64,000 bases of DNA, taken from the NCBI GenBank assembly GCA_024407875.1, contig JAKSVT010000006.1:1-64000 (forward strand), written 5' to 3'. This stretch comes from Alphaproteobacteria bacterium. Its GTDB lineage: Bacteria; Pseudomonadota; Alphaproteobacteria; CAAGCB01; CAG-977. The position numbers and the translations under genes are program-made. This document shows, piece after piece, positions 1 through 64,000 of this stretch. The first letter of the stretch is position 1. Each line of letters starts with the position of its first letter. Below the pieces are notes generated by a model that was not told where the DNA came from, did no database searches, and saw nothing but the letters and a program-made list of their open reading frames with translations.

Positions 1-1590
1 TATCAGCTTTTGCTGTTAAAGTTTTACCTGAATTTATCGTTAAATTTGCTTGATCTATTTTATAATCACCCAAAGAAAGATCTTTGTTTATTATCGTTTT
101 TCCTGTCTTTGTTGTTTGATCATCATAGATATTACCAATAACATTACCACTTACTGTTAATATTCCTATATTTCTTATATCTGCTGTAATTGTTTTGCCA
201 TCAACTATTTCAAAATTATTATTTGATAACAACAAGTTAGACTGTGTAATATCTGCATTTATTGTTGTATAACCAACTGCATTTAAGTTTGTTGTTCCTG
301 TTCCTATAATTGCTTTTGTAAATGTTCCTGATGCATTATTTAAAATTAAATTTCCTTGATTTTCTATTGCATTTAAAACATTTAAACTGTTTGCATTAAT
401 AGTTAATGATTTATCTGCATTTATTGTTAAATCATTTTGTGTTATTAATGCTGATGAAGCATCAATTGTTCCATCTATTATTGTTTTTCCTGAACCATCT
501 ATTGAGCTTGATAATGTGCCATCGCCTAAATTCAAGGTTCCTTGGTTATTTATTGTATTTGTAATAATTAATTTATCAGCTTTTGCTGTTAAAGTTTTAC
601 CTGAATTTATCGTTAAATTTGCTTGATCAATCTTATAATCTCCCAAAGAAAGATCTTTGTTTATTATTGTTTTTCCAGTCTTTGTTGTTTGATCATCGTA
701 AATATCACCAACAACATTGCCACTTACTTTTAATGTTCCTATATTATTAATATTTGCACTTATAGTTTTGCCATTTGCTATTTCAAAATTATTATCTAAT
801 AACAATAACTTAGATTGTGTAATATCTGCATTTATTATTGTATCATTATCTGCATTTAAGCTTGTTGTTCCTGTTCCTATAATTGCTTTATCAAATGTTC
901 CTGATACGTTATTTAAATTTAATGTCCCTTGGTTTTCTATTGCGTTTGAAATAATTATTTTATCAGCTTTTGCTGTTAAAGTTTTACCTGAATTTATCGT
1001 TAAATTTGCTTGATCTATTTTATAATCACCCAAAGAAAGATCTTTGTTTATTATCGTTTTTCCTGTCTTTGTTGTTTGATCATCATAGATATTACCAATA
1101 ACATTACCACTTACTGTTAATATTCCTATATTTCTTATATCTGCTGTAATTGTTTTGCCATCAACTATTTCAAAATTATTATTTGATAACAATAACTTAG
1201 ATTGTGTAATATCCGTTTCTATTGTTGTATTACCATCTGCATTTAAGCTTGTTGTTCCTGTTCCTATAATTGCTGTATCAAATGTTCCTGAAACATTATT
1301 TAAATTCAAAGTTCCTAAATTACTTATGGCATTGTTTATTGATAAATTATTTGCTTTAATTGTTAATGATTTATTCTCATTTATTGTTAAATCTTTTTGT
1401 GATATTAATGCTGTTGAAGCATCAACCAATCCATCTATTACTGTATTACCTTCTCCATTAATTGAACTTGATAATATACCATCACCTAAAACCAACGTTC
1501 CTTGGTTATCTATTGCATCTGTAATAATTAATTTACCAGCTTTTGCTGTTAAGGTTTTGCCTGAATTTATTGTTAAATCTGTTTGTTGAA
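1..1590. repeat. Long tandem repeats inside the adhesin gene (573 + 387 bp alternating units)
   Basis: A shared module begins at 1, 574, 961 and 1534, so spacings are 573, 387 and 573 bp: two unit lengths that alternate into a 960-bp (320-codon) super-repeat. Bases 1-232 are identical to 961-1192; the copy at 574 is clearly diverged. The long unit differs from the short one by a 186-bp (62-codon) segment. All spacings are multiples of three, so loss or gain of units keeps the frame. Confidence 0.85.
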
Positions 1591-3733
1591 TAGATGAACT
1601 ATCTTCTATTTCCAAATCTCTATTAAGAACTGTTTTTCCTGAACCTTCAACTGATCCTTTGATATATCCACCCTCGTTAATAATCATTTTTGAATTATTA
1701 ACAACACTAGCATCAATATTACCTTCAACTGTAAAAGAATAATCTCCGCTGTCTGAATTACTTAAATCTAATTTTTCCTGTGTAATATCATTTTTAAGAA
1801 CAACATCAGCTTTAGCTTTTAATATTGTTGTTCCATGGCCTTCAATAACATTTCCTATTTCTGTTGAAAAATCACCTGTTATATTTTGAACTTCTAATGT
1901 TCCTTCATTTGTTATTTTATTTGAAACATTTAAGTTTGAATAATCTATTGCTAAATAAATATTTGCTACGCTTAGATTTTTTTGAGTTATTTTATTTTTA
2001 TAATCAATTTTTCCACCAGCAAAATCTAAAGTTAAAGAACCTTCCCCTGTTATATCTCCTAAATAGGTAAAATTATCAAATACAACTTGTGTATTTTTAT
2101 AATTTACTGTCCCATTATTGATAATAGTAGAACCATCAAAATTACTAAATTTTACATCATTTAAATTCAAAATATCTGAATTATTAACGGTAACACCTTT
2201 ATTTCCATTACCATCAATTGATTTTCCATTACCATTTATAGTAAATTCACGAGCTTCATCTGCTTTATAACGTGTTAGAGTTCCTAAATCTGAATTTAAA
2301 ATTAAATCCTTATCTAAAGAATATTCATTAACAACCTTTTTTTCATCGCCGTACTTAAATGTATCAGCAGCAATTATTTGTTGTAAAGTCCAAGGTGTAT
2401 CACCCACATAAATATTAATTATTCCCTTGTTAATAGCATCTTGAGAAAATTTTTGATAAATATCTTTTTCACTATCGTACAATACAACTTCATTAATCTT
2501 TAAATTTGATAAATCTGTTCCTTTGAATAGTTCAACTGATGCTGTTTTTATTGATCCTATTGCATTTATATCTAAATCAAATTTTCCTTCTATATTACTG
2601 CTAATATTAATAATATCGCTTTTTATTGTTCCAGAACTAAAATCAACATCTAATTTAATTTTTGAATTATCATTTGAAATTAAATTATTAACATTTACAA
2701 CGTCATTAGCATTATTATTTGATAAATTTAATGTTCCTGAATTTGTTAAATCGTCAATATTAAAATCTACATTTGTTAAAACTTTTAATTCTTTTCCTTC
2801 TTTAATTTCTAAATCAATAGTCTCAATTTTCTTATTTAGTCCAACATTATCTGTAATTACAACTTTACCCGTACCTGATATTGCACTATCAAGAGTTCCT
2901 TTTCCTAATTCTATTGTTCCATTATTTGTTATAGTATCTACAATTTTCAAATTGCTTGCATCAATTTTTAAAAAACCTTTTGAAATATTTAAGCTTTTTT
3001 GGCTTATTTCTTTATTAGCTAAAACAATTCCACTATTAATATTGATGCTGCCATTTCCATTATTATCCCCTGTTATATATGGTAAAGATATAACACCATC
3101 ATATTCAACGCCATCAATTATTCCTCCAATGTTTAAAGTTGTAATGTTATTGATACTATCAATAGCGTTATCATTATTATCTCCAACAAATGAAATTGCT
3201 GGATTACTTAAATCCCCCCCTTTTGCATAAAGATTAATAACGCCTTTATTATAGTTATAAATAGCTCCACCACCTTTAGAAGCCTTATTTCCAGAAAAAA
3301 CAACTTTACCATCTTTGACAATAATATTTACCAAGCCATTTGTATTAAAAATAGCTCCACCATAATTACCACCATTATTTCCAGTAAATTCTACTAATCC
3401 ATTATTATCTACTGTAATATTAACTGTACCTTGACGATTATGGTCACTACTATCTCCATTGTAAATAGCACCTCCTGTACCTGAGTTACTTCCTCCATTT
3501 GATTTGTTATTTACAAACTTAATTGTTCCTGCACTAATAGTTAACGTTCCACCGTCAATTTTTACGGCTCCTCCATAATTTGCAGTTTTGTTTTCTATGG
3601 TACAATTTCCACTTATAGAATTAGTTCCTCCCCCTAAATCTATATGATTTGTAAAACATTCAGCTTTAACGGGTGATGTATATAACACACTCGTAAAAGA
3701 TAAAACGGCAATGATCAAACAACGTATAATCAT
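1..3733 (-). CDS. Giant repetitive autotransporter-type adhesin, 5' complete, 3' end beyond window
   Basis: Read on the minus strand from the ATG at 3733, the frame stays open to the left edge, giving at least 1244 codons. Residues 1-24 form a signal peptide (basic start, hydrophobic core, PVKA before the cut). Residues of about 40-170 carry short motifs of the form FxxN (FVNN, FTGN, FSGN) alternating with GGAI or GGAV, the pattern known from chlamydial polymorphic membrane proteins. The rest is a low-complexity beta-helix-like passenger rich in N, T, S, G, I and L with many NxGTL and LTINSGKTLTAKA-type turns, repeated at 191- and 129-residue spacing. A C-terminal beta-barrel is expected but lies outside the window, so export by type V secretion is inference. 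A weak GGAAAA ribosome site precedes the ATG. Plus-strand open frames here are antisense shadows. Confidence 0.85.
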   Translation of the reverse strand, partial: MIIRCLIIAVLSFTSVLYTSPVKAECFTNHIDLGGGTNSISGNCTIENKTANYGGAVKIDGGTLTISAGTIKFVNNKSNGGSNSGTGGAIYNGDSSDHNRQGTVNITVDNNGLVEFTGNNGGNYGGAIFNTNGLVNIIVKDGKVVFSGNKASKGGGAIYNYNKGVINLYAKGGDLSNPAISFVGDNNDNAIDSINNITTLNIGGIIDGVEYDGVISLPYITGDNNGNGSININSGIVLANKEISQKSLNISKGFLKIDASNLKIVDTITNNGTIELGKGTLDSAISGTGKVVITDNVGLNKKIETIDLEIKEGKELKVLTNVDFNIDDLTNSGTLNLSNNNANDVVNVNNLISNDNSKIKLDVDFSSGTIKSDIINISSNIEGKFDLDINAIGSIKTASVELFKGTDLSNLKINEVVLYDSEKDIYQKFSQDAINKGIINIYVGDTPWTLQQIIAADTFKYGDEKKVVNEYSLDKDLILNSDLGTLTRYKADEAREFTINGNGKSIDGNGNKGVTVNNSDILNLNDVKFSNFDGSTIINNGTVNYKNTQVVFDNFTYLGDITGEGSLTLDFAGGKIDYKNKITQKNLSVANIYLAIDYSNLNVSNKITNEGTLEVQNITGDFSTEIGNVIEGHGTTILKAKADVVLKNDITQEKLDLSNSDSGDYSFTVEGNIDASVVNNSKMIINEGGYIKGSVEGSGKTVLNRDLEIEDSSSIQQTDLTINSGKTLTAKAGKLIITDAIDNQGTLVLGDGILSSSINGEGNTVIDGLVDASTALISQKDLTINENKSLTIKANNLSINNAISNLGTLNLNNVSGTFDTAIIGTGTTSLNADGNTTIETDITQSKLLLSNNNFEIVDGKTITADIRNIGILTVSGNVIGNIYDDQTTKTGKTIINKDLSLGDYKIDQANLTINSGKTLTAKADKIIISNAIENQGTLNLNNVSGTFDKAIIGTGTTSLNADNDTIINADITQSKLLLLDNNFEIANGKTISANINNIGTLKVSGNVVGDIYDDQTTKTGKTIINKDLSLGDYKIDQANLTINSGKTLTAKADKLIITNTINNQGTLNLGDGTLSSSIDGSGKTIIDGTIDASSALITQNDLTINADKSLTINANSLNVLNAIENQGNLILNNASGTFTKAIIGTGTTNLNAVGYTTINADITQSNLLLSNNNFEIVDGKTITADIRNIGILTVSGNVIGNIYDDQTTKTGKTIINKDLSLGDYKIDQANLTINSGKTLTAKAD

Positions 3734-3757
3734 TCTTTTTCCAAACAACTATTGGGC

Positions 3758-3777
3758 ATTTATAAGTACTTATAAAT
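3758..3777. promoter_or_regulatory. 20-bp perfect palindrome upstream of adhesin gene
   Basis: ATTTATAAGTACTTATAAAT is a perfect inverted repeat centred 34-35 bases upstream of the adhesin start codon. Position and symmetry suit an operator for a dimeric regulator, or part of the promoter, since TATAAA/TATAAG elements lie within it. No regulator gene is adjacent, so function is inference. Confidence 0.4.
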
Positions 3778-4056
3778 TCCCGTGCATTTATTTTATCATT
3801 ATTTGCTTAAATATTGGTTAAATAAAACTTTACATAAACCATCAAAAATGGCCATTTTTAGCGTATTTAAAATTTTTAAAATAAGCTAAAAAATTTAGTT
3901 TTTTTAAATATCCAATAGTTTTTAAAAAAAATATCAACAAAATCAAAATGTTATATTGTTTTTTGATTACTTTTTCACGAAGCAAATGTAATCAATATCC
4001 TATTTTCAAAAAATTCAAAATTTGAAAAAAATTCGTATTTTTTAATTTTATAAACA
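3778..4056. other. AT-rich intergenic region, no gene seen
   Basis: Between the adhesin promoter region and the tRNA terminator the sequence is extremely AT-rich with long A and T runs and stops in all frames. I see no credible small gene or RNA. It probably holds the upstream promoter of the minus-strand adhesin gene. Confidence 0.5.
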
Positions 4057-4089
4057 TCAAAAAAGTTACACACGAATCGAGTGTAACTT
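4057..4089 (-). terminator. Rho-independent terminator of tRNA-Gly
   Basis: On the minus strand AAGTTACAC and GTGTAACTT form a 9-bp stem around a 9-base loop, followed directly by a run of T. It starts 12 bases past the tRNA 3' end. Confidence 0.75.
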
Positions 4090-4100
4090 AAATTACATCA

Positions 4101-4174
4101 TGGAGCGGGTAAAGGGAATCGAACCCTCGTATTCAGCTTGGGAAGCTGCTGCTCTACCACTGAGCTATACCCGC
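4101..4174 (-). tRNA. tRNA-Gly (anticodon CCC)
   Basis: The minus strand folds as a complete cloverleaf: acceptor GCGGGTA paired with TACCCGC, D-arm GCTC/GAGC, anticodon loop TTCCCAA giving anticodon CCC, T-arm GAGGG TTCGATT CCCTT, discriminator T, and an encoded CCA. It reads GGG glycine codons. The anticodon arm closely resembles the E. coli CCC-reading glycine tRNA. It sits alone with its own terminator. Confidence 0.95.
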
Positions 4175-4198
4175 TGGTAATAATCTACTAAATAAATA

Positions 4199-4846
4199 TT
4201 ATCTAACAACCAAATCGTCGTATGCAGGACCGCATAATCTATTATCAAGTCTTTCAGATAACATACGAAGTAAATCATATGTCAAATTCAACCAAGCGCT
4301 TTCCTTATCGCGATAATCAGCTTCTCCTGGTAAAACAACTTTCTTTTGAACAGATTCTACAATCTCTCCACCATCAAAACGGTGACCTTCAGCATCAACA
4401 AATTGAATTACAACATCCAATTTTCCGCTGTATTCTAAGTTAACAGATTTACTCCATCCACCTGTCACTGTCTGATTTTCAACAATGCTGGCATCTTTGA
4501 TCATAAAACGGACATAACGATCTGGGGTTTTGTCAACACCAAATCTATTGTAAGCCCATTGATACAAAAACTGCTCTGGACGAACCAATAATTCATGATC
4601 AACGTTTGGTCGTCTTGAAGGTGCAGTATATGCAGTAATAAACTTAATATTCTGCGCTCTGAATTTTACAATGCCGCCTTCTGGAACCATTTTACAAGAG
4701 TTCTGAGACGACGCATCTGGCATTTGACTGTCAGCATAATTGCTATCATTCAAAGATCCTTTATTACCACCATTCGGTTGATTGGATGCACATCCTGCCA
4801 ATAAAGCTAATGCTATGACAGATGGAACCAGTTTCTTTGCTTTCAT
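4199..4846 (-). CDS. Unrecognised lipoprotein coupled to hslO
   Basis: The 215-residue product starts with a lipoprotein signal (MKAKKL, hydrophobic core, lipobox LAGC with Cys19), so it should be lipid-anchored in the envelope. A low-complexity N/G/S linker to about residue 50 is followed by a folded domain ending in an acidic/aromatic helix. I recognise no family. The ATG at 4846 is chosen because it overlaps the hslO stop codon by one base (TAATG), which indicates translational coupling; an in-frame upstream start would lie inside hslO and lacks the signal peptide at its N terminus. The gene is downstream of hslO in the same operon and just upstream of tRNA-Gly. Confidence 0.8.
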   Translation of the reverse strand: MKAKKLVPSVIALALLAGCASNQPNGGNKGSLNDSNYADSQMPDASSQNSCKMVPEGGIVKFRAQNIKFITAYTAPSRRPNVDHELLVRPEQFLYQWAYNRFGVDKTPDRYVRFMIKDASIVENQTVTGGWSKSVNLEYSGKLDVVIQFVDAEGHRFDGGEIVESVQKKVVLPGEADYRDKESAWLNLTYDLLRMLSERLDNRLCGPAYDDLVVR

Positions 4847-5748
4847 TATTGTGCTCCCTTTATTTGTTCCGGTGCAATCTCGTATTTCTCTCCGCAGAAT
4901 TGACAAGTAATATCTATTTTGCCATCTTTGATCATACCATCGAGATCCGACTCGGTAAATCCTTTAAGCATGTTTATTACTCGACTTTGAGAGCATTGAC
5001 AACCAAATTTTAATTCCGATGGCATAAAATAATGTAAATCGTTCATAGAATATAAACGATACAATAATTTCTCCATTGTTAAATTCAAATCTGTCAGCTC
5101 TTCCTTTTTCACGGAATTCAACAAAACCACATCTGTTTCCCAAATATCATCTTGTTCCTTTTGAGACAATAACTCTGCCATTTTTTTATCAAAAGGCATT
5201 TTCTGAATCAAAATGCCACCCGCTGCCCATCCATGTTCTGTATTAGCAGGAATGGCCTCTATCTTTATTTGCGTGCCGATTTGTTCGGATTTTTCAAAAT
5301 AATCCAAAACGCAATCTGTAAGTGTATCCCCTTCTAGTGCGATGATTCCTTGATATGTTTGACCGGACTTTTCAGTTGTAAAAGACATTTGTCCTTTTCC
5401 AAATAAGTTGGAAAGTGAAGCATGACCATTTTCATCGAACCTAACCTTAGCTAAGTCCGCATCTTCATAATGAACATACCCACGTATTTTCCCATCCGTT
5501 GTCAAACTGACAACCAATGCTTTAACCGCACCTTCACCCTGTATTTGCAGAGTAAAGATTCCATCATATTTCACGCCGGCAGATAACAAAACTGTTAACA
5601 AAGCTGCCTGTGATAGTACAAGACCTATTTCATTTGGATAATTATGGCGCTTGATTATTTCATCAAGAGATTCGCTTAAACGAACGGACTGTCCCCTTGA
5701 CATTCCATTTTCTAAAATAAACGACAATGAATAATCATTATTTGCCAT
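4846..5748 (-). CDS. hslO: Hsp33 redox-regulated chaperone
   Basis: The 300-residue protein matches the Hsp33 family in length and layout. The C-terminal redox switch is complete: C250-x-C252 and C282-x2-C285, the four cysteines that bind zinc when reduced and form disulfides on oxidation, activating holdase activity in the cytoplasm. The N-terminal domain shows the family pattern with a QAALL helix and a GxVxY(E) region. It leads a two-gene operon with the lipoprotein that overlaps its stop codon. Confidence 0.95.
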   Translation of the reverse strand: MANNDYSLSFILENGMSRGQSVRLSESLDEIIKRHNYPNEIGLVLSQAALLTVLLSAGVKYDGIFTLQIQGEGAVKALVVSLTTDGKIRGYVHYEDADLAKVRFDENGHASLSNLFGKGQMSFTTEKSGQTYQGIIALEGDTLTDCVLDYFEKSEQIGTQIKIEAIPANTEHGWAAGGILIQKMPFDKKMAELLSQKEQDDIWETDVVLLNSVKKEELTDLNLTMEKLLYRLYSMNDLHYFMPSELKFGCQCSQSRVINMLKGFTESDLDGMIKDGKIDITCQFCGEKYEIAPEQIKGAQ

Positions 5749-5916
5749 AATCGACCTGTTTGTTTAAATAAATCAAAAACACCAAAAATTTGGATATTTC
5801 TAACCTATACTCTAATTTATGCTACTATTTTGGTAAAAAAATGTTTAATATTTGAAAAAAAATAGTAAAATTTTATACAAATTGTTCACTTTTTTTCTAA
5901 ATTTTTAAGTTTATTT

Positions 5917-6486
5917 ATGCAAAGTATTCTAGAAACAAAACAAAAAAAACTTGCAAAACCTCCTAAAAAAATAACTTTTTCTAGGTTAAATAATATTGCC
6001 TTATTTTATGTTTCTAAATTTGAAGCATCAGAAAAAATGGTCCAACGCATGCTTGAAAAAAGAATATATAAAAACTCATTAAAAGGTGGCGAAGTACCTG
6101 AAGAAACAAATGAATGGATAAAAAAGGTAATAAAAGGTTTAGTTGATAATAACTATGTAAATGATGTTAGATATGCAGAAAATACTTATAATCGTTTATT
6201 AGCTTCTGGAAAATCAACACGTGTTATTATTAACAAATTAAAAACAGCTGGTATTAATGATGATTTGATAAAGGATATTATTAATAAAGAATCTGACAAT
6301 ATAAATAACGATTTGGAAAATGCAAAAAAATTAGTGAAAAAGAAAAAACTTGGTAAATTTAGATCTATAGAGAAACAAAAAGAATTTTTTAAAAAAGATT
6401 TAGCTTGCTTAGCCAGAGCTGGTTTTTCATATGAAACTGCTATAAAAGCTTTAGAAACAGAAGAAGAAATGGAATACTATGAATAA
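5917..6486 (+). CDS. recX: RecX-family regulator of RecA
   Basis: This 189-residue, lysine-rich helical protein has the RecX three-helix repeat pattern: an ALxYVSKFEASEKMVQRML module, then a GLVDNNYVNDVRYAENTYNRLLASGKSTR module (shown in part: NNYVNDVRYAE), and a C-terminal LARAGFSYETAIKAL module. RecX binds RecA filaments and limits recombination. It overlaps the next gene by 8 bases. No good Shine-Dalgarno sequence precedes the ATG at 5917, so the start is moderately sure. No recA in the window. Confidence 0.85.
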   Translation: MQSILETKQKKLAKPPKKITFSRLNNIALFYVSKFEASEKMVQRMLEKRIYKNSLKGGEVPEETNEWIKKVIKGLVDNNYVNDVRYAENTYNRLLASGKSTRVIINKLKTAGINDDLIKDIINKESDNINNDLENAKKLVKKKKLGKFRSIEKQKEFFKKDLACLARAGFSYETAIKALETEEEMEYYE

Positions 6487-7132
6487 TAAGTTAGTTATAT
6501 TTGATTATGATGGTGTATTAATTGATAGCGAATATTTCGGCTGTAAACTTTGGGTAGACGAGTTATTAAAATATTGCAATATAACTCTAGAACAAATGTA
6601 CGGATATACAGGAAGATGTGGAACACAAATTATTAAAGATATATCCAAAGATTTTAATTGTACAATTCCTGATGGTTTTTTAGAACATGTTGAAAAAATT
6701 ACTGAAGAAAAATTAGAATCTAAAGCTGTTGCTGTTAAAGGCGTTATGGAAACTCTTCCTTTAATAAAAAATAAAATGTGCATAGCTTCTGGATCAAAAC
6801 CTAGTAGACTTCTACAATGTATTAATGTCTTAAAAATGAACAAATTCTTTGACATTAACTATAATGTATTTAGTGCTACATTAGTTGAACATGGTAAACC
6901 TGCTCCTGATATTTTCTTATATTCAGCAAAAAATATGGGATTTAATCCTAAAGATTGTATAGTTGTAGAAGATTCTCCTGTAGGAGTTAAAGCTGGCAAA
7001 GCAGCAGGAATGTATGTTGTAGGATTTAACGGTGCATCACATGCAACAGAAAAAAGAAAAAAAGAATTAATTGATGCTGGTTGCGACGTAATAATTGAAG
7101 ATTTTACAAAATTAATTGAAATTCTAAAATAA
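6479..7132 (+). CDS. HAD-superfamily hydrolase (subfamily IA)
   Basis: A 217-residue haloacid-dehalogenase-type phosphatase or phosphomutase. Motif I is DYDGVLIDSE with the nucleophile Asp9 and acid/base Asp11; motif II is the Ser in ASGSKPSRL; motif III Lys in HGKPAPDIF; motif IV is VVEDSPVGVKAGKAAGM. A helical cap domain sits between motifs I and II. The pattern resembles phosphoglycolate phosphatase and beta-phosphoglucomutase relatives, but the substrate cannot be called. Its start lies within the end of recX, implying co-transcription. Confidence 0.85.
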   Translation: MNNKLVIFDYDGVLIDSEYFGCKLWVDELLKYCNITLEQMYGYTGRCGTQIIKDISKDFNCTIPDGFLEHVEKITEEKLESKAVAVKGVMETLPLIKNKMCIASGSKPSRLLQCINVLKMNKFFDINYNVFSATLVEHGKPAPDIFLYSAKNMGFNPKDCIVVEDSPVGVKAGKAAGMYVVGFNGASHATEKRKKELIDAGCDVIIEDFTKLIEILK

Positions 7133-7202
7133 ATTGTGACTACTTTTGTCGTAAGCTTATTTTATTAATACAAATATAACGTAAATTTTAAGGAAAAAGA
7201 AA

Positions 7203-7313
7203 ATGGTTTTATTTGTATTAACAGGTTTAAGTTTTATTGGTTATATGACATATGCAATATGTAGTTTATGGGCTAGCGTTTTAAAAAATAGAAAAACTTT
7301 AAATATCGAATAA
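7203..7313 (+). CDS. 36-residue putative membrane peptide
   Basis: An ATG at 7203 preceded by AAGGAAAAAG (good ribosome site, about 8 bases) opens 36 codons ending at TAA. The peptide is one hydrophobic helix (LFVLTGLSFIGYMTYAICSL) followed by a basic tail with KNRK, as in single-pass small membrane proteins. It stands alone between the HAD gene and the DUF2062 gene. No family recognised. Confidence 0.55.
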   Translation: MVLFVLTGLSFIGYMTYAICSLWASVLKNRKTLNIE

Positions 7314-7462
7314 AAATATCCAAAAAAACATAGCAAAATTTTAATCATAAAAAGAGTTATTAAAATTTAGAATAATTCAATGTTTTTATAAGGAAAAATA
7401 AGCAAAAAAATATAGACTCTTTTGAAAAAAAGTGTTATTCACCTTTCAAAGGAATTTCTACT

Positions 7463-8173
7463 ATGGCTCATTCAAATAAAAAAGGTTGGTTAAGACGGCT
7501 GAATGTTTTAATTCAGTTGAAATTAATTGTGCCTTTAAAAAGAGCTAAAACCCGTCCTGAAATCATAGCTAGAGGCGTATTAGTAGGTATGGTTTGGGCT
7601 ATGACTCCTTTAGTTGGAATTCAAATGTATCTGGTCATTATGACTTGGATGATTTCCAAAAAATTATTTAAATGGAATTTTAATGTTCCTGTTGCTCTTG
7701 CATGGACTTGGGTAACAAATGTTTTTACACTTCCTTTTTTCTATTACAGCTTCTATATAACAGGAAAAGCATTACGTGGTGAAATTTCCACAATCGTAAC
7801 CTTTAAAGGTTTTTGTGGAATGGTTAAAAATATAACAAATAATAGTAGTACTTTAGAAGCTTTAAAAGAACTATGCACCTTTATGCTCAAAGATGCCGGC
7901 GTTTCAATGTGTATTGGATCAATTCCTTGGATGATAGTTTGTGGGGGTATTTCTTATTTAATAACAATTAATTATTTAAGAAAAAGAATTGCAAACAGAG
8001 CTTTACGATTGGAAAAAAAGCGTAGTCGTATAGAAAATAAAATTAACAAATTTGATAACAAAATATCAAAGATTGAAAATAAACAACAAAAATTAACCCA
8101 AAAACTTGAAACAACACAAAACCTATTGGAATTTGAAACTCAAAAAAAAGAACGGGAACAAAATAAATGTTAA
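7463..8173 (+). CDS. DUF2062 membrane protein with coiled-coil tail
   Basis: The 236-residue protein matches the DUF2062 family: a basic amphipathic N terminus, then membrane segments around residues 35-65, 75-95 and 145-170 with the typical GVLVGMVWAMTPLVGIQM stretch. From about 175 to the end is a charged coiled coil (repeated RIENKINKFDNKISKIENKQ-like heptads), longer than I would expect. Role unknown; inner membrane. AAAGGAA precedes the ATG. Its last 7 bases overlap pgeF. Confidence 0.85.
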   Translation: MAHSNKKGWLRRLNVLIQLKLIVPLKRAKTRPEIIARGVLVGMVWAMTPLVGIQMYLVIMTWMISKKLFKWNFNVPVALAWTWVTNVFTLPFFYYSFYITGKALRGEISTIVTFKGFCGMVKNITNNSSTLEALKELCTFMLKDAGVSMCIGSIPWMIVCGGISYLITINYLRKRIANRALRLEKKRSRIENKINKFDNKISKIENKQQKLTQKLETTQNLLEFETQKKEREQNKC

Positions 8174-8940
8174 ATCCAAACTTAGTTGAACCTACATTAT
8201 TTCATGGAAACGTTCGATATCGATTTTTTAATCGTAAAAATGGTGTTTCAAAAGGTGAATATGAATCTTTAAACTGTTCTATTAAAGTTGGTGATGATCC
8301 AGCAAGTGTTCGTGAAAATACAAGACGTGTTGCTCAAAATATGGGCTGCACAGCTGAAAAGTTATTTGTATTACATCAAACACATTCAAATGATGTTGTT
8401 GTCTTAACTACTCCTGAACCTTTTGAAAAAACACCTTATGCCGATGCTCTTGTAACAAACGTTCCTAATATTTGTTTAGGAATTAAAACGGCTGATTGTG
8501 CTCCAATTTTATTTGCAGATGAAGTTAATGGTGTTGTTGCTGCTGCTCATGCTGGTTGGAGAGGAGCTGTTGGACAAATCATTGAAAATACAGTTCTTGA
8601 AATGGAAAATTTAGGAGCTGAACGTAAATATATCGGCGCTATGATTGGTCCTTGTATTGGACCAGAATCATATGAAGTTGGTAAAGATATGTACCAATCT
8701 ATTTTGGATATAAATAGTAAATACGAAGAATTTTTTGCACCAACAGATAACGAAAAATATCTGTTTGATCTTCCAGGATTTATTTTAAAAAAATTAAATA
8801 GTCTTGAAATTGGTGCAGCTCTTTGGTGTGGTGAAGATACTTTTTCATTACCAGAAAAATATTTCTCTCACCGTTATGCTTTAAAGAGAGGTCAGACATG
8901 TGGACGACAAATCTCTGTCATAGGTTTGTTAGCACAATAA
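8167..8940 (+). CDS. pgeF: Peptidoglycan editing factor / YfiH-family purine nucleosidase-type enzyme
   Basis: At 257 residues it has the full YfiH/laccase-domain signature: LHQTHSNDV, YADALVTN, GIKTADCAPILF, AAHAGWRGAVGQII and IGPCIGPESYEVG, ending in GRQISVIGLL. The Cys/His set in TADC, HAGWRG and GPCIG forms the active-site metal/cysteine cluster. Family members have been described as purine nucleoside phosphorylase/adenosine deaminase-like enzymes and, in E. coli, as an editor removing L-Ser from muropeptide precursors. The start overlaps the DUF2062 gene. Confidence 0.9.
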   Translation: MLNPNLVEPTLFHGNVRYRFFNRKNGVSKGEYESLNCSIKVGDDPASVRENTRRVAQNMGCTAEKLFVLHQTHSNDVVVLTTPEPFEKTPYADALVTNVPNICLGIKTADCAPILFADEVNGVVAAAHAGWRGAVGQIIENTVLEMENLGAERKYIGAMIGPCIGPESYEVGKDMYQSILDINSKYEEFFAPTDNEKYLFDLPGFILKKLNSLEIGAALWCGEDTFSLPEKYFSHRYALKRGQTCGRQISVIGLLAQ

Positions 8941-8953
8941 ACAAGGGATGGGT

Positions 8954-8992
8954 ATGACAAAAAATTTTAAATTTAAAGGGGCTATAAAATGA
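8954..8992 (+). CDS. 12-codon leader frame ending on the prs start codon
   Basis: An ATG at 8954, four bases after AGGGATGGGT, opens [12 protein letters not shown] and stops at a TGA that shares two bases with the prs ATG (ATGA). The prs ribosome site AAAGGGG lies within it. This geometry allows termination-reinitiation coupling, but a chance short frame is possible. Confidence 0.25.
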
Positions 8993-9921
8993 AAATTTTT
9001 TCGGGAAACAGCAACAGACCATTGGCAGAAGCAATTGCTAAGCATTTGGACAGAGAGCTTTCAAAATGTGTTGTTAAACGTTTCGCAGATAATGAAATCT
9101 TTGTAGAAATTGAGGAAACTGTACGTGGTGAAGATGTTTATATTATCCAACCAACATCAACACCTGTTAATGACCACTTGATGGAATTGTTAATTATGTT
9201 AGATACATTCCGTCGTTCTTCTGCTCAAAGAATTACAGCTGTTATTCCGTATTTTGGTTACGCACGTCAAGATAGACGTACAGCACCTAGAACACCTGTT
9301 AGTGCAAAATTAGTTGCAGATTTAATTGCACATGCTGGTGCTGATCGTGTTTTAACAATGGATTTACATGCAGGACAAATTCAAGGTTTCTTCAATATTC
9401 CTGTTGATAACTTAATGGGAGCCCCTGTTTTCTGTAACGATATTAAATTTAATTGTCGTGACAAAAAACCTATGGTTGTTTCTCCAGACGTTGGCGGTGT
9501 AGTTCGTGCTAGAGCTCTTGCAAAACGTTTAAATGCTGAATTAGCAATTATTGATAAACGTCGTGAACGTGCTGGTGTTTCTGAAGTTATGAACATTATT
9601 GGTGATGTAAAAGATCAAGATTGTATCTTGATTGATGATATCGTTGATTCAGCTGGAACATTATGTAATGCTGCAAAAGCTTTAATGAATGCTGGTGCTT
9701 CTTCTGTTCAAGCTTATTGCTCACATGGTGTATTATCAGGTGAAGCTGTAGAACGTGTTCAAGCATCTCCTTTAAAATCATTAGTTATTACAAATTCAAT
9801 TCAACCAACTGAAAAAGTTTTAGCTGCAGCTCCAAAAATTAGAGTTTTATCTATTGCTGATTTATTTGGTGAAGGTATTTTACGTATTAACGAAGAACGT
9901 TCTATTGCAAGCTTATTCTAA
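8989..9921 (+). CDS. prs: Ribose-phosphate pyrophosphokinase (PRPP synthetase)
   Basis: The 310-residue protein makes PRPP from ribose 5-phosphate and ATP, feeding purine, pyrimidine, histidine and NAD synthesis. It begins [17 protein letters not shown], contains the ATP/Mg loop [20 protein letters not shown], the [17 protein letters not shown] stretch and the PRPP-binding loop DDIVDSAGT at residues 216-224. Length and motifs are standard class I. A strong AAAGGGG site precedes the ATG. Confidence 0.97.
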
Positions 9922-9937
9922 TAAGGATTTATTGTAA

Positions 9938-10483
9938 TTGAAAAATATTTCACTTTTTGTTGGTATTTTGACCGCATGCTCTTTCTTAAGTGCATGCGGT
10001 GTTCAGACTAATCGTAGTTATCCTGAAAAATACGGAAAAAAATACGTACAAAATAGTCATTACACTCAAGAAATGCGTGATGATAAGATATTTGGAAATA
10101 AAGGTTTAGTTTTTGATATTAATGCTGAAGAATTATTGAAAAAAAACGAAAACTATAAACCTGAAAAAGCGCAAGCTGACAATAAAAATATTGAAGAAAT
10201 AAGTGAAAATAAAGTTCTTGTTGATAATAGTAATCTATGGAACAAGGCTTTATCTGTAATGATGGATTATCCTTTAGATATAACAGATAAAGAATCTGGA
10301 TATATTTCTTCTGAATGGATAAAAAAATCACAAACAGAACAAATGAAAATAAATGTTATTTTACAACCAAAATTAAAAGTTAGTGTTGTTTTAAGAAACA
10401 AAACAAAAAACGGAGATTTTGAAAATATTGGCAATGATAATGTGTTAGCTAATAAAATAAAAACCTCCATTGAAAAAGAATAG
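9938..10483 (+). CDS. DUF3576-like lipoprotein
   Basis: The 181-residue product starts at a TTG 10 bases after AAGGA and carries a lipoprotein signal with lipobox LSAC (Cys20). The C-terminal part (LWNKALSVMMDYPLDITDKE... GYISSEW... MKINVILQPKLK) fits the DUF3576 proteins that precede leuS in many Alphaproteobacteria, and that position is the strongest support. Probably an envelope lipoprotein; molecular role not known to me. It starts 16 bases after prs, so likely one operon with prs and leuS-lptE-holA. Confidence 0.7.
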   Translation: MKNISLFVGILTACSFLSACGVQTNRSYPEKYGKKYVQNSHYTQEMRDDKIFGNKGLVFDINAEELLKKNENYKPEKAQADNKNIEEISENKVLVDNSNLWNKALSVMMDYPLDITDKESGYISSEWIKKSQTEQMKINVILQPKLKVSVVLRNKTKNGDFENIGNDNVLANKIKTSIEKE

Positions 10484-10513
10484 TTTAATTTATTGTTTAA
10501 AGGCAGAAATAAA

Positions 10514-13096
10514 ATGAGCGAAGAAAGATATAATTTCCGCACAACTGAAGAAAAATGGCAAAAAGAATGGGAAGATAAAGAAGCTTTTAAAACAGAGAAA
10601 AAATCTGATAAGCCAAAATATTATACTTTGGAAATGTTTCCTTATCCATCTGGTAATTTGCATATGGGACACGTTAGAAACTATGCTATGGGCGATTTAG
10701 TTTCACGTTTTAAACGTATGCAAGGATTTAATGTATTACATCCAATGGGATGGGATGCTTTTGGTTTGCCTGCAGAAAATGCTGCTATTAAACACAATGT
10801 ACATCCTGCAAAATGGACACGCGAAAATATTGCAAATATGCGTAAGCAAATGAAGCGTTTAGGCTTATCAATTGATTGGGAACGTGAAGTTGCCACATGT
10901 GAAGTTGATTACTACAAACATGAACAAAAAATGTTCTTAGATATGTTTAAAAAAGGCTTAGCTTACAAGAAAGACTCTTGGGTAAACTGGGATCCTGTAG
11001 AACAAACTGTTTTAGCAAATGAACAAGTTGTTGATGGAAAAGGATGGCGCTCTGGAGCTCCTGTAGAAAAACGTAAATTATCACAATGGTCTTTAAAAAT
11101 TACAGATTATGCTGATGAATTACTTGAAGATTTAAAAACTTTAGACGGTTGGCCTGAAAAAGTTCGTACAATGCAAGAAAACTGGATTGGTAAATCACAA
11201 GGTGCTTATCTTTATTTTCCAATCAAAGACACAGATAAAACATTAACTGTATTTACAACTCGTGCAGATACTTTGTTTGGCGCATCTTTCTGTGCAATTT
11301 CTGCACAACATCCTATTGCATTAGAATTAGCAAAAACAAATCCTGAAATTGCAAAATTCATTAAAGAATGCGAAGCTTTAGGTACATCTGTTGTTAATAT
11401 TGAAACCGCTGAAAAACGTGGTATGGATACAGGATTAAAAGTATTACATCCATTCCCTGAAGAATTTAAAGCTTTAGGAGGAAATCCTGAATTACCAGTA
11501 TATATTGCAAACTTCGTATTAATGGAATATGGAACTGGTGCTATTTTCGCATGCCCTGCTCATGATCAACGTGACTTAGACTTTGCTCGTAAATATAACT
11601 TACCAGTTAGAGTTGTTGTTTCTCATAAAACTGAAGGCGTTCCAAATGTTACAGATACTGCATTTGCTGATATTGCAGATGGTGTAGCTGTAAACAGTGC
11701 CTTCCTTGATGGATTAGAAACAAAGAAAGCTATTCCAGAAATGATTTCTAGATTAGAAAAGATTGGTCGTGGAAAAGCTACAACTCAATATAAATTACGT
11801 GATTGGGGTGTTTCCCGTCAACGTTATTGGGGTTGTCCAATTCCTGTAATACACTGTGATGATTGTGGTTTGGTTCCTGTTCCTGATGACCAATTACCTG
11901 TAACATTACCAGAAGACGTTGTTTTTGATGGTAATGGTAATCCGTTAGAAAAACATCCAACATGGAAACATACTGTATGTCCTCATTGTGGAAAACCTGC
12001 TTTAAGAGAAACAGATACTTTTGATACATTCTTTGAATCAAGTTGGTATTTTGCAAGATTCTGCTATCCTTTTGATAGTGATAAACCTTTTGATCGTGAA
12101 GCTGTTGATCATTTCTTACCAGTTGATCAATATATTGGTGGTATTGAACATGCTTGTATGCACTTGTTGTATGCACGTTTCTTCACAAAAGCCTTGAGAG
12201 ATTGTGGATATTTATCAGCAAAAGAACCTTTCAAGGGATTATTTACACAAGGTATGGTTTGCCATGAAACATACAAAGATGTTAATGGAAACTGGTTATT
12301 CCCTGGTGAAATTGATAAAAAAGCTGATGGAAGTGCAATTAAAATTAGCGATGGAACACCTGTTGTAGTTGGCCGTTCTGAAAAAATGAGTAAGTCAAAA
12401 TACAATTTGATTGATCCTAATGATATTTTAGCAAATTATGGTGCAGACTCAGCTCGTATCTTCGTATTATCAGATACACCTCCAGATAGAGATTTTGAAT
12501 GGACAGCTGCTGGTATTGATGGTGCTTGGCGTTATGTAAACCGTTTGTGGCGTTTAGCTTTAGCTTGTCCAGAAGTTGTTAATAAACCTGCTGAAATTTC
12601 TAAAAATGCAAATGCTTTAATTAAAGCTACACATAAAACAATTGATGTTGTAACTGAAGCTTTTGAAAAATTGCAATTTAACGTTGCATTAGCAAAATTA
12701 CGTGAATTCACAAATTCAATATCAGATTTAAAAATTAATGATGATAGTGATAAATATGCTTATCGTTTTGCTTTTGAAACATTGATTACTTTAATTGCTC
12801 CTGCAACACCTCATATTGCAGAAGAAATTTGGCACACAATTTTGAATCATGATTCATTATTAGCATTTGGACCATGGCCAAAAGCAGATAAATCAATGTT
12901 AACAGATGATAGCGTTGTAATTGCTGTTCAAGTTCAAGGTAAATTACGTGGTACTATAGAATATACAAAAGATGGTGATGAAGAAGCCTTAAAACAAGCT
13001 GCTTTAGCATTACCAACTGTTCAAGCTCAAATAGCTGGAAAAGAAGTACGTAAAATTATTGTGGTGAAAAATAAAATTGTTAATATCGTTGTTTAA
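10514..13096 (+). CDS. leuS: Leucyl-tRNA synthetase
   Basis: An 860-residue class I aminoacyl-tRNA synthetase. The HIGH motif appears as HMGH at residues 50-53 and the KMSKS loop is intact at 624-628. Between them lie the editing (CP1) domain with [12 protein letters not shown] and the [15 protein letters not shown] region, and a Cys-rich insert (HCDDCG, CPHCG) that probably binds zinc. The C-terminal domain ends [17 protein letters not shown]. The ATG at 10514, preceded by AAAGGCAG, is preferred to an in-frame TTG at 10493. The stop overlaps lptE by 20 bases. Confidence 0.97.
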
Positions 13097-13631
13097 TAAT
13101 AAACGTATTTGGTCATTAATAGCCGTTATTGGAATAATTATTTCTTTAACGGCTTGTGGCTTTCGTCCTTTATACACATCAACTGGTGTAAATGGTGAAG
13201 ATAAATACATACAAGATGAATTATCACAAATTTTTATCGATGAAATCGAAGGATTTCACGGTCAAAAGATGCGTCGTCAATTATTAAGTTTAATTTCTCC
13301 TGAACATGAAGTTGAAAGAGGAAAATATAGACTATATGTAAACATTGGCACGCCTGTTAAATCTGAATTAGGTGTAAAAAGAAACAATCAAGCTACAAGA
13401 TTTCGTTTAAGTTATAATGTTAAATATACTTTATATTCTTTCCCTGAAATGAGTAAATTAAAGGTTGGATCTGTTTCTAAATTCTCAAGTTATGACGTAA
13501 ATAATAGTCCTCGTTCCTCTGATGTTGCTAAAGATGTTATGGAAGATAGATTATTAAAAGATATAGCTTATGATATCGCTATTCAATTATCTTCTTATTT
13601 CAAAAAAGAAGTAATCTCTGAACAAGAATAA
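13077..13631 (+). CDS. lptE: LPS-assembly lipoprotein LptE
   Basis: The 184-residue protein has a membrane-spanning signal and lipobox LTAC with Cys27 followed by GFRPLY, the characteristic start of mature LptE/RlpB. LptE plugs the LptD barrel that delivers LPS to the outer leaflet. It starts at TTG 13077, about 9 bases after GGTGA and inside the end of leuS; an upstream in-frame TGA excludes a longer form, and a TTG at 13089 is the alternative. The order leuS-lptE-holA is classic. Confidence 0.88.
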
Positions 13632-13648
13632 AATAGAGTTTTATTTTT

Positions 13649-14671
13649 ATGACTAAATTTAAAGAAGATGCTTTTAATTCATTAATTTCTACCGGTGTCA
13701 AAACACTAAAAGCTTTTTTGTTATACGGTAGTGATGAAGGCATGATTGACGAATATCGTGTAAAATTAGTAAAAGCAATATGTGAAGATATAAAAGATCC
13801 TTTTCGCATTGTTAATTTAACAAGCAGTGATGTTAGAGAAGATCCTTCTGTTTTGTCGGCTGAAGCAAATGCTATTACACTAATGGGAGGAAGAAGAGTT
13901 GTTACTATCAGAAATGCTGACAACTATCTTACAAAACCTTTAAAAGAATTTTTGGAATCTTATAAAGGTGATACTTTAATCATTGTTACAGCAGGATCAT
14001 TAAAATCAAATGATTCTTTGCCTACTTTATTTGATAAAGCTTCTGATTTAGGTCTTTTAGCTTGTTATGCGGATGAAGCAGAATCTTTAAAAAAACTTGT
14101 GGTAAATACATTAAAAGAAAATAATTTATCCGCATCACCTGATGTTATTCAATATATAGCAAATAATTTGGGTGCTGACAGATTATTATCTCGTTCAGAA
14201 CTTGAAAAATTGTGCGTTTATATGGGAAAAGAAACTACAATTACTATGGAAGATGCCGAAGCTTGTATTGGTGATGCAACATCTTTACCTATTGACGTTT
14301 TTTTATACGCTTTAACAGGTGGGGATCAAACAACTTTACATTCAACATTAGATCGTCTTTTTGCTTCAGGAGAAGCTCCTATTACACTTCTTCGTTTAGC
14401 AAATTCTCATTTAAAAAAATTTTATACAGTTTTTGCTCAAATTCAAAATGGCACAGATCAGTCAAGTGCTGTTCGTTCTCTCTTCTTAAATTTTAAACGT
14501 GTAGGCGATTTTACAAATCAATTACGTCGTTGGGATTTAAACAGAATAACAAAAGCTATGAATTTACTATTAAATGCAGAAAAACTTTGTAAGATTAAAG
14601 AAAATCCCCCAAAATTAATAGTAGGAAGAGCTTTTTTAGCAATTTGTGCTATGTCTGGAATTAGAAGATAA
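13649..14671 (+). CDS. holA: DNA polymerase III delta subunit
   Basis: At 340 residues it fits HolA, the clamp-loader subunit that opens the beta clamp. The N-terminal AAA+-like domain shows FLLYGSDEGMIDEY and GGRRVVTIRNAD, where family members have similar blocks, without a functional Walker A motif, as expected. The middle has QYIANNLGADRLLSRSELEKL and the C-terminal helical collar has ITLLRLANSHLKKFY. It closes the leuS-lptE-holA run. Only a weak ribosome site is visible. Confidence 0.9.
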   Translation: MTKFKEDAFNSLISTGVKTLKAFLLYGSDEGMIDEYRVKLVKAICEDIKDPFRIVNLTSSDVREDPSVLSAEANAITLMGGRRVVTIRNADNYLTKPLKEFLESYKGDTLIIVTAGSLKSNDSLPTLFDKASDLGLLACYADEAESLKKLVVNTLKENNLSASPDVIQYIANNLGADRLLSRSELEKLCVYMGKETTITMEDAEACIGDATSLPIDVFLYALTGGDQTTLHSTLDRLFASGEAPITLLRLANSHLKKFYTVFAQIQNGTDQSSAVRSLFLNFKRVGDFTNQLRRWDLNRITKAMNLLLNAEKLCKIKENPPKLIVGRAFLAICAMSGIRR

Positions 14672-14683
14672 TAGAGTAAAACA

Positions 14684-15214
14684 ATGAAACTATTTTTTGA
14701 AATGTTTTATGCATTCTTTAAAATAGGTACAATAACCATTGGAAGTGGTTTTGCCATGCTTCCTATCATTCAACATGAAGTTGTAGATAAAAAGAAGTGG
14801 TTTTCTGAATCTGAATACATGGATATATTATCCGTAGCCTTATCTTGTCCCGGTCCAAATATTATTAATTTAAATGTTTATTTAGGACTAAAAAAACTAG
14901 GATTTTGGGGATTTTTTGCTGGAGCTTTAGGAACAATTCTTCCTTCTTTTATACTAATTTTAATAATAGCTATAGGATTTCAAAATATTCAAAATAATCC
15001 TTATGTTATTGCTGCTTTTAAAGGCATTAAACCCGCTTCTGTAGCCTTAATTTCTGTTCCAGCGATTAGTATGGCTAAAAATGCAAAAGTTTTGAATAAA
15101 TTTATTTTTATTCCTTTAATAATAGCAGCTTTAATTGTTTATATGAATGTTTCACCAATTTTATTTATTGCTTGTGCAATAGCCTTTGGTAATTTGATTT
15201 TTAAGAAAAAATAG
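14684..15214 (+). CDS. Chromate-type transporter, N-terminal half (CHR domain)
   Basis: A 176-residue membrane protein, one CHR domain: FFKIGTITIGSGFAMLPIIQ at the start, then the PGPNIINLNVYLG motif and about five to six hydrophobic helices. Short-chain CHR proteins work as pairs and this one is followed 7 bases later by its partner. Family members export chromate, but many homologues have no proven substrate, and no chromate-resistance gene is nearby. Confidence 0.88.
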   Translation: MKLFFEMFYAFFKIGTITIGSGFAMLPIIQHEVVDKKKWFSESEYMDILSVALSCPGPNIINLNVYLGLKKLGFWGFFAGALGTILPSFILILIIAIGFQNIQNNPYVIAAFKGIKPASVALISVPAISMAKNAKVLNKFIFIPLIIAALIVYMNVSPILFIACAIAFGNLIFKKK

Positions 15215-15221
15215 GTGAAAT

Positions 15222-15749
15222 ATGTTACTTAGTTTATTTTTGACTTTCTTTAAAATCGGATTATTTAGCTTTGGCGGTGGATATGCAATGCTTGCATTAA
15301 TCCAAAGTGAAGTAGTAACAAAACATAAATGGTTATCAATTGGCGAATTTACAGATATTATTGCTATATCACAAGTAACACCAGGTCCTATTTCTATTAA
15401 TGCAGCAACATATATTGGCTGGAAAACAACAAATTCTTGGATTGGGTCAGCACTTGCTACATTTGGTGTTGCTCTTCCTTCTTTTATAGTAATCGTTTTA
15501 ATGTTCTTGTTTTTAGCAAAATATAATAATTCAAATTTTGTAAAAAATACTTTTAAAGCTTTAAGACCAACAGCTGCTGGATTAGTATTTTCTGCAGCGT
15601 TATTATTGATGACTAAAGAAAATTTTATTGATGCTTGGTCCATAGCTCTATTTTTAGGTTCATTCATCTTATTACAAAAAAAATGGGCTGGAGCTATAAC
15701 ATTAATTTTTGTTTCGGGACTTATTGGAATTTTATTATACGGCCCATAA
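15222..15749 (+). CDS. Chromate-type transporter, C-terminal half (CHR domain)
   Basis: A 175-residue paralogue of the preceding gene with the same blocks: FFKIGLFSFGGGYAMLALIQ and TPGPISINAATYIGW. The two halves probably insert in opposite orientations and form one antiport unit equal to a fused long ChrA. The start codon follows AGGTGAAAT. A DXS-like gene follows 17 bases later, probably in the same transcript. Confidence 0.88.
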   Translation: MLLSLFLTFFKIGLFSFGGGYAMLALIQSEVVTKHKWLSIGEFTDIIAISQVTPGPISINAATYIGWKTTNSWIGSALATFGVALPSFIVIVLMFLFLAKYNNSNFVKNTFKALRPTAAGLVFSAALLLMTKENFIDAWSIALFLGSFILLQKKWAGAITLIFVSGLIGILLYGP

Positions 15750-15766
15750 TTTAAATGGAGACATAA

Positions 15767-17503
15767 ATGTTATTAGATAGAATAAACTCTTCAAATGATG
15801 TTAAAAAATTAAACATTGATGAAATGAACGAATTAGCTAAAGAAATTCGTTTAGGAATATTAAATAGAACATCAAAAATTGGCGGACACGTAAGCCCAAA
15901 TTTAGGAATTGTTGAAACAACAATTGCTCTTCATTATGTTTTTGATACTCCTAAAGATAAAATTGTTTTTGACGTATCACATCAATGTTATGCACATAAA
16001 ATAATAACAGGCCGTAAAGAAGGTTTCTTTAATGAAGCTTATTTTGATAAAATTTCTGGATTTACTGCTCCTCTTGAAAGTGAGTATGATACCTTCGTAG
16101 TTGGTCATACATCAACATCTGTTAGTCTAGCATGTGGATTAGCTCAAGCAAGAGATGCTGTAAAAGGAAATGAACGAGTTATTGCGTTAATTGGAGATGG
16201 GTCTTTATCTGGTGGTGAAGCTTTAGAAGGTTTAGATTTTGCAGGAGAAATGAAAACAGGATTAATCATTATTGTAAATGATAATGAAATGTCTATTGCA
16301 GAAAATCATGGGGGCCTTTATAAAAACTTACAATTATTACGTGAAACTAAAGGAAAAGCTGAATGCAATTTATTTAAAGCAATGGGCTTAGAATATACAT
16401 ATTTAGAAGAAGGTAATAATATTAAAGCTTTAATTGATACTTTTGAAAAAATAAAAGATACAAAAGTTCCTGTAATAGTTCATATACACACTAATAAAGG
16501 TCAAGGATATCTTCCTGCTGATCAATATAAAGAAATGTTCCACTTTAATATGCCGTTTGATGTAGAAACAGGTCAAAGCAATTTTGATTTTTCAAAAGAA
16601 AACTATAATTCTCTTACTGCAAATTATTTAATGAACAAAGTTAAAGAAGATGAAAAAGTTTATATATTTAATGCAGGAACACCTGGAGCTTTAACTTTAA
16701 CACCTGATAAACGTGCTATTTTAGGCAAACATTTTATTGATGTTGGAATTGCTGAAGAACATGCTGTTGCTATGGTTTCTGCTATGGCAAAAAGAGGAGC
16801 AAAACCTGTTTTATGGTTATTAAGTTCATTTATTCAAAGAACTTATGATCAATTAAGCCAAGATTTAGCATTAAATAATTCTCCAGCCGTTATTATTGTT
16901 GGATGGGCTGGTATTAATAGTGCAGATATGACACACTTAGGATTGTTTGATATGACAATGATGTCAAATATTCCAAATTTAGTTTGTTTATCCCCATCAA
17001 ACAAAGAAGAATATTTAGCTATGTTAGATTGGGCAATTGATCAAAACAAACATCCTGTAGTAATACGATTGCCTCAAACTATTACTAAAACAAATAGAGA
17101 CGTTAAAACAGATTTTGATAATATTAATACCTATGAAGTTGTTGAAAAAGGAAGCGATATTGCAATTTTAGCTCTAGGACAAATGTTTGAATTAGGCCAA
17201 AATGTTGCTAATGCTTTAAAACAAAATGGAAAAAATCCTACTTTAATTAATCCTCGCTTTTACAGTGATGTTGATGAAAAAACTTTAACAGATTTATTAA
17301 AAAATCATTCTAAAGTTATAACCCTTGAAGATGGATCTTTATCTGGTGGTTTTGGAGAAAAAATCGCAAGATTTTTTGGACCAACTTCAATGAAAGTATT
17401 TACTTTCGGTGCTAATAAAGAATTTAATAATCATGTACCTTTAGATGAATTATTTAAGAAGTATCATCTTTCAGTTGATGAAATTCTTAAAATTATTCTA
17501 TAA
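15767..17503 (+). CDS. Short 1-deoxy-D-xylulose-5-phosphate synthase-like (transketolase family)
   Basis: The 578-residue protein has the DXS layout: GGHVSPNLGIVETTIALHYV, the thiamine-diphosphate motif GDGSLSGGEALEG...NDNEMSIAEN, the Glu-bearing DVGIAEEHAV and a C-terminal transketolase domain with LEDGSLSGGFGEKI. It is about 40-60 residues shorter than typical DXS, and the loop after AGxxxAD is one residue shorter before TH. It may be a true DXS making the isoprenoid precursor or a related paralogue; whether another dxs exists elsewhere is unknown. GGAGA precedes the ATG. Confidence 0.75.
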   Translation: MLLDRINSSNDVKKLNIDEMNELAKEIRLGILNRTSKIGGHVSPNLGIVETTIALHYVFDTPKDKIVFDVSHQCYAHKIITGRKEGFFNEAYFDKISGFTAPLESEYDTFVVGHTSTSVSLACGLAQARDAVKGNERVIALIGDGSLSGGEALEGLDFAGEMKTGLIIIVNDNEMSIAENHGGLYKNLQLLRETKGKAECNLFKAMGLEYTYLEEGNNIKALIDTFEKIKDTKVPVIVHIHTNKGQGYLPADQYKEMFHFNMPFDVETGQSNFDFSKENYNSLTANYLMNKVKEDEKVYIFNAGTPGALTLTPDKRAILGKHFIDVGIAEEHAVAMVSAMAKRGAKPVLWLLSSFIQRTYDQLSQDLALNNSPAVIIVGWAGINSADMTHLGLFDMTMMSNIPNLVCLSPSNKEEYLAMLDWAIDQNKHPVVIRLPQTITKTNRDVKTDFDNINTYEVVEKGSDIAILALGQMFELGQNVANALKQNGKNPTLINPRFYSDVDEKTLTDLLKNHSKVITLEDGSLSGGFGEKIARFFGPTSMKVFTFGANKEFNNHVPLDELFKKYHLSVDEILKIIL

Positions 17504-17560
17504 ATCTAATAATTTTGTGATATACAATATTTAGAAATTCTAATTTTTAATGGTGAAAAT

Positions 17561-18799
17561 ATGTTCAAATCAACTTTATTAAACATTTTAGTAGAACGTG
17601 GTTTTTATAATCAATGTACAAATGAACAAGGTTTTGATGATTATTTATATGATTGTGAAAAATCAGGAAAACCTGCTGTAGCATATTGTGGATCAGATCC
17701 TACTGGAGATAGTTTACATATTGGACATATTGTTCCATTTATGATGCTTCGTTGGTTCCAAAAATGTGGTAATAAACCTATCTTATTAGTAGGTGGAGCA
17801 ACAAGTAGAATTGGTGACCCTTCAGGAAAGGATAAATTGCGTCCATTCTTAGATGAAGCGACAATTAAACATAACATTGAAGGCTTAAAGAAATCATATT
17901 CTAAGTTTTTGCGTTTTGATGATAGTGAAACATCAGCAATGATTGTTGATAACTATGATTGGTTCAAGAACATGAATTATTTGGACTTTTTACGCGATAT
18001 AGGAACATATTATTCAGTAAATAGAATGTTAGCAATGGATAGCGTAAAATCACGTTTGGATCGTGAACAACAAATGACATTCTTAGAATTCAACTATATG
18101 TTATTACAAGGCTATGATTTCTGCGAATTATACCAAAAATATGGTTGTCGTGCACAAATCGCTGGATCAGATCAATGGGGAAATATTACTTCTGGTACAG
18201 AATTAGGTCGTCGTCGTTATGATGTTGAATTATTTGGATTTACAAGCCCTATTATTACAGATAGTTCCGGTAAGAAAATGGGTAAATCTGAAGGTAATGC
18301 CGTATGGATTAACGATGAAAAATTACCAGCATATGATTATTATCAATATTTCCGTAATGTTGGAGATGCTGATGTTGGCAAATGTTTACGTATATTCACT
18401 GAGCTTCCAATGGATGAAGTTAAACGCTTAGAAGCATTAAAAGATAAAGAAATTAATGAAGCTAAAAAGGTATTAGCATTTGAAGCTACAAAACTTTGCC
18501 GTGGTGAAGAACAAGCTTTAGCTGCACAACAAACTGCTGTTGCAACATTTGAACAAGGAAATGCTGGTGGTGATTTACCAACAATCAATGCTCAAGAAAT
18601 TGCTTTAACAGAAGCTTTATTCCAATTAAAGTTAGTTGCTTCAAAAGGTGATGCAAAGCGTATGATTGCTCAAAACGCTGTTAAAATTAATGATGTTGTA
18701 GTTTCAGATACAAACTTACAATTAAATGCTAGCAGTGCTGTTGACGGTAAGATCAAATTATCCGTTGGAAAGAAAAAACACGGTTTAGTTGTTTTATAA
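17561..18799 (+). CDS. tyrS: Tyrosyl-tRNA synthetase
   Basis: A 412-residue class I synthetase. The HIGH motif is LHIGHIVPF, the tyrosine/AMP pocket includes YCGSDPTGDSLH and QIAGSDQWGNI, and the KMSKS-like loop is KKMGKSEGN. A C-terminal S4-like RNA-binding domain follows (LKLVASKGDAKRMIAQNAVKIN). Length is standard for the bacterial TyrRS group. It leads into tsaE with an 11-base gap. Confidence 0.96.
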   Translation: MFKSTLLNILVERGFYNQCTNEQGFDDYLYDCEKSGKPAVAYCGSDPTGDSLHIGHIVPFMMLRWFQKCGNKPILLVGGATSRIGDPSGKDKLRPFLDEATIKHNIEGLKKSYSKFLRFDDSETSAMIVDNYDWFKNMNYLDFLRDIGTYYSVNRMLAMDSVKSRLDREQQMTFLEFNYMLLQGYDFCELYQKYGCRAQIAGSDQWGNITSGTELGRRRYDVELFGFTSPIITDSSGKKMGKSEGNAVWINDEKLPAYDYYQYFRNVGDADVGKCLRIFTELPMDEVKRLEALKDKEINEAKKVLAFEATKLCRGEEQALAAQQTAVATFEQGNAGGDLPTINAQEIALTEALFQLKLVASKGDAKRMIAQNAVKINDVVVSDTNLQLNASSAVDGKIKLSVGKKKHGLVVL

Positions 18800-18810
18800 T
18801 CGGCAATAAA

Positions 18811-19275
18811 ATGGAAAATAATAATTTTGAATTTGTTGTTGATGAACAAGGCTTAGAAAATCTAGCAAAAAAATTAGCTCCTCAATTAAATACAGGTGAC
18901 TGTATTTTGTTAGATGGTACTTTAGGTATGGGAAAAACAGTTTTTTCTCGTGCTTTTGTTCGTGCTTTAACAAGTAATGAAACAGAAGTTCCAAGTCCCA
19001 CATTTACTTTAGTTCAAGTATATGATACCGATAAAACTACTATTTGGCATTTTGATTTATACAGAATTAAATCTCCTGATGAAATCTATGAAATAGGTTT
19101 TGAAGAAGCTCTAGCAACAGGAATTTCTTTAATAGAATGGCCTGAAAGAGCAAAAGGAATGTATCCTAAAAATGCTATTACTGTTCATTTTGAACAAGGA
19201 CCTGAACAAAATTTAAGAAAAATCACTATAGATTTTCCAAAAGATTTACGAAAAAGCAACAATCTTTGTTTATGA
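18811..19275 (+). CDS. tsaE: tRNA t6A-modification ATPase TsaE
   Basis: The 154-residue P-loop ATPase of the threonylcarbamoyladenosine complex. The Walker A is GTLGMGKTVFS (Gly-rich, K-T), followed by the family stretch VPSPTFTLVQVYD and WHFDLYRI, where the Asp and Arg act at the active site, then LIEWPERAKG. TsaE drives the TsaB-TsaD cycle that modifies A37 of ANN-reading tRNAs. In Alphaproteobacteria it often precedes the amgK-murU pair, as here. Confidence 0.95.
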   Translation: MENNNFEFVVDEQGLENLAKKLAPQLNTGDCILLDGTLGMGKTVFSRAFVRALTSNETEVPSPTFTLVQVYDTDKTTIWHFDLYRIKSPDEIYEIGFEEALATGISLIEWPERAKGMYPKNAITVHFEQGPEQNLRKITIDFPKDLRKSNNLCL

Positions 19276-19319
19276 TTTTGATAAATTATTTATCATTTTT
19301 ATAAACAGAGGTATTTTTT

Positions 19320-20345
19320 ATGTCTGAAAGAGATATAGCTTTAGCAAAATTTTTAGAAAAAAATAATTGGGCTGATGGTGATAAAAAATTATTAGCTCAT
19401 GATGCTTCATTCCGTCATTATGATAGAATTGTAAGAGGTGACGAATCTGTTGTTTTAATGGATGCTCCTCCTCCAATGGAAGATATCCGTCCATTTATTA
19501 CTGTTGATAAAAAATTACGCGAATTAGGTTTAAGCGCCCCATATATGTATGATTACGATGAAGAAAATGGTTTTATTCTTCTTGAAGATTTCGGAGATTC
19601 AACATATACAAAATTAATTAATGCTGGAACTGAAGAATATGATTTATACGCTTTAGCTACTGATGTTTTAGTTCATTTAAATCAATTTGATGATAAAATT
19701 TCTGTTCCACAAGGTTTACCAAAATATGATACAGAAGCTCTTTTAAAAGAAGCTATGTTATTCCCTGAATGGTATATGCCTGCAGTATTTGGCCATAAAA
19801 CAGATGAAAAAGCTATGGATGAATATCGTAATTTATGGATAAAAGCTTTTGATTCTATAAAAGATGTTTCAAAATCTATGGTATTACGTGATTACCATGT
19901 AGATAATCTTATGATTTTAAACAATAAACCTGAAGGTTTAAAGGAATGTGGCTTATTAGACTTCCAAGATGCACTTCATGGTCCTATGATTTACGATATC
20001 ATGTCTTTAATGGAAGATGCTCGTCGTGATATTGATGCAAAATTAATTACTGAAATGCAATTTAGATATCGTGATGGCTTAAAACATGCAGGTTTTGCTG
20101 ATAAAGCTGGAACTTTAGATGAATTTAATACTGTATGGAAAATTTTAGCTGCAGGCCGTCATGCAAAAGTATTAGGTATTTTTGTTCGTCTTTGTGTAAG
20201 AGATCATAAACCAAAATATTTATGTCATATTCAAAGATTATGGCATTTATTAGATAGAGCTTTATCAGATCCTGCTTTAAAAGATTTAAGAGTATGGTTT
20301 GATAAAAATGTTCCTGATGAATATAGGATTACTCCAAAATGCTAA
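19320..20345 (+). CDS. amgK: AmgK-like anomeric sugar kinase
   Basis: A 341-residue aminoglycoside-phosphotransferase-fold protein. The catalytic loop is RDYHVDNLM and the metal-binding Asp is in LLDFQDALHGPMIYDIMSL, a run typical of AmgK. AmgK phosphorylates MurNAc/GlcNAc at C1 in the recycling route that bypasses de novo UDP-MurNAc synthesis. Its stop overlaps the murU start by 7 bases, and that pairing with a nucleotidyltransferase is the main reason to prefer AmgK over a drug-resistance kinase. Confidence 0.85.
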   Translation: MSERDIALAKFLEKNNWADGDKKLLAHDASFRHYDRIVRGDESVVLMDAPPPMEDIRPFITVDKKLRELGLSAPYMYDYDEENGFILLEDFGDSTYTKLINAGTEEYDLYALATDVLVHLNQFDDKISVPQGLPKYDTEALLKEAMLFPEWYMPAVFGHKTDEKAMDEYRNLWIKAFDSIKDVSKSMVLRDYHVDNLMILNNKPEGLKECGLLDFQDALHGPMIYDIMSLMEDARRDIDAKLITEMQFRYRDGLKHAGFADKAGTLDEFNTVWKILAAGRHAKVLGIFVRLCVRDHKPKYLCHIQRLWHLLDRALSDPALKDLRVWFDKNVPDEYRITPKC

Positions 20346-21160
20346 AATTAGAAACAGCTATGATTTTGGCTGCTGGTCGTGGTTCACGTATGCGTGAATT
20401 AACTAATGAGTTGCCAAAACCTTTAATTAAAGTTCAAGGAAAAACATTAATTGATCATATTGTGGATAAATTAATTACAGTTGGAATTAAACGCTGTATC
20501 GTTAATTTATGCTATTTAGGAGATATGATTAAAGAACAACTTTTAAAACGCTCTAATGAAATGGAATTCGTCTTTTCTTATGAAGATGAAGCTCTAGAAA
20601 CAGGTGGTGGTTTAAAAAAAGCTCTTCCTTTATTTAAGGATCAAGAAGAATTATTGGTTGTTAATGCAGATCCATTATGGACTGAGGTTAGAATCCCTGC
20701 TTTAGCAAAATTAATGAGCTCATATGATTTGTTTCCAAATATAGCTGATGTAATGCTTATGGTGTTGCCGTTAGATAAAAATCGTATACATGGTTTTGAT
20801 GGTGTTGGCGATTACTTTATGGAAACAGAAGGTAAACTCCGTCGTAGATTAAAAGAAGAAACTTCTGCTCCATTTATTTATGGTGGAGCTCAAATTATTA
20901 GAAAATCATTTTTTGAATCTGCAACAGAACAAATGCCTGAAAATAGCAAATTTTCTTTAAATGTTGCTTATGATGCTGCACAAAAACAAGGAAGACTTGT
21001 CGGTGTAAGTCATGATGGTGAATGGTTCCACGTAGGAACTCCAGAAGCAGTTGTTGATGCAGAGTCTAATTTTCACGATACAATAATTTCACCTGAAATT
21101 TGCCGAAAAATTACTGAGCTATCAGAAAAAGATTTTCGAGAAATCTCAACAAATTCTTAA
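20339..21160 (+). CDS. murU: MurU-like sugar-1-phosphate uridylyltransferase
   Basis: The 273-residue nucleotidyltransferase starts with the signature AMILAAGRGSRMRELTNELP followed by KPLIKV, which binds nucleotide and Mg2+. It also has ETGGGLKKALPLF, VNADPLW and the C-terminal EWFHVGTPEAV. With AmgK it would turn MurNAc-1-P into UDP-MurNAc, recycling peptidoglycan sugars. It is about 30-50 residues longer than the Pseudomonas enzyme as I recall it. The start is inside amgK. Confidence 0.85.
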   Translation: MLKLETAMILAAGRGSRMRELTNELPKPLIKVQGKTLIDHIVDKLITVGIKRCIVNLCYLGDMIKEQLLKRSNEMEFVFSYEDEALETGGGLKKALPLFKDQEELLVVNADPLWTEVRIPALAKLMSSYDLFPNIADVMLMVLPLDKNRIHGFDGVGDYFMETEGKLRRRLKEETSAPFIYGGAQIIRKSFFESATEQMPENSKFSLNVAYDAAQKQGRLVGVSHDGEWFHVGTPEAVVDAESNFHDTIISPEICRKITELSEKDFREISTNS

Positions 21161-21250
21161 ATTTTTTGTTGATTCATTCTTTATTTTTTTGTCTAAATAT
21201 TATATAATTGTATTTAGATTGTAGGTTTTATATAATTAAGGAAAAATTAA

Positions 21251-22018
21251 ATGCTTGAAAATACCAGAAAACGGATATCTTTAAAATCAGATAGTAATTT
21301 CGTCTGGTCTCAAAAAAAAGCTGCAGCAGATGATAACAAAACAGTTCATTCAAACACTGTTTCTCAAGACAATATTTTGTTTAGAAATGCTCAGCAAGCA
21401 AAAGAAGCTGAAGATCGTTTATACAGCCAGAAAGTTTCTCAACCAGCTCCTACAATTGAAGATAAAAAACAAGAATATAAAGAAAATAAAGCTAAAGAAG
21501 ATAATCGTCAAATCCGTCAATCTTTAGGCGTAAGAGATGCAATCTTAGCTCAAGAAGCAAAATTAGGCGTTAAGGGTATCATTTCTAAACGTGATTTACA
21601 ACAAGCTCAATATATGGATCCTTCTTTAGTTGGTAAGGCAAAACCATTAGATGTTACAAAAAAAGATGTAAAAGGTTTAGAAGGTACTAGAAAGCGTAAA
21701 ACGCATGGCAAATCTATGTTATTACCTAGCCAACGTAAAAAGCGTTTCAATCGTAAGAAACAAGAAAAAGAATTAGAAAAGAATAGAAATATTGAACGTG
21801 ATAAGATAGCTGCTAAGAAATTCAAAAAAGAATTAACAGTAACTGATTCCAAAGGAAATAAAATCAGTATTGAACGTTTACGTAAATTACGTGGATTACA
21901 AAATTCAACACCAATTAAACGTAAAGACCTAAAACAAGCTCGTGAACAATTAAAATCTCGAATTGTTGCTTCAAAAGCTCAAGGTCATGTTCATCGTGGT
22001 GAAGATTACACAAGATAA
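21251..22018 (+). CDS. Unrecognised highly charged, basic protein
   Basis: A 255-residue protein with no membrane segment or signal, very rich in Lys, Arg, Gln and Glu. Residues 1-95 look disordered with a coiled-coil-like stretch; 130-180 hold basic clusters (GTRKRKTHGKS, SQRKKRFNRKKQEKELEKNR) suggesting binding to nucleic acid or another polyanion; the rest is a short folded-looking block around TVTDSKGNKISIERLRKLRG. AAGGAAA precedes the ATG. It sits 35 bases upstream of a membrane-anchored nuclease-like gene, so the two may act together. I recognise no family. Confidence 0.75.
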   Translation: MLENTRKRISLKSDSNFVWSQKKAAADDNKTVHSNTVSQDNILFRNAQQAKEAEDRLYSQKVSQPAPTIEDKKQEYKENKAKEDNRQIRQSLGVRDAILAQEAKLGVKGIISKRDLQQAQYMDPSLVGKAKPLDVTKKDVKGLEGTRKRKTHGKSMLLPSQRKKRFNRKKQEKELEKNRNIERDKIAAKKFKKELTVTDSKGNKISIERLRKLRGLQNSTPIKRKDLKQAREQLKSRIVASKAQGHVHRGEDYTR

Positions 22019-22053
22019 ATCATATTTAAATAATAAATAAAAGGCTTATACAA

Positions 22054-22971
22054 ATGTTTAAAATGCTCATTCGTATGTTTGTTCTTATGGCTATTATGGC
22101 TGGATCATACGTTTCTAGTACAAAATTTAAATCAACTGACCCTTCAGTAATTTTTAGTGGTATGGGTTCTTTATGTGTATGTGGTTTAATTCTATTTCTT
22201 TTCACTAGAAAAATGTGGAGACACATTGGTTTTTTCAAAGCATTAGGTATTGTAGTATTTTTATTAATTGCGATGGTATTCGTTGTTTCTGGTGGATCTA
22301 TGGCTAGAAATATTACAAATGCTGTATTAGGAGTATTTGGTAAATCTACAGCTCAAACTTCTCAGCAAGTAGCACCTACACAACAACAACTTCCTTCTCC
22401 AGGACAAGAAGGTCAACAAGTTCAACAACAACCTCAAGAACAAGCTCCTGTTGTAATTAATGGTTATGTTTCATTAATTAAAGGCGGAGATCATTTTATT
22501 ATGAATGGTTTACCTTTCCGTATTTTTGGTATTGTATCTCCAGATATATCTCAAATTTGTCAAAATGCTCAAGGACGTGATTATCCATGTGGAAAAATGT
22601 CTGCAATGCGTTTAAAAGAATTTATTGGCGGAGATGAAGTATCTTGTACTGTAATGGCACAAAGCAATTCAGGTGAATTACAATCTCGTTGTTCAATTAA
22701 GAATAATGATTTAACAATGGATATTGGTGCAGCAATGGTTCAAGCTGGTTGGGCTGTTGCTTTAGTTTCTCATACACAGGTTTATATTCCATATCAACAA
22801 ATGGCTCAAAACAATAGAGCTGGATTATGGAATGGAACATTCATGATGCCTTGGGAATGGCAAGTTCATCAAATGAATATTAAAAAAGGATTAGCTAACG
22901 TTAAAGTTCCTACTGTTAAAGTTAAGAAAGAACGTAAATCATCAGGCAAATCAATATTTGATCATTTCTAA
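22054..22971 (+). CDS. Membrane-anchored, degenerate staphylococcal-nuclease-like protein
   Basis: A 305-residue protein with three hydrophobic helices in the first 95 residues, a Gln/Pro-rich linker (about 103-133), then an SNase-like domain: GDHFIMNGLPFRIFGIVSPD, a Cys-bearing CQNAQGRDYPCGKMSAMRLKEF block, GELQSRCSIKNNDLTMDIGAA and VQAGWAVAL. The overall pattern is that of bacterial thermonuclease-family proteins, but I do not see the acidic pair normally found beside the first catalytic Arg (IDAPE becomes IVSPD). It is probably catalytically altered. The C-terminal tail is basic. Confidence 0.7.
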   Translation: MFKMLIRMFVLMAIMAGSYVSSTKFKSTDPSVIFSGMGSLCVCGLILFLFTRKMWRHIGFFKALGIVVFLLIAMVFVVSGGSMARNITNAVLGVFGKSTAQTSQQVAPTQQQLPSPGQEGQQVQQQPQEQAPVVINGYVSLIKGGDHFIMNGLPFRIFGIVSPDISQICQNAQGRDYPCGKMSAMRLKEFIGGDEVSCTVMAQSNSGELQSRCSIKNNDLTMDIGAAMVQAGWAVALVSHTQVYIPYQQMAQNNRAGLWNGTFMMPWEWQVHQMNIKKGLANVKVPTVKVKKERKSSGKSIFDHF

Positions 22972-22977
22972 AAAATT

Positions 22978-23008
22978 AAGAGCGATTTTATAATCGCTCT
23001 TTTTTTTA
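22978..23008. terminator. Terminator between convergent genes
   Basis: AAGAGCGATT and AATCGCTCTT make a 10-bp stem with a 4-base loop followed by eight T residues on the plus strand. It ends the plus-strand run finishing at 22971. The symmetric A/T flank may also serve the minus-strand MATE gene, whose stop lies at 23006. Confidence 0.9.
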
Positions 23009-24376
23009 TTCAATTTCCTGATTTTCTAATTGTAATTTTTTATATTTATTTTTCTCAATAAAATAAAATGGAATAGCTACTAAAGCTGATAATGTATCAG
23101 ATGTTGGTAAAGACCAAAAAATGCCCAATAATCCAAAATGCTTAGATAAAATTAATGTAGTAGGAATTAAAAATATCAATTGTCTTGTTAATGATAAAAA
23201 TACAGCTTTTCTAGGATTTTTTGTTGCTTGTAAGAAATAAACTATAACTACTTGTATACCAATTAATGGAAAAGCTAAACCAATATATCTTAAAGCTTGA
23301 GAACCTACACGTATAAGATTTTCATCATTTTGAGTAAATACTTTTATAATCTGTTGAGAAAAACCATTAACAATACACCAAGCTATACAACTCCAAATTG
23401 ATCCATATAAAAGCATTATACGGAATAATTTCATCAATCTTTTATACTTCTTAGCCCCTAAGTTAAATCCTAATATAGGTTGACCACCCTCACCTATTCC
23501 CAATAAAGGCATAAAAAACAGCATTACAGTTGCAAAAGAAACGCCCATAGCTGATACAGCTAAACTTCCACCATATTTAACTAAAAGCGTATTGAAAATA
23601 ACTTGAACAAAGCCATTACATAATTGCATTAAACAAGGAGATAAACCTACAGATACTATTGCCAAAACAAAATAATAATTTAACTTTACATATTTCCAAC
23701 GCATCTTATATTTGCATCTATTGCAAACAAAGAATGTAAATGTCCATATAAAGCTACAAATTTCTGAAATTGCTGTTGCCCATGCAGCACCTGCTAATCC
23801 CCAATGACACCAAAAGATAAATATATAATCTAAAATTATATTAATGACTGCACCAATTGCCATAGTAAACATTGATGTTTTAGGATATCCACAAGCTCTA
23901 ATAACATTATTTAAAGCTAAAGAAGAAATGAAAAAAACCGTAGATACTAAAATAATACTAGTATACGTACGAGCATAAGGCAAAATTTCATCATTAGCAC
24001 CATATAATCTTAATAATGGATCCATAAAAATATAATGCAAAGTAATTAAAATTAATGCCAAATAGACAGCTGTCATAAATGCATTAGTTAAAATATGTTC
24101 AGCTTTAGCATACTTTCTTTGACCTAAACTAACAGAGAAATTTACATTTGCTCCAACACCCATCATTTGAGCTAAAGCCATACGAATTACAGCTCCAGGA
24201 AAAGATACTGCTATACCAGCTAAACCTAATGAACCAACACCTTGTCCAACGAAAATACGATCAATAAAATTATATGATGCTACAATTAATAAACCTGAAA
24301 TTGCTGGCCATGCAAAACTAACAAGCAATTTTGTTAGGGAATCTTGCCCCAAATCTAATTCTTTTTTATTGGACAT
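23006..24376 (-). CDS. MATE-family multidrug/toxin exporter
   Basis: The 456-residue protein has 12 predicted membrane helices and the duplicated MATE architecture. Recognisable blocks are WPAISGLLIVASYNFIDRIFVGQGVG, the VGANVNFSVSLGQ turn in the first half, and GEGGQPILGFNLGAKKYKR in the second half. MATE proteins export cationic drugs or metabolites using Na+ or H+ gradients. The substrate cannot be inferred here. It starts 16 bases after the secretion ATPase gene. Confidence 0.92.
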   Translation of the reverse strand: MSNKKELDLGQDSLTKLLVSFAWPAISGLLIVASYNFIDRIFVGQGVGSLGLAGIAVSFPGAVIRMALAQMMGVGANVNFSVSLGQRKYAKAEHILTNAFMTAVYLALILITLHYIFMDPLLRLYGANDEILPYARTYTSIILVSTVFFISSLALNNVIRACGYPKTSMFTMAIGAVINIILDYIFIFWCHWGLAGAAWATAISEICSFIWTFTFFVCNRCKYKMRWKYVKLNYYFVLAIVSVGLSPCLMQLCNGFVQVIFNTLLVKYGGSLAVSAMGVSFATVMLFFMPLLGIGEGGQPILGFNLGAKKYKRLMKLFRIMLLYGSIWSCIAWCIVNGFSQQIIKVFTQNDENLIRVGSQALRYIGLAFPLIGIQVVIVYFLQATKNPRKAVFLSLTRQLIFLIPTTLILSKHFGLLGIFWSLPTSDTLSALVAIPFYFIEKNKYKKLQLENQEIE

Positions 24377-24392
24377 TTTTCAATTCTTTTAA

Positions 24393-25376
24393 TTATTGAG
24401 CAGCTGCTTTATTTTCATCTGCTTCACGGAACAAAGGCTTACCTTGATATAATCTTGCAGCTTGGGACTCCATCAAAGTACCTAAAGCAATCTGTCTATC
24501 ACGAATTGCAATACGTAATTGATCCCCTGTTGTTGGATCTGGATTTGCAAAAGCAAAATGAACTTCAGGATACATTTGCTTAATACCTTGTAATTTTTGG
24601 TGAATTACAGCTAAAATACCGCGAGATAACAAATCTGCAGCTAATTCTTCTGATAAGTCACCACCTGAGGCATACTTAATAACAGAGTTTAAAGCATCTT
24701 CTACAGAGTTTGCGTGAATTGTAGATAATACCAAGTGTCCTGATGTTGCAGCACGCAAAATTTGGCTTGCACAATCAGGTGTTCTTATTTCGCCTACTAA
24801 AATATAACGTGGTCTTGAACGTAATGCTGATTTTAAAGACTCGCCCCAATCATCATTAACAGGTTCTGTTTGTTTACATAAACCCAAACCACCACGCTTA
24901 GATTGATATAAACCATCCAAAGGCATTTCAGGAGGATCTTCAATTGTATAAGCAAAACCACCTTCACGTTCCAAAAACTTACGCATTAAACATGAAATAG
25001 ATGTTGTTTTACCAGCACCTGTTGGACCAGCCCACAAAATCAAACCTGCTTCACGATTTAATGAAATCAAGTGATTTGTAATTGCTGGAGGCAATCCCAA
25101 ACGAATAACATCAGGTGTTTTACGTGGCATACGACGTGCTGTATAGTGAATACCTGTTAATGTAGATATTCTTTCAACACGGTACATTGTTGATCCATAA
25201 GCCATAGAATAGCTAGAACGACCATTATAAGCCATTTCTAAAGCTGATCTAAACTCCATTGCATCATCAACTACTAATTCTTTTAAACCAAATCTTGTTT
25301 CACCATCATGAACATATATTACGCCCTCAGGTGTGAAATAAACATCAGAAAAAAGTTGTTCGTCTATCTTTGCCAT
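24393..25376 (-). CDS. DotB/TraJ/PilT-type secretion ATPase
   Basis: A 327-residue hexameric-type ATPase of the VirB11/PilT superfamily. It has an N-terminal PAS-like domain, RRMPRKTPDVIRLGLPPAI, Walker A GPTGAGKTTS at about residue 117, an Asp box with YTIEDPPEMPL, Walker B-type ILVGEIRTPD and the His box HLVLSTIHANS. The TIEDPPE and RxMPR wording is closest to DotB/TraJ ATPases of type IVB secretion and conjugation. No secretion cluster surrounds it; the only other pilus-like genes in this window are at 49-53 kb. Confidence 0.85.
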   Translation of the reverse strand: MAKIDEQLFSDVYFTPEGVIYVHDGETRFGLKELVVDDAMEFRSALEMAYNGRSSYSMAYGSTMYRVERISTLTGIHYTARRMPRKTPDVIRLGLPPAITNHLISLNREAGLILWAGPTGAGKTTSISCLMRKFLEREGGFAYTIEDPPEMPLDGLYQSKRGGLGLCKQTEPVNDDWGESLKSALRSRPRYILVGEIRTPDCASQILRAATSGHLVLSTIHANSVEDALNSVIKYASGGDLSEELAADLLSRGILAVIHQKLQGIKQMYPEVHFAFANPDPTTGDQLRIAIRDRQIALGTLMESQAARLYQGKPLFREADENKAAAQ

Positions 25377-25482
25377 TTTTTCAGCCTATACCTTATTTTC
25401 TGTAAGAATGTTATAATTAATAATCAAATTTATTACTATTACATTCTTCTTTATAATTTTGACGTTGATTTTACTAACTTTT

Positions 25483-25923
25483 TTAATTTTTTTCAATCAA
25501 AATTGAATTTTTGTCTAATTTTAAATAATCTGACCAACTCAAACCATTTATCAAAATATCATCCGCAATTGCTTTATTGAAATAAATAAGTTTATATTTA
25601 ATTGTAAAATTTAAATTTAACCTGTTTCTATTTCTGAATAAATAATCTAATTTATCAGCTTCTTTTTCTGGAATATAAAAACGACAACTATTAATACAAA
25701 AATTGGATTTTTTTATTCCTTTTAATTTTGAAACATCTACATTATTCCAATCTATTTCATATCTAATATAGTGACCTGAAATAAAATCTCTTGGATCATA
25801 ACCTCTTACAGGTAATTCAATTATTTGAGCATTAGATTTTGAATATTCTAAAAATCCAATAAATATAACTATTAGTAAAATTGGTAATTTTAAAAATATT
25901 TTCATTTTTTCAGATTTAGTCAT
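25483..25923 (-). CDS. GDYXXLXY-domain protein
   Basis: A 146-residue protein with an N-terminal membrane anchor (residues 8-27) and a periplasmic or extracytoplasmic domain. It carries the family block RGYDPRDFISGHYIRYEI, in which GHYIRY stands for the GDYxxLxY motif. Such genes are usually paired with DUF2157 membrane proteins, and here the start overlaps the DUF2157 stop by 8 bases. Function of the pair is unknown. Confidence 0.8.
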   Translation of the reverse strand: MTKSEKMKIFLKLPILLIVIFIGFLEYSKSNAQIIELPVRGYDPRDFISGHYIRYEIDWNNVDVSKLKGIKKSNFCINSCRFYIPEKEADKLDYLFRNRNRLNLNFTIKYKLIYFNKAIADDILINGLSWSDYLKLDKNSILIEKN

Positions 25924-27151
25924 GATTTTTATCCTTTAATAGTTTTTTATTCTTCTTTATTAAAGAATAAACAAGGAACAACATTACTAACCCTGCAATT
26001 ATTAAATCAATACCTGTTTGAATTAAATTTCCTAATAAATTTTCAAATGCACATAAAACTCTAAACAATATTAAAATTGATGTTAAGTGCATAAGTTTTT
26101 CTGATTTTTGATTTGAAAAGAAAATTAAAGAACAAATCATTATCGCTAATTCTAATCCAAAAACTAAATAAGAATTAATAGCTAATGGAAACAAAAAATA
26201 TAATAAACAAATTATATAAGGTATTTTATCTTTACTCTTATAAATCTTTGAAATTACTAAATATAATGCTACTGATAGCAAACCTGTAATTATTAACAAA
26301 TTATTAATATTACCAGGATTTTTAATTTCAAATAATGGTTCAATAATTAAAAAAATAAACAAATAATTTAATGGAATTAAAGCCTTTTTATCTATAGGTA
26401 TTTTTCTAAATAATAAATAAACTAATAAGGCTCCTTGAGAAAATACCATTATATTTAAACGACCAGAAAAAATTCTATCCAATAAATCTTTAACTAAAGG
26501 AGATGTAAATATTCCTACCGTTAACAATATTTCCCAAAAATAATAAAAGTAATTTTTCTTTGTATAAAATAATATTGGAATATTTAAAACTGACCAAGTA
26601 ATCAAAACCATATATAATGGCATAGATAAATTATAAATCTGTGAAACCAAACCTATGAAAGCTAATAATAAACCACTATGTAAAAATAACAACAATTCAA
26701 AAATAATAGGCTTTTTGTTATTAAATTTGTTTATGAAATAATCATTTATCAATAACAAAATAAGCATACCCATAAACTTAGCAAAAACTGGCGTATTCAT
26801 CCAATTTGCACTAACTAACGAAATAATACCTAAACCTATAGTAAGTATTCCAACTATTCCTAAAACATAGATAGGAGAAATAACAAAACTAAATTTCTTC
26901 TTATTTTCTTCATAACTAATAATAGATTTTGTTTGATCTTTAGTTATTAAATTGTCATTTTGCCATTGAGCTGTTTTTTGTAATAATAAATTTTTTTCAA
27001 AATTTAATATATTTTCTGCAGTTTTATTGTCAATTAAACCTAATTTCTGCCAATTTTTTATTTTTCTTTTCCATTTATTTACATAACAAGTCTTATTTCT
27101 AAAAAACAATAAATAACAAAGAAATAAAGTAAAAAAAATACCAAAAAACAT
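25916..27151 (-). CDS. DUF2157 polytopic membrane protein
   Basis: About 411 residues. An N-terminal hydrophobic segment (1-18) is followed by a cytoplasmic-looking WQKLGLIDNKTAENILNFE helix pair, the hallmark of DUF2157, and then about ten membrane helices starting with a GLGIISLVSANWMNTP block. The ATG at 27151 is chosen over an adjacent TTG. The extra membrane segment ahead of the conserved helix pair is unusual. It overlaps the GDYXXLXY gene and starts 14 bases after the HNH gene. Confidence 0.8.
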   Translation of the reverse strand: MFFGIFFTLFLCYLLFFRNKTCYVNKWKRKIKNWQKLGLIDNKTAENILNFEKNLLLQKTAQWQNDNLITKDQTKSIISYEENKKKFSFVISPIYVLGIVGILTIGLGIISLVSANWMNTPVFAKFMGMLILLLINDYFINKFNNKKPIIFELLLFLHSGLLLAFIGLVSQIYNLSMPLYMVLITWSVLNIPILFYTKKNYFYYFWEILLTVGIFTSPLVKDLLDRIFSGRLNIMVFSQGALLVYLLFRKIPIDKKALIPLNYLFIFLIIEPLFEIKNPGNINNLLIITGLLSVALYLVISKIYKSKDKIPYIICLLYFLFPLAINSYLVFGLELAIMICSLIFFSNQKSEKLMHLTSILILFRVLCAFENLLGNLIQTGIDLIIAGLVMLFLVYSLIKKNKKLLKDKNHD

Positions 27152-27165
27152 CAAAAATAACTCGT

Positions 27166-27741
27166 TTATCTAGATTTAGAAACTAACTTATTAAAAATTG
27201 CACTTTGTACTAATTGATTTTGTTTTTCTTGCTCAGGTGCAATAAATACACTGCCTTTTGGCATAGGCATCTTAATTTTTCTAGTTTCACCTTCTCGCAT
27301 ATTCTTAATTTGAATATCAGAAAATTTATGAAAATCTATATGATAAGGGTCATTTTTTATTAATATGAAATTATCTAATTCATTTTTTCCACAACCACCC
27401 AAAGGATTTTTATGATGAACATTCCATCCATTTGGACAATCACCTTTTGCAATTAACTCAATTTGTTTTTCTGTTAATCCTGCAACTTTTAAAACATCAA
27501 TTTGATCTTTAGCTAATGAAGCTAAAAATTCTTTTCGAGCTTTTGTAAACTCGTGTCTTTTTTCTTTTAAAACTTTATCTGTAACTCTTGTGTAATCAAT
27601 TTCAATTAAATCAACACCATGAACATTATCAGGTAAATTTTTGACTTTTTCTAAACGTTCTGCTTCAGCTTTTGCTAATCTTTCAGCTTTTTTAGCCTCA
27701 CGTTCTTTTTTTGTTAAAGTATGATGAACCAATTCTGTCAT
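27166..27741 (-). CDS. HNH-nuclease-like protein
   Basis: A 191-residue protein: a lysine/glutamate-rich helical N-terminal part (to about residue 110), then a compact HNH-type motif GWNVHHKNPLGGCGKNELDNF with a following NDPYHIDFHKF that supplies the later His residues. This is the arrangement of WHH/HNH nucleases, which cleave DNA with one metal ion. No signal peptide or typing domain marks it as a toxin. The ATG at 27741 follows AAGGA at a good distance. It leads an apparent operon with DUF2157 and GDYXXLXY genes. Confidence 0.75.
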   Translation of the reverse strand: MTELVHHTLTKKEREAKKAERLAKAEAERLEKVKNLPDNVHGVDLIEIDYTRVTDKVLKEKRHEFTKARKEFLASLAKDQIDVLKVAGLTEKQIELIAKGDCPNGWNVHHKNPLGGCGKNELDNFILIKNDPYHIDFHKFSDIQIKNMREGETRKIKMPMPKGSVFIAPEQEKQNQLVQSAIFNKLVSKSR

Positions 27742-27887
27742 AATAAATCCTTCGTTTTTTTTAAATTTATCACAAATTTTAGACAAAATAAACAAAAACA
27801 AACAATTTAAAATATTTTATTGTTCCAATTAACAATATATTTGGTTCAAAATAATTTTAATTTAAATCAAAATACACTTTAATAAAA

Positions 27888-28355
27888 CTAAATTGGATCC
27901 ATGCTTAAACTATCAAAGTGCCCTGTTTGATGTAATGCTTCACTTAATACGATAGCTCCAGACATTGCAACATTAATAGATCTCGTATCTGCACGCATAG
28001 GAATACGTAAACGTACATCAACAGCTTCATGAACGAAATCTGGAACACCAGCACTTTCACGACCTAACATCAAAATATCGTTTTCATCAAACTTAAATTT
28101 ATGGTGAGGTTGAGATCCTTTTGTTGTTAACAAAACTAAACGACCTTTTTTTTGAGCATAAAATTTTTCCCATGAATCATGTCTTGTATAATCTACAATA
28201 TCCAGATAATCCATACCTGCACGACGCATACGTTTATCATCAAAAACAAAACCACAAGGTTCAATAATATCAACAGGCAAATTAAAACAAGCAGCTAAAC
28301 GAAGTAAAGTACCTGTATTTTGTGGAATATCTGGTTCATAAAGAGCTAATCTCAT
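27888..28355 (-). CDS. trmL: tRNA (cytidine/uridine-34-2'-O)-methyltransferase TrmL
   Basis: The 155-residue SPOUT methyltransferase has all TrmL blocks: LYEPDIPQNTGTLLRLAACF, MRRAGMDYLD, the SAM-knot stretch LMLGRESAGVP and RIPMRADTRSINVAMSGAIVL. It methylates the ribose of the wobble base in leucine tRNAs. Length is typical for this minimal single-domain family. Confidence 0.95.
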   Translation of the reverse strand: MRLALYEPDIPQNTGTLLRLAACFNLPVDIIEPCGFVFDDKRMRRAGMDYLDIVDYTRHDSWEKFYAQKKGRLVLLTTKGSQPHHKFKFDENDILMLGRESAGVPDFVHEAVDVRLRIPMRADTRSINVAMSGAIVLSEALHQTGHFDSLSMDPI

Positions 28356-28375
28356 AATATTTTCCTATAAAATCT

Positions 28376-28404
28376 ACTTAATAAAGCCCCATTAAAGGGG
28401 CCTT
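28376..28404 (-). terminator. Terminator of the OmpA-type gene
   Basis: On the minus strand AAGGCCCC and GGGGCTTT form an 8-bp stem (one G-T pair) with a 6-base loop, 28 bases beyond the stop codon. The tail is only partly T-rich, so strength is moderate. Confidence 0.6.
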
Positions 28405-28431
28405 ATCAATTAATATAATTAAAAATAAAAA

Positions 28432-29445
28432 TTATTCAACAACTTGAACTTCTACACGACGATCTGGTGCTAAACAATCATTTAATTCTTTAGTATCTGT
28501 GATTCCATCACATTTATTTCCTGTTACTGGATTTTCTTCACCATAACCAATAACATTTTTAATTTGTTTACCATAACCATTTGCACGAATTTCTTCTGCA
28601 ACAGCATCTGCTCTACGTTGTGATAAAGCTTTATTTGCTTCTACAGAACCTATACGATCTGTATAACCATATACGTTAATTCCAAAATTTCTTTCACCTT
28701 TGTATTCTGATAAAGCTTTAGAAATATCAGCTTTTCCTGCTTGAGATAATCTTGAGCTACCAGATGCAAAAGCATCACCCTTTAATGCTAATTTACCAAC
28801 AACTTTTTTAGGTTCTTTTTTACTGCATTTTTTACCAAAATTATATGTTAAACCTAAATAAACGTCATGAATTCTTATTCTTGTTTTTAAATCATTATCT
28901 CCAATTGACTTTTTAGCATCGTTGTAATTTTGATAACGATATCCAGCATCTAATGATAAATCATTTGTCAATTTATACATTAAACCTGCACCTAATTGCC
29001 ATGCAAATTTATTTTGAGTACTTTTTAAAAAATTATCATTGCTATTTAAATTTATTCTAGCAAGTCCAACACCACCACCTACATAAGGTGTAATCTTAGA
29101 ATCATTATCAAAATCATAATATTCATTTAACATAAATGATTGTGTTTTTAATGTAGGATGTGCATATCTTGAAACACCATTAGTATCTTTAAATTTTTTA
29201 TTTAAATTATATTCAAATTCAGATCTAAAATTTGCCCACTTAACACCAACTGCTGCACTTACACCCCAATTTTTATCATCAACATCAGCTTTATAATTTC
29301 CTTCATCACCATTAACATATGTATCATATCTAGCTTGTAAACGGTGACCCTTTACTGAAACATATGGATTTAATTCTGAAGCATTTGCTGTATTTATTGC
29401 TAATAAACCTGCAACACCTAATGTAATTCCAAATAATTTTTTCAT
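28432..29445 (-). CDS. OmpA-family outer membrane protein
   Basis: A 337-residue protein with signal peptide (MKKLFG, cut near NANA), an eight-strand-type beta-barrel (to about residue 205) with alternating aromatic strands, and a C-terminal OmpA peptidoglycan-binding domain with YGYTDRIGSVEANKALSQRR, where the Asp and Arg bind diaminopimelate. Near its end C-DGITDTKELNDC-LAPDRRVEV holds a Cys pair likely to be disulfide-bonded. The start with AAAGGAGT just upstream is clear; a longer frame lacks support. Likely abundant and structural. Confidence 0.93.
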   Translation of the reverse strand: MKKLFGITLGVAGLLAINTANASELNPYVSVKGHRLQARYDTYVNGDEGNYKADVDDKNWGVSAAVGVKWANFRSEFEYNLNKKFKDTNGVSRYAHPTLKTQSFMLNEYYDFDNDSKITPYVGGGVGLARINLNSNDNFLKSTQNKFAWQLGAGLMYKLTNDLSLDAGYRYQNYNDAKKSIGDNDLKTRIRIHDVYLGLTYNFGKKCSKKEPKKVVGKLALKGDAFASGSSRLSQAGKADISKALSEYKGERNFGINVYGYTDRIGSVEANKALSQRRADAVAEEIRANGYGKQIKNVIGYGEENPVTGNKCDGITDTKELNDCLAPDRRVEVQVVE

Positions 29446-29579
29446 AAAAAACTCCTTTTTATTAAATGGAAAAATAATATTATTCATATATCATTTTATA
29501 AGAGTTAAATCAACATTCAAAATAGTATGGAAAATTTGTATAAAAACTAAAAAAAAGAAAATATATTTTTTTTGCTTAC

Positions 29580-29870
29580 TTATTTATAAGTTGTGGATAA
29601 CTATGATGCAATTTTATCAAGAACTTATCCATATTAATTATCAACAGTTTTTTTATTAACATTAATTTTTTTTACAAAATAACGACTCTCAAAACATTAA
29701 CGAGTCTTTTTTTCTGTGTATAACTAGGATAACTTTTTATCCACAATTTACAAAAATATAAAAATAATTTTTTCCACATGTGAATAATTTTATGCAAAAA
29801 TTTTTATAAATGGGATATAATGCTTGCGTCGGTGATTTTTTGTAAAGTTATCAAACTTATTCACAATTTA
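29580..29870. other. Candidate chromosomal replication origin (oriC)
   Basis: The 460-base gene-free stretch between ompA and maf is extremely AT-rich and holds six matches to the DnaA-box consensus TTWTNCACA: 29592-29600 (minus), 29715-29723 (minus), 29737-29745 (plus), 29770-29778 (plus), 29779-29787 (minus) and 29857-29865 (plus). Two of these are perfect TTATCCACA. One-mismatch boxes lie at 29625-29633 and 29638-29646. The boxes at 29770 and 29779 abut head to head. The adjoining maf-aroE-coaE-dnaQ operon is the gene block found next to oriC in Caulobacter-like genomes. AT runs on either side could be the unwinding element. Confidence 0.8.
29793..29821 (+). promoter_or_regulatory. Candidate promoter of maf-aroE-coaE-dnaQ
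   Basis: A perfect TATAAT lies at 29816-29821, 85 bases before the maf start, with a weak -35 element (TGCAAA) 17 bases upstream. DnaA boxes flank it on both sides, so DnaA binding could affect its use. Confidence 0.4.
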
Positions 29871-29905
29871 ATACACAGAAAATACAAATTAAGGAGTGTT
29901 TAATT

Positions 29906-30496
29906 ATGTTAATTTTGGCATCTCAAAGTCGTTCTAAAAGAGAATTATTGGAAGACGCAGGAGTAGAGTTTAAAGCAATTTCTCCATCTGTTGATGAAGA
30001 TTCTTTGAAAAAACAATTATTTGTTGATTCAATACCAGCTAAAGATGCCGCAATTGAATTAGCATCAGCTAAGGCAAAAGATGTTAGTGAAAAAAATCCA
30101 GATGCTTTTGTTATAGGAGCTGATCAATTATTAGAATTAAATGGTGAATGGTTTTCAAAACCTGAAAACATTAGTATGGCTCATAAGCATTTAAAAAAAT
30201 TACGTAATAAAGAACATAAATTATACACAGGTGCTGTTATTATGAAATCTGGAAAGATTTTATGGAAAAATACTTCTATAGTATCTGTAGTTATGCGTGA
30301 CTATACTGATAACTTTATTGATGAATATATAGCTAATGCTGGTGATGATATTTGTGAATCTGTAGGTGCTTATTATATTGAAGATTTAGGTGCTCAGTTA
30401 ATAAAATCTGTAGATGGTGATTTCTTTTCAATATTAGGTTTACCTTTATTACCTTTATTAGAATGTTTACGTTCTATTGGGGAATTGAAGAGATGA
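29906..30496 (+). CDS. Maf-family nucleotide pyrophosphatase
   Basis: The 196-residue protein opens with the Maf signature LILASQSRSKRELLEDAGV and the SPSVDE loop, and has the GADQLLELNG and SVGAYYIEDLGAQLIKSVDGDF blocks. Maf enzymes hydrolyse non-canonical nucleoside triphosphates (dTTP/UTP or modified pyrimidines) and have been linked to division arrest. AAGGAG precedes the ATG. The last four bases overlap aroE. It is the first gene beside the putative origin. Confidence 0.93.
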   Translation: MLILASQSRSKRELLEDAGVEFKAISPSVDEDSLKKQLFVDSIPAKDAAIELASAKAKDVSEKNPDAFVIGADQLLELNGEWFSKPENISMAHKHLKKLRNKEHKLYTGAVIMKSGKILWKNTSIVSVVMRDYTDNFIDEYIANAGDDICESVGAYYIEDLGAQLIKSVDGDFFSILGLPLLPLLECLRSIGELKR

Positions 30497-31299
30497 TTTT
30501 GAAACCTGCATGTGTAATAGGGTTTCCAATTGAACATTCAAAATCACCATTAATTCATAATTATTGGCTAAAAAAACACAATATAGATTCCAACTATACA
30601 AAGGTTTTAGTTGAACCTGAAAATTTATCAAATTTTATGAAAAATATTCATGATTATTCAGGAATAAATGTAACAGTTCCTCATAAAGTTTCTATTATAC
30701 CTTATTTAGATGAATTAACTTTGACTGCAAAAAAAGCAGGCGCTGTTAATACTGTATATATAGAAAATGGAAAAGTTATTGGTCATAATACAGATGGGAT
30801 AGGTTTTGTAAATAATTATAAATCAAAATCTAATTTAGAAGTAAATACTGTAACAATTTTAGGTACAGGTGGAGCATCTAGGGGAATTTGTTCAGCTTTA
30901 AAATGTAAAAAATTAAATATTGTTTATAGAACATTGGAAAAAGCTGAAAAAATAAAAACAGATTTAGAAAAATATGAGAATATTGAAATTTGTTTAATTC
31001 CATGGAATGAAAAAGAAGATGTTTATTTTGAAACAGATTTACTAGTAAACGCAACTACTTTGGGAATGACAGGTTTTGATAATTTAATTACAGATTTATC
31101 AAATTTAAAATCTGATGCTATTGTAGCTGATGTTGTATATAAACCTTTAATTACGGATTTTTTAAAACAAGCTGAAAAATTAAATCATCCTATTGCTGAT
31201 GGATTAGGTATGTTATTAGGTCAAGCAGCTCCAGCCTTTGAAAAATTCTTTGGTATTTTGCCTACAATTGATGAAGATTTAAGAAAATTAGTTATATAG
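30493..31299 (+). CDS. aroE: Shikimate dehydrogenase
   Basis: A 268-residue NADP enzyme of aromatic amino-acid synthesis. The substrate site shows GFPIEHSKSPLIHN and NVTVPHK with the catalytic Lys, then NTDGIGF; the nucleotide fold has LGTGGASRGI. DGLGMLLGQAAPAFEKFFG closes the protein. The ATG at 30493 overlaps the maf stop as ATGA; a longer in-frame start at 30463 lies inside maf and adds non-family residues. Confidence 0.95.
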   Translation: MILKPACVIGFPIEHSKSPLIHNYWLKKHNIDSNYTKVLVEPENLSNFMKNIHDYSGINVTVPHKVSIIPYLDELTLTAKKAGAVNTVYIENGKVIGHNTDGIGFVNNYKSKSNLEVNTVTILGTGGASRGICSALKCKKLNIVYRTLEKAEKIKTDLEKYENIEICLIPWNEKEDVYFETDLLVNATTLGMTGFDNLITDLSNLKSDAIVADVVYKPLITDFLKQAEKLNHPIADGLGMLLGQAAPAFEKFFGILPTIDEDLRKLVI

Positions 31300-31308
31300 G
31301 AAATTATT

Positions 31309-31923
31309 ATGGTAATAGGTTTAACAGGTTCGATGGGTGCAGGAAAATCTACAACATCACAGATGTTAACGCAGTTAGGATTTTTTGTTTTTGATGCTGA
31401 TGATGTGTGTCATAAATTGATGGAAAATCCAATAATAATTCAAAAATATAAAGAAAAAGTACCTCAGTGCGTTATTGATGGCGTAATTGATAGAAATATT
31501 TTATCAAAAATGGTTGTTGATAACAAAGTTACTATAGAAGAATTAGAAGATTTAATTATTCCTAGTTTAAATGTTAGAGTAAATGAATTTATATATGCTC
31601 ATTTAGATGATATTGTCGTTTTAGATGTTCCTTTATTATTTGAAAAAAAATGGGATAAATATTGTGAAAAAATCATATATGTTACTGCTTCTTTAGGTAA
31701 TTTAAAATCAAGAGTTATGAAAAGACCAGGAATGAGTGAGGAAAAATATAAAGCTCTAATGTCTAATTTTTTACCTGAAAAAGATAAAAAAGCAAAAAGT
31801 GATTATATTATAGAAACAGATTATGGTTTAGATTATGTTCGTAATAAATTAAATATAATAAAAGAAGAATTATTAGAAATTAAATCAAAACAAAAACCAA
31901 AGATAGAACAGATATTGAACTAA
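31309..31923 (+). CDS. coaE: Dephospho-CoA kinase
   Basis: The 204-residue protein has the P-loop GLTGSMGAGKSTTSQML, the substrate-contact FDADDVCHKLM and the LDVPLLFEKKWD block with later RVMKRPGMSEEKYKALMSNF. It does the last step of coenzyme A synthesis. Its C-terminal tail is Lys-rich. It lies 9 bases after aroE and 13 before dnaQ in one operon. Confidence 0.95.
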   Translation: MVIGLTGSMGAGKSTTSQMLTQLGFFVFDADDVCHKLMENPIIIQKYKEKVPQCVIDGVIDRNILSKMVVDNKVTIEELEDLIIPSLNVRVNEFIYAHLDDIVVLDVPLLFEKKWDKYCEKIIYVTASLGNLKSRVMKRPGMSEEKYKALMSNFLPEKDKKAKSDYIIETDYGLDYVRNKLNIIKEELLEIKSKQKPKIEQILN

Positions 31924-31936
31924 TATAGGTATTATT

Positions 31937-32638
31937 ATGATAGAAATAGTATTTGATACAGAAACAACAGGTATAGATTATAGTAAAGGACATCGAATTA
32001 TTGATATTGGATGTGTTGAAGTAAATAACTATGTTCCAACTGGAAGAACATATCAAGTATATATTAATCCTGAAAGAATTGTTCCTGAAGAAGTTGTAAA
32101 AATTCACGGATTAACTAATGAATTTTTAAAAGATAAACCTGTATTTAAAGATATTGTTGATGGATTTTTAGAATTTATAGGTGATAAACCTTTAGTTGCT
32201 CATAATGCTAATGGTTTCGATGTTCCATTTTTAAATTTTGAACTAAAGAACGCAGGTTATCCTCCTTTAAAAAATAAAATAATAGATTCACTAGAAATAG
32301 CTAAAAAAATCAATCCAACATGTAATTCATTAGATGATTTATGTAAAAAATATGGTGTTGATAACTCCATGAGAACAGAACATGGAGCTTTACTTGATTC
32401 TGTTTTATTAGCCGAAGTTTATATGTATTTAACTGGAGGTAAAGCTCCAAAATTAGATATTTTTACACATGTTGAAACTATAGAACATCATTATCGTGAA
32501 CCAAGAAATTTTCCTTTAAGTGAAGAAGAAGAAAAGAATTTTGCTTTATACATGAAGGGATTAGATAAAATAGCTAAAAAAGCTGGTAATTCACAATTAT
32601 GGGCAGAAATGAACGAAGTTTATGATTCAAGTAAATAG
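31937..32638 (+). CDS. dnaQ: DNA polymerase III epsilon subunit (3'-5' proofreading exonuclease)
   Basis: A 233-residue DEDDh exonuclease. Motif I is VFDTETTGID, motif II VAHNANGFDVPFLNFEL, and motif III includes the His and Asp in EHGALLDSVLLAEVY. A C-terminal tail of about 50 residues is in the place where DnaQ binds the polymerase alpha subunit. It ends the origin-proximal operon. Confidence 0.93.
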   Translation: MIEIVFDTETTGIDYSKGHRIIDIGCVEVNNYVPTGRTYQVYINPERIVPEEVVKIHGLTNEFLKDKPVFKDIVDGFLEFIGDKPLVAHNANGFDVPFLNFELKNAGYPPLKNKIIDSLEIAKKINPTCNSLDDLCKKYGVDNSMRTEHGALLDSVLLAEVYMYLTGGKAPKLDIFTHVETIEHHYREPRNFPLSEEEEKNFALYMKGLDKIAKKAGNSQLWAEMNEVYDSSK

Positions 32639-32658
32639 AATATTTTACAATAAAAACT

Positions 32659-32826
32659 TTAGTTATTATTACCACCAAAACTACATATCATAGAATCATC
32701 GCTAACAATAGGTTCTATAAATGGTTTTGGAATAATATATTTTCCACCTACAATATCAGATATTATAGTGTCATCTAAGTTTAAAATATCAATATTTTTT
32801 TTGTTTAAATTAATATCTTTATTCAT
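32659..32826 (-). CDS. Putative double-glycine leader peptide precursor (bacteriocin/RiPP-like), 55 aa
   Basis: A short frame from ATG 32826 to TAA encodes a charged N-terminal part, then LDDTIISDIVGG, in which Leu is at -12, hydrophobics at -8, -7 and -4, and Gly-Gly at -2/-1. That is the consensus of leaders cut by C39-peptidase transporters. The 27-residue part after GG begins KYIIPKPFIEP and ends with one Cys and another GG (MICSFGGNNN). It lies 77 bases downstream of hisB on the same strand; a 6-bp hairpin (32866-32884) lies between. The ribosome site (GAAAG) is weak. No modifying enzyme or transporter is in the window, so the call rests on the leader pattern alone. Confidence 0.5.
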   Translation of the reverse strand: MNKDINLNKKNIDILNLDDTIISDIVGGKYIIPKPFIEPIVSDDSMICSFGGNNN

Positions 32827-32903
32827 AACTTTAATCTTTCAGTTATATTTTATTTATATAACGCTTAACTTATCGAAGAAGTTACTTAAAGCTATTAAAT
32901 AAT

Positions 32904-33494
32904 TTACAATGATCCTTTTGTAGAGGGTAATAAATTAGCACTTCTCTCATCAATAGAAACAGCCTGACGTAAACAACGTCCAAAAGCTTTAAAACATGAT
33001 TCAATTATGTGATGGGAATTTTCGCCATAGAAATTTTCGATATGAAGTGCACAACCTAAATTTTGAGCAACAGCTACAAAAAATTCGCGAAAAACTTCTA
33101 AATCAACTTCATTAACTTTTTCTGTTGGAAAGCTAACATTCCAAATGCAGGTTGAACGATTACAAATATCCATAACACATCTGCTTAAAGATTCATCCAT
33201 TGGAATGCATGAAGCACCATATCTGTTGATACCTTTTTTATCACCAAGAGCTTCTTTGATAGCTTGACCTAAAACAATACCAGTATCTTCAACTAAATGA
33301 TGAGCATCTACTTCTAAGTCACCTTTTGCTTTAATTTTTAGATCAAAAAGTCCATGACGAGCTATTTGAGTTAGCATATGATCAAAAAAAGCACAACCTG
33401 TATCTATTTCATAATTTCCGTTGCCATCTAAATTTAATTCGAGTTGAATATTTGTTTCAGCAGTTTTTCTAGATAATGTATATGTTCTGTTCAT
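32904..33494 (-). CDS. hisB: Imidazoleglycerol-phosphate dehydratase
   Basis: At 196 residues this is the monofunctional HisB of histidine biosynthesis. Metal-binding His-rich motifs are present: CAFFDHMLTQIARHG, DAHHLVEDTGI and ENSHHIIESCFKAFGRCLR. The gene is divergent from hslVU, an arrangement common in Alphaproteobacteria, but the usual following genes hisH-hisA-hisF are absent here; a small peptide gene follows instead. Confidence 0.96.
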   Translation of the reverse strand: MNRTYTLSRKTAETNIQLELNLDGNGNYEIDTGCAFFDHMLTQIARHGLFDLKIKAKGDLEVDAHHLVEDTGIVLGQAIKEALGDKKGINRYGASCIPMDESLSRCVMDICNRSTCIWNVSFPTEKVNEVDLEVFREFFVAVAQNLGCALHIENFYGENSHHIIESCFKAFGRCLRQAVSIDERSANLLPSTKGSL

Positions 33495-33609
33495 TTTTTT
33501 GACCTTTATGATAAGAATTTAAAGAAAAACATTTTAAATCTAATATAAAACGATTATAAGAAACATAAGTGAAAATGTAAAATAAAAGGTTAATTATCAA
33601 GGAATAATT

Positions 33610-34185
33610 ATGACAGAAATTAATATGGTTAATAATAATGCAAATGAATTTCCAGGATGGCGTGGAACAACAATTTTGTGTGTTCGTAAAGACAATAAAG
33701 TTGTTTTAGCTGGAGATGGACAAGTAACTTTTGGAAATACAGTATTAAAAAGTAATGCTCGTAAATTACGTAGATTAGGAAATGGTTCTATAATTGCTGG
33801 ATTTGCAGGTGCTACAGCAGATGCTTTTACTTTATTTGAAAGATTAGAAGAAAAGATAGAAAAATATTCTGGTCAATTGACACGTGCATGTGTTGAATTA
33901 GCAAAAGATTGGAGAACTGATAAATATTTGCGTAAATTAGAAGCAATGATGATTGTTGCTGATAAAGATGTAACTTTGGTATTAACAGGAACAGGTGACG
34001 TTTTAGAACCTCAATATGGTGTAGTTGGCATTGGTTCTGGTGGTACTTTTGCACAAGCAGCAGCATTAGCTTTGATTGATATGGATTTATCAGCAGAAGA
34101 TATTGCTAAAAAAGCTATGAAAATTGCTGGAGATATTTGTATCTATACAAATCATAATGTTATTACTGAAGTAATTGGTGATTAA
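33610..34185 (+). CDS. hslV: ATP-dependent protease peptidase subunit HslV
   Basis: A 191-residue proteasome-like protease. A propeptide of about 19 residues ends in WRG, leaving TTILCVRK with the catalytic N-terminal Thr (Thr20). The block [17 protein letters not shown] and the C-terminal IYTNHNVI follow the family. HslV rings partner with HslU to degrade misfolded or regulatory proteins in the cytoplasm. It shares the divergent promoter gap with hisB. Confidence 0.97.
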
Positions 34186-34202
34186 TATAAAAATTATAAA
34201 TA

Positions 34203-35540
34203 ATGGATAAAAAAATGACAAATGTAAATTCTTCATCTACTAGTTTTTCACCTAGAGAAATTGTATCAGAATTAAATAGACATATTATTGGACAAGAAGA
34301 AGCAAAAAAGGCTGTTGCTATTGCTTTACGTAATCGTTGGCGCAGACAACAATTAGATCCTTCTTTACGTGAAGAAGTTGTTCCAAAAAATATATTAATG
34401 ATTGGACCAACAGGTGTTGGTAAAACAGAAATAGCTCGTCGTTTAGCAAAATTAGCACAAGCTCCATTCATTAAAGTTGAAGCAACTAAATTTACAGAAA
34501 TAGGATATGTTGGCAGAGATGTTGAAAGTATTATTCGTGATTTAGTTGATAATTCTATTCATATTACTAAAAAAGCTATGCATAAAACTGTTCATGAAAA
34601 AGCAGAAAGAAATGCTGAAGAAAGAGTTTTAAATGCTTTAGTTGGTGAACATTCAAGTGAAGAAACACGTGAAAAATTCCGTACAATGTTAAGAAATGGT
34701 GAGTTAGCTGATAAAGAAATAACAATTGAAGTTGAAGAACCACCAGAAAATCCTATGCAAACATTTGATGTTCCGGGAATGCCAGGTGCATCAATGGGAA
34801 TGTTTTCTTTAGCAGATTTGTTAGGTGCAAAATCAAAAATGAAGAAAAAACATATGACAGTTGAAGAGTCATATAAAACACTCATTAATGAAGAGTCTGA
34901 TAATTTAATTGATAAAGAAGCATTAATTAAACAAGCTATATTAAATGTTGAAAATAACGGTATAGTATTTATTGATGAATTCGATAAGATTTGTGGAAAA
35001 GCTGAAGGTAATAAGCCTGATGTTTCTCGTGAAGGTGTTCAAAGAGATTTGCTTCCTTTAATTGAAGGAACTACAGTTCCAACAAAACATGGTCCAGTAA
35101 AAACAGATCATATTTTATTCATTGCATCAGGTGCATTTCATATTGCGAAACCTTCTGATTTATTACCAGAATTACAAGGGCGTTTACCTATTAGAGTTGA
35201 GTTAAAGGCTTTAACAAAAGATGATTTTTATCAAATTTTGACAGAACCTGAAAATAACTTAATTTTACAGTATACAGAACTTTTAAAAACTGAGAATTTT
35301 ACATTAGTATTTAAAGATGAAGCTTTACGCGAAATAGCATCTTTATGTGCAGAAATCAACGAAAGTGTTGAAAATATAGGTGCTCGTCGTTTACATACTA
35401 TATTAGAAAAATTATTAGAAGATATTAGTTTTACAGCATCTGATCGTTCAGGTGAAACATTTGAGGTAACAGCAGAATTTGTACGTGAACAAGTTGGAAA
35501 ACTTGCACAAAAGACAGATTTAACCAAGTTTATTTTATAA
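34203..35540 (+). CDS. hslU: ATP-dependent protease ATPase subunit HslU
   Basis: The 445-residue AAA+ unfoldase begins with [24 protein letters not shown] and has Walker A GPTGVGKT at residues 68-75, Walker [12 protein letters not shown] and sensor/arginine-finger regions, ending TKFIL, the tail that docks in HslV. The pore loop IGYVGRDVE is intact. The ATG at 34203 is taken; 34215 is an alternative. It follows hslV by 17 bases. Confidence 0.97.
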
Positions 35541-35562
35541 TATCTTTTAATTGGTGATTAGT

Positions 35563-36033
35563 ATGAATAAAACTAATGTAATGAGAATATTAGAAACGGC
35601 TAAAATAGAATACCAAGCTTATGAATATGATCCAAAGCAAGGTGTAGATGCTATTTCCGTTGCTAAATATTTTCAACAACCTGCTGAAAGAATATTTAAA
35701 ACTTTAGTTACAATAGCTCCTACACATGAACATTTTGTTTGTGTTGTACCTGCAAATGCAGATTTAGATTTAAAGAGAGCTGCAGCATTAGCAGATGTTA
35801 AAAGCTTAGAAATGATACCATTAAAACAATTACTTCCAACAACAGGATATATTCATGGTGGTTGTTCTCCTATTGGTATGAAAAAACAATTTAAAACTTT
35901 AATTGATGAAACAGCTTATCTATTTCCTACTATTTTTGTAAGTGGTGGAAAAGTAGGATTAACAATTGAAGTTAATGCTGAAGAATTAGCATTTTTAATT
36001 GATGCAAAGTTTGGAAACATAGTAAAAGATTAA
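35563..36033 (+). CDS. ybaK: YbaK/EbsC-type aminoacyl-tRNA deacylase
   Basis: The 156-residue protein matches YbaK, which removes Cys mischarged on tRNA-Pro. Recognisable blocks are the ILETAKIEYQAYEYDP start, FKTLVT, CVVPANADLDLKRAA, GYIHGGCSPIGMKKQFKT and a C-terminal VSGGKVGLTIEVNAEEL. The ATG at 35563 with GGTGATT just upstream is preferred to a TTG at 35551. Confidence 0.9.
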   Translation: MNKTNVMRILETAKIEYQAYEYDPKQGVDAISVAKYFQQPAERIFKTLVTIAPTHEHFVCVVPANADLDLKRAAALADVKSLEMIPLKQLLPTTGYIHGGCSPIGMKKQFKTLIDETAYLFPTIFVSGGKVGLTIEVNAEELAFLIDAKFGNIVKD

Positions 36034-36101
36034 AATTGAATACACCTTTAATTTTAATAATGAAGCTTTAGCTAAAAATAACAGATATTGGAGGATTTAT
36101 T

Positions 36102-36821
36102 ATGAAACAACCCCATATTAATTTAGAAGAAATGAATATTAAAAATGCTATTTTAGTTGGTGATCCACAAAGATTAGATAGAATAGCTAAGTTTTTAAAT
36201 AATGTTGAAGAGCTAGCATATAATAGAGAATTTAGAAGCTTAAAAGGAAATTATAAGGGTATAGAAGTAATAGTAATTTCTACTGGCATAGGGGGATCTT
36301 CTATGTCCATTGCTGTTGAAGAATTAGCAAAAATTGGCGTTAAAAATATGATAAGAGTAGGTTCATGTGGAGCGCTTCAAAAAGGTATTAAAATAGGAGA
36401 TATTATTATTTCTTGTGGAGCTGTCAGAGATGATGGTGCATCTAATGCTTATGTAGATGTAAAATTTCCTGCAGTTCCAGATAGTGAAATTTTAATGGAT
36501 ATGATTCAAGTAGCAAAAGATTTTCCTCATCATGTTGGTATTACGCATAGTCATGAAAGCTTTTATATTGATGAAAATGCAGAACAAGAAAAATATTGGA
36601 GCTCTAAAGGAGTTTTAGGTGCAGATATGGAAACAGCAGCTTTAATGGTTGTTGGAAGATTACGTGGAATTAAAACAGGTTCTGTTCTAAATAATGTTGT
36701 TATTTATGGTTCTGATACTGCAGATGCTATAGGTGATTATGTTGATGGAGAAAATGCATCATTAATAGGTGAGAAAAACGCAATTATTACAGCTTTAGAA
36801 ACTTTTGTAAAAATCAAATGA
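36102..36821 (+). CDS. Nucleoside phosphorylase (uridine/purine phosphorylase family)
   Basis: A 239-residue protein of the UP/PNP family: the N-terminal LVGDPQRLDRIAKFL, phosphate-binding STGIGGSSMSIAVEEL, IRVGSCGALQ and GADMETAALMVVGR, where Met-Glu contacts ribose. It cleaves nucleosides by phosphorolysis for base salvage. The base preference (uridine or purine) cannot be read safely. GGAGG precedes the ATG. Its stop overlaps the next start (ATGA). Confidence 0.87.
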   Translation: MKQPHINLEEMNIKNAILVGDPQRLDRIAKFLNNVEELAYNREFRSLKGNYKGIEVIVISTGIGGSSMSIAVEELAKIGVKNMIRVGSCGALQKGIKIGDIIISCGAVRDDGASNAYVDVKFPAVPDSEILMDMIQVAKDFPHHVGITHSHESFYIDENAEQEKYWSSKGVLGADMETAALMVVGRLRGIKTGSVLNNVVIYGSDTADAIGDYVDGENASLIGEKNAIITALETFVKIK

Positions 36822-37438
36822 ATATTTTTATTGATATATTTTTTGTAAGCTTATCTTTTTTTATGTTCGGATATGTATTTATGCGAAGCAAAAAAGCTAG
36901 TTTAAATTGCGAAGAAAAAAATCAATGTTTAGCAATTTTGGTAGCTCTTGTATGTTTATTTGGATTTATATATTTCTTTGAAGATAATGATATAATTTTC
37001 AGTTGTAATTATGATGAACAAGAATGTAAATATTTTCATTCTACTTACTATAATTCAAAAATTAGATATGTAAAAAGTTATTCTTTAATAGGAATAGATG
37101 ATGTTGACATTAAAAAGCATGTAACACATTCTAGGAGCGGTTCTAGAACATATTACACTATTAATTTTTATGAAGGAAATAAATCCAAATTTAGTATAGG
37201 TAATAATTATCATTTTGATTTTGATGATGATGCACTAAGTGAATTACTAAAAATAAAAAAATCATTATTTGAAAAAAAATCAGAATACACTTTTCAAAAA
37301 ATAGGCATTAAAAATGTATCAAGTTTTATTGTTCCGATAGTATTTATACTTTCATCTCTCTTTTTTATTATTTTGGGATTTTTGTTTATAAAAAAAGGAA
37401 AAGAAAAAATTTTAATGAAAAAGAGAAGAAATATATAA
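36818..37438 (+). CDS. Membrane protein of unknown family, paralogue 1
   Basis: A 206-residue protein with two N-terminal membrane helices (about 3-21 and 38-54), an extramembrane domain of roughly 115 residues and a C-terminal helix (about 168-192) followed by a very basic tail. The domain has a conserved core shared with the next gene: CNY with a second Cys, a YSL-x-GI strand, KH-x2-H, GSRTYYTINF and F-x-I, a pattern of short beta strands. I recognise no family. The start overlaps the phosphorylase stop by four bases. Confidence 0.75.
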   Translation: MNIFIDIFFVSLSFFMFGYVFMRSKKASLNCEEKNQCLAILVALVCLFGFIYFFEDNDIIFSCNYDEQECKYFHSTYYNSKIRYVKSYSLIGIDDVDIKKHVTHSRSGSRTYYTINFYEGNKSKFSIGNNYHFDFDDDALSELLKIKKSLFEKKSEYTFQKIGIKNVSSFIVPIVFILSSLFFIILGFLFIKKGKEKILMKKRRNI

Positions 37439-37484
37439 AAGGGTAGTTACATTTAGAAACATTTATTAAACGGTAATAAAAGAT

Positions 37485-38150
37485 ATGATTAGTTTTTCTT
37501 TAAATTTCTTTTTTGGATCTATGTCTTTTGCAATGATTAGTTACGCGATTATGCGAATGAAAAGAAATAAGTTAGATGAAAAAGCAAAAAACAAATTAGT
37601 TGCTATTTTTCTAGTAATTATCGGCTTTATTATATTTATATATTTTTTTGAAAATAAAGATTTTATTTTTAGATGTAATTACAGTACACAAAGTTGTGAA
37701 TATTATAAGTCAACATTACATAATCCACGAATTAGATTAGTTGATAAATATTCTTTAAATGGTATTAATTATATAGATGTAGTAAAACATAAGAGACATA
37801 CGAAGCATGGTACTAGAACGCATTATACTGTAGATTTCTTCAAAGATTTAAATAAAGAGTTTTATATACATCATAATTTTTATACAGAAACTGAAGCAAG
37901 AAGAGAAGTTAACCTAATCATAAAACAAGTATTTGCTGATAAAGGTATTTATGAATATGCAAGATACGATGAAGATGGAGAAACTGGCAAAGTTTTTATA
38001 TTATTTTTAACTTGTCTTTATTTTATTATTTCTGGATTTGTTTGTTTATTTAATTTAAAAAATGAAGACAAAATTAAAAAGATAGACAGATATAAAAGGG
38101 AACAATTTTTTAAAAAAAATAAAGGGTATAGTTCAATTAAAAAAAGATAA
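37485..38150 (+). CDS. Membrane protein of unknown family, paralogue 2
   Basis: A 221-residue paralogue of the preceding gene with the same plan: two N-terminal helices, CNYSTQSCEYYKSTLHNPRI, the YSLNGI strand, VKHKRHTKHGTRTHYTVDFF, then a C-terminal membrane helix and a basic tail. Similarity is clear but moderate, so the duplication is not recent. It lies 46 bases after its sister and 52 before the autotransporter gene, all on one strand. Confidence 0.75.
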   Translation: MISFSLNFFFGSMSFAMISYAIMRMKRNKLDEKAKNKLVAIFLVIIGFIIFIYFFENKDFIFRCNYSTQSCEYYKSTLHNPRIRLVDKYSLNGINYIDVVKHKRHTKHGTRTHYTVDFFKDLNKEFYIHHNFYTETEARREVNLIIKQVFADKGIYEYARYDEDGETGKVFILFLTCLYFIISGFVCLFNLKNEDKIKKIDRYKREQFFKKNKGYSSIKKR

Positions 38151-38202
38151 TTACTCTGAAATTTAAAAAATAAATGTGAAGATTTATAAAAGAAGATTTT
38201 TT

Positions 38203-41200
38203 ATGAAAAATAAGATTTTCATCTTAGTTTTAACAATTATTACGACATGTTATTTTGTTCCTGTATTTGCATATGAAGAATCTGAAGGAAATATTTTTAC
38301 ATATAAATTTTTTGAAAAAGATGAAAGTTTTCCTGTTACAAAAGAGTTTTCAACAGATTATAAATTAACATCAGAAGGAAAAATTAATCAAAAAGAAAAA
38401 GAATCTTTATATGCATCAGAAAATTATTGGGCTGATATTATAATATCACCTGTAAGTAAAAAAGCTTCTTTTAATATAATTAAACAAGCATATTATAATG
38501 TTTCAGCAAAAAGTTTTACAGTTTTGGATGGAACAGAAAAAATAAGTGAAATTCAGGCAGCTTTGTATGGAAAAACTATTCCACCAAGTATTTATCCTAG
38601 TTCAGTTATTATTTTAGGATATAGTTTTTTAGGAGAAGGTGCTTGGGATTATGATAATACAAATAAACCATTAGCAGATAAAACATATCCTAATTTAAAG
38701 GTTATTTTTCAACATGAAATAGCACATGCTCTTGGTATGGGAACAGATCCAGAAGATAAAATGTATTCATATAATGGTTCTGATTATACTACCGGATATT
38801 ATAAAGATAATTTGTCTGTATGGGATAAAAATTTAAGATTTTTTAAAGAAGGATTAGGAGAAACTAAAATAATAGCATCTCCTACGGAATCAACAATAGT
38901 TACTCCTATTACATCTATTGTTCCTGTAAGTGATGCAAATTATATTATTGGTCTTGATGAATACATACCTTATTTTGTTGGAGAAAATACTCTAAAAGTT
39001 TTGGGCAATGATAGTGATTTAAGTATAGCAAAATCAAACATTGAATCAAATGGAGGAATGCGAAATTATTCTGAAACGTACATAAATTTGAGATATGCTG
39101 GAACTTATAAAACAGTGAATGGTTTGCCTATTCATCCTAAAGATGATACTTTAATTGATATATCTCATATAGAGCTTCGTAACAGTTATTTATCTCATCA
39201 AAATTATCGTAACTGGGTTACTTGTATGGAAGCAGAATTAGCTGCGTTTGTTGATATTGGTTATAATATAAATTTAAAAGATTATTTTGGAAAATCTTAT
39301 TACCTTGATCATATGACAGATACTATTTCGACTTCTTATTCTAGTATTAAAGATTATGCAGTAGGTGTACATATCTATGGAGATAATAATACAATTACAC
39401 AAGATGCTGAAACAAATCTATTTGGAGAAGCGACTTTTGGTGCAAGAATAGATGGAGTTCAAGACACTTTTAACTTAAACAATTCTATTATAACGAATGG
39501 AAATAATAGTATTGGTGTTGGTGTTACTTTTGGAAAAAATCATAGGATAAATCTAGAAGAAACATCTTTTATTCAAGCAAAAGGAACAAATGGTATAGCT
39601 TTAGATTTTGATTTTGGATACAACATAATAACTTCAGCATTATATTCAAAAGGTTCACATACAGATTTTTATGTTTTGAGATTTTTTCAAGCTGAAGAAG
39701 TTTTAGATCCTGAAATTGATGGTGCTTTAGCAACAGAGGTAAATATAAAAGGCTCTTTATTTGGAAAAAAAGCAGCTATTTATATATCAGAAAATGCTCA
39801 TGTGGAAAATATAAACATTTTTGATACAGCAGAAATTAAAGGAAATATCATTTCAGAATGGAATTCTTTAGAGACATATCGTTATCAAGAAATAGATATG
39901 GAATTACCTGAAATTGCAAGGCCTTTTAAAGTTGGAGGTCCTTCGGCTGGTTTTACTGATGCAAATGATACAAGTACTTGGTATTTTACAAATTTAAATT
40001 TTAAAAATGGAAGCCATTATAAAGATGGGGTTATAAATGGAGATAATAGATTACAAAATACATTAAAATTGAATTTTGGTGAAAGTACTTCTGATACAGT
40101 AACTTTTGATAATGTTACAGCAAAAGTTTATTCTGTTAAAAATGAAGGAATTTTAGAAGTAAAAAATAATTTTAATTTATCTACAAGTGTTGATTTAGCA
40201 AAGGATAGCGCTATTTCAGCACAAATTATGGGCAATGGTATTATAAATTTGCAAGATGATTCATTTTTAAACTTAGGCTCTAATGTTCAACATATTGAAA
40301 ATAAAATAATTTTAAACAACAAAAGCACATTAAATCTTTCAAATAACGATGTTTCAACTACAAGCTTAGGAAAATTTGAATTAAATGGAAATGGCAATCT
40401 CATAGTAGATTTTAATTTAAAAAATATGCAGGTTGATAAATTAAAATTTAATGATAAAGATGATGTTATTACTAATAATTACAAGTTAAAAATTTTACCA
40501 AATGTTTTTCAAAATAAAATAATTACAAAGGATAAATATAATATTCCTTTTATAGAAGAAGATTTAAATAACGAAAAATTATTGAGTGCTATTAATTTTG
40601 ATAAAACATCTGTAACTACACCAATTTATTATTATGGATTAACTTTTGATGAAAATTCTGGAGATTTATTATTATCAAGAGGAAATGGTTATTCAAGTTT
40701 TAATCCAGCCGTTTTATCATCTCCTGTAGCAGCACAAATATCGGGTTATGCTACAATACTTGAAAGCTTTAATGAGGGTTTTAGATTTGTTGATAATTTT
40801 ATGAATATGTCTAGATTAGATAGAATGTCATATAATGATGAAAATAACCAAGCTTTTTCAGATACAAATTCTATAAATAAGGCAAAAAAAATATGGGTAA
40901 ATCCTTATACTTCTTTTGAAAATATTAAATTAGATAAAGGACCTAATGTAGATACATCATCATATGGAAGTTATTTTGGGGTAGATAGTGATATTTATAC
41001 GCTTAAACATGATTGGAATGCTGTTTATTCTTTTTACTCAGGATACAATAGAGTTGATCAAGATTTTAAGAATGTAAAAATAAATTATAATGGTGGGTCA
41101 ATAGGTTTAGCAGCTAACTATTTTAAAGGAGAATTTTTTACTGTTTTAAATTTGGCTGTAGGTGCTGGAATTTCCAATGCTGATACGATGTATGGAAATG

Positions 41201-41664
41201 AACATTCTAAATTATTAAATTCAGGAGCTGCAGTAAAATTAGGTTATAATTTTGAACTTAAAAAAGATATGCATATTATGCAACCTAGTTTGATGTTAGC
41301 TTATTCTCTTATTAAGACTTTCAATTATAAAAATGCTGCTGGTGTTAATATTACATCAGATACTATGCATGTGAAAACAATTCAGCCTCAATTGAAATAT
41401 ATTTTAAATACTAAAAATAGATGGCAACCATATGCTACAGTAAGTGAAGTATTTAGTATTACAGATAAGGCAAAATTTTATGCTCAAAATAAATCACTTC
41501 CTGAAATGAGCGTAAGACCATATACTCAATATGGATTAGGAATTCAAAATAAAAGAGATGAAAAATATACAGGCTATTTTCAAGTTGTTGGAAGAAATGG
41601 AGGAAGGAAGGGTGTAGCTTTTTCTCTTGGCTTTGAATGGCAACTTGGTAATGCGAAAAAATGA
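38203..41664 (+). CDS. Autotransporter with metalloprotease-like motif in the passenger
   Basis: A 1153-residue secreted protein. Signal peptide MKNKIFILV... cut near PVFA; a globular N-terminal domain with HEIAHALG at residues 171-178, the zinc-protease helix in which two His bind metal and Glu is catalytic; a beta-helix-type passenger from about 380 to 830; and a C-terminal autotransporter barrel of about 270 residues ending SLGFEWQLG. In the usual HExxHxxGxxH pattern the third ligand at 181 is Thr, with Asp at 182, so activity is uncertain. The ATG at 38203 is chosen over an upstream GTG because it begins the signal peptide. Confidence 0.85.
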   Translation: MKNKIFILVLTIITTCYFVPVFAYEESEGNIFTYKFFEKDESFPVTKEFSTDYKLTSEGKINQKEKESLYASENYWADIIISPVSKKASFNIIKQAYYNVSAKSFTVLDGTEKISEIQAALYGKTIPPSIYPSSVIILGYSFLGEGAWDYDNTNKPLADKTYPNLKVIFQHEIAHALGMGTDPEDKMYSYNGSDYTTGYYKDNLSVWDKNLRFFKEGLGETKIIASPTESTIVTPITSIVPVSDANYIIGLDEYIPYFVGENTLKVLGNDSDLSIAKSNIESNGGMRNYSETYINLRYAGTYKTVNGLPIHPKDDTLIDISHIELRNSYLSHQNYRNWVTCMEAELAAFVDIGYNINLKDYFGKSYYLDHMTDTISTSYSSIKDYAVGVHIYGDNNTITQDAETNLFGEATFGARIDGVQDTFNLNNSIITNGNNSIGVGVTFGKNHRINLEETSFIQAKGTNGIALDFDFGYNIITSALYSKGSHTDFYVLRFFQAEEVLDPEIDGALATEVNIKGSLFGKKAAIYISENAHVENINIFDTAEIKGNIISEWNSLETYRYQEIDMELPEIARPFKVGGPSAGFTDANDTSTWYFTNLNFKNGSHYKDGVINGDNRLQNTLKLNFGESTSDTVTFDNVTAKVYSVKNEGILEVKNNFNLSTSVDLAKDSAISAQIMGNGIINLQDDSFLNLGSNVQHIENKIILNNKSTLNLSNNDVSTTSLGKFELNGNGNLIVDFNLKNMQVDKLKFNDKDDVITNNYKLKILPNVFQNKIITKDKYNIPFIEEDLNNEKLLSAINFDKTSVTTPIYYYGLTFDENSGDLLLSRGNGYSSFNPAVLSSPVAAQISGYATILESFNEGFRFVDNFMNMSRLDRMSYNDENNQAFSDTNSINKAKKIWVNPYTSFENIKLDKGPNVDTSSYGSYFGVDSDIYTLKHDWNAVYSFYSGYNRVDQDFKNVKINYNGGSIGLAANYFKGEFFTVLNLAVGAGISNADTMYGNEHSKLLNSGAAVKLGYNFELKKDMHIMQPSLMLAYSLIKTFNYKNAAGVNITSDTMHVKTIQPQLKYILNTKNRWQPYATVSEVFSITDKAKFYAQNKSLPEMSVRPYTQYGLGIQNKRDEKYTGYFQVVGRNGGRKGVAFSLGFEWQLGNAKK

Positions 41665-41784
41665 ATTAAAAAGTAAATTTCATTTTTATTGATTGTAATA
41701 AAATTATACTTTTGAAAACAAATCAAAAATTGCCATTTTTTAAATAAATATCGTTTAAAGGTGGATTTTTATCGATTTTTGTGG

Positions 41785-41819
41785 TACAATGACTTCTGTC
41801 CTTAGGAAAATAAGGGACA
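41785..41819 (+). promoter_or_regulatory. Candidate cdnL promoter element and 5' stem-loop
   Basis: TACAAT at 41785-41790 could be a -10 element with only a poor -35 upstream. Right after it TGTCCTTA and TAAGGGACA pair around a 6-base loop with one bulged G, so the transcript would begin in or near a hairpin. Promoter assignment is tentative. Confidence 0.3.
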
Positions 41820-41868
41820 CGATTTTGAAACAACATTTTAACAAAAACAACATAAGGACTATGATATA

Positions 41869-42369
41869 ATGGTCAAAGAAAATACTTTTTCCGCTGGTGA
41901 GTATGTAGTTTATCCTACTCATGGTGTTGGAAAAATAACCAGCATTTCAAAAGATAAGATAGCTGGACAAGAATTGGAATTAATCGCTGTTCACTTTGAT
42001 AAAGATAGAATGACATTAAGAGTTCCAATGGCAAAAGCAAAAAATTCAGGTTTAAGAAAATTGTCAACAAAAACTACAATGGATTCAGCTTTAGATACAT
42101 TAAGAACAAAAGCTAAAGCAAAGCGTACCATGTGGTCAAGACGTGCATTAGAATATGAAGCAAAAATTAATTCTGGTGACGTTGTTGCAATTGCAGAAGT
42201 AGTTCGTGATTTATATCGTTCAGGTGATGCTGTTAGTGAACAATCATATAGTGAACGTCAAATTTATGAATTAGCTTTAGATCGTTTATCTGGAGAATTA
42301 GCTGCTGTTGATAAAATTGAACCATCAGAAGCTCAAATGAAAGTTAATACAATCCTTACAGAAGGTTAA
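41869..42369 (+). CDS. cdnL: CarD-family transcription regulator CdnL
   Basis: The 166-residue protein has the CarD N-terminal Tudor-like domain that binds the RNA polymerase beta subunit (SAGEYVVYPTHGVGKITSI) and a helical C-terminal DNA-contact domain with the conserved MWSRRALEYEAKINSGDVV block. CdnL stabilises open complexes at rRNA and growth promoters in Alphaproteobacteria. A strong terminator follows, so it is transcribed alone. Confidence 0.95.
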   Translation: MVKENTFSAGEYVVYPTHGVGKITSISKDKIAGQELELIAVHFDKDRMTLRVPMAKAKNSGLRKLSTKTTMDSALDTLRTKAKAKRTMWSRRALEYEAKINSGDVVAIAEVVRDLYRSGDAVSEQSYSERQIYELALDRLSGELAAVDKIEPSEAQMKVNTILTEG

Positions 42370-42393
42370 TTAATTCGTATAAAAATCAAATAG

Positions 42394-42436
42394 TTTAGCC
42401 ATTTGCATTAATGAAAGCAGATGGCTAAATTTTTTA
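42394..42436 (+). terminator. Terminator of cdnL
   Basis: TTTAGCCATTTGC and GCAGATGGCTAAA form a 13-bp stem (one G-T pair) with a 10-base loop followed by six T residues, 25 bases after the cdnL stop. Confidence 0.93.
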
Positions 42437-42528
42437 GAAAAAATATAAAATAGATGTTTTATTTTTTAAAAAGGAGTATATCTTTTTTTATATAATTTTT
42501 AGTTTGTAATTTATAAGGAAATAAAAAA

Positions 42529-42984
42529 ATGCGTGAAAATATAAAAAATGCTTTAAAGACAGCTATGGTAAATAAAGAAGCTCACAAAATTTCAACATTA
42601 CGTTTGATTTTAGCTGCTATTAAAGATCGTGATATTGCAAGCCGTGGAACAGAAAAAGATGGCCAAATCACAGATGAAGATATTATGCAATTATTACAAT
42701 CAATGATTAAACAACGTAAAGATAGTATCTCTGCTTATGAAAAAGGTGGTCGTCAAGATTTAGTTGATAATGAACAAGAAGAAATCAATATCATTCAAGA
42801 ATTTTTACCAAAACAAATGGATGAAGCAGAAACAGAAGCTGTTGTAAAAGAAACAATTAAAGCTATTGGTGCTTCAAGTTTGAAGGATATGGGCGCTATT
42901 ATGGCAAAATTACGCGAGCAATATGCTGGCCGTATGGATTTTGGCAAAGCAAGTGGTATTGTTAAGAAAGCTTTATTAGGCTAA
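42529..42984 (+). CDS. GatB/YqeY-domain protein
   Basis: The 151-residue protein starts with the YqeY stretch ALKTAMVNKEAHKISTLRLILAAIKD and has SMIKQRKDSISAYEKGGRQDL and the C-terminal GAIMAKLREQYAGRMDFGKAS. The domain is related to the tRNA-binding tail of GatB, but the role of the free protein is unclear. It stands 16 bases before dnaG, a position typical in Proteobacteria. Confidence 0.95.
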   Translation: MRENIKNALKTAMVNKEAHKISTLRLILAAIKDRDIASRGTEKDGQITDEDIMQLLQSMIKQRKDSISAYEKGGRQDLVDNEQEEINIIQEFLPKQMDEAETEAVVKETIKAIGASSLKDMGAIMAKLREQYAGRMDFGKASGIVKKALLG

Positions 42985-43000
42985 TTAATAAGTAACAAAT

Positions 43001-44794
43001 ATGCCTTATTTTCAAGACAGTTTTTTAGATTTAGTAAAATCAAGAGCTCCTATCTTAGATGTAGTAAAACAATATGTATCTTTAAGAAGGAACGGAAATC
43101 AGTATTGGGGGTGTTGTCCTTTACATCATGAGAAGACGCCCTCTTTTTCTGTTCAACCAGATAAAGATAATTTTCATTGTTTTGGATGTGGTGCAGGTGG
43201 CGATGTTTTTAAATTTATTATGGAAATTGAAAACATGTCATTTGTTGAAGCAGTTACTCATTTAGCTGAAAGATATGGAATTCCTTTACCAGAACCAGAT
43301 CCTGTTGAATTTAAAAAAGAGCAACAAAGATTAGGCATATATGAAGTTTTAGATAAAATTTGCAAATATTATGAAGGTCAACTTTATTCTCCTATTGGGA
43401 AGAATGCTTTATATTATTTGAGAAATCGTGGTCTTTCTGATGAAACTATAAAAACATTCCGCTTAGGATATGCTCCAGCTGGCTCTCCTATTAAATCAAT
43501 GTTAGATTTAGAGAAAGTTCCTTTAGATATGCAAAAGCAATTAGGTGTTATTTCTTTTAAAGAAGGAAGAAAACCTTGTGATTTGTATTTTGATAGAGTT
43601 ATGTTTCCTATTTTTGATGTTAAAGGGAGAGTTATAGCTTTTGGAGGAAGAGTTATTGGAGATGGGGAACCTAAATATTTAAATTCTCCTGAAACCCCGT
43701 TATTTATCAAACACAATACATTATATGGTTTAAATTTTGCCAAAGATGAAGCAAGACGTACAGAAAAAATAATGGTAGTTGAAGGATATATGGATGTTAT
43801 TTCATTATATTCTAAAGGATTTAAGCATGCTGTTGCTTCTTGTGGAACTGCTTGTACACCAGATCATATAAAATTATTATGGAAATATTCACCAGAGCCT
43901 GTTTGTAGTTTTGATGGAGATGGTGCAGGTATTCGTGCTGCAAATCATGCTGCACAAACTGTATTGCCATTACTTCATGGAGATTTTTCATTAAGATTTA
44001 TGACTTTGCCAGATGATATGGACCCTGATGAGTACGTTAAAGCAAAGGGTGTTTCTCAATTTAATGATTTTGCTCAAAATAATTCAAGGCCATTATGTGA
44101 TCAGCTTTGGCAAATGCTTATAGATAAAAGAGATATAAGCACACCTGAAAGAAAAGCTAAGCTTGAAGCTGATATGAACAGTGTAATTGAAACGATAGCA
44201 GATAATACTGTTAAATCTTATTATCGTAGAGATTTTAAAGAAAGACTATGGAAAATAACAGGTGGAACAGTAAAGCCAAAGGAAATAAAAAAAGAAGAAA
44301 AGAGCAATAAAAAAGATAATAATAAAAATAAACAAATTATAGTTGATGTTCCAAAGCCAAATTTAGAAAATGTAACTCCTAAAACAATATTAGCTCTTTT
44401 AATATATTGTCCTTCAGCTTATTCAAATATAATAGAAGAAATAGCTGGATATAAAATAAGTGATCCTTTTTTGAGTAAATGTTTTGATTTTATTATTAAT
44501 TCGATGTTCAATAATCCTGAAATTACATCTAGTGAATTGAAAGCTGAATTAAGTAATAACAATTTAGGTGAAGTTCTTACAATTATTGCAGATCAAATAG
44601 AATTACTAGAAAGACGTAGTTTAAGTTCAGAAGGATTTTTCCCTGAACAAGAGTTATACCAGATTATTCAGCAAACAAAAGCTCATAAAATAGAAGAAGA
44701 AAAGCAATTATTGTTAAATAAAATGGTAGGAGCTTCTAAAGAACAAGCCGAAGAATATTGGAAACAATATTGTGATTTATGTCAATCTAAGTAG
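43001..44794 (+). CDS. dnaG: DNA primase
   Basis: A 597-residue primase. The N-terminal CHC2 zinc finger has Cys39, His42, Cys60 and Cys63; the catalytic core contains YFDRVMFPIFDVKGRVIAFGGR, the Toprim Glu in VVEGYMDVISL and Asp residues in SFDGDGAG. The C-terminal domain after a Lys-rich linker (around 425-450) would bind DnaB helicase. The gene usually following it, rpoD, is not present here. Only a weak ribosome site precedes the ATG. Confidence 0.97.
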   Translation: MPYFQDSFLDLVKSRAPILDVVKQYVSLRRNGNQYWGCCPLHHEKTPSFSVQPDKDNFHCFGCGAGGDVFKFIMEIENMSFVEAVTHLAERYGIPLPEPDPVEFKKEQQRLGIYEVLDKICKYYEGQLYSPIGKNALYYLRNRGLSDETIKTFRLGYAPAGSPIKSMLDLEKVPLDMQKQLGVISFKEGRKPCDLYFDRVMFPIFDVKGRVIAFGGRVIGDGEPKYLNSPETPLFIKHNTLYGLNFAKDEARRTEKIMVVEGYMDVISLYSKGFKHAVASCGTACTPDHIKLLWKYSPEPVCSFDGDGAGIRAANHAAQTVLPLLHGDFSLRFMTLPDDMDPDEYVKAKGVSQFNDFAQNNSRPLCDQLWQMLIDKRDISTPERKAKLEADMNSVIETIADNTVKSYYRRDFKERLWKITGGTVKPKEIKKEEKSNKKDNNKNKQIIVDVPKPNLENVTPKTILALLIYCPSAYSNIIEEIAGYKISDPFLSKCFDFIINSMFNNPEITSSELKAELSNNNLGEVLTIIADQIELLERRSLSSEGFFPEQELYQIIQQTKAHKIEEEKQLLLNKMVGASKEQAEEYWKQYCDLCQSK

Positions 44795-44806
44795 AGGAGT
44801 GCTTTA

Positions 44807-45934
44807 ATGTTTCCTAATTATAATAAAAGTATTTTGAATTTAATAACATCAATACTTAAAAGTTATGGAGTAAAAACAAAATATCCTTCATTAGATTTAT
44901 TAGATAAAGAATTACTAAAAAAATATAAGAATGTTATTGTTATGATTTATGATGGTTTAGGCCAAACTTTATTAAATCATGCTTTAGCAAAAAATAGTTT
45001 TTTACGTTCGAATGTTGTTGATACTATAACTTCAGTTTATCCAACTACAACAGCAGCAGCGATGAATACTTATTATTCAGGACTTCCTCCTATTTGTCAT
45101 GGATGGCTTGGTTGGACAGCTTATTTTAAAGAATATGATAAAGTTATAGAATATTTTACTAATTGTGATGCTTATTCTCGTATAAAACTAGATACAAAAG
45201 AACCTGTAAGTAATTTAGTTGCTTATAAAAAAATAGATGAACAAATTAAAGAAGCAACTAATGGAGAAGTTACGACATATATTCCTCCAGCACCATTTGA
45301 AGAGAATGGTATGAAAGACTTTAATGAATTATGTAATGCAGTAATTAATCAAGTTAAAAAGCCAGGAAGACAATTTGTTTTTGGTTATTGGCCAGATCCT
45401 GATCATTTAAGTCATCTTAAATCACCATATTCAGGTGAAGTTTATAAGTTAATTTCAAAAATGAATAAAGATACGATTTCTTTTTATAAATCATTGCCTG
45501 AAGATACTTTACTTATAATATCTGCTGATCATGGTCATATTCCTTATGAAGGGGCTATTTATATTAATGAATTAGAAGATATGGCTGATTTATTGCTTCA
45601 TCCATTAAGTTTAGATCAAAGAACATCTTCAGTATTTTTAAAACCAGGAACAAATGATAAATTTATAAGTTTATTTAATAAATATCTTTCTAAAGAATTT
45701 AGCATTTATTCTAAAGAAGAAGTATTAAAAATGGAATTATTTGGACCTGTTTTAGAAGGCTATAAAATTCATCCAAAATCTCTTGATTTTATAGGCGATT
45801 ATATTATAGTTGCAACAGGAAACAAATGTTTACGTCAAAGAACTTCAGATTATAAAGAACCAAATATGATAGGCGTTCATTCTGGCACTACACCTGCGGA
45901 AACACTCGTTCCATTAATTATGTTATCTAAATAG
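44807..45934 (+). CDS. Alkaline-phosphatase-superfamily phosphodiesterase
   Basis: A 375-residue protein of the nucleotide pyrophosphatase/phosphodiesterase type. The metal-binding Asp49 is in MIYDGLGQTL, the nucleophile Thr is in VYPTTTAAAMN (about residues 80-82), further ligands are in WPDPDHLSHL, SADHGH and GVHSGTTPAET. No signal peptide is visible, so it is probably cytoplasmic. Substrate unknown. GAGGAG precedes the ATG. It sits between dnaG and a kinase-fold gene 10 bases downstream. Confidence 0.85.
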   Translation: MFPNYNKSILNLITSILKSYGVKTKYPSLDLLDKELLKKYKNVIVMIYDGLGQTLLNHALAKNSFLRSNVVDTITSVYPTTTAAAMNTYYSGLPPICHGWLGWTAYFKEYDKVIEYFTNCDAYSRIKLDTKEPVSNLVAYKKIDEQIKEATNGEVTTYIPPAPFEENGMKDFNELCNAVINQVKKPGRQFVFGYWPDPDHLSHLKSPYSGEVYKLISKMNKDTISFYKSLPEDTLLIISADHGHIPYEGAIYINELEDMADLLLHPLSLDQRTSSVFLKPGTNDKFISLFNKYLSKEFSIYSKEEVLKMELFGPVLEGYKIHPKSLDFIGDYIIVATGNKCLRQRTSDYKEPNMIGVHSGTTPAETLVPLIMLSK

Positions 45935-45944
45935 GCAACAAGTA

Positions 45945-46952
45945 ATGGCTGGGGAATATACTGGAATAGTTCAACAAGACGATCCTTTGTATGGATATCT
46001 TAAATATGAAGTTCAACCACAAACAGGTAATGATTGTGAAGATCCCATTTATCATGCGTTTAGATTGAATGGTTCAAATCCTGTATATTTATACGAAGAA
46101 GAACATACAGGTACAAAAATAATTTGTAAGTATTTTTTATCTGAGACAATAACAGATCCAGAATTTGCATTAAAAAAGTTAGAAAGAGAATATTTTAATT
46201 TATCTACAATGCGCACATTTGGTTTTGATCAATCTCCATATTATATTGCAAAACCTTATGGAAAAAATTTTGATTTAAATGGTCTTTTAGCCATTGAATA
46301 TTGTGAAGGTGAATTATTAAGTTCTATTTTAGAAAGAGCTATAGCTGAAGATAATGGAGTTCTTATTTTACAAAAATTAGGAGCTTTAGCACACTTTTTA
46401 GCAGAATGGCATAATAGAACAGCAACAGAAGATAAAGTAGATTTTGATTGGAGTTGTTCTTATTTTGATAGAATGATTAATCAAACGTCTTATTTACTTG
46501 AACCAGAAGATATTGATTTCTTTTATGAGGCTATGGAAGAATGGCGTAGTAGACCAGAAATGTGGGAAGATAATAGAGTAATTGTACATGGAGATGCAAC
46601 ACCAGAAAACTTTATGTTTGGTGATGATGAACATGTTATATCTTTTGATTTAGAACGTTGTATGTATGCTGATCGTATTTTTGATATAGGTCGTTTATGT
46701 GCAGAAGTATTCCATTTCTTCTTATTAGGAACAGGCAACAAATATGCTTGTGAACCATATTTAGGTCATTTTTTATGGGAATATTCAACACATTTTCCTG
46801 ATTGCCAAGAAACTTTTGATGCTATTACCAAAAGAGTTCCTTTTTATATGGGAATAAATCTCTTACGTATAAGTAGAAATAAGTGGCTTACAGAAGATTA
46901 TAGAAAATTATTAATTTATGAAGCTCATAATTGTTTCTTAGAAGGTGAATGA
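45945..46952 (+). CDS. Aminoglycoside-phosphotransferase-fold kinase, substrate unknown
   Basis: A 335-residue APH/choline-kinase-fold protein: the catalytic loop is VIVHGDATPENFMF and the metal Asp is in ISFDLERCMYADRIFDIGRL. The N-terminal lobe has IICKYF where the ATP-binding Lys should be. It is distinct from the AmgK-like kinase at 19-20 kb. Being next to a phosphodiesterase suggests a joint role in a phosphorylated small molecule or lipid, but this is inference. The two genes end tail to tail with the PBP gene, only one base apart. Confidence 0.8.
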   Translation: MAGEYTGIVQQDDPLYGYLKYEVQPQTGNDCEDPIYHAFRLNGSNPVYLYEEEHTGTKIICKYFLSETITDPEFALKKLEREYFNLSTMRTFGFDQSPYYIAKPYGKNFDLNGLLAIEYCEGELLSSILERAIAEDNGVLILQKLGALAHFLAEWHNRTATEDKVDFDWSCSYFDRMINQTSYLLEPEDIDFFYEAMEEWRSRPEMWEDNRVIVHGDATPENFMFGDDEHVISFDLERCMYADRIFDIGRLCAEVFHFFLLGTGNKYACEPYLGHFLWEYSTHFPDCQETFDAITKRVPFYMGINLLRISRNKWLTEDYRKLLIYEAHNCFLEGE

Positions 46953-46953
46953 G

Positions 46954-48933
46954 TTAGTCATCCTCGTAGTTGAAACTGGTTTTATTTGAACGAATTTTCT
47001 TAACAATTTTGCCCCATGTTATAGCTGGTAAATCTCCTCCAGAGACTTTATTCATAGGTTTTTCGTCATCATTACCCATCCAAATACCTATAACGATATT
47101 ACCGATTTTTGGTACATCTGTCCAACCAACAAACCAAGCATCCCTATAATTTTGAGTAGTTCCTGTTTTTCCATAGGAAACATAATCTGTTCTTGCTTTT
47201 TTACCTGTGCCGTTTTGAATTACATTGTACATTATGTCTTGTAATTTAGACAGAGAGTCTTGTTTTACCATTTTAACGCTAGGTGAAATATTTCTATTAT
47301 AGACAACTTCTTCTTTTTTGTTTCTTTCCATAATAACTTTTTCAGTTCCAAAAGGATGAACAGCAATACCAGAATTTGCGAGTGAAGCATAAGCACCCGC
47401 AACATTTAACAAAGAAGAATTACATACACCTAAAGCAATAGTTGCTTCAGGTTTGCAATTAGAGCTTACAATTCCAAATTTTCTAGCGGTTTTTAGAACG
47501 TTAGTTAAACCTAATTTTACAGCAATTCTTATGGCAGCGGTATTAACCGATTTAGTTAAAGCATCAGAATAAGTTATTAATCCATAATATTTACCATTTG
47601 AATTTTTAGGAGACCACCCATTAATTGTTAAAGGAGTATCTTCAATTGTATCACTTGGTTTGAAACCTTTTTCAAAAGCAGATAGATAAATAAAAGGTTT
47701 AATAGTAGATCCTATTTGTCTTTTTGCTGAAACAGCTCTATTAAACGCAGATTGCTTATAGTCTTTACCACCTATCATTGCTAATATAGCACCATTTGTA
47801 TCCATAATGATACCAGAGGCTTGAGTTATATTTTTTTCACTAGTTTTAGGATCTTTGAATATATTAAATAATTCTGAAGATAAAATTTCTTGTAGTTCTT
47901 TTGACATTGTTGTGTGAACTGTAATATCTCCAGTTATAGAACCTATCATTCCAGATATTTCATCACTTATGTAATCAGTAAACCAACCTAAAGAAACAGA
48001 TTTATTTTTGAATGTTTCGGAACCAATTTCAGCAACTTCTAATCCTGTAGTTGCTTTTATTAGGCCTGCTTTTACCATTTGAGCTAATACAATTCTTGCT
48101 CTAAGATGAGCTTTTTCTGGATAAGAAATAGGATTTAAAGAGCTAGGAGCTTTTAATAATCCAGCTAAAGTTGCGGATTGATAAAGGGATAATTTTTTAG
48201 CAGAAATACCATAATATTTTCTAGCAGCAGCTTCAATACCATAAGCTCCAGCACCAAAGTACATACGATTTAAATAAATTTCTAGAATTTGATCTCTAGT
48301 TAAGTTTCTTTCTAGCCACCAAGCTAGCATTAATTCTTGAATTTTTCTTTGTATAGTTTTCTTTCTTGTTAAAAATATGTTTTTAACAACTTGTTGTGTG
48401 ATAGTAGATCCACCTTGAGCTTTATCTCTTTTGATTATATTTATCCAAATGGCTCTAGCAAATGATCTAACGTCAAAAAATCCTCTTGTATAAAAACGTT
48501 TATCTTCGGTTGCTACAACTGCACCAATTAGATGTTTAGGTAAACTTTTTAATTTTACAGGCGATTGTTTTGCACTAACCAACATTATAGAACCATCTTC
48601 ATATAAAAATGTAATATTTGGTTCTCTAGTTGCATTCATCATTTTATTGACGTCAGGCAATGTATGCCAGCACCATAATAAATAACCTGTGATAGAGATA
48701 GAAAAAATACATATAGATAATTTTATTGTTTTTCTAAGGATAGATTTTGCTAAAGTTTTTCCAGATTTTCCTTTAAAAATTTTAGTTTTTTTTTCACTGC
48801 TTTTTTTAGAATCGGAATTATTATTCGATTCTGTTTGTTTATTAGGTGATTTAGAATCTGATTTTACGTTTTTCTCAGCTTTTTTATTTTGTTCGGGAGC
48901 TTGAGATTTCTGTACTTTTTTATCGCTAGGCAA
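46954..48933 (-). CDS. Class A penicillin-binding protein (PBP1-type)
   Basis: The 659-residue bifunctional cell-wall synthase has a Lys/Ser-rich cytoplasmic tail (1-65), one membrane helix (about 70-92), a glycosyltransferase domain with EDKRFYTRGFFD and GGSTITQQVVKN, and a transpeptidase domain with STIK (catalytic Ser), SVN and KTGTTQNYRDAWFVG. It is shorter than full PBP1A, fitting forms without the inserted OB domain. It starts at a TTG about 10 bases after AAAGGA. Ends tail to tail with the kinase gene. Confidence 0.92.
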   Translation of the reverse strand: MPSDKKVQKSQAPEQNKKAEKNVKSDSKSPNKQTESNNNSDSKKSSEKKTKIFKGKSGKTLAKSILRKTIKLSICIFSISITGYLLWCWHTLPDVNKMMNATREPNITFLYEDGSIMLVSAKQSPVKLKSLPKHLIGAVVATEDKRFYTRGFFDVRSFARAIWINIIKRDKAQGGSTITQQVVKNIFLTRKKTIQRKIQELMLAWWLERNLTRDQILEIYLNRMYFGAGAYGIEAAARKYYGISAKKLSLYQSATLAGLLKAPSSLNPISYPEKAHLRARIVLAQMVKAGLIKATTGLEVAEIGSETFKNKSVSLGWFTDYISDEISGMIGSITGDITVHTTMSKELQEILSSELFNIFKDPKTSEKNITQASGIIMDTNGAILAMIGGKDYKQSAFNRAVSAKRQIGSTIKPFIYLSAFEKGFKPSDTIEDTPLTINGWSPKNSNGKYYGLITYSDALTKSVNTAAIRIAVKLGLTNVLKTARKFGIVSSNCKPEATIALGVCNSSLLNVAGAYASLANSGIAVHPFGTEKVIMERNKKEEVVYNRNISPSVKMVKQDSLSKLQDIMYNVIQNGTGKKARTDYVSYGKTGTTQNYRDAWFVGWTDVPKIGNIVIGIWMGNDDEKPMNKVSGGDLPAITWGKIVKKIRSNKTSFNYEDD

Positions 48934-49039
48934 AATTTATTAATCCTTTGTTAATTATTTTGTTCACAAAATATCTTTAGGTAGAAACTTTATAACTAAA
49001 AAGGTTTAAACACTTATTAAGACGGGAGGAGATTTTACC

Positions 49040-49249
49040 ATGATGCCATTAACGAATTGTAATAAAGAAATTTCATTACAAATAGATACAATGCTTTATT
49101 CAGCAATAGAAAATTTTGCCAAAGAAAATGGTGAAGAATTGAGTGAATTTGTATCTCGTCTACTATCTGATGCTGTTTCAAACTGGGCTGATTATACAAA
49201 GGGGCTTGAAATAGCAAATGACAATACCAGAGAAAGAATTTTTATGTAA
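49040..49249 (+). CDS. Small ribbon-helix-helix-like protein
   Basis: A 69-residue product with the RHH pattern: a short strand EISLQID, helix MLYSAIENFAKENG and helix LSEFVSRLLSDAVSNW, then a polar tail. Such proteins dimerise and bind operators, often as antitoxins or repressors. No toxin gene is adjacent. A near-perfect GGGAGGAG site precedes the ATG and a good terminator follows, so the gene is expressed alone. It is divergent from the PBP gene. Confidence 0.7.
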   Translation: MMPLTNCNKEISLQIDTMLYSAIENFAKENGEELSEFVSRLLSDAVSNWADYTKGLEIANDNTRERIFM

Positions 49250-49276
49250 CATAAATTATAGAAATAGAAAATTAAG

Positions 49277-49308
49277 AAGGAAGTTAAAAAAGCTTCCTTT
49301 TTTTTATG
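49277..49308 (+). terminator. Terminator of the ribbon-helix-helix gene
   Basis: AAGGAAG pairs with CTTCCTT (7 bp) followed by eight or nine T residues, 28 bases after the stop codon. Confidence 0.85.
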
Positions 49309-49439
49309 AAAAAATAGAAAAAAGTGGCTAATTTTCAAGCTTTTATAACTTCAGTTATATAGTTTTTTTGTTGTTTATTAATATTTGCTGCGATAAACTT
49401 TAAAATAGGAAATAGTATTTTTTTAGAAAGGGCAGAGCT

Positions 49440-52244
49440 ATGTTACATTCAAATGAACGCGGCGGTTTAATGCTTGAAGCTATTATGATGGTAGGTTTAT
49501 TAGCTATGATGTCTCCTATGGCAGTTCGTCAAGCAAATGAACGCCAAGCAGAAATGGAAGATGCTGCAGCTGCAGGACAAGTAAAAGTATTAAAAACTGC
49601 TCTTGAAAGATATATTCAAGCTAATTTTGATAGATTAATGCGAGATTGGGATTATTCTGGAACGCCTGTTAAGAAAGATGAAGTTCCTGTTGCTGATCTT
49701 AAACCTTATATTCCTGCAGCATATTTATCTGCAGACGGAAATTCAATTGCTAACTCAAAATTGGTTTATAATGATGCGGGTGATAACTGGAAATTTGGTT
49801 TAGCTTATAAATGTTCCGTTCCGGGTAAAAGATCTGGAACATCTTCTTGTACTTCTACAGCTTCTTCAGGAGAAGCATGTTGTGAGAAAGGAACAATTAC
49901 AGGTTTAGTTATCTCTAACTCTTCTCGTAGTATGCCATCAAGACAAGCTGCAAGAATTGCAACTATGGTTGGATCTGATGGTGGCTTCATGTCTAACATA
50001 GTAACGGGTGGTAATGTTCGTGGCTCTCAAGGTATGTGGGAAACAGGATTAGGAGCTTTTGGTGTAACAGTAAATGAAGTTGGTCCGGATAATGCCCATA
50101 TTGGTGCTGTTACAGCATACGCTGCTTCAACTACATCAGATTTCTTATATCGTAGACCACAAAGTGGTATTCCAGATGCTAACTCAATGTTTACAGATAT
50201 TGATATGGGTGGTAATGGACAATGTAAACAAGATGGAACAGGTTGTAATAAATTAACACAAACAGGCGGTGTTGAAGTTATTAGTGGACGTATTATTGTT
50301 CGTAATACTGTTGGAGATCCATGGAATGATAGAGGTTTAATTGATATTGGTTTAAATACAGCAAATATCAATACAACAGATAATTTCTTAGTAAATACTA
50401 AAAATGCTTCATTAACAGGTTCTGATCAAGTTCTTTTAACTTCTGATTTATCAACAATTAGAGCTAACCCTGATGGTATTAAGATAGATGTTGCAGATCA
50501 AGCAACAATTAATATGGATAGAGGTGTAATTGAAGCTAATGCAGTTGATGAGATTTTATTAACTGCTGGTGGCGATAAGCATGTATTAGAATTGGGCAAT
50601 GATATGACTTCATTGTATGATGATACTCAAATAGAAATAAGTTCAAACGGAAATGTTGATTTATATGCTGGTGTATCTTTAACTTTAAATTCAGATCAAG
50701 ATATATCAATTGAAGCTACAAGAAACGCCTTTATTACGGGTAAAGAAGCTTTATTATTAAATTCTGACAAATACGTTCATATGAAAGCTGGAGATAAAGG
50801 TATTACTGTAAATTCAAGTTTTTCTAATGTTCAAGCATTAACCAATTCTTATTTAGCACATACAGACATTGTTGGAGGATTATTCCTTAATACTAGTGAT
50901 AGTGCAGCAATGACATTGGGACCTGATAGAGAATCGGCTAAGGTTTTAATATCTGAAAAAGGCTTTTTCTTATCAGAGAATGGTTTAAAAAAATATTCAG
51001 GTTCATCTGCAGATGTTAGTATTACTACAAAAAATCGTAGTGGTTATATATTTTTATCTAAAGATGATGGTCTTTATCAAAAAACTATAGAACTTGAAGG
51101 TGATACAGGTATTGTACGTGGTACTCAATTTGAACAGACACAATACATTGGTAAAGATGGAAAATTGTATAATGCAGTATATTCAATTACAAAACAACCT
51201 GAATATGGTGAAGATGGTAAGTTAGCTAATGCTTACACTGTTAATGTAAATACGAAAAATGCCCTATATGAGGTTGATGATTCGGGAAAAGCTGCTTTAT
51301 ATAAAGCGGGTTCAACAGGAGATACGGATTTAAATTCTAAAGCTTTAACTTTCCATGTCGATCCTGCATTTACATCAGTGATGAATGATATTCGAATAAC
51401 ATCTCGTGGTTCTGCAAGATTAAGTCAAATTTTACCTAACTATATTACGAAGGGTATTTATATTTTGGATAACTCCTACATTAAGGGATCTTGGCCTTGT
51501 GATGCATGTATTACAGGTCAAGTTATGACTTCAGAAATTACATCAAACTGTTCAGGTAACGGTGGTGTAGAAATGAGTTGCGATTTAAGAGTAGCAGGTA
51601 CAGGTTATCAATGTTCAGATTTGGACTACTCAGGTTGTTCTAACAATTTGGATTCAACAGGAAGTTATGAAGTTTTAGAATTTTCTTTGAGTAATAGTTC
51701 ATATCAATCAGGAACAGGATGGGCACATCCTTACATGGGTGCTGTGCCAAAACCTGGTAAAACAATTACTGGTAAAGACGGAACAACAATTTCTGCAGAA
51801 GATGAAGGAAACTGTCCACAAGGTTATTTGCCTGTTATGATGATGACTCCATATTCATTCGAATTGGGTGGATTAAGCCAAGTTAAAACAAGTGTTTCAG
51901 TATCAGAAGATAGTGGAGATTATGTAGGTGAAGGTTTGTCTAACTGGAATGAAGCTTTCTTTGATGCAGATAACATTGTTCAAGGTGGTACACAACTTTT
52001 GATGGCTATTTTGGAACATAATGGCGATGATAAAGGATATGGTTGGGATATTGCTATGGGTGCGGCTTATCACAATGAAGCTGATGATAAATATTATTGG
52101 AATGGTGGTGCATATTTTGCTCCAGGTGTTTTCGGTATGTTTATTACGACATTTTGTTATTTCAATCCATCAAGATTCTACTTCCCGAATGTTAAGTTTA
52201 AGCATGGTGTCTTAACACCAATTGAAAGCGCTGATGATATTTAA
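49440..52244 (+). CDS. PilV-like type IVb pilus tip adhesin / minor pilin
   Basis: A 934-residue protein with a prepilin-like start: RG before GLMLEA (Glu at +5 after a cut following Gly8) and a hydrophobic segment, then the pilin alpha-helix VLKTALERYIQANFDRL. Residues of about 190-275 contain GAVTAYAAS, FLYRRPQSGIPDANSMFTDI and DMGGN, closely resembling PilV adhesins of IncI-type conjugative pili. The long remainder is repetitive, beta-rich and phage-fibre-like, with a Cys-containing C-terminal domain (from about 690). Export needs a prepilin peptidase not seen here. Confidence 0.72.
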   Translation: MLHSNERGGLMLEAIMMVGLLAMMSPMAVRQANERQAEMEDAAAAGQVKVLKTALERYIQANFDRLMRDWDYSGTPVKKDEVPVADLKPYIPAAYLSADGNSIANSKLVYNDAGDNWKFGLAYKCSVPGKRSGTSSCTSTASSGEACCEKGTITGLVISNSSRSMPSRQAARIATMVGSDGGFMSNIVTGGNVRGSQGMWETGLGAFGVTVNEVGPDNAHIGAVTAYAASTTSDFLYRRPQSGIPDANSMFTDIDMGGNGQCKQDGTGCNKLTQTGGVEVISGRIIVRNTVGDPWNDRGLIDIGLNTANINTTDNFLVNTKNASLTGSDQVLLTSDLSTIRANPDGIKIDVADQATINMDRGVIEANAVDEILLTAGGDKHVLELGNDMTSLYDDTQIEISSNGNVDLYAGVSLTLNSDQDISIEATRNAFITGKEALLLNSDKYVHMKAGDKGITVNSSFSNVQALTNSYLAHTDIVGGLFLNTSDSAAMTLGPDRESAKVLISEKGFFLSENGLKKYSGSSADVSITTKNRSGYIFLSKDDGLYQKTIELEGDTGIVRGTQFEQTQYIGKDGKLYNAVYSITKQPEYGEDGKLANAYTVNVNTKNALYEVDDSGKAALYKAGSTGDTDLNSKALTFHVDPAFTSVMNDIRITSRGSARLSQILPNYITKGIYILDNSYIKGSWPCDACITGQVMTSEITSNCSGNGGVEMSCDLRVAGTGYQCSDLDYSGCSNNLDSTGSYEVLEFSLSNSSYQSGTGWAHPYMGAVPKPGKTITGKDGTTISAEDEGNCPQGYLPVMMMTPYSFELGGLSQVKTSVSVSEDSGDYVGEGLSNWNEAFFDADNIVQGGTQLLMAILEHNGDDKGYGWDIAMGAAYHNEADDKYYWNGGAYFAPGVFGMFITTFCYFNPSRFYFPNVKFKHGVLTPIESADDI

Positions 52245-52265
52245 TAACGTATAAGGAAAAAGATA

Positions 52266-53216
52266 ATGTTTTTTTGGTACGTTTTAGGAATGTTATTTAG
52301 TTGTCTTGCTTTTGGAATTTGGTCTAGAAATTCTAGAGATTTGCAAGATGTTTATGAACCAACATATGAAGCTGTTGCTATGAATTTTTATACATTTCAT
52401 AATGCTAATGTTTCAATGTTCCAAGAATTATCCAAATGGGATAGTGAACATCCTAATCAGGAAAAAATAGGTAAAGGTGAATTAGCTCCTTATGGGGGTA
52501 CAAATGGTTTTATTCAGTTAGCTTATACTAAGAAAACAGGTAATGCTATAGTGTCTCCTATAAAGAACTCGGAAAATATACAAATAATTACCAAGTATTT
52601 GCCTTACACTTATAAACCAACTCCAGGTATGTATTCATATGTATATTGTACAAATGCTGAACAAGGACAATCTGGTGATGCAGACTGTAGTGCATTAGAT
52701 TCTGTTAAATATGTTGTAACATTAAAGCAGTTAGCACAAAACTTTACAGGTTCTAATAAAATGGCAGCTTTAAATGCTATAGCAAATGCAACCTCTGGAT
52801 CAAAATCTGTTGGTTATATAGAAAAGGCCAAGGAAAAACTTGTTGAAAGTGATAGTGTTTTTTATCAACCAATAGGTTCTCATTATAAAATTCTTTCTGG
52901 TGGATATTCACAAATGGGAGATATATATATACCAGACTCTATTTTGTGTGATGCTAAAATTGGATCAAAACCTGTAATTAATTTAATAAAAACAGAAAAA
53001 TCTAATATTATGATTGCATTAACGTTAATGAGCGGTTTAACAAAAACATCTAATAAATCATCAGAAGATCTAATGGAAACATATGATTGTGATTCAAAAC
53101 CATCAGATGAAGAAAGAGAAGCATGTATAGAAAAAGTAAATAATGAATTAGCAGCTTCTAGTCATGCAAATTTACCTGATGGATCAACTGCAGCTTGCTC
53201 GGATATAGGAGCTTAA
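52266..53216 (+). CDS. Membrane-anchored protein paired with the PilV-like adhesin (PilM-like N terminus)
   Basis: A 316-residue protein with one N-terminal membrane helix (3-19) and a long extracytoplasmic domain holding five or more Cys residues in the C-terminal half. The start (YVLGMLFSCLAFGIWSRNSRD and following EAVAMNFYTFHNANV) resembles plasmid PilM in layout, though it is about twice as long; the rest is not recognised. It follows the adhesin gene by 21 bases with AAGGAAA before its ATG, so the two are co-expressed. Confidence 0.65.
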   Translation: MFFWYVLGMLFSCLAFGIWSRNSRDLQDVYEPTYEAVAMNFYTFHNANVSMFQELSKWDSEHPNQEKIGKGELAPYGGTNGFIQLAYTKKTGNAIVSPIKNSENIQIITKYLPYTYKPTPGMYSYVYCTNAEQGQSGDADCSALDSVKYVVTLKQLAQNFTGSNKMAALNAIANATSGSKSVGYIEKAKEKLVESDSVFYQPIGSHYKILSGGYSQMGDIYIPDSILCDAKIGSKPVINLIKTEKSNIMIALTLMSGLTKTSNKSSEDLMETYDCDSKPSDEEREACIEKVNNELAASSHANLPDGSTAACSDIGA

Positions 53217-53266
53217 ATTTATAGCGAATTTATGCAAGAATCTGGAGTTTTTGAGAGTTTTTTTGT

Positions 53267-53294
53267 TGCAAATTGAATAAAAAGATAGTATAAA
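53267..53294 (+). promoter_or_regulatory. Candidate rpsA promoter
   Basis: TTGCAA (53267-53272) and TATAAA (53289-53294) with a 16-base spacer form a good sigma-70-type promoter about 115 bases before rpsA. Confidence 0.5.
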
Positions 53295-53326
53295 ATCGCC
53301 GAAAGTCGAGATGACACGGCGATTTT
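53292..53326 (+). terminator. Hairpin ahead of rpsA (terminator of the pilus pair or leader structure)
   Basis: AAAATCGCCG and CGGCGATTTT form a 10-bp stem with a 15-base loop followed by T residues. It could end the pilus pair upstream, or fold at the 5' end of the rpsA message, since the candidate promoter just precedes it. A second small hairpin (CTAGG/CCTAG, 53361-53376) follows in the leader. Confidence 0.6.
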
Positions 53327-53409
53327 TAATGTTTTTAAAGCATTTTTTTGTGTTAAGACCCTAGGATTCAACCTAGAGGCATGTAAATTTAAAAAGGAAA
53401 TTTTTTAAT

Positions 53410-55110
53410 ATGGTAAAAAAAGAAAAAGCTGAAATGCCAGCTATGAAAGAAAACTTTGCCGATTTATTAACTGAAATGTTCGGTGAAAGTGATACATTAG
53501 AAGGTTCTGTTGTTAAAGGAACAATCGTTGCTTTATCAGATGACTTCGCAACAATCGACGTAGGCTTAAAGTCTGAAGGTCGTGTTTCTCGCCGTGAATT
53601 CGGTTTCAATGCTGAAATGAAAGTTGGCGATCAAGTTGATGTTTATATTGATCGTTATGAAGACAAAGACGGCTTAGTAGTATTATCTCGTGAAAAAGCA
53701 CGCAGAGAAGAAGCTTGGAATGATTTAGAAAAAGCTTTAGAATCTGGTGAAAGAGTAAACGGTGTAATCTTTGGTCGTGTTAAAGGCGGATTTACAGTTG
53801 ATTTAGCTGGTGCTATTGCATTCTTACCTGGTTCTCAAGTTGACGTTCGTCCAATCAGAGACATTACTCCATTAATGGGTATTCAACAACCTTTCCAAGT
53901 ATTAAAGATGGATCGTGCACGTGGAAATATTGTTGTATCTCGTCGTGCTATCTTAGAAGAAACACGTATTGAAGAACGCGCTGACTTAATTAAGAACTTA
54001 TCTGAAGGTCAAATCTTAGACGGTATTGTTAAGAATATCACAGATTACGGTGCATTCATTGATTTGGGCGGTGTAGATGGTTTATTACACGTAACAGATA
54101 TTGCTTGGAAGCGTATTAATCACCCATCAGAAGCTTTAACAATTGGTCAAACAGTTAAAGTTCAAATCATTCGTTTCAATCCAGAAACACAACGTATTTC
54201 TTTAGGTATGAAGCAATTAGAAGCTGATCCATGGGCAGGAATTGAAGAAAAGTACCCAGTTGGAAAGAGATTAAAAGGTCATGTAACTAACATTACAGAC
54301 TACGGTGCATTCATTGAATTAGAACAAGGCGTTGAAGGTTTAGTACACGTTTCAGAAATGTCTTGGACAAAGAAGAATACACACCCAGGCAAGATTATTT
54401 CAACATCTCAAGAAGTTGAAGTACAAGTATTAGAAATCGATGCATCAAAACGTCGTATTTCTTTAGGCTTGAAACAATGCATGCAAAACCCATGGGAAGC
54501 ATTTGCTGCTGAACATGAAAAAGGTTCTGTAATTGAAGGTGAAATTCGCAATATTACAGAATTCGGTTTATTCGTTGGATTAAATGGTGACATTGATGGT
54601 ATGGTTCACTTATCAGATTTGTCATGGGATAAATCAGGCGAAGAAGCTGTAAAAGACTATAAGAAGGGTGATGTTGTAAAAGCTAAAGTATTAGAAATCG
54701 ACGTTGAAAAAGAACGTATTTCTTTAGGTATTAAGCAATTAACATCAGATCCATTTGAAGGTGTTGCTCAAGAAGTTAAGAAAGGTTCTGTAGTAACAGC
54801 TGTTGTTTCAGCTATTACAGACGCAGGAATCGAAGTTGACTTAAACGGTTCTAAAGGATATATCCGCAAAGCTGATTTATCTAAAGATCGTGCAGAACAA
54901 CGTCCAGATCGTTTTGCTGTTGGTGATAAGGTTGATGCTAAAGTTACATCAATTGACGCAAAGACACGCAAGATTTCTTTGTCAATTAAAGCAAAAGAAG
55001 CTGATGAAGAAAAAGCTGCTTTATCTGAATACGGTTCAGCAAGCTCAGGTGCATCTTTAGGTGATATCCTTGGCGCTGCTATCGAAAAGAAAAAAGCAGA
55101 AGCAAAATAA
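53410..55110 (+). CDS. rpsA: 30S ribosomal protein S1
   Basis: A 566-residue protein with six S1/OB repeats, each with the typical block such as VKNITDYGAFIDLGGVDGLLHVTDI, VTNITDYGAF and IRNITEFGLF, separated by KRISLGLKQ-type ends. S1 binds mRNA and helps initiation on weakly structured or poorly led messages. Codons are less AT-biased than neighbours (more C- and G-ending), as expected for high expression. AAGGAAA precedes the ATG. Confidence 0.97.
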   Translation: MVKKEKAEMPAMKENFADLLTEMFGESDTLEGSVVKGTIVALSDDFATIDVGLKSEGRVSRREFGFNAEMKVGDQVDVYIDRYEDKDGLVVLSREKARREEAWNDLEKALESGERVNGVIFGRVKGGFTVDLAGAIAFLPGSQVDVRPIRDITPLMGIQQPFQVLKMDRARGNIVVSRRAILEETRIEERADLIKNLSEGQILDGIVKNITDYGAFIDLGGVDGLLHVTDIAWKRINHPSEALTIGQTVKVQIIRFNPETQRISLGMKQLEADPWAGIEEKYPVGKRLKGHVTNITDYGAFIELEQGVEGLVHVSEMSWTKKNTHPGKIISTSQEVEVQVLEIDASKRRISLGLKQCMQNPWEAFAAEHEKGSVIEGEIRNITEFGLFVGLNGDIDGMVHLSDLSWDKSGEEAVKDYKKGDVVKAKVLEIDVEKERISLGIKQLTSDPFEGVAQEVKKGSVVTAVVSAITDAGIEVDLNGSKGYIRKADLSKDRAEQRPDRFAVGDKVDAKVTSIDAKTRKISLSIKAKEADEEKAALSEYGSASSGASLGDILGAAIEKKKAEAK

Positions 55111-55137
55111 TTTAGCTTTTTGTTAGATTTATAAATT

Positions 55138-55165
55138 GGGGATGCCTTATTGGTATCCCCTTTTT
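55138..55165 (+). terminator. Terminator of rpsA
   Basis: GGGGATGCC and GGTATCCCC form a 9-bp stem (one G-T pair) with a 5-base loop and five T residues, 27 bases past the rpsA stop. Confidence 0.92.
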
Positions 55166-55186
55166 AGATTCTACTCTAAAATCAAA

Positions 55187-55220
55187 AATAAAAGCCATAG
55201 ACGTGAATCAATGGCTTTTT
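55187..55220. terminator. Bidirectional terminator between rpsA and the esterase gene
   Basis: AAAAGCCAT and ATGGCTTTT pair around a 12-base loop with A-rich and T-rich flanks, so the hairpin works for either direction; it most likely ends the minus-strand esterase transcript, 27 bases past its stop. Confidence 0.75.
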
Positions 55221-55246
55221 ATTAAATGGTTATGTAAAGTTTTTTA

Positions 55247-56008
55247 TTACCACTTAGATAAGCGTAAAATATCGTTTATAGCTTCTTTTTCAAAATATGT
55301 ATGATCTTTGCCCCATACAACTTTACATGTTGTTGTATGACCAGTTCTACATAATACCTGATCTGATAAAACAAAAGCTTTAAAAGGAACTGTTGTATCT
55401 GAAGATCCATGTACCATACGTATTTCTTTTACATGGTGAGAAGGATGAGCATCAACAGCTTGTGCGTTCAATAAGCAACCACAAATAATCATTGCTCCGC
55501 CCAAATCTTCATAAGAACCATCAGCTTTTTTATCAGCTAATAAATCAGTTTCAGCAACTAATTGTAAAAGCATCATAGCTCCTTGAGATACACCATACAG
55601 ATATGTATTTGATGCTGTTATCTTATGTTTTTTCTTTAATTGGTTTACCAACTCGACAGCTCTTAATGCTCCAATATCATAATATTCATACATTTTCATG
55701 AATTTTTCATGATCTTCAGGTTTTAATTCTGTTGGATAAACAGTAAACCAATCATCATTAAATGCAGGAGGAACGTCGAACCATTCACGAGTTTCCTCAT
55801 TTCCATCAATAGGGAAAAAGCCATCAGGAATGTATATAATAGCATCTTTCATTACTTCTGATAATGCTTCACCAAACCAGGCATTTGATTCACCTGTTCC
55901 ACCCATTCCGTGAAAATAAACAACTAATCTTTCAGGTTTTTTACCTGATTTTGGCATAATAATTGTGCCTTTAAAATCTGTTGTTTTTGATGATTTTTTA
56001 CAAACCAT
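55247..56008 (-). CDS. Alpha/beta-hydrolase, carboxylesterase/phospholipase type
   Basis: A 253-residue esterase. The oxyanion-hole region is VVYFHGMGGTG, the nucleophile elbow is GVSQGAM, the acid is in HGSSDTTVPF, and the catalytic His is in KDHTYFE. No signal peptide, so likely cytoplasmic. It resembles the phospholipase/carboxylesterase (YpfH) group. AAGGAAAAAG precedes the ATG. It follows pheT by 21 bases, so it may be read from the same transcript. Confidence 0.85.
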   Translation of the reverse strand: MVCKKSSKTTDFKGTIIMPKSGKKPERLVVYFHGMGGTGESNAWFGEALSEVMKDAIIYIPDGFFPIDGNEETREWFDVPPAFNDDWFTVYPTELKPEDHEKFMKMYEYYDIGALRAVELVNQLKKKHKITASNTYLYGVSQGAMMLLQLVAETDLLADKKADGSYEDLGGAMIICGCLLNAQAVDAHPSHHVKEIRMVHGSSDTTVPFKAFVLSDQVLCRTGHTTTCKVVWGKDHTYFEKEAINDILRLSKW

Positions 56009-56029
56009 GGCTTTTTCCTTTTTAATTAA

Positions 56030-58420
56030 TTATGCACGTAATGTAGCACCTGTTCCTGCACTTACAGCACCAATAACGCGACGACAAATAGATTCAATTT
56101 CATCATCAGTTAAAGTTTTTTCTGTAGGTTGGATTGTCATGTTTAAAGCTATAGACTTTTTGCCTTCGCCTAAACGTTCACCTTCATATACGTCAAAAAT
56201 GCGAACGTCAGAAATTATAGGATCTGTACGTTTTACTGCATTAATGAATTTTTCTGCATCAACGTTTACATCACAAACAAATGCTAAGTCACGATAAATA
56301 GGTGTTAAATCACTTAATTTTAATGTTTTAATACCTTTTCCTTTTTTCTTTGGTAAAGGAATACGATCTAAGAATATTTCAAAGCCACAAACAGTTGTTT
56401 TAATATCCATAGCTTTTAATACTTTTGGATGTAATTCACCAAAATAAGCCAAAACAGTTCTACCAATCTTAATTGCACCTGAACGGCCAGGATGGTACCA
56501 AGATGGAGCTTCACGTGTTATTTGAACGTTTGTAGGAGCTTCTGCAGCATCTAAAATAGCTAATGCATCTGCTTTTGCATCAAATACATCACATGTACGC
56601 ATTCCACCTGCCCAATGACGTCCTGAAATATTTCCAAAGCGAACCATAGCAGCTACACTTTCTTGTTCCATAGGTTTATAACCAAAGAACTGAGGTCCAA
56701 CTTCAAATAATGAACCATCTGTCATACCTTTAACTTGGTTTGAATGAATAGCTGTTAATAAATTTGGCATTATAGATGGACGCATTTCATCTAAGTCTGA
56801 GCTAATAGGATTTGAAATAATTACAGGTTCTTTATTCAAGTCATGGAATAACTTTGCATCTTTAGATGACATAAATGACCATGTAATTGTTTGATATGAT
56901 CCACGATTTGCACAAGCACGACGAACAGCAGTTTCTCTTTTTAATGCTGGGTCTAATATACCGAATGATTGTGTTGGACGAGGCAATGTTGTTGCAGGTA
57001 ATTTATCATAACCATAGATACGTAAAACTTCTTCAACTAAGTCATGTGTACCTGTAATATCACTACGCCATGAAGGACGAACAACGCTTAATTTTGTTCC
57101 TTCTAAATTTTTTACTTCGCAGCCTAATTTAGTTAAAATTTCCGCACAAGTTTTTGTATCAACGTCAACACCACAAAGTTTTTCAACTCTTTTTGTATCG
57201 AATTCGATAGCTGGTAAATTTGCAGGAACTTTACCTGTAATATTGATTTCAGAAACTTCACCACCACAAATATCAACAATCATTTGAGCTGCTAAATCAG
57301 AGCCTGTTCTTGAAATAACACCTTCTGGATCGATACCACGTTCGAATCTTTGTCTAGAATCGCTTGTTAATAATAATTTTTGACCAGTTTTTGCAATGCA
57401 AGCAGGTTCAAAATAAGCACTTTCTAAGTAAACTGTTGTTGTATCATCTTCACAACCTGTTTGTTCGCCACCCATTATACCAGCAATTGATAAAGGAGCG
57501 TTAGAATCGCAAACAACAATCATGCCTTCTGATAAAGAATATTCTTTACCATCTAAAGCAAGCATTTTTTCGCCTTCAACAGCACTACGAACTTTAATTT
57601 CTTTACCTACTTTTTTAGCATCAAATACGTGTAAAGGTTGACCATAAGTTGTATTAAAGTAATTTGTAATATCAACTAATGCAGAAATAGGTCTTAAACC
57701 AAAAGCTAACAATCTATCTTGCATCCATTTTGGAGATTGACAATTTTTTACACCACGAATTTCACGTAATGTAAATAAAGGAGCTCCAATTTCTGTTGCT
57801 TCATTTGTTAATTTTAAATCACTCTTAAATGAAGGTTTAAAACTATGAGTTGGTAATGGTTTTAATGTACCTAATCCAGCTGCTGCTAAGTCACGAGCAA
57901 TACCATAAACACTCATACAATCGCCACGGTTTGGTGTAATAGATACATCAAAAATAGGATCGCTTTTATAGATTGTTGTAATACTTGCACCAACTTGTGC
58001 ATCAGCAGGACATTCGATAATGCCAGTATGATCAGGACCAACTCCTAATTCATCTTCAGCACACATCATACCATTTGATTCAACACCACGGATTTTTCCT
58101 TTTTCTAGTTTTTGACCAAATGAAGGAATATAATCGCCTACTCTAGCTAAAATGCCTTTCATTCCAGCACGAGCATTAGGAGCACCACAAACGATTTGAA
58201 GAACTTCTTTACCTGTATTAACTTTTAAAATATGTAAATGATCACTATTTGGATGATCTACGCATTCATCAACAGATACAACTTTTAAGTTAGCAATTGC
58301 AGCCATTGGATCGATAATTTCTTCAATCTCTAATCCAATATCTGTTAATTTTGCAGAAATTTCATCAACTGTTGCGTTTGTATCTAAATAATCTTTTAAC
58401 CAAGATAAAGTGAATCTCAT
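56030..58420 (-). CDS. pheT: Phenylalanyl-tRNA synthetase beta subunit
   Basis: The 796-residue subunit has the B1 tRNA-binding domain (NSDHLHILKVNTG, QIVCGAPN), the B3/B4 region with SIAGIMGGEQTG, B5, the class II-like core domain with YGYDKLPATTLP, and the C-terminal anticodon-recognition fold (PIYRDLAFVCDV). With PheS it forms the heterotetramer. Its start overlaps the pheS stop by four bases (ATGA), with GGAGG inside the end of pheS. Confidence 0.97.
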   Translation of the reverse strand: MRFTLSWLKDYLDTNATVDEISAKLTDIGLEIEEIIDPMAAIANLKVVSVDECVDHPNSDHLHILKVNTGKEVLQIVCGAPNARAGMKGILARVGDYIPSFGQKLEKGKIRGVESNGMMCAEDELGVGPDHTGIIECPADAQVGASITTIYKSDPIFDVSITPNRGDCMSVYGIARDLAAAGLGTLKPLPTHSFKPSFKSDLKLTNEATEIGAPLFTLREIRGVKNCQSPKWMQDRLLAFGLRPISALVDITNYFNTTYGQPLHVFDAKKVGKEIKVRSAVEGEKMLALDGKEYSLSEGMIVVCDSNAPLSIAGIMGGEQTGCEDDTTTVYLESAYFEPACIAKTGQKLLLTSDSRQRFERGIDPEGVISRTGSDLAAQMIVDICGGEVSEINITGKVPANLPAIEFDTKRVEKLCGVDVDTKTCAEILTKLGCEVKNLEGTKLSVVRPSWRSDITGTHDLVEEVLRIYGYDKLPATTLPRPTQSFGILDPALKRETAVRRACANRGSYQTITWSFMSSKDAKLFHDLNKEPVIISNPISSDLDEMRPSIMPNLLTAIHSNQVKGMTDGSLFEVGPQFFGYKPMEQESVAAMVRFGNISGRHWAGGMRTCDVFDAKADALAILDAAEAPTNVQITREAPSWYHPGRSGAIKIGRTVLAYFGELHPKVLKAMDIKTTVCGFEIFLDRIPLPKKKGKGIKTLKLSDLTPIYRDLAFVCDVNVDAEKFINAVKRTDPIISDVRIFDVYEGERLGEGKKSIALNMTIQPTEKTLTDDEIESICRRVIGAVSAGTGATLRA

Positions 58421-59511
58421 CTCTTATTTCCTCCGTTAATGCTTAAACCGCAGTTTATTGAAGGTATATCTAATGGTACGAAACCATAATGTTTTAACCA
58501 ACGTAAATCACTATCAAAGAATTGACGTAAATCAGGAATAGCATATTTCAACATTGCTAAACGGTCTAAGCCAATGCCAAATGCAAATCCTTGGTATTCA
58601 TTTGGATCAATACCGCAAGCTTTTAATACGTTTGGATGAACCATTCCACATCCTAAAATTTCTAACCAATCCTTTCCTGCACCAATTTTTAATTCGCCAT
58701 TACCTTTTGCACAGCCGATATCCATTTCTGCTGATGGTTCTGTGAATGGGAAAAATGAAGGGCGGAAACGAACAGGAACATCATCTAATTCAAAAAATGT
58801 TTTAACAAATTCTGCTAAGCATCCTTTTAAGTGAGCCATATTTGTTTCTTTATCAACAATTAAGCCTTCGATTTGATGGAACATTGGAGCATGAGTTGCA
58901 TCATAGTCACAACGATATGTTCTTCCAGGAACAACAATTCTTACAGGAGGTTTTTGTTTTTCCATAGTTCTAATTTGAACAGCAGAAGTTTGTGTTCTAA
59001 CTATAGAAGGATCTTCACCAGGTTTTGCTGTTAAATAGAAAGTATCTTGCATAGCTCTAGCAGGATGATTCTTTGGAGTATTCAAAGCTGTAAAGTTATG
59101 AAAATCATCTTCAATATCTGGACCTTGAGCAACATCAAAACCCATTTGACCGAATATAGAAATTACTTCATCATAAGTTTGATATAATGGGTGAATACGT
59201 CCTTGTCTTTCATCACGAACAGGTAAAGTAACATCAACAGATTCTCTAGCTAATTTTGCATTAATTTCAGCATCTGCTAATACTTCTTTCTTTTCATCTA
59301 AAGCTTGAGCGATAGCATTTTTCAATTCATTAAATTGTTTACCTGCTTCTTTCCTTTGCTCAGCATCCATAGATCCCAAAGTTTTCATTTTTTCGGTGAT
59401 AACACCTTTTTTACCCAATACAGAAACGCGGATTTCATCTAAGCTTGATAAATTATCAGCTTTATCAATTTGTGATAAAACCTGCTCTTGTAAAGCTTCC
59501 AATTCTGTCAT
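58417..59511 (-). CDS. pheS: Phenylalanyl-tRNA synthetase alpha subunit
   Basis: The 364-residue catalytic subunit: an N-terminal coiled coil, then class II motifs, with HPLYQTYDEVISIFGQMGF, THAPMFHQIEGLIVD and motif 3 FAFGIGLDRLAMLKY. Its pocket includes FRPSFFPFTEPSAEMDI. A short tail after the core (PSINCGLSINGGNKR) carries the pheT ribosome site. It begins 117 bases after rplT, with a strong terminator in that gap. Confidence 0.97.
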   Translation of the reverse strand: MTELEALQEQVLSQIDKADNLSSLDEIRVSVLGKKGVITEKMKTLGSMDAEQRKEAGKQFNELKNAIAQALDEKKEVLADAEINAKLARESVDVTLPVRDERQGRIHPLYQTYDEVISIFGQMGFDVAQGPDIEDDFHNFTALNTPKNHPARAMQDTFYLTAKPGEDPSIVRTQTSAVQIRTMEKQKPPVRIVVPGRTYRCDYDATHAPMFHQIEGLIVDKETNMAHLKGCLAEFVKTFFELDDVPVRFRPSFFPFTEPSAEMDIGCAKGNGELKIGAGKDWLEILGCGMVHPNVLKACGIDPNEYQGFAFGIGLDRLAMLKYAIPDLRQFFDSDLRWLKHYGFVPLDIPSINCGLSINGGNKR

Positions 59512-59555
59512 AAGAGTTGATTCCTTAAATTTTTTATAGTTTTGTTAAAATTTTC

Positions 59556-59607
59556 AAAAACAAAGGGACGCTTCTAGCGACAATAAAGTCTTCTAAGCGC
59601 CCCTTTG
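59556..59607 (-). terminator. Terminator or attenuator between rplT and pheS
   Basis: On the minus strand CAAAGGGGCGCTT and AAGCGTCCCTTTG pair over 13 bp (one G-T pair) with a 21-base loop, then five T residues. It would end rpmI-rplT transcripts; since pheS starts 45 bases further on, read-through could set pheST levels. Confidence 0.88.
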
Positions 59608-59628
59608 ATCTATTGATATATACTTAAA

Positions 59629-59988
59629 TTATGCTTTCAAAGCGGCCTTAACGCTATCTACAACTTTAGCAAAAGCTGCTGGTTGGTTCATAGCTAAGTC
59701 GGCCAAAATCTTTCTATCCATTTCGATACCGGCTTTTGCGATACCACCCATGAATTCAGAGTATGTTAAACCGTATTCACGAGCACCAGCGTTGATACGT
59801 TGGATCCATAAAGCACGGAAATTTCTCTTCTTTGCACGACGATCGCGATATGCGTATCTTAAACCCTTTTCTACCTTTTCTGTAGCTACACGGAATAAGG
59901 AGTGATTAGATTCACGATAACCTTTAGCAAGACCTAAAATCTTTTTATGTTTAGCATGTGCTGTTACACCACGTTTTACACGAGCCAT
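59629..59988 (-). CDS. rplT: 50S ribosomal protein L20
   Basis: The 119-residue protein is a standard L20: [45 protein letters not shown] and ending with an alanine/valine-rich helix. It binds 23S rRNA early in 50S assembly and, in known bacteria, represses its own operon by binding the leader. It follows rpmI by 14 bases with AAGGAGAAAG at its start. Confidence 0.98.
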
Positions 59989-60002
59989 TTTCTTTCTCCT
60001 TC

Positions 60003-60200
60003 TTAGTTATAAGGCATGAAACGATCGACAATCTTGAAATCACATTCGCGCAACAATGTTGTTCCACGAGCATGTCTCTTCATCTTCGTTCCTTTGGAGA
60101 TCAAGCGGTGACGCTTGCAAGCGAATCCGTGTTTGATGCCACCGGCACCTGTACGTGCAAATCTTTTTTTGACAGCACTCTTTGTTTTTAACTTGGGCAT
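60003..60200 (-). CDS. rpmI: 50S ribosomal protein L35
   Basis: A 65-residue basic protein starting [18 protein letters not shown] and containing [20 protein letters not shown], the L35 pattern. AAGGAGACG precedes the ATG. The gene infC, often just upstream in other bacteria, is absent; an ABC transporter is found instead, so the operon begins with rpmI. Confidence 0.97.
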
Positions 60201-60296
60201 TTTCGTCTCCTTCTTAGTATATATATTGACGTGAAAACATTTTAGGGCAGCCCTACATCTTCAGCCCGTCAATGTTGTTTTTTATTTAAAAACATT
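60201..60296 (-). ncRNA. Structured 5' leader of rpmI-rplT (possible L20-binding element)
   Basis: In the transcript ATTGACG (60267-60273) pairs with CGTCAAT (60225-60231), enclosing a small AGGGCTGCCCT fold. Since L20 represses its own operon through leader structures in several bacteria, this hairpin is a candidate autoregulatory site. The assignment rests on position and pairing only. Confidence 0.4.
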
Positions 60297-60300
60297 AAAG

Positions 60301-60329
60301 CCTATACATTATTTTGCTCAAATAATCAA
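60301..60329 (-). promoter_or_regulatory. Candidate rpmI promoter
   Basis: On the minus strand TTGATT (60324-60329) and TATAGG (60301-60306) are 17 bases apart, about 100 bases ahead of rpmI. It lies just past the end of the preceding minus-strand gene (stop at 60347). Confidence 0.45.
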
Positions 60330-60346
60330 GAAATATTTGAATTTTA

Positions 60347-61423
60347 TCAAATTTTTAAAGTAATTATATTCGTTAAATTTTCATATTGATGTGTATATTC
60401 TTTTGATGCGTTTTTAACTATAGTTTTTGATAGATCTTCAAATTCGTCACATAGTAAAGGATCAAATTTTTCACCAACATAGTTAATAGTAATTTCAACA
60501 TCCTGATTTTCAGATATAGCAAGAACAGATTCAACATTAGAAAATTTTTTTGTTAGCATGTTAATTAATAACTCTTCATGCAATAAATTAACAATATTTG
60601 CTTGTTTTAAATTAAGCATTTGTTTTATGCAGAAGTCTTGAATTTGAGAGAACATTTCATAAAAATCAAACTTAGAGTTTTTAATTTTAAATGATAATGT
60701 TTTCATTCTATTTATAAAAGCTTTTGTCTTTGCTTTTTTAGGATTTTCAAATAGTTGTTCTGGTGTACCTTGTTCATAAATAACACCTTCATCCATATAG
60801 AAAATTCTAGATGATACATCACGAGCAAATTTCATTTCGTGAGTAACAATCAGCATAGTTAACCCTTGTGTTGCGAGTTTTTTTATTACAGCTAAAACTT
60901 CACCAACCATTGTTGGATCTAATGCTGATGTAGGTTCATCAAATAGTATGATTTCAGGCTTCATTGCGAGAGTTCTAGCAATAGCAACACGCTGTTTTTG
61001 GCCACCAGATAATTCATCAGGGTATGCATATAATTTATCTGCTAAACCAACAGTTTCTAGTAATGAAATACCTTGATTAAAAGCTTCTTGCTTGCTTAGT
61101 CCTAATAATTTTGTAGGTCCTAACATTAAATTTTCAATAACCATAAGATGGGAAAATAAATTAAAAGACTGAAATACCATCCCCATTTTTTGGCGTATTT
61201 TATATATATCAGTTTTTGAATCTAATATATTTATTCCATTGACTTCTATTTTTCCACCGGTTGGACTTTCTAATAAATTTAAACAACGTAGAAAAGTACT
61301 TTTTCCTGTTCCAGAAGGCCCTATTATTGAAATTATTTCGCCTTTATTAATTTGAGCATTAACGTCATTTAATACTCTAAGTCCATTATCATATTCTTTA
61401 TAAAGATGTTCTATATTAATCAT
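60347..61423 (-). CDS. Amino-acid ABC transporter ATPase with extra C-terminal domain
   Basis: The 358-residue protein has a complete polar-amino-acid ABC ATPase in its first 245 residues: Walker [11 protein letters not shown]-loop FQSFNLF, signature [16 protein letters not shown], Walker [13 protein letters not shown] and the H-loop VTHE. About 110 further residues form an extra domain whose HEELLINML and GEKFDPL blocks resemble the N- and G1-boxes of anti-sigma-type histidine-kinase ATPases, but the G1 Asp is replaced and no G2 box is seen. Usual GlnQ-type proteins stop near 245. The start overlaps the permease gene by 8 bases. Confidence 0.88.
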
Positions 61424-64000
61424 TATTTGTACATCCTTTTACGATACGTTTTCTTTGTTTTGGATCTAATTTAAATTCTATGAATGACAAAATAACAGTT
61501 AAAATATATGTCAAAGTAAAATAAATTGCTGCTGAAGCAATAAGTGGGAAGAAAGCGTCATAAGTTCTAGAACGAATGATATCACAAACTTTAGTTAAAT
61601 CTTGAATAGCTATATAACCAACTATAGAAGTGGATTTAACTGTTGAAACAAATTCACCTTTTAAAACAGGTATTACATGTTTTGTTGCTTGAGGTAAATA
61701 AATCAACATGAATGTTTGTATATTGTTAAATCCAAGAGCTAAAGAAGCTTCTTTTTGTCCTTTATCTATTGAATCAATACCTGTTCTAAATATTTCTGCA
61801 CAGTAAGCTGCAGAGTTAAGTCCGAATGCTATTATAGCAACAATTATAGGAGATAGTTCAGTCTTAGCAAAAACAATATAGAACATTATCATTAGTAAAA
61901 CTAAAATAGGAGTACCTTGTAATATTCTAATATAAGTTTTTGCAATAGAATTTATTATTTTATTTTTTGATCTGCGCATTGCACAGACAATCATGCCAAA
62001 AAACATTCCAAATAGTATTGTAAATATAGAAATTATCAAAGTAATTTTGATTCCTTGCAATACCATTTTATAACGATCTTCTCTTATGAAGTTTGCAATA
62101 AAACTATTTTTTATGTTTTCAAAAAAAGTTTCTGTTTGATTGTTTTTTTCTGAAGAATTTGAAAACAAGCCTTTCTTTTGCAATATAACAGCTGAACCAT
62201 AATATTCAGGTTCTGTAAATAATACTTGTTTCATTCTTTCTTTTGTAATAGATAAAGACCCTCCAGCAATGTCAACTTTACCAGATTTTAAAGCAGGGAT
62301 TAATGAACCGAAATCCGTTATAACGATTTTAATTCCATAATCTAATTTATTTAATACAGTTTTTAATAAGGCAATTGAGTATCCAACAGGTTCTCCATTT
62401 CTAACATAAGATAAAGGTTCAAATGTTGGATCAGTAGCAAATGTTAAATAACCATTTTTAGGATTTTTTAAATCTTCTGGTAGAATTTTTTTGCTTTCAT
62501 CAAAACCAAGCCAAATATCTTGAAGAGATTTCATAGTTCCATTTTTTCTTAGTTCGATAATAACAGAGTCGATTTTTCTTTTTAAATCCATATTTGTTTT
62601 ATCAACAATAAAAGCATAATCATCTTTAAAAAGAGGAGTATGATAAATTTCTAAATTTGGATATTTATTTATTAAAAAAAGACCTCTTGGCAAATCAGTA
62701 GGATATAAGGCTTTCCCATCTAAAACGTTTATTAAACAATCTGGAGTAGAGTTCATATATATTGTTTTTGGGTTTTTGACCTGCTTTATTACTTCTTTAT
62801 CCAAAGCAGTTCCCGTTGTATAACAAAAAGTTTTTCCTTCAAGATCTGCAAAATTATTTTCTTTTTTAACAATCATTACAACATTACTAGAATAAAAAGG
62901 TTCAGAAAAATCAATTTCTTTTTTTCTCTCTTCAGTAATTGAAAGATTTGGCCCAATAATATCTGATTTTTCAGAATTTAAGCTTGGAATTAAAGAAGCA
63001 GCATTAACATCTGAAAATTCAATACCATATCCTAATTCATTTCCTATTTTATATAATAAATCAACTGCAAATCCAACGAGTTCACCATTTCTAACATATA
63101 AAAAAGGAGGGTTATCAAAAGGAGCACCAAGTGTTATTGTGCCGTTTATGGCTTTTGGCTTTTTCGGCAAAATTTGAATGGATGTATCTTCTTCAGTCCA
63201 AATATCTTTTATTGTTTTTAAAGTTCCATCATTTTTGTATTTTAAAATAATTTTACTAATTTTCTTATTTAATTCTGTATTTCCCTTTTTTATACCTAAG
63301 GCATAATTGTCGGTTTTTAAATATTGAGGATATATTTCTAAATTAGAATTTGCTTCTACAATTTTTTGAGCAACAGGTTCATCTAAAACTCCTGCATAAT
63401 TTAATCCTTGAGAAACAGAAGATGAAACATCTATAAAACTATTATAGTATTGAATGTCAGCAGAAGGAATTTTTTCTAAAACAAATTTGTCGTGTATTGC
63501 TCCAAGAGCTACAGCTATTTTTTTACTATTAAATTTTTCAAAAGAATCTTCTTTTACGATTAATACTGAAGAACTCTCATATTCTGGGATTGTAAAAGAA
63601 ACATATTTGTTTTTAGAATTAGTTATAGAATAAGTACCTGCTATTAAGTCAATTTTTCCATTTTCTAATGCAAAAGTTCTAGCTAAATCAGGTATTTCTT
63701 TTAGTTCAATATTATAGTTTAATTTTTTGCCTATTTCATAAAGTAATTCAATTGTTGCACCAACAATTTCATTTTTTTCATTGGTATAAACAAAAGGATA
63801 AGCATCTGTTGATACGCCAATTCTTAGCGTTTTGTTTTTATCGTTATAAGGATTGGAAAGTATTACGTTTTCGTTTTCTATCCATTTTTTTTGGATGCTA
63901 TCAATTTTTCCTTGTTTTTTTAATTCATTAAGAACACCATTTATTTCTTCTTTTAAAAGATTGTTGTTTTTTGCTACAGCGAAGGCAAAAGTTTCTTCAT
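61416..64000 (-). CDS. Fused multi-receptor amino-acid ABC permease, 5' end beyond window
   Basis: The frame is open from its stop at 61416 to the right edge, giving at least 860 residues; a TTG near 63170 is internal, not the start. Visible modules in order: the tail of one solute-binding domain ending QKKW; a full domain (from [12 protein letters not shown] to LKTIKDIW); a second full domain (from [17 protein letters not shown] to MKSLQDIW); a third, short one ([19 protein letters not shown] to VILQKKG) that seems to lack its second lobe; then a HisM/GlnP-type permease of about five helices with the EAA loop ([18 protein letters not shown]). It imports amino acids with the ATPase gene it overlaps. 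Confidence 0.88.

What the first reader, a model, noticed from the sequence alone, without database searches (positions are those of the whole stretch)
29446..29905. Strong candidate chromosomal replication origin
Six matches to the DnaA-box consensus TTWTNCACA, two of them perfect TTATCCACA, sit within about 275 bases of a gene-free AT-rich stretch, two boxes abutting head to head, plus near matches. The adjoining operon maf-aroE-coaE-dnaQ is the gene block found beside oriC in Caulobacter-like Alphaproteobacteria. On the other side is an OmpA gene, not the hemE found in some relatives, so the left flank seems rearranged.
Basis: partly seen in the sequence, partly recalled or inferred. Interest (0 to 1): 0.75.

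Follow-up and report, generated by a model that had tools for sequence, protein, structure and literature searches.

The report
Chromosome replication origin, comparatively confirmed
This stretch is almost certainly where an uncultured gut alphaproteobacterium starts copying its chromosome; it is an ordinary kind of origin, but both neighbouring genes normally used to find it have been lost and the segregation sites that usually sit close by are far away.

Summary
In detail: six exact TTWTNCACA sites lie in 29592-29865, and no window shuffle gave more than three in 275 bp. The oriC interpretation holds, on five new tests. (1) All 11 other genomes of the family have a homologous box cluster directly before maf. 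A profile built without this sequence recovers it at E=4e-19, and it is single copy in the genome. (2) In two relatives with 374 and 238 kb contigs, the cumulative GC-skew minimum falls within about 1 kb of the cluster. (3) In this genome, third-codon-position skew changes sign exactly between ompA and maf, for genes on both strands. (4) parS sites lie 2-23 kb from the cluster in 11/11 relatives. (5) Gene order is mirrored about it. Similar sequence lies between hemE and ppsR in other alphaproteobacterial orders, so this is the Caulobacter-type origin. The family has lost both hemE and ppsR genome-wide, so the origin abuts maf. The left flank is indeed rearranged, but the standard left neighbour here is rho, not hemE, and parABS now lies at least about 66 kb away. 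New member of a known kind; function unproven without experiments.

The parts
29592..29865 (.). oriC core: DnaA-box cluster homologous to the maf-upstream region of 11 relatives
   Evidence: leave-own-out profile match 29591-29865, E 4.4e-19; single copy genome-wide
29446..29905 (.). Gene-free AT-rich intergenic region holding oriC (starts after the likelier ompA start at 29445)
   Evidence: 20% GC in the 450 bp before maf
29592..29600 (-). DnaA box TTATCCACA (left-edge box, aligned in 12/12 genomes with substitutions in some)
29715..29723 (-). DnaA box TTATACACA
   Evidence: aligned with TGTGGATAA boxes of relatives
29737..29745 (+). DnaA box TTATCCACA; with GGATAA at 29727 it forms the near-palindrome GGATAACTTTTTATCC seen in most relatives
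29770..29778 (+). DnaA box TTTTCCACA, abutting the next box head to head
   Evidence: aligned with TTATACACA of relatives
29779..29787 (-). DnaA box TTATTCACA
29857..29865 (+). DnaA box TTATTCACA in the conserved right-edge block TTATCAgACTTATgCACA
29625..29646 (+). Two near-matches, TTATCCATA (29625) and TTATCAACA (29638); candidate weak DnaA sites
   Evidence: TTATC(A/C)ACA here in most relatives
29684..29706 (.). Two GANTC sites (GACTC 29684, GAGTC 29702), candidate CcrM methylation sites; the second is aligned with a GANTC in 10 of 11 relatives
   Evidence: CcrM-like methylase in 12/12 genomes
29536..29591 (.). Putative duplex-unwinding element left of box 1, assigned by homology
   Evidence: least stable 40-mer of the 700 bp before maf starts between -357 and -308 in 11/11 relatives; in this genome it starts at -446 instead
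29906..30496 (+). maf (nucleotide pyrophosphatase), right neighbour in 12/12 genomes
30493..31299 (+). aroE
31309..31923 (+). coaE
31937..32638 (+). dnaQ
28432..29445 (-). OmpA-type outer membrane protein (left neighbour here; rho in relatives)

Best explanation
29592-29865, with the AT-rich DNA to its left, is the single chromosomal replication origin (oriC) of this genome and is homologous to the hemE/ppsR-flanked origin of other Alphaproteobacteria. Proposed working: DnaA-ATP binds the outer and central boxes, oligomerises leftward from the left-edge box into the AT-rich tract before it, melts it and loads DnaB, and two forks leave through ompA and maf. The GANTC sites probably couple refiring to CcrM methylation. 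Shown: box cluster, conservation, single copy, skew sign change, parS linkage in relatives, presence of a dnaA gene and a CcrM-like gene. Inferred: DnaA binding, side of unwinding, methylation control.
For: Clustering far above chance and unique in the genome. Boxes at corresponding positions before maf in 12/12 genomes whose flanks range from 27 to 56% GC. Leave-own-out profile E 4.4e-19. Cumulative GC-skew minimum at 118774 on a 374-kb contig of G004 (boxes 118961-119225) and at 139477 on a 238-kb contig of G006 (boxes 138468-138731). In this genome the raw local minimum within 22-56 kb is at 29777 and the cumulative third-codon-position minimum lies between ompA and maf: -0.41 to the left, +0.197 on plus-strand and +0.196 on minus-strand genes to the right. 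parS-like sites 1.7-23 kb from maf on the same contig in 11/11 relatives. Gene order of G004 and G006 mirrored about maf. Homologous sequence between hemE and ppsR in Sneathiella and a Methylocystaceae MAG.
Against: No experiment and no read-depth data. The genome is a 47-contig draft with foreign contigs, so a chromosome-wide skew curve could not be drawn. Raw skew over the whole window has its lowest point at 5981, and contig C43 shows a raw V near parABS; third-position skew removes the C43 signal but leaves 6-23 kb of C44 near zero (-0.03). No conserved CtrA or IHF sites were found.
Confidence: 0.95

Rival explanations
1. The box cluster is a DnaA-regulated promoter of maf or ompA, or a DnaA-titrating site, and the origin is elsewhere.
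For: DnaA boxes also occur in promoters; the region lies between two divergent genes, so it must hold their promoters too.
Against: Skew changes sign here in three genomes, it is the densest cluster on the contigs examined and genome-wide for TTATYCACA, and parS lies near it in all relatives.
Confidence: 0.03
2. The active origin is on contig C43 near parABS (about 37-54 kb), and the C44 copy is a relic or was moved recently.
For: C43 has a raw GC-skew V with parS at its centre and holds rho, secB and other genes that flank oriC in relatives.
Against: Third-position skew is negative over nearly all of C43 on both strands, so the raw V follows gene direction. C43 has only 11 scattered boxes and no meaningful match to the origin profile.
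Confidence: 0.015
3. The origin lies beside dnaA, as in many other bacteria.
For: This genome has a dnaA-dnaN-recF-gyrB cluster on C8.
Against: Only one TTWTNCACA site (34978, inside dnaA) was listed near it, and the weak C8 profile match is at 17295, E 0.006. Box-bearing dnaA contigs C36 and C31 look like contamination from another phylum.
Confidence: 0.005

Closest known systems
Caulobacter crescentus Cori and the hemE-COG1806 origins of Alphaproteobacteria (PMC1914354)
   Same: DnaA-box cluster in an AT-rich intergenic region before the maf-aroE-coaE-dnaQ block; outgroup origins between hemE and ppsR align with it; GANTC sites and a CcrM-like methylase.
   Different: hemE and ppsR (COG1806) not found in any of the 12 genomes. 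No conserved CtrA (TTAA-N7-TTAA) or IHF sites, whereas Cori is reported with five CtrA sites and one IHF site (PMC1914354).
Wolbachia/Ehrlichia/Anaplasma origins (COG1253-hemE flanked; PMC1914354)
   Same: Alphaproteobacterial origin whose flanking genes changed by rearrangement while the box cluster persisted.
   Different: Those keep hemE and lose the COG1806 side; here the maf side is kept and both marker genes are gone.
Basal unwinding system, DnaA box + GC spacer + DnaA-trio (PMC8287927, PMC10721633)
   Same: AT-rich, least stable DNA plus a triplet-periodic tract (GTTGTTGTT, or GTAGTAG in G009 and TAGTAG in G011) next to a CC spacer and the left-edge box.
   Different: Most relatives have GTT-type triplets rather than the 3'-GAT-5' consensus; in this genome the tract is degenerate.

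Membership tests
Bacterial chromosomal oriC | Cluster of DnaA boxes in an AT-rich intergenic region, beyond chance | tested here: met
   6 in 275 bp; shuffles at most 3
Bacterial chromosomal oriC | Strand-composition sign change (skew minimum) at the site | tested here: met
   Two relatives on long contigs; third-position skew in this genome. Not testable chromosome-wide in a 47-contig draft.
Bacterial chromosomal oriC | Single copy and conserved among relatives | tested here: met
   One strong match per genome, 12/12 genomes
Bacterial chromosomal oriC | Initiator DnaA encoded in the genome | tested here: met
   C8:34047-35423, TIGR00362 428 bits, over cut-off
Bacterial chromosomal oriC | DnaA binding, unwinding and bidirectional initiation | not testable with these tools
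   Needs footprinting, marker frequency or an ARS assay
Bacterial chromosomal oriC | parS sites within tens of kb (usual, not strictly defining) | tested here: inconclusive
   Met in 11/11 relatives; in this genome parS is on C43, at least about 66 kb away
Caulobacter-type (hemE-ori-ppsR-maf) origin | Located beside maf-aroE-coaE-dnaQ | tested here: met
Caulobacter-type (hemE-ori-ppsR-maf) origin | hemE and/or ppsR (COG1806) as boundary genes | tested here: not met
   Neither gene found in any of 12 genomes; controls including Caulobacter ring
Caulobacter-type (hemE-ori-ppsR-maf) origin | Sequence homology to hemE-ppsR flanked origins | tested here: met
   Profile matches at the hemE-ppsR site in Sneathiella and a Methylocystaceae MAG, E 1.9e-15 to 1.9e-4
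Caulobacter-type (hemE-ori-ppsR-maf) origin | CtrA and IHF sites | tested here: not met
   One TTAA-N7-TTAA at -17 and one IHF-like match in this genome only; none in 11 relatives. Presence of CtrA itself not tested.
Caulobacter-type (hemE-ori-ppsR-maf) origin | GANTC sites with CcrM methylase | tested here: met
   GANTC in 12/12 origins; RAMA-domain methylase in 12/12, own copy NF050803 E 4e-171, below that model's cut-off

The most novel reading that the evidence does not exclude
In this lineage the origin is decoupled from its usual surroundings: both boundary genes have been lost, rho and the parABS segregation locus have been moved at least about 66 kb away by rearrangement, and replication control has shifted from CtrA to CcrM/GANTC methylation alone.
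Probability: 0.15. Interest if true: 0.5.

Novelty: new member of a known kind. Interest (0 to 1): 0.3.

Why it matters
It gives an origin for a poorly known group of gut and rumen Alphaproteobacteria whose standard origin markers (hemE, ppsR) are absent, so marker-based origin finding would fail; the 309-position profile finds it in every genome of the family. It allows growth-rate estimates from metagenomic read depth and gives a case for asking how an origin and its parS sites tolerate separation.

Tried and rejected
Raw skew on C43 first looked like a competing origin; third-position skew showed it follows gene direction. Three full-length dnaA genes looked odd until C36 and C31 proved to be probable contaminants with another phylum's gene order and 33-37% identity to the family's DnaA. 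Two perfect boxes 188 bp apart on C22 are the next best pair; no further boxes there and no origin-profile match. Contig-end overlaps gave no C43-C44 join. First alignment exceeded the model limit. A DnaA-trio assignment is left open because only G009 and G011 approach the published consensus. Hypothesised inversion junctions (C43 about 36.9 kb, C44 about 22.5 kb) rested on raw skew and are not claimed.

Full report
Observation. The window is bases 1-64000 of contig C44 of a 1.77-Mb, 47-contig draft genome. Six exact TTWTNCACA sites lie in 29592-29865, in the gene-free interval between an ompA-type gene (better start 29445, encoding MKKLFG...) and maf at 29906. Shuffles keeping dinucleotides never gave more than three sites in 275 bp, whether the window or the 460-bp region was shuffled. 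Genome-wide, four of the 43 TTATYCACA sites are here and no other spot has more than two within 500 bp.

Conservation. Maf orthologues were found in the 11 other held genomes of the family. Every one has DnaA boxes in the 300 bp before maf, at corresponding positions: about -278 (-), -255 (+), -154 (-), -99 (+), -22 (+). Flanking GC ranges from 27 to 56%, so the boxes stand out against very different backgrounds. A nucleotide profile built without this genome recovers 29591-29865 at E 4.4e-19 and nothing comparable on the other own contig pieces examined. With all 12, each genome has one strong match, before maf.

Replication asymmetry. In G004 a 374-kb contig has its cumulative GC-skew minimum at 118774 with boxes at 118961-119225; in G006 a 238-kb contig has it at 139477 with boxes at 138468-138731; both clusters are the densest on their contigs. 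In this genome raw skew is confusing: the window's lowest point is at 5981, the local minimum within 22-56 kb is at 29777, and contig C43 shows a V near parABS. Third codon positions, which are less tied to gene direction, resolve it. On C44 the cumulative minimum lies between ompA and maf; right of it plus-strand genes give +0.197 and minus-strand genes +0.196. On C43 the value is negative over nearly all 75 kb on both strands, so C43 appears to lie within one replichore. The remaining soft spot is C44 6-23 kb, near zero (-0.03), which I read as a recently rearranged segment (inference).

Neighbourhood. parS-like sites lie 1.7-23 kb from maf in all 11 relatives. Genes left of maf in G004 lie right of it in G006 at similar distances and opposite orientation, and the reverse, the pattern expected of inversions symmetric about an origin (general knowledge). 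In relatives the immediate left neighbour is rho. In outgroups such as Sneathiella the order is hemE, boxes, ppsR, maf, and the family profile matches those box regions. hemE and ppsR were not found in any of the 12 genomes while controls rang. So the family lost both markers and kept the origin in place. In this genome hisB-hslV-hslU, left of the origin in relatives, lie right of dnaQ, and rho, secB and parABS are on C43. From contig ends, parS is at least about 66 kb from the origin.

Anatomy and mechanism. The least stable 40-mer of the 700 bp before maf starts at -357 to -308 in 11/11 relatives, left of the left-edge box; in this very AT-rich genome it starts at -446. Between it and the box lies a triplet-periodic tract (GTTGTTGTT; GTAGTAG in G009) and a short CC spacer, resembling the basal unwinding system (consensus 3'-GAT-5', PMC8287927, PMC10721633), but most members do not match that consensus. 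I therefore propose unwinding on the left side, as inference. All 12 origins hold GANTC sites; GANTC is depleted to about 0.6 of expectation in sampled DNA; and all 12 genomes encode a RAMA-domain methylase, the own copy matching the CcrM model at E 4e-171 although below its cut-off. CcrM control is plausible, not shown. Conserved CtrA and IHF sites were not found.

Verdict. It is oriC with about 95% confidence; a new member of a known kind. What is of some interest is the loss of both marker genes and the distance to parS.

Noticed in passing
G000:C36 (L091) and G000:C31 (L092): Short contigs carrying dnaA-dnaN with rnpA/yidC/jag or recF-gyrB neighbours; their DnaA is 33-37% identical to the family's and groups apart. 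Probable contamination of the draft genome from another phylum.
   Followed up: partly
G000:C43:37002-37241 (L089): Array of four parS-like sites directly upstream of rsmG-parA-parB in one intergenic region, with further sites at 16044 and 31630, unlinked to oriC in this draft.
   Followed up: partly
L093:9048-10424 (C8 dnaA) and L053 (G011 dnaA): DnaA of this genome and of G011 is unusually divergent (38-43% to family members) although Maf is 58-68% identical.
   Followed up: no
L107:10587-14615 (G011): In G011 maf and aroE are separated by about 3.2 kb of other genes, and coaE/dnaQ do not follow aroE directly.
   Followed up: no
window 5917-22971: Block of plus-strand housekeeping genes (leuS, dxs, tyrS, tsaE, amgK-like) left of oriC, directed towards it, with third-position skew near zero: possibly a recent inversion.
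   Followed up: partly
window 24393-25376: Isolated T2SSE-family ATPase, nearest to PilT/ComGA/DotB models but below every cut-off.
   Followed up: no
C43+C44, G004:C15, G006:C1: GANTC is depleted to 0.57-0.64 of first-order expectation in these genomes, as reported for CcrM-bearing bacteria from general knowledge.
   Followed up: partly
window 1-3733: Repetitive adhesin-like gene at the contig end, with internal copies about 387 bp apart, which probably broke the assembly.
   Followed up: no
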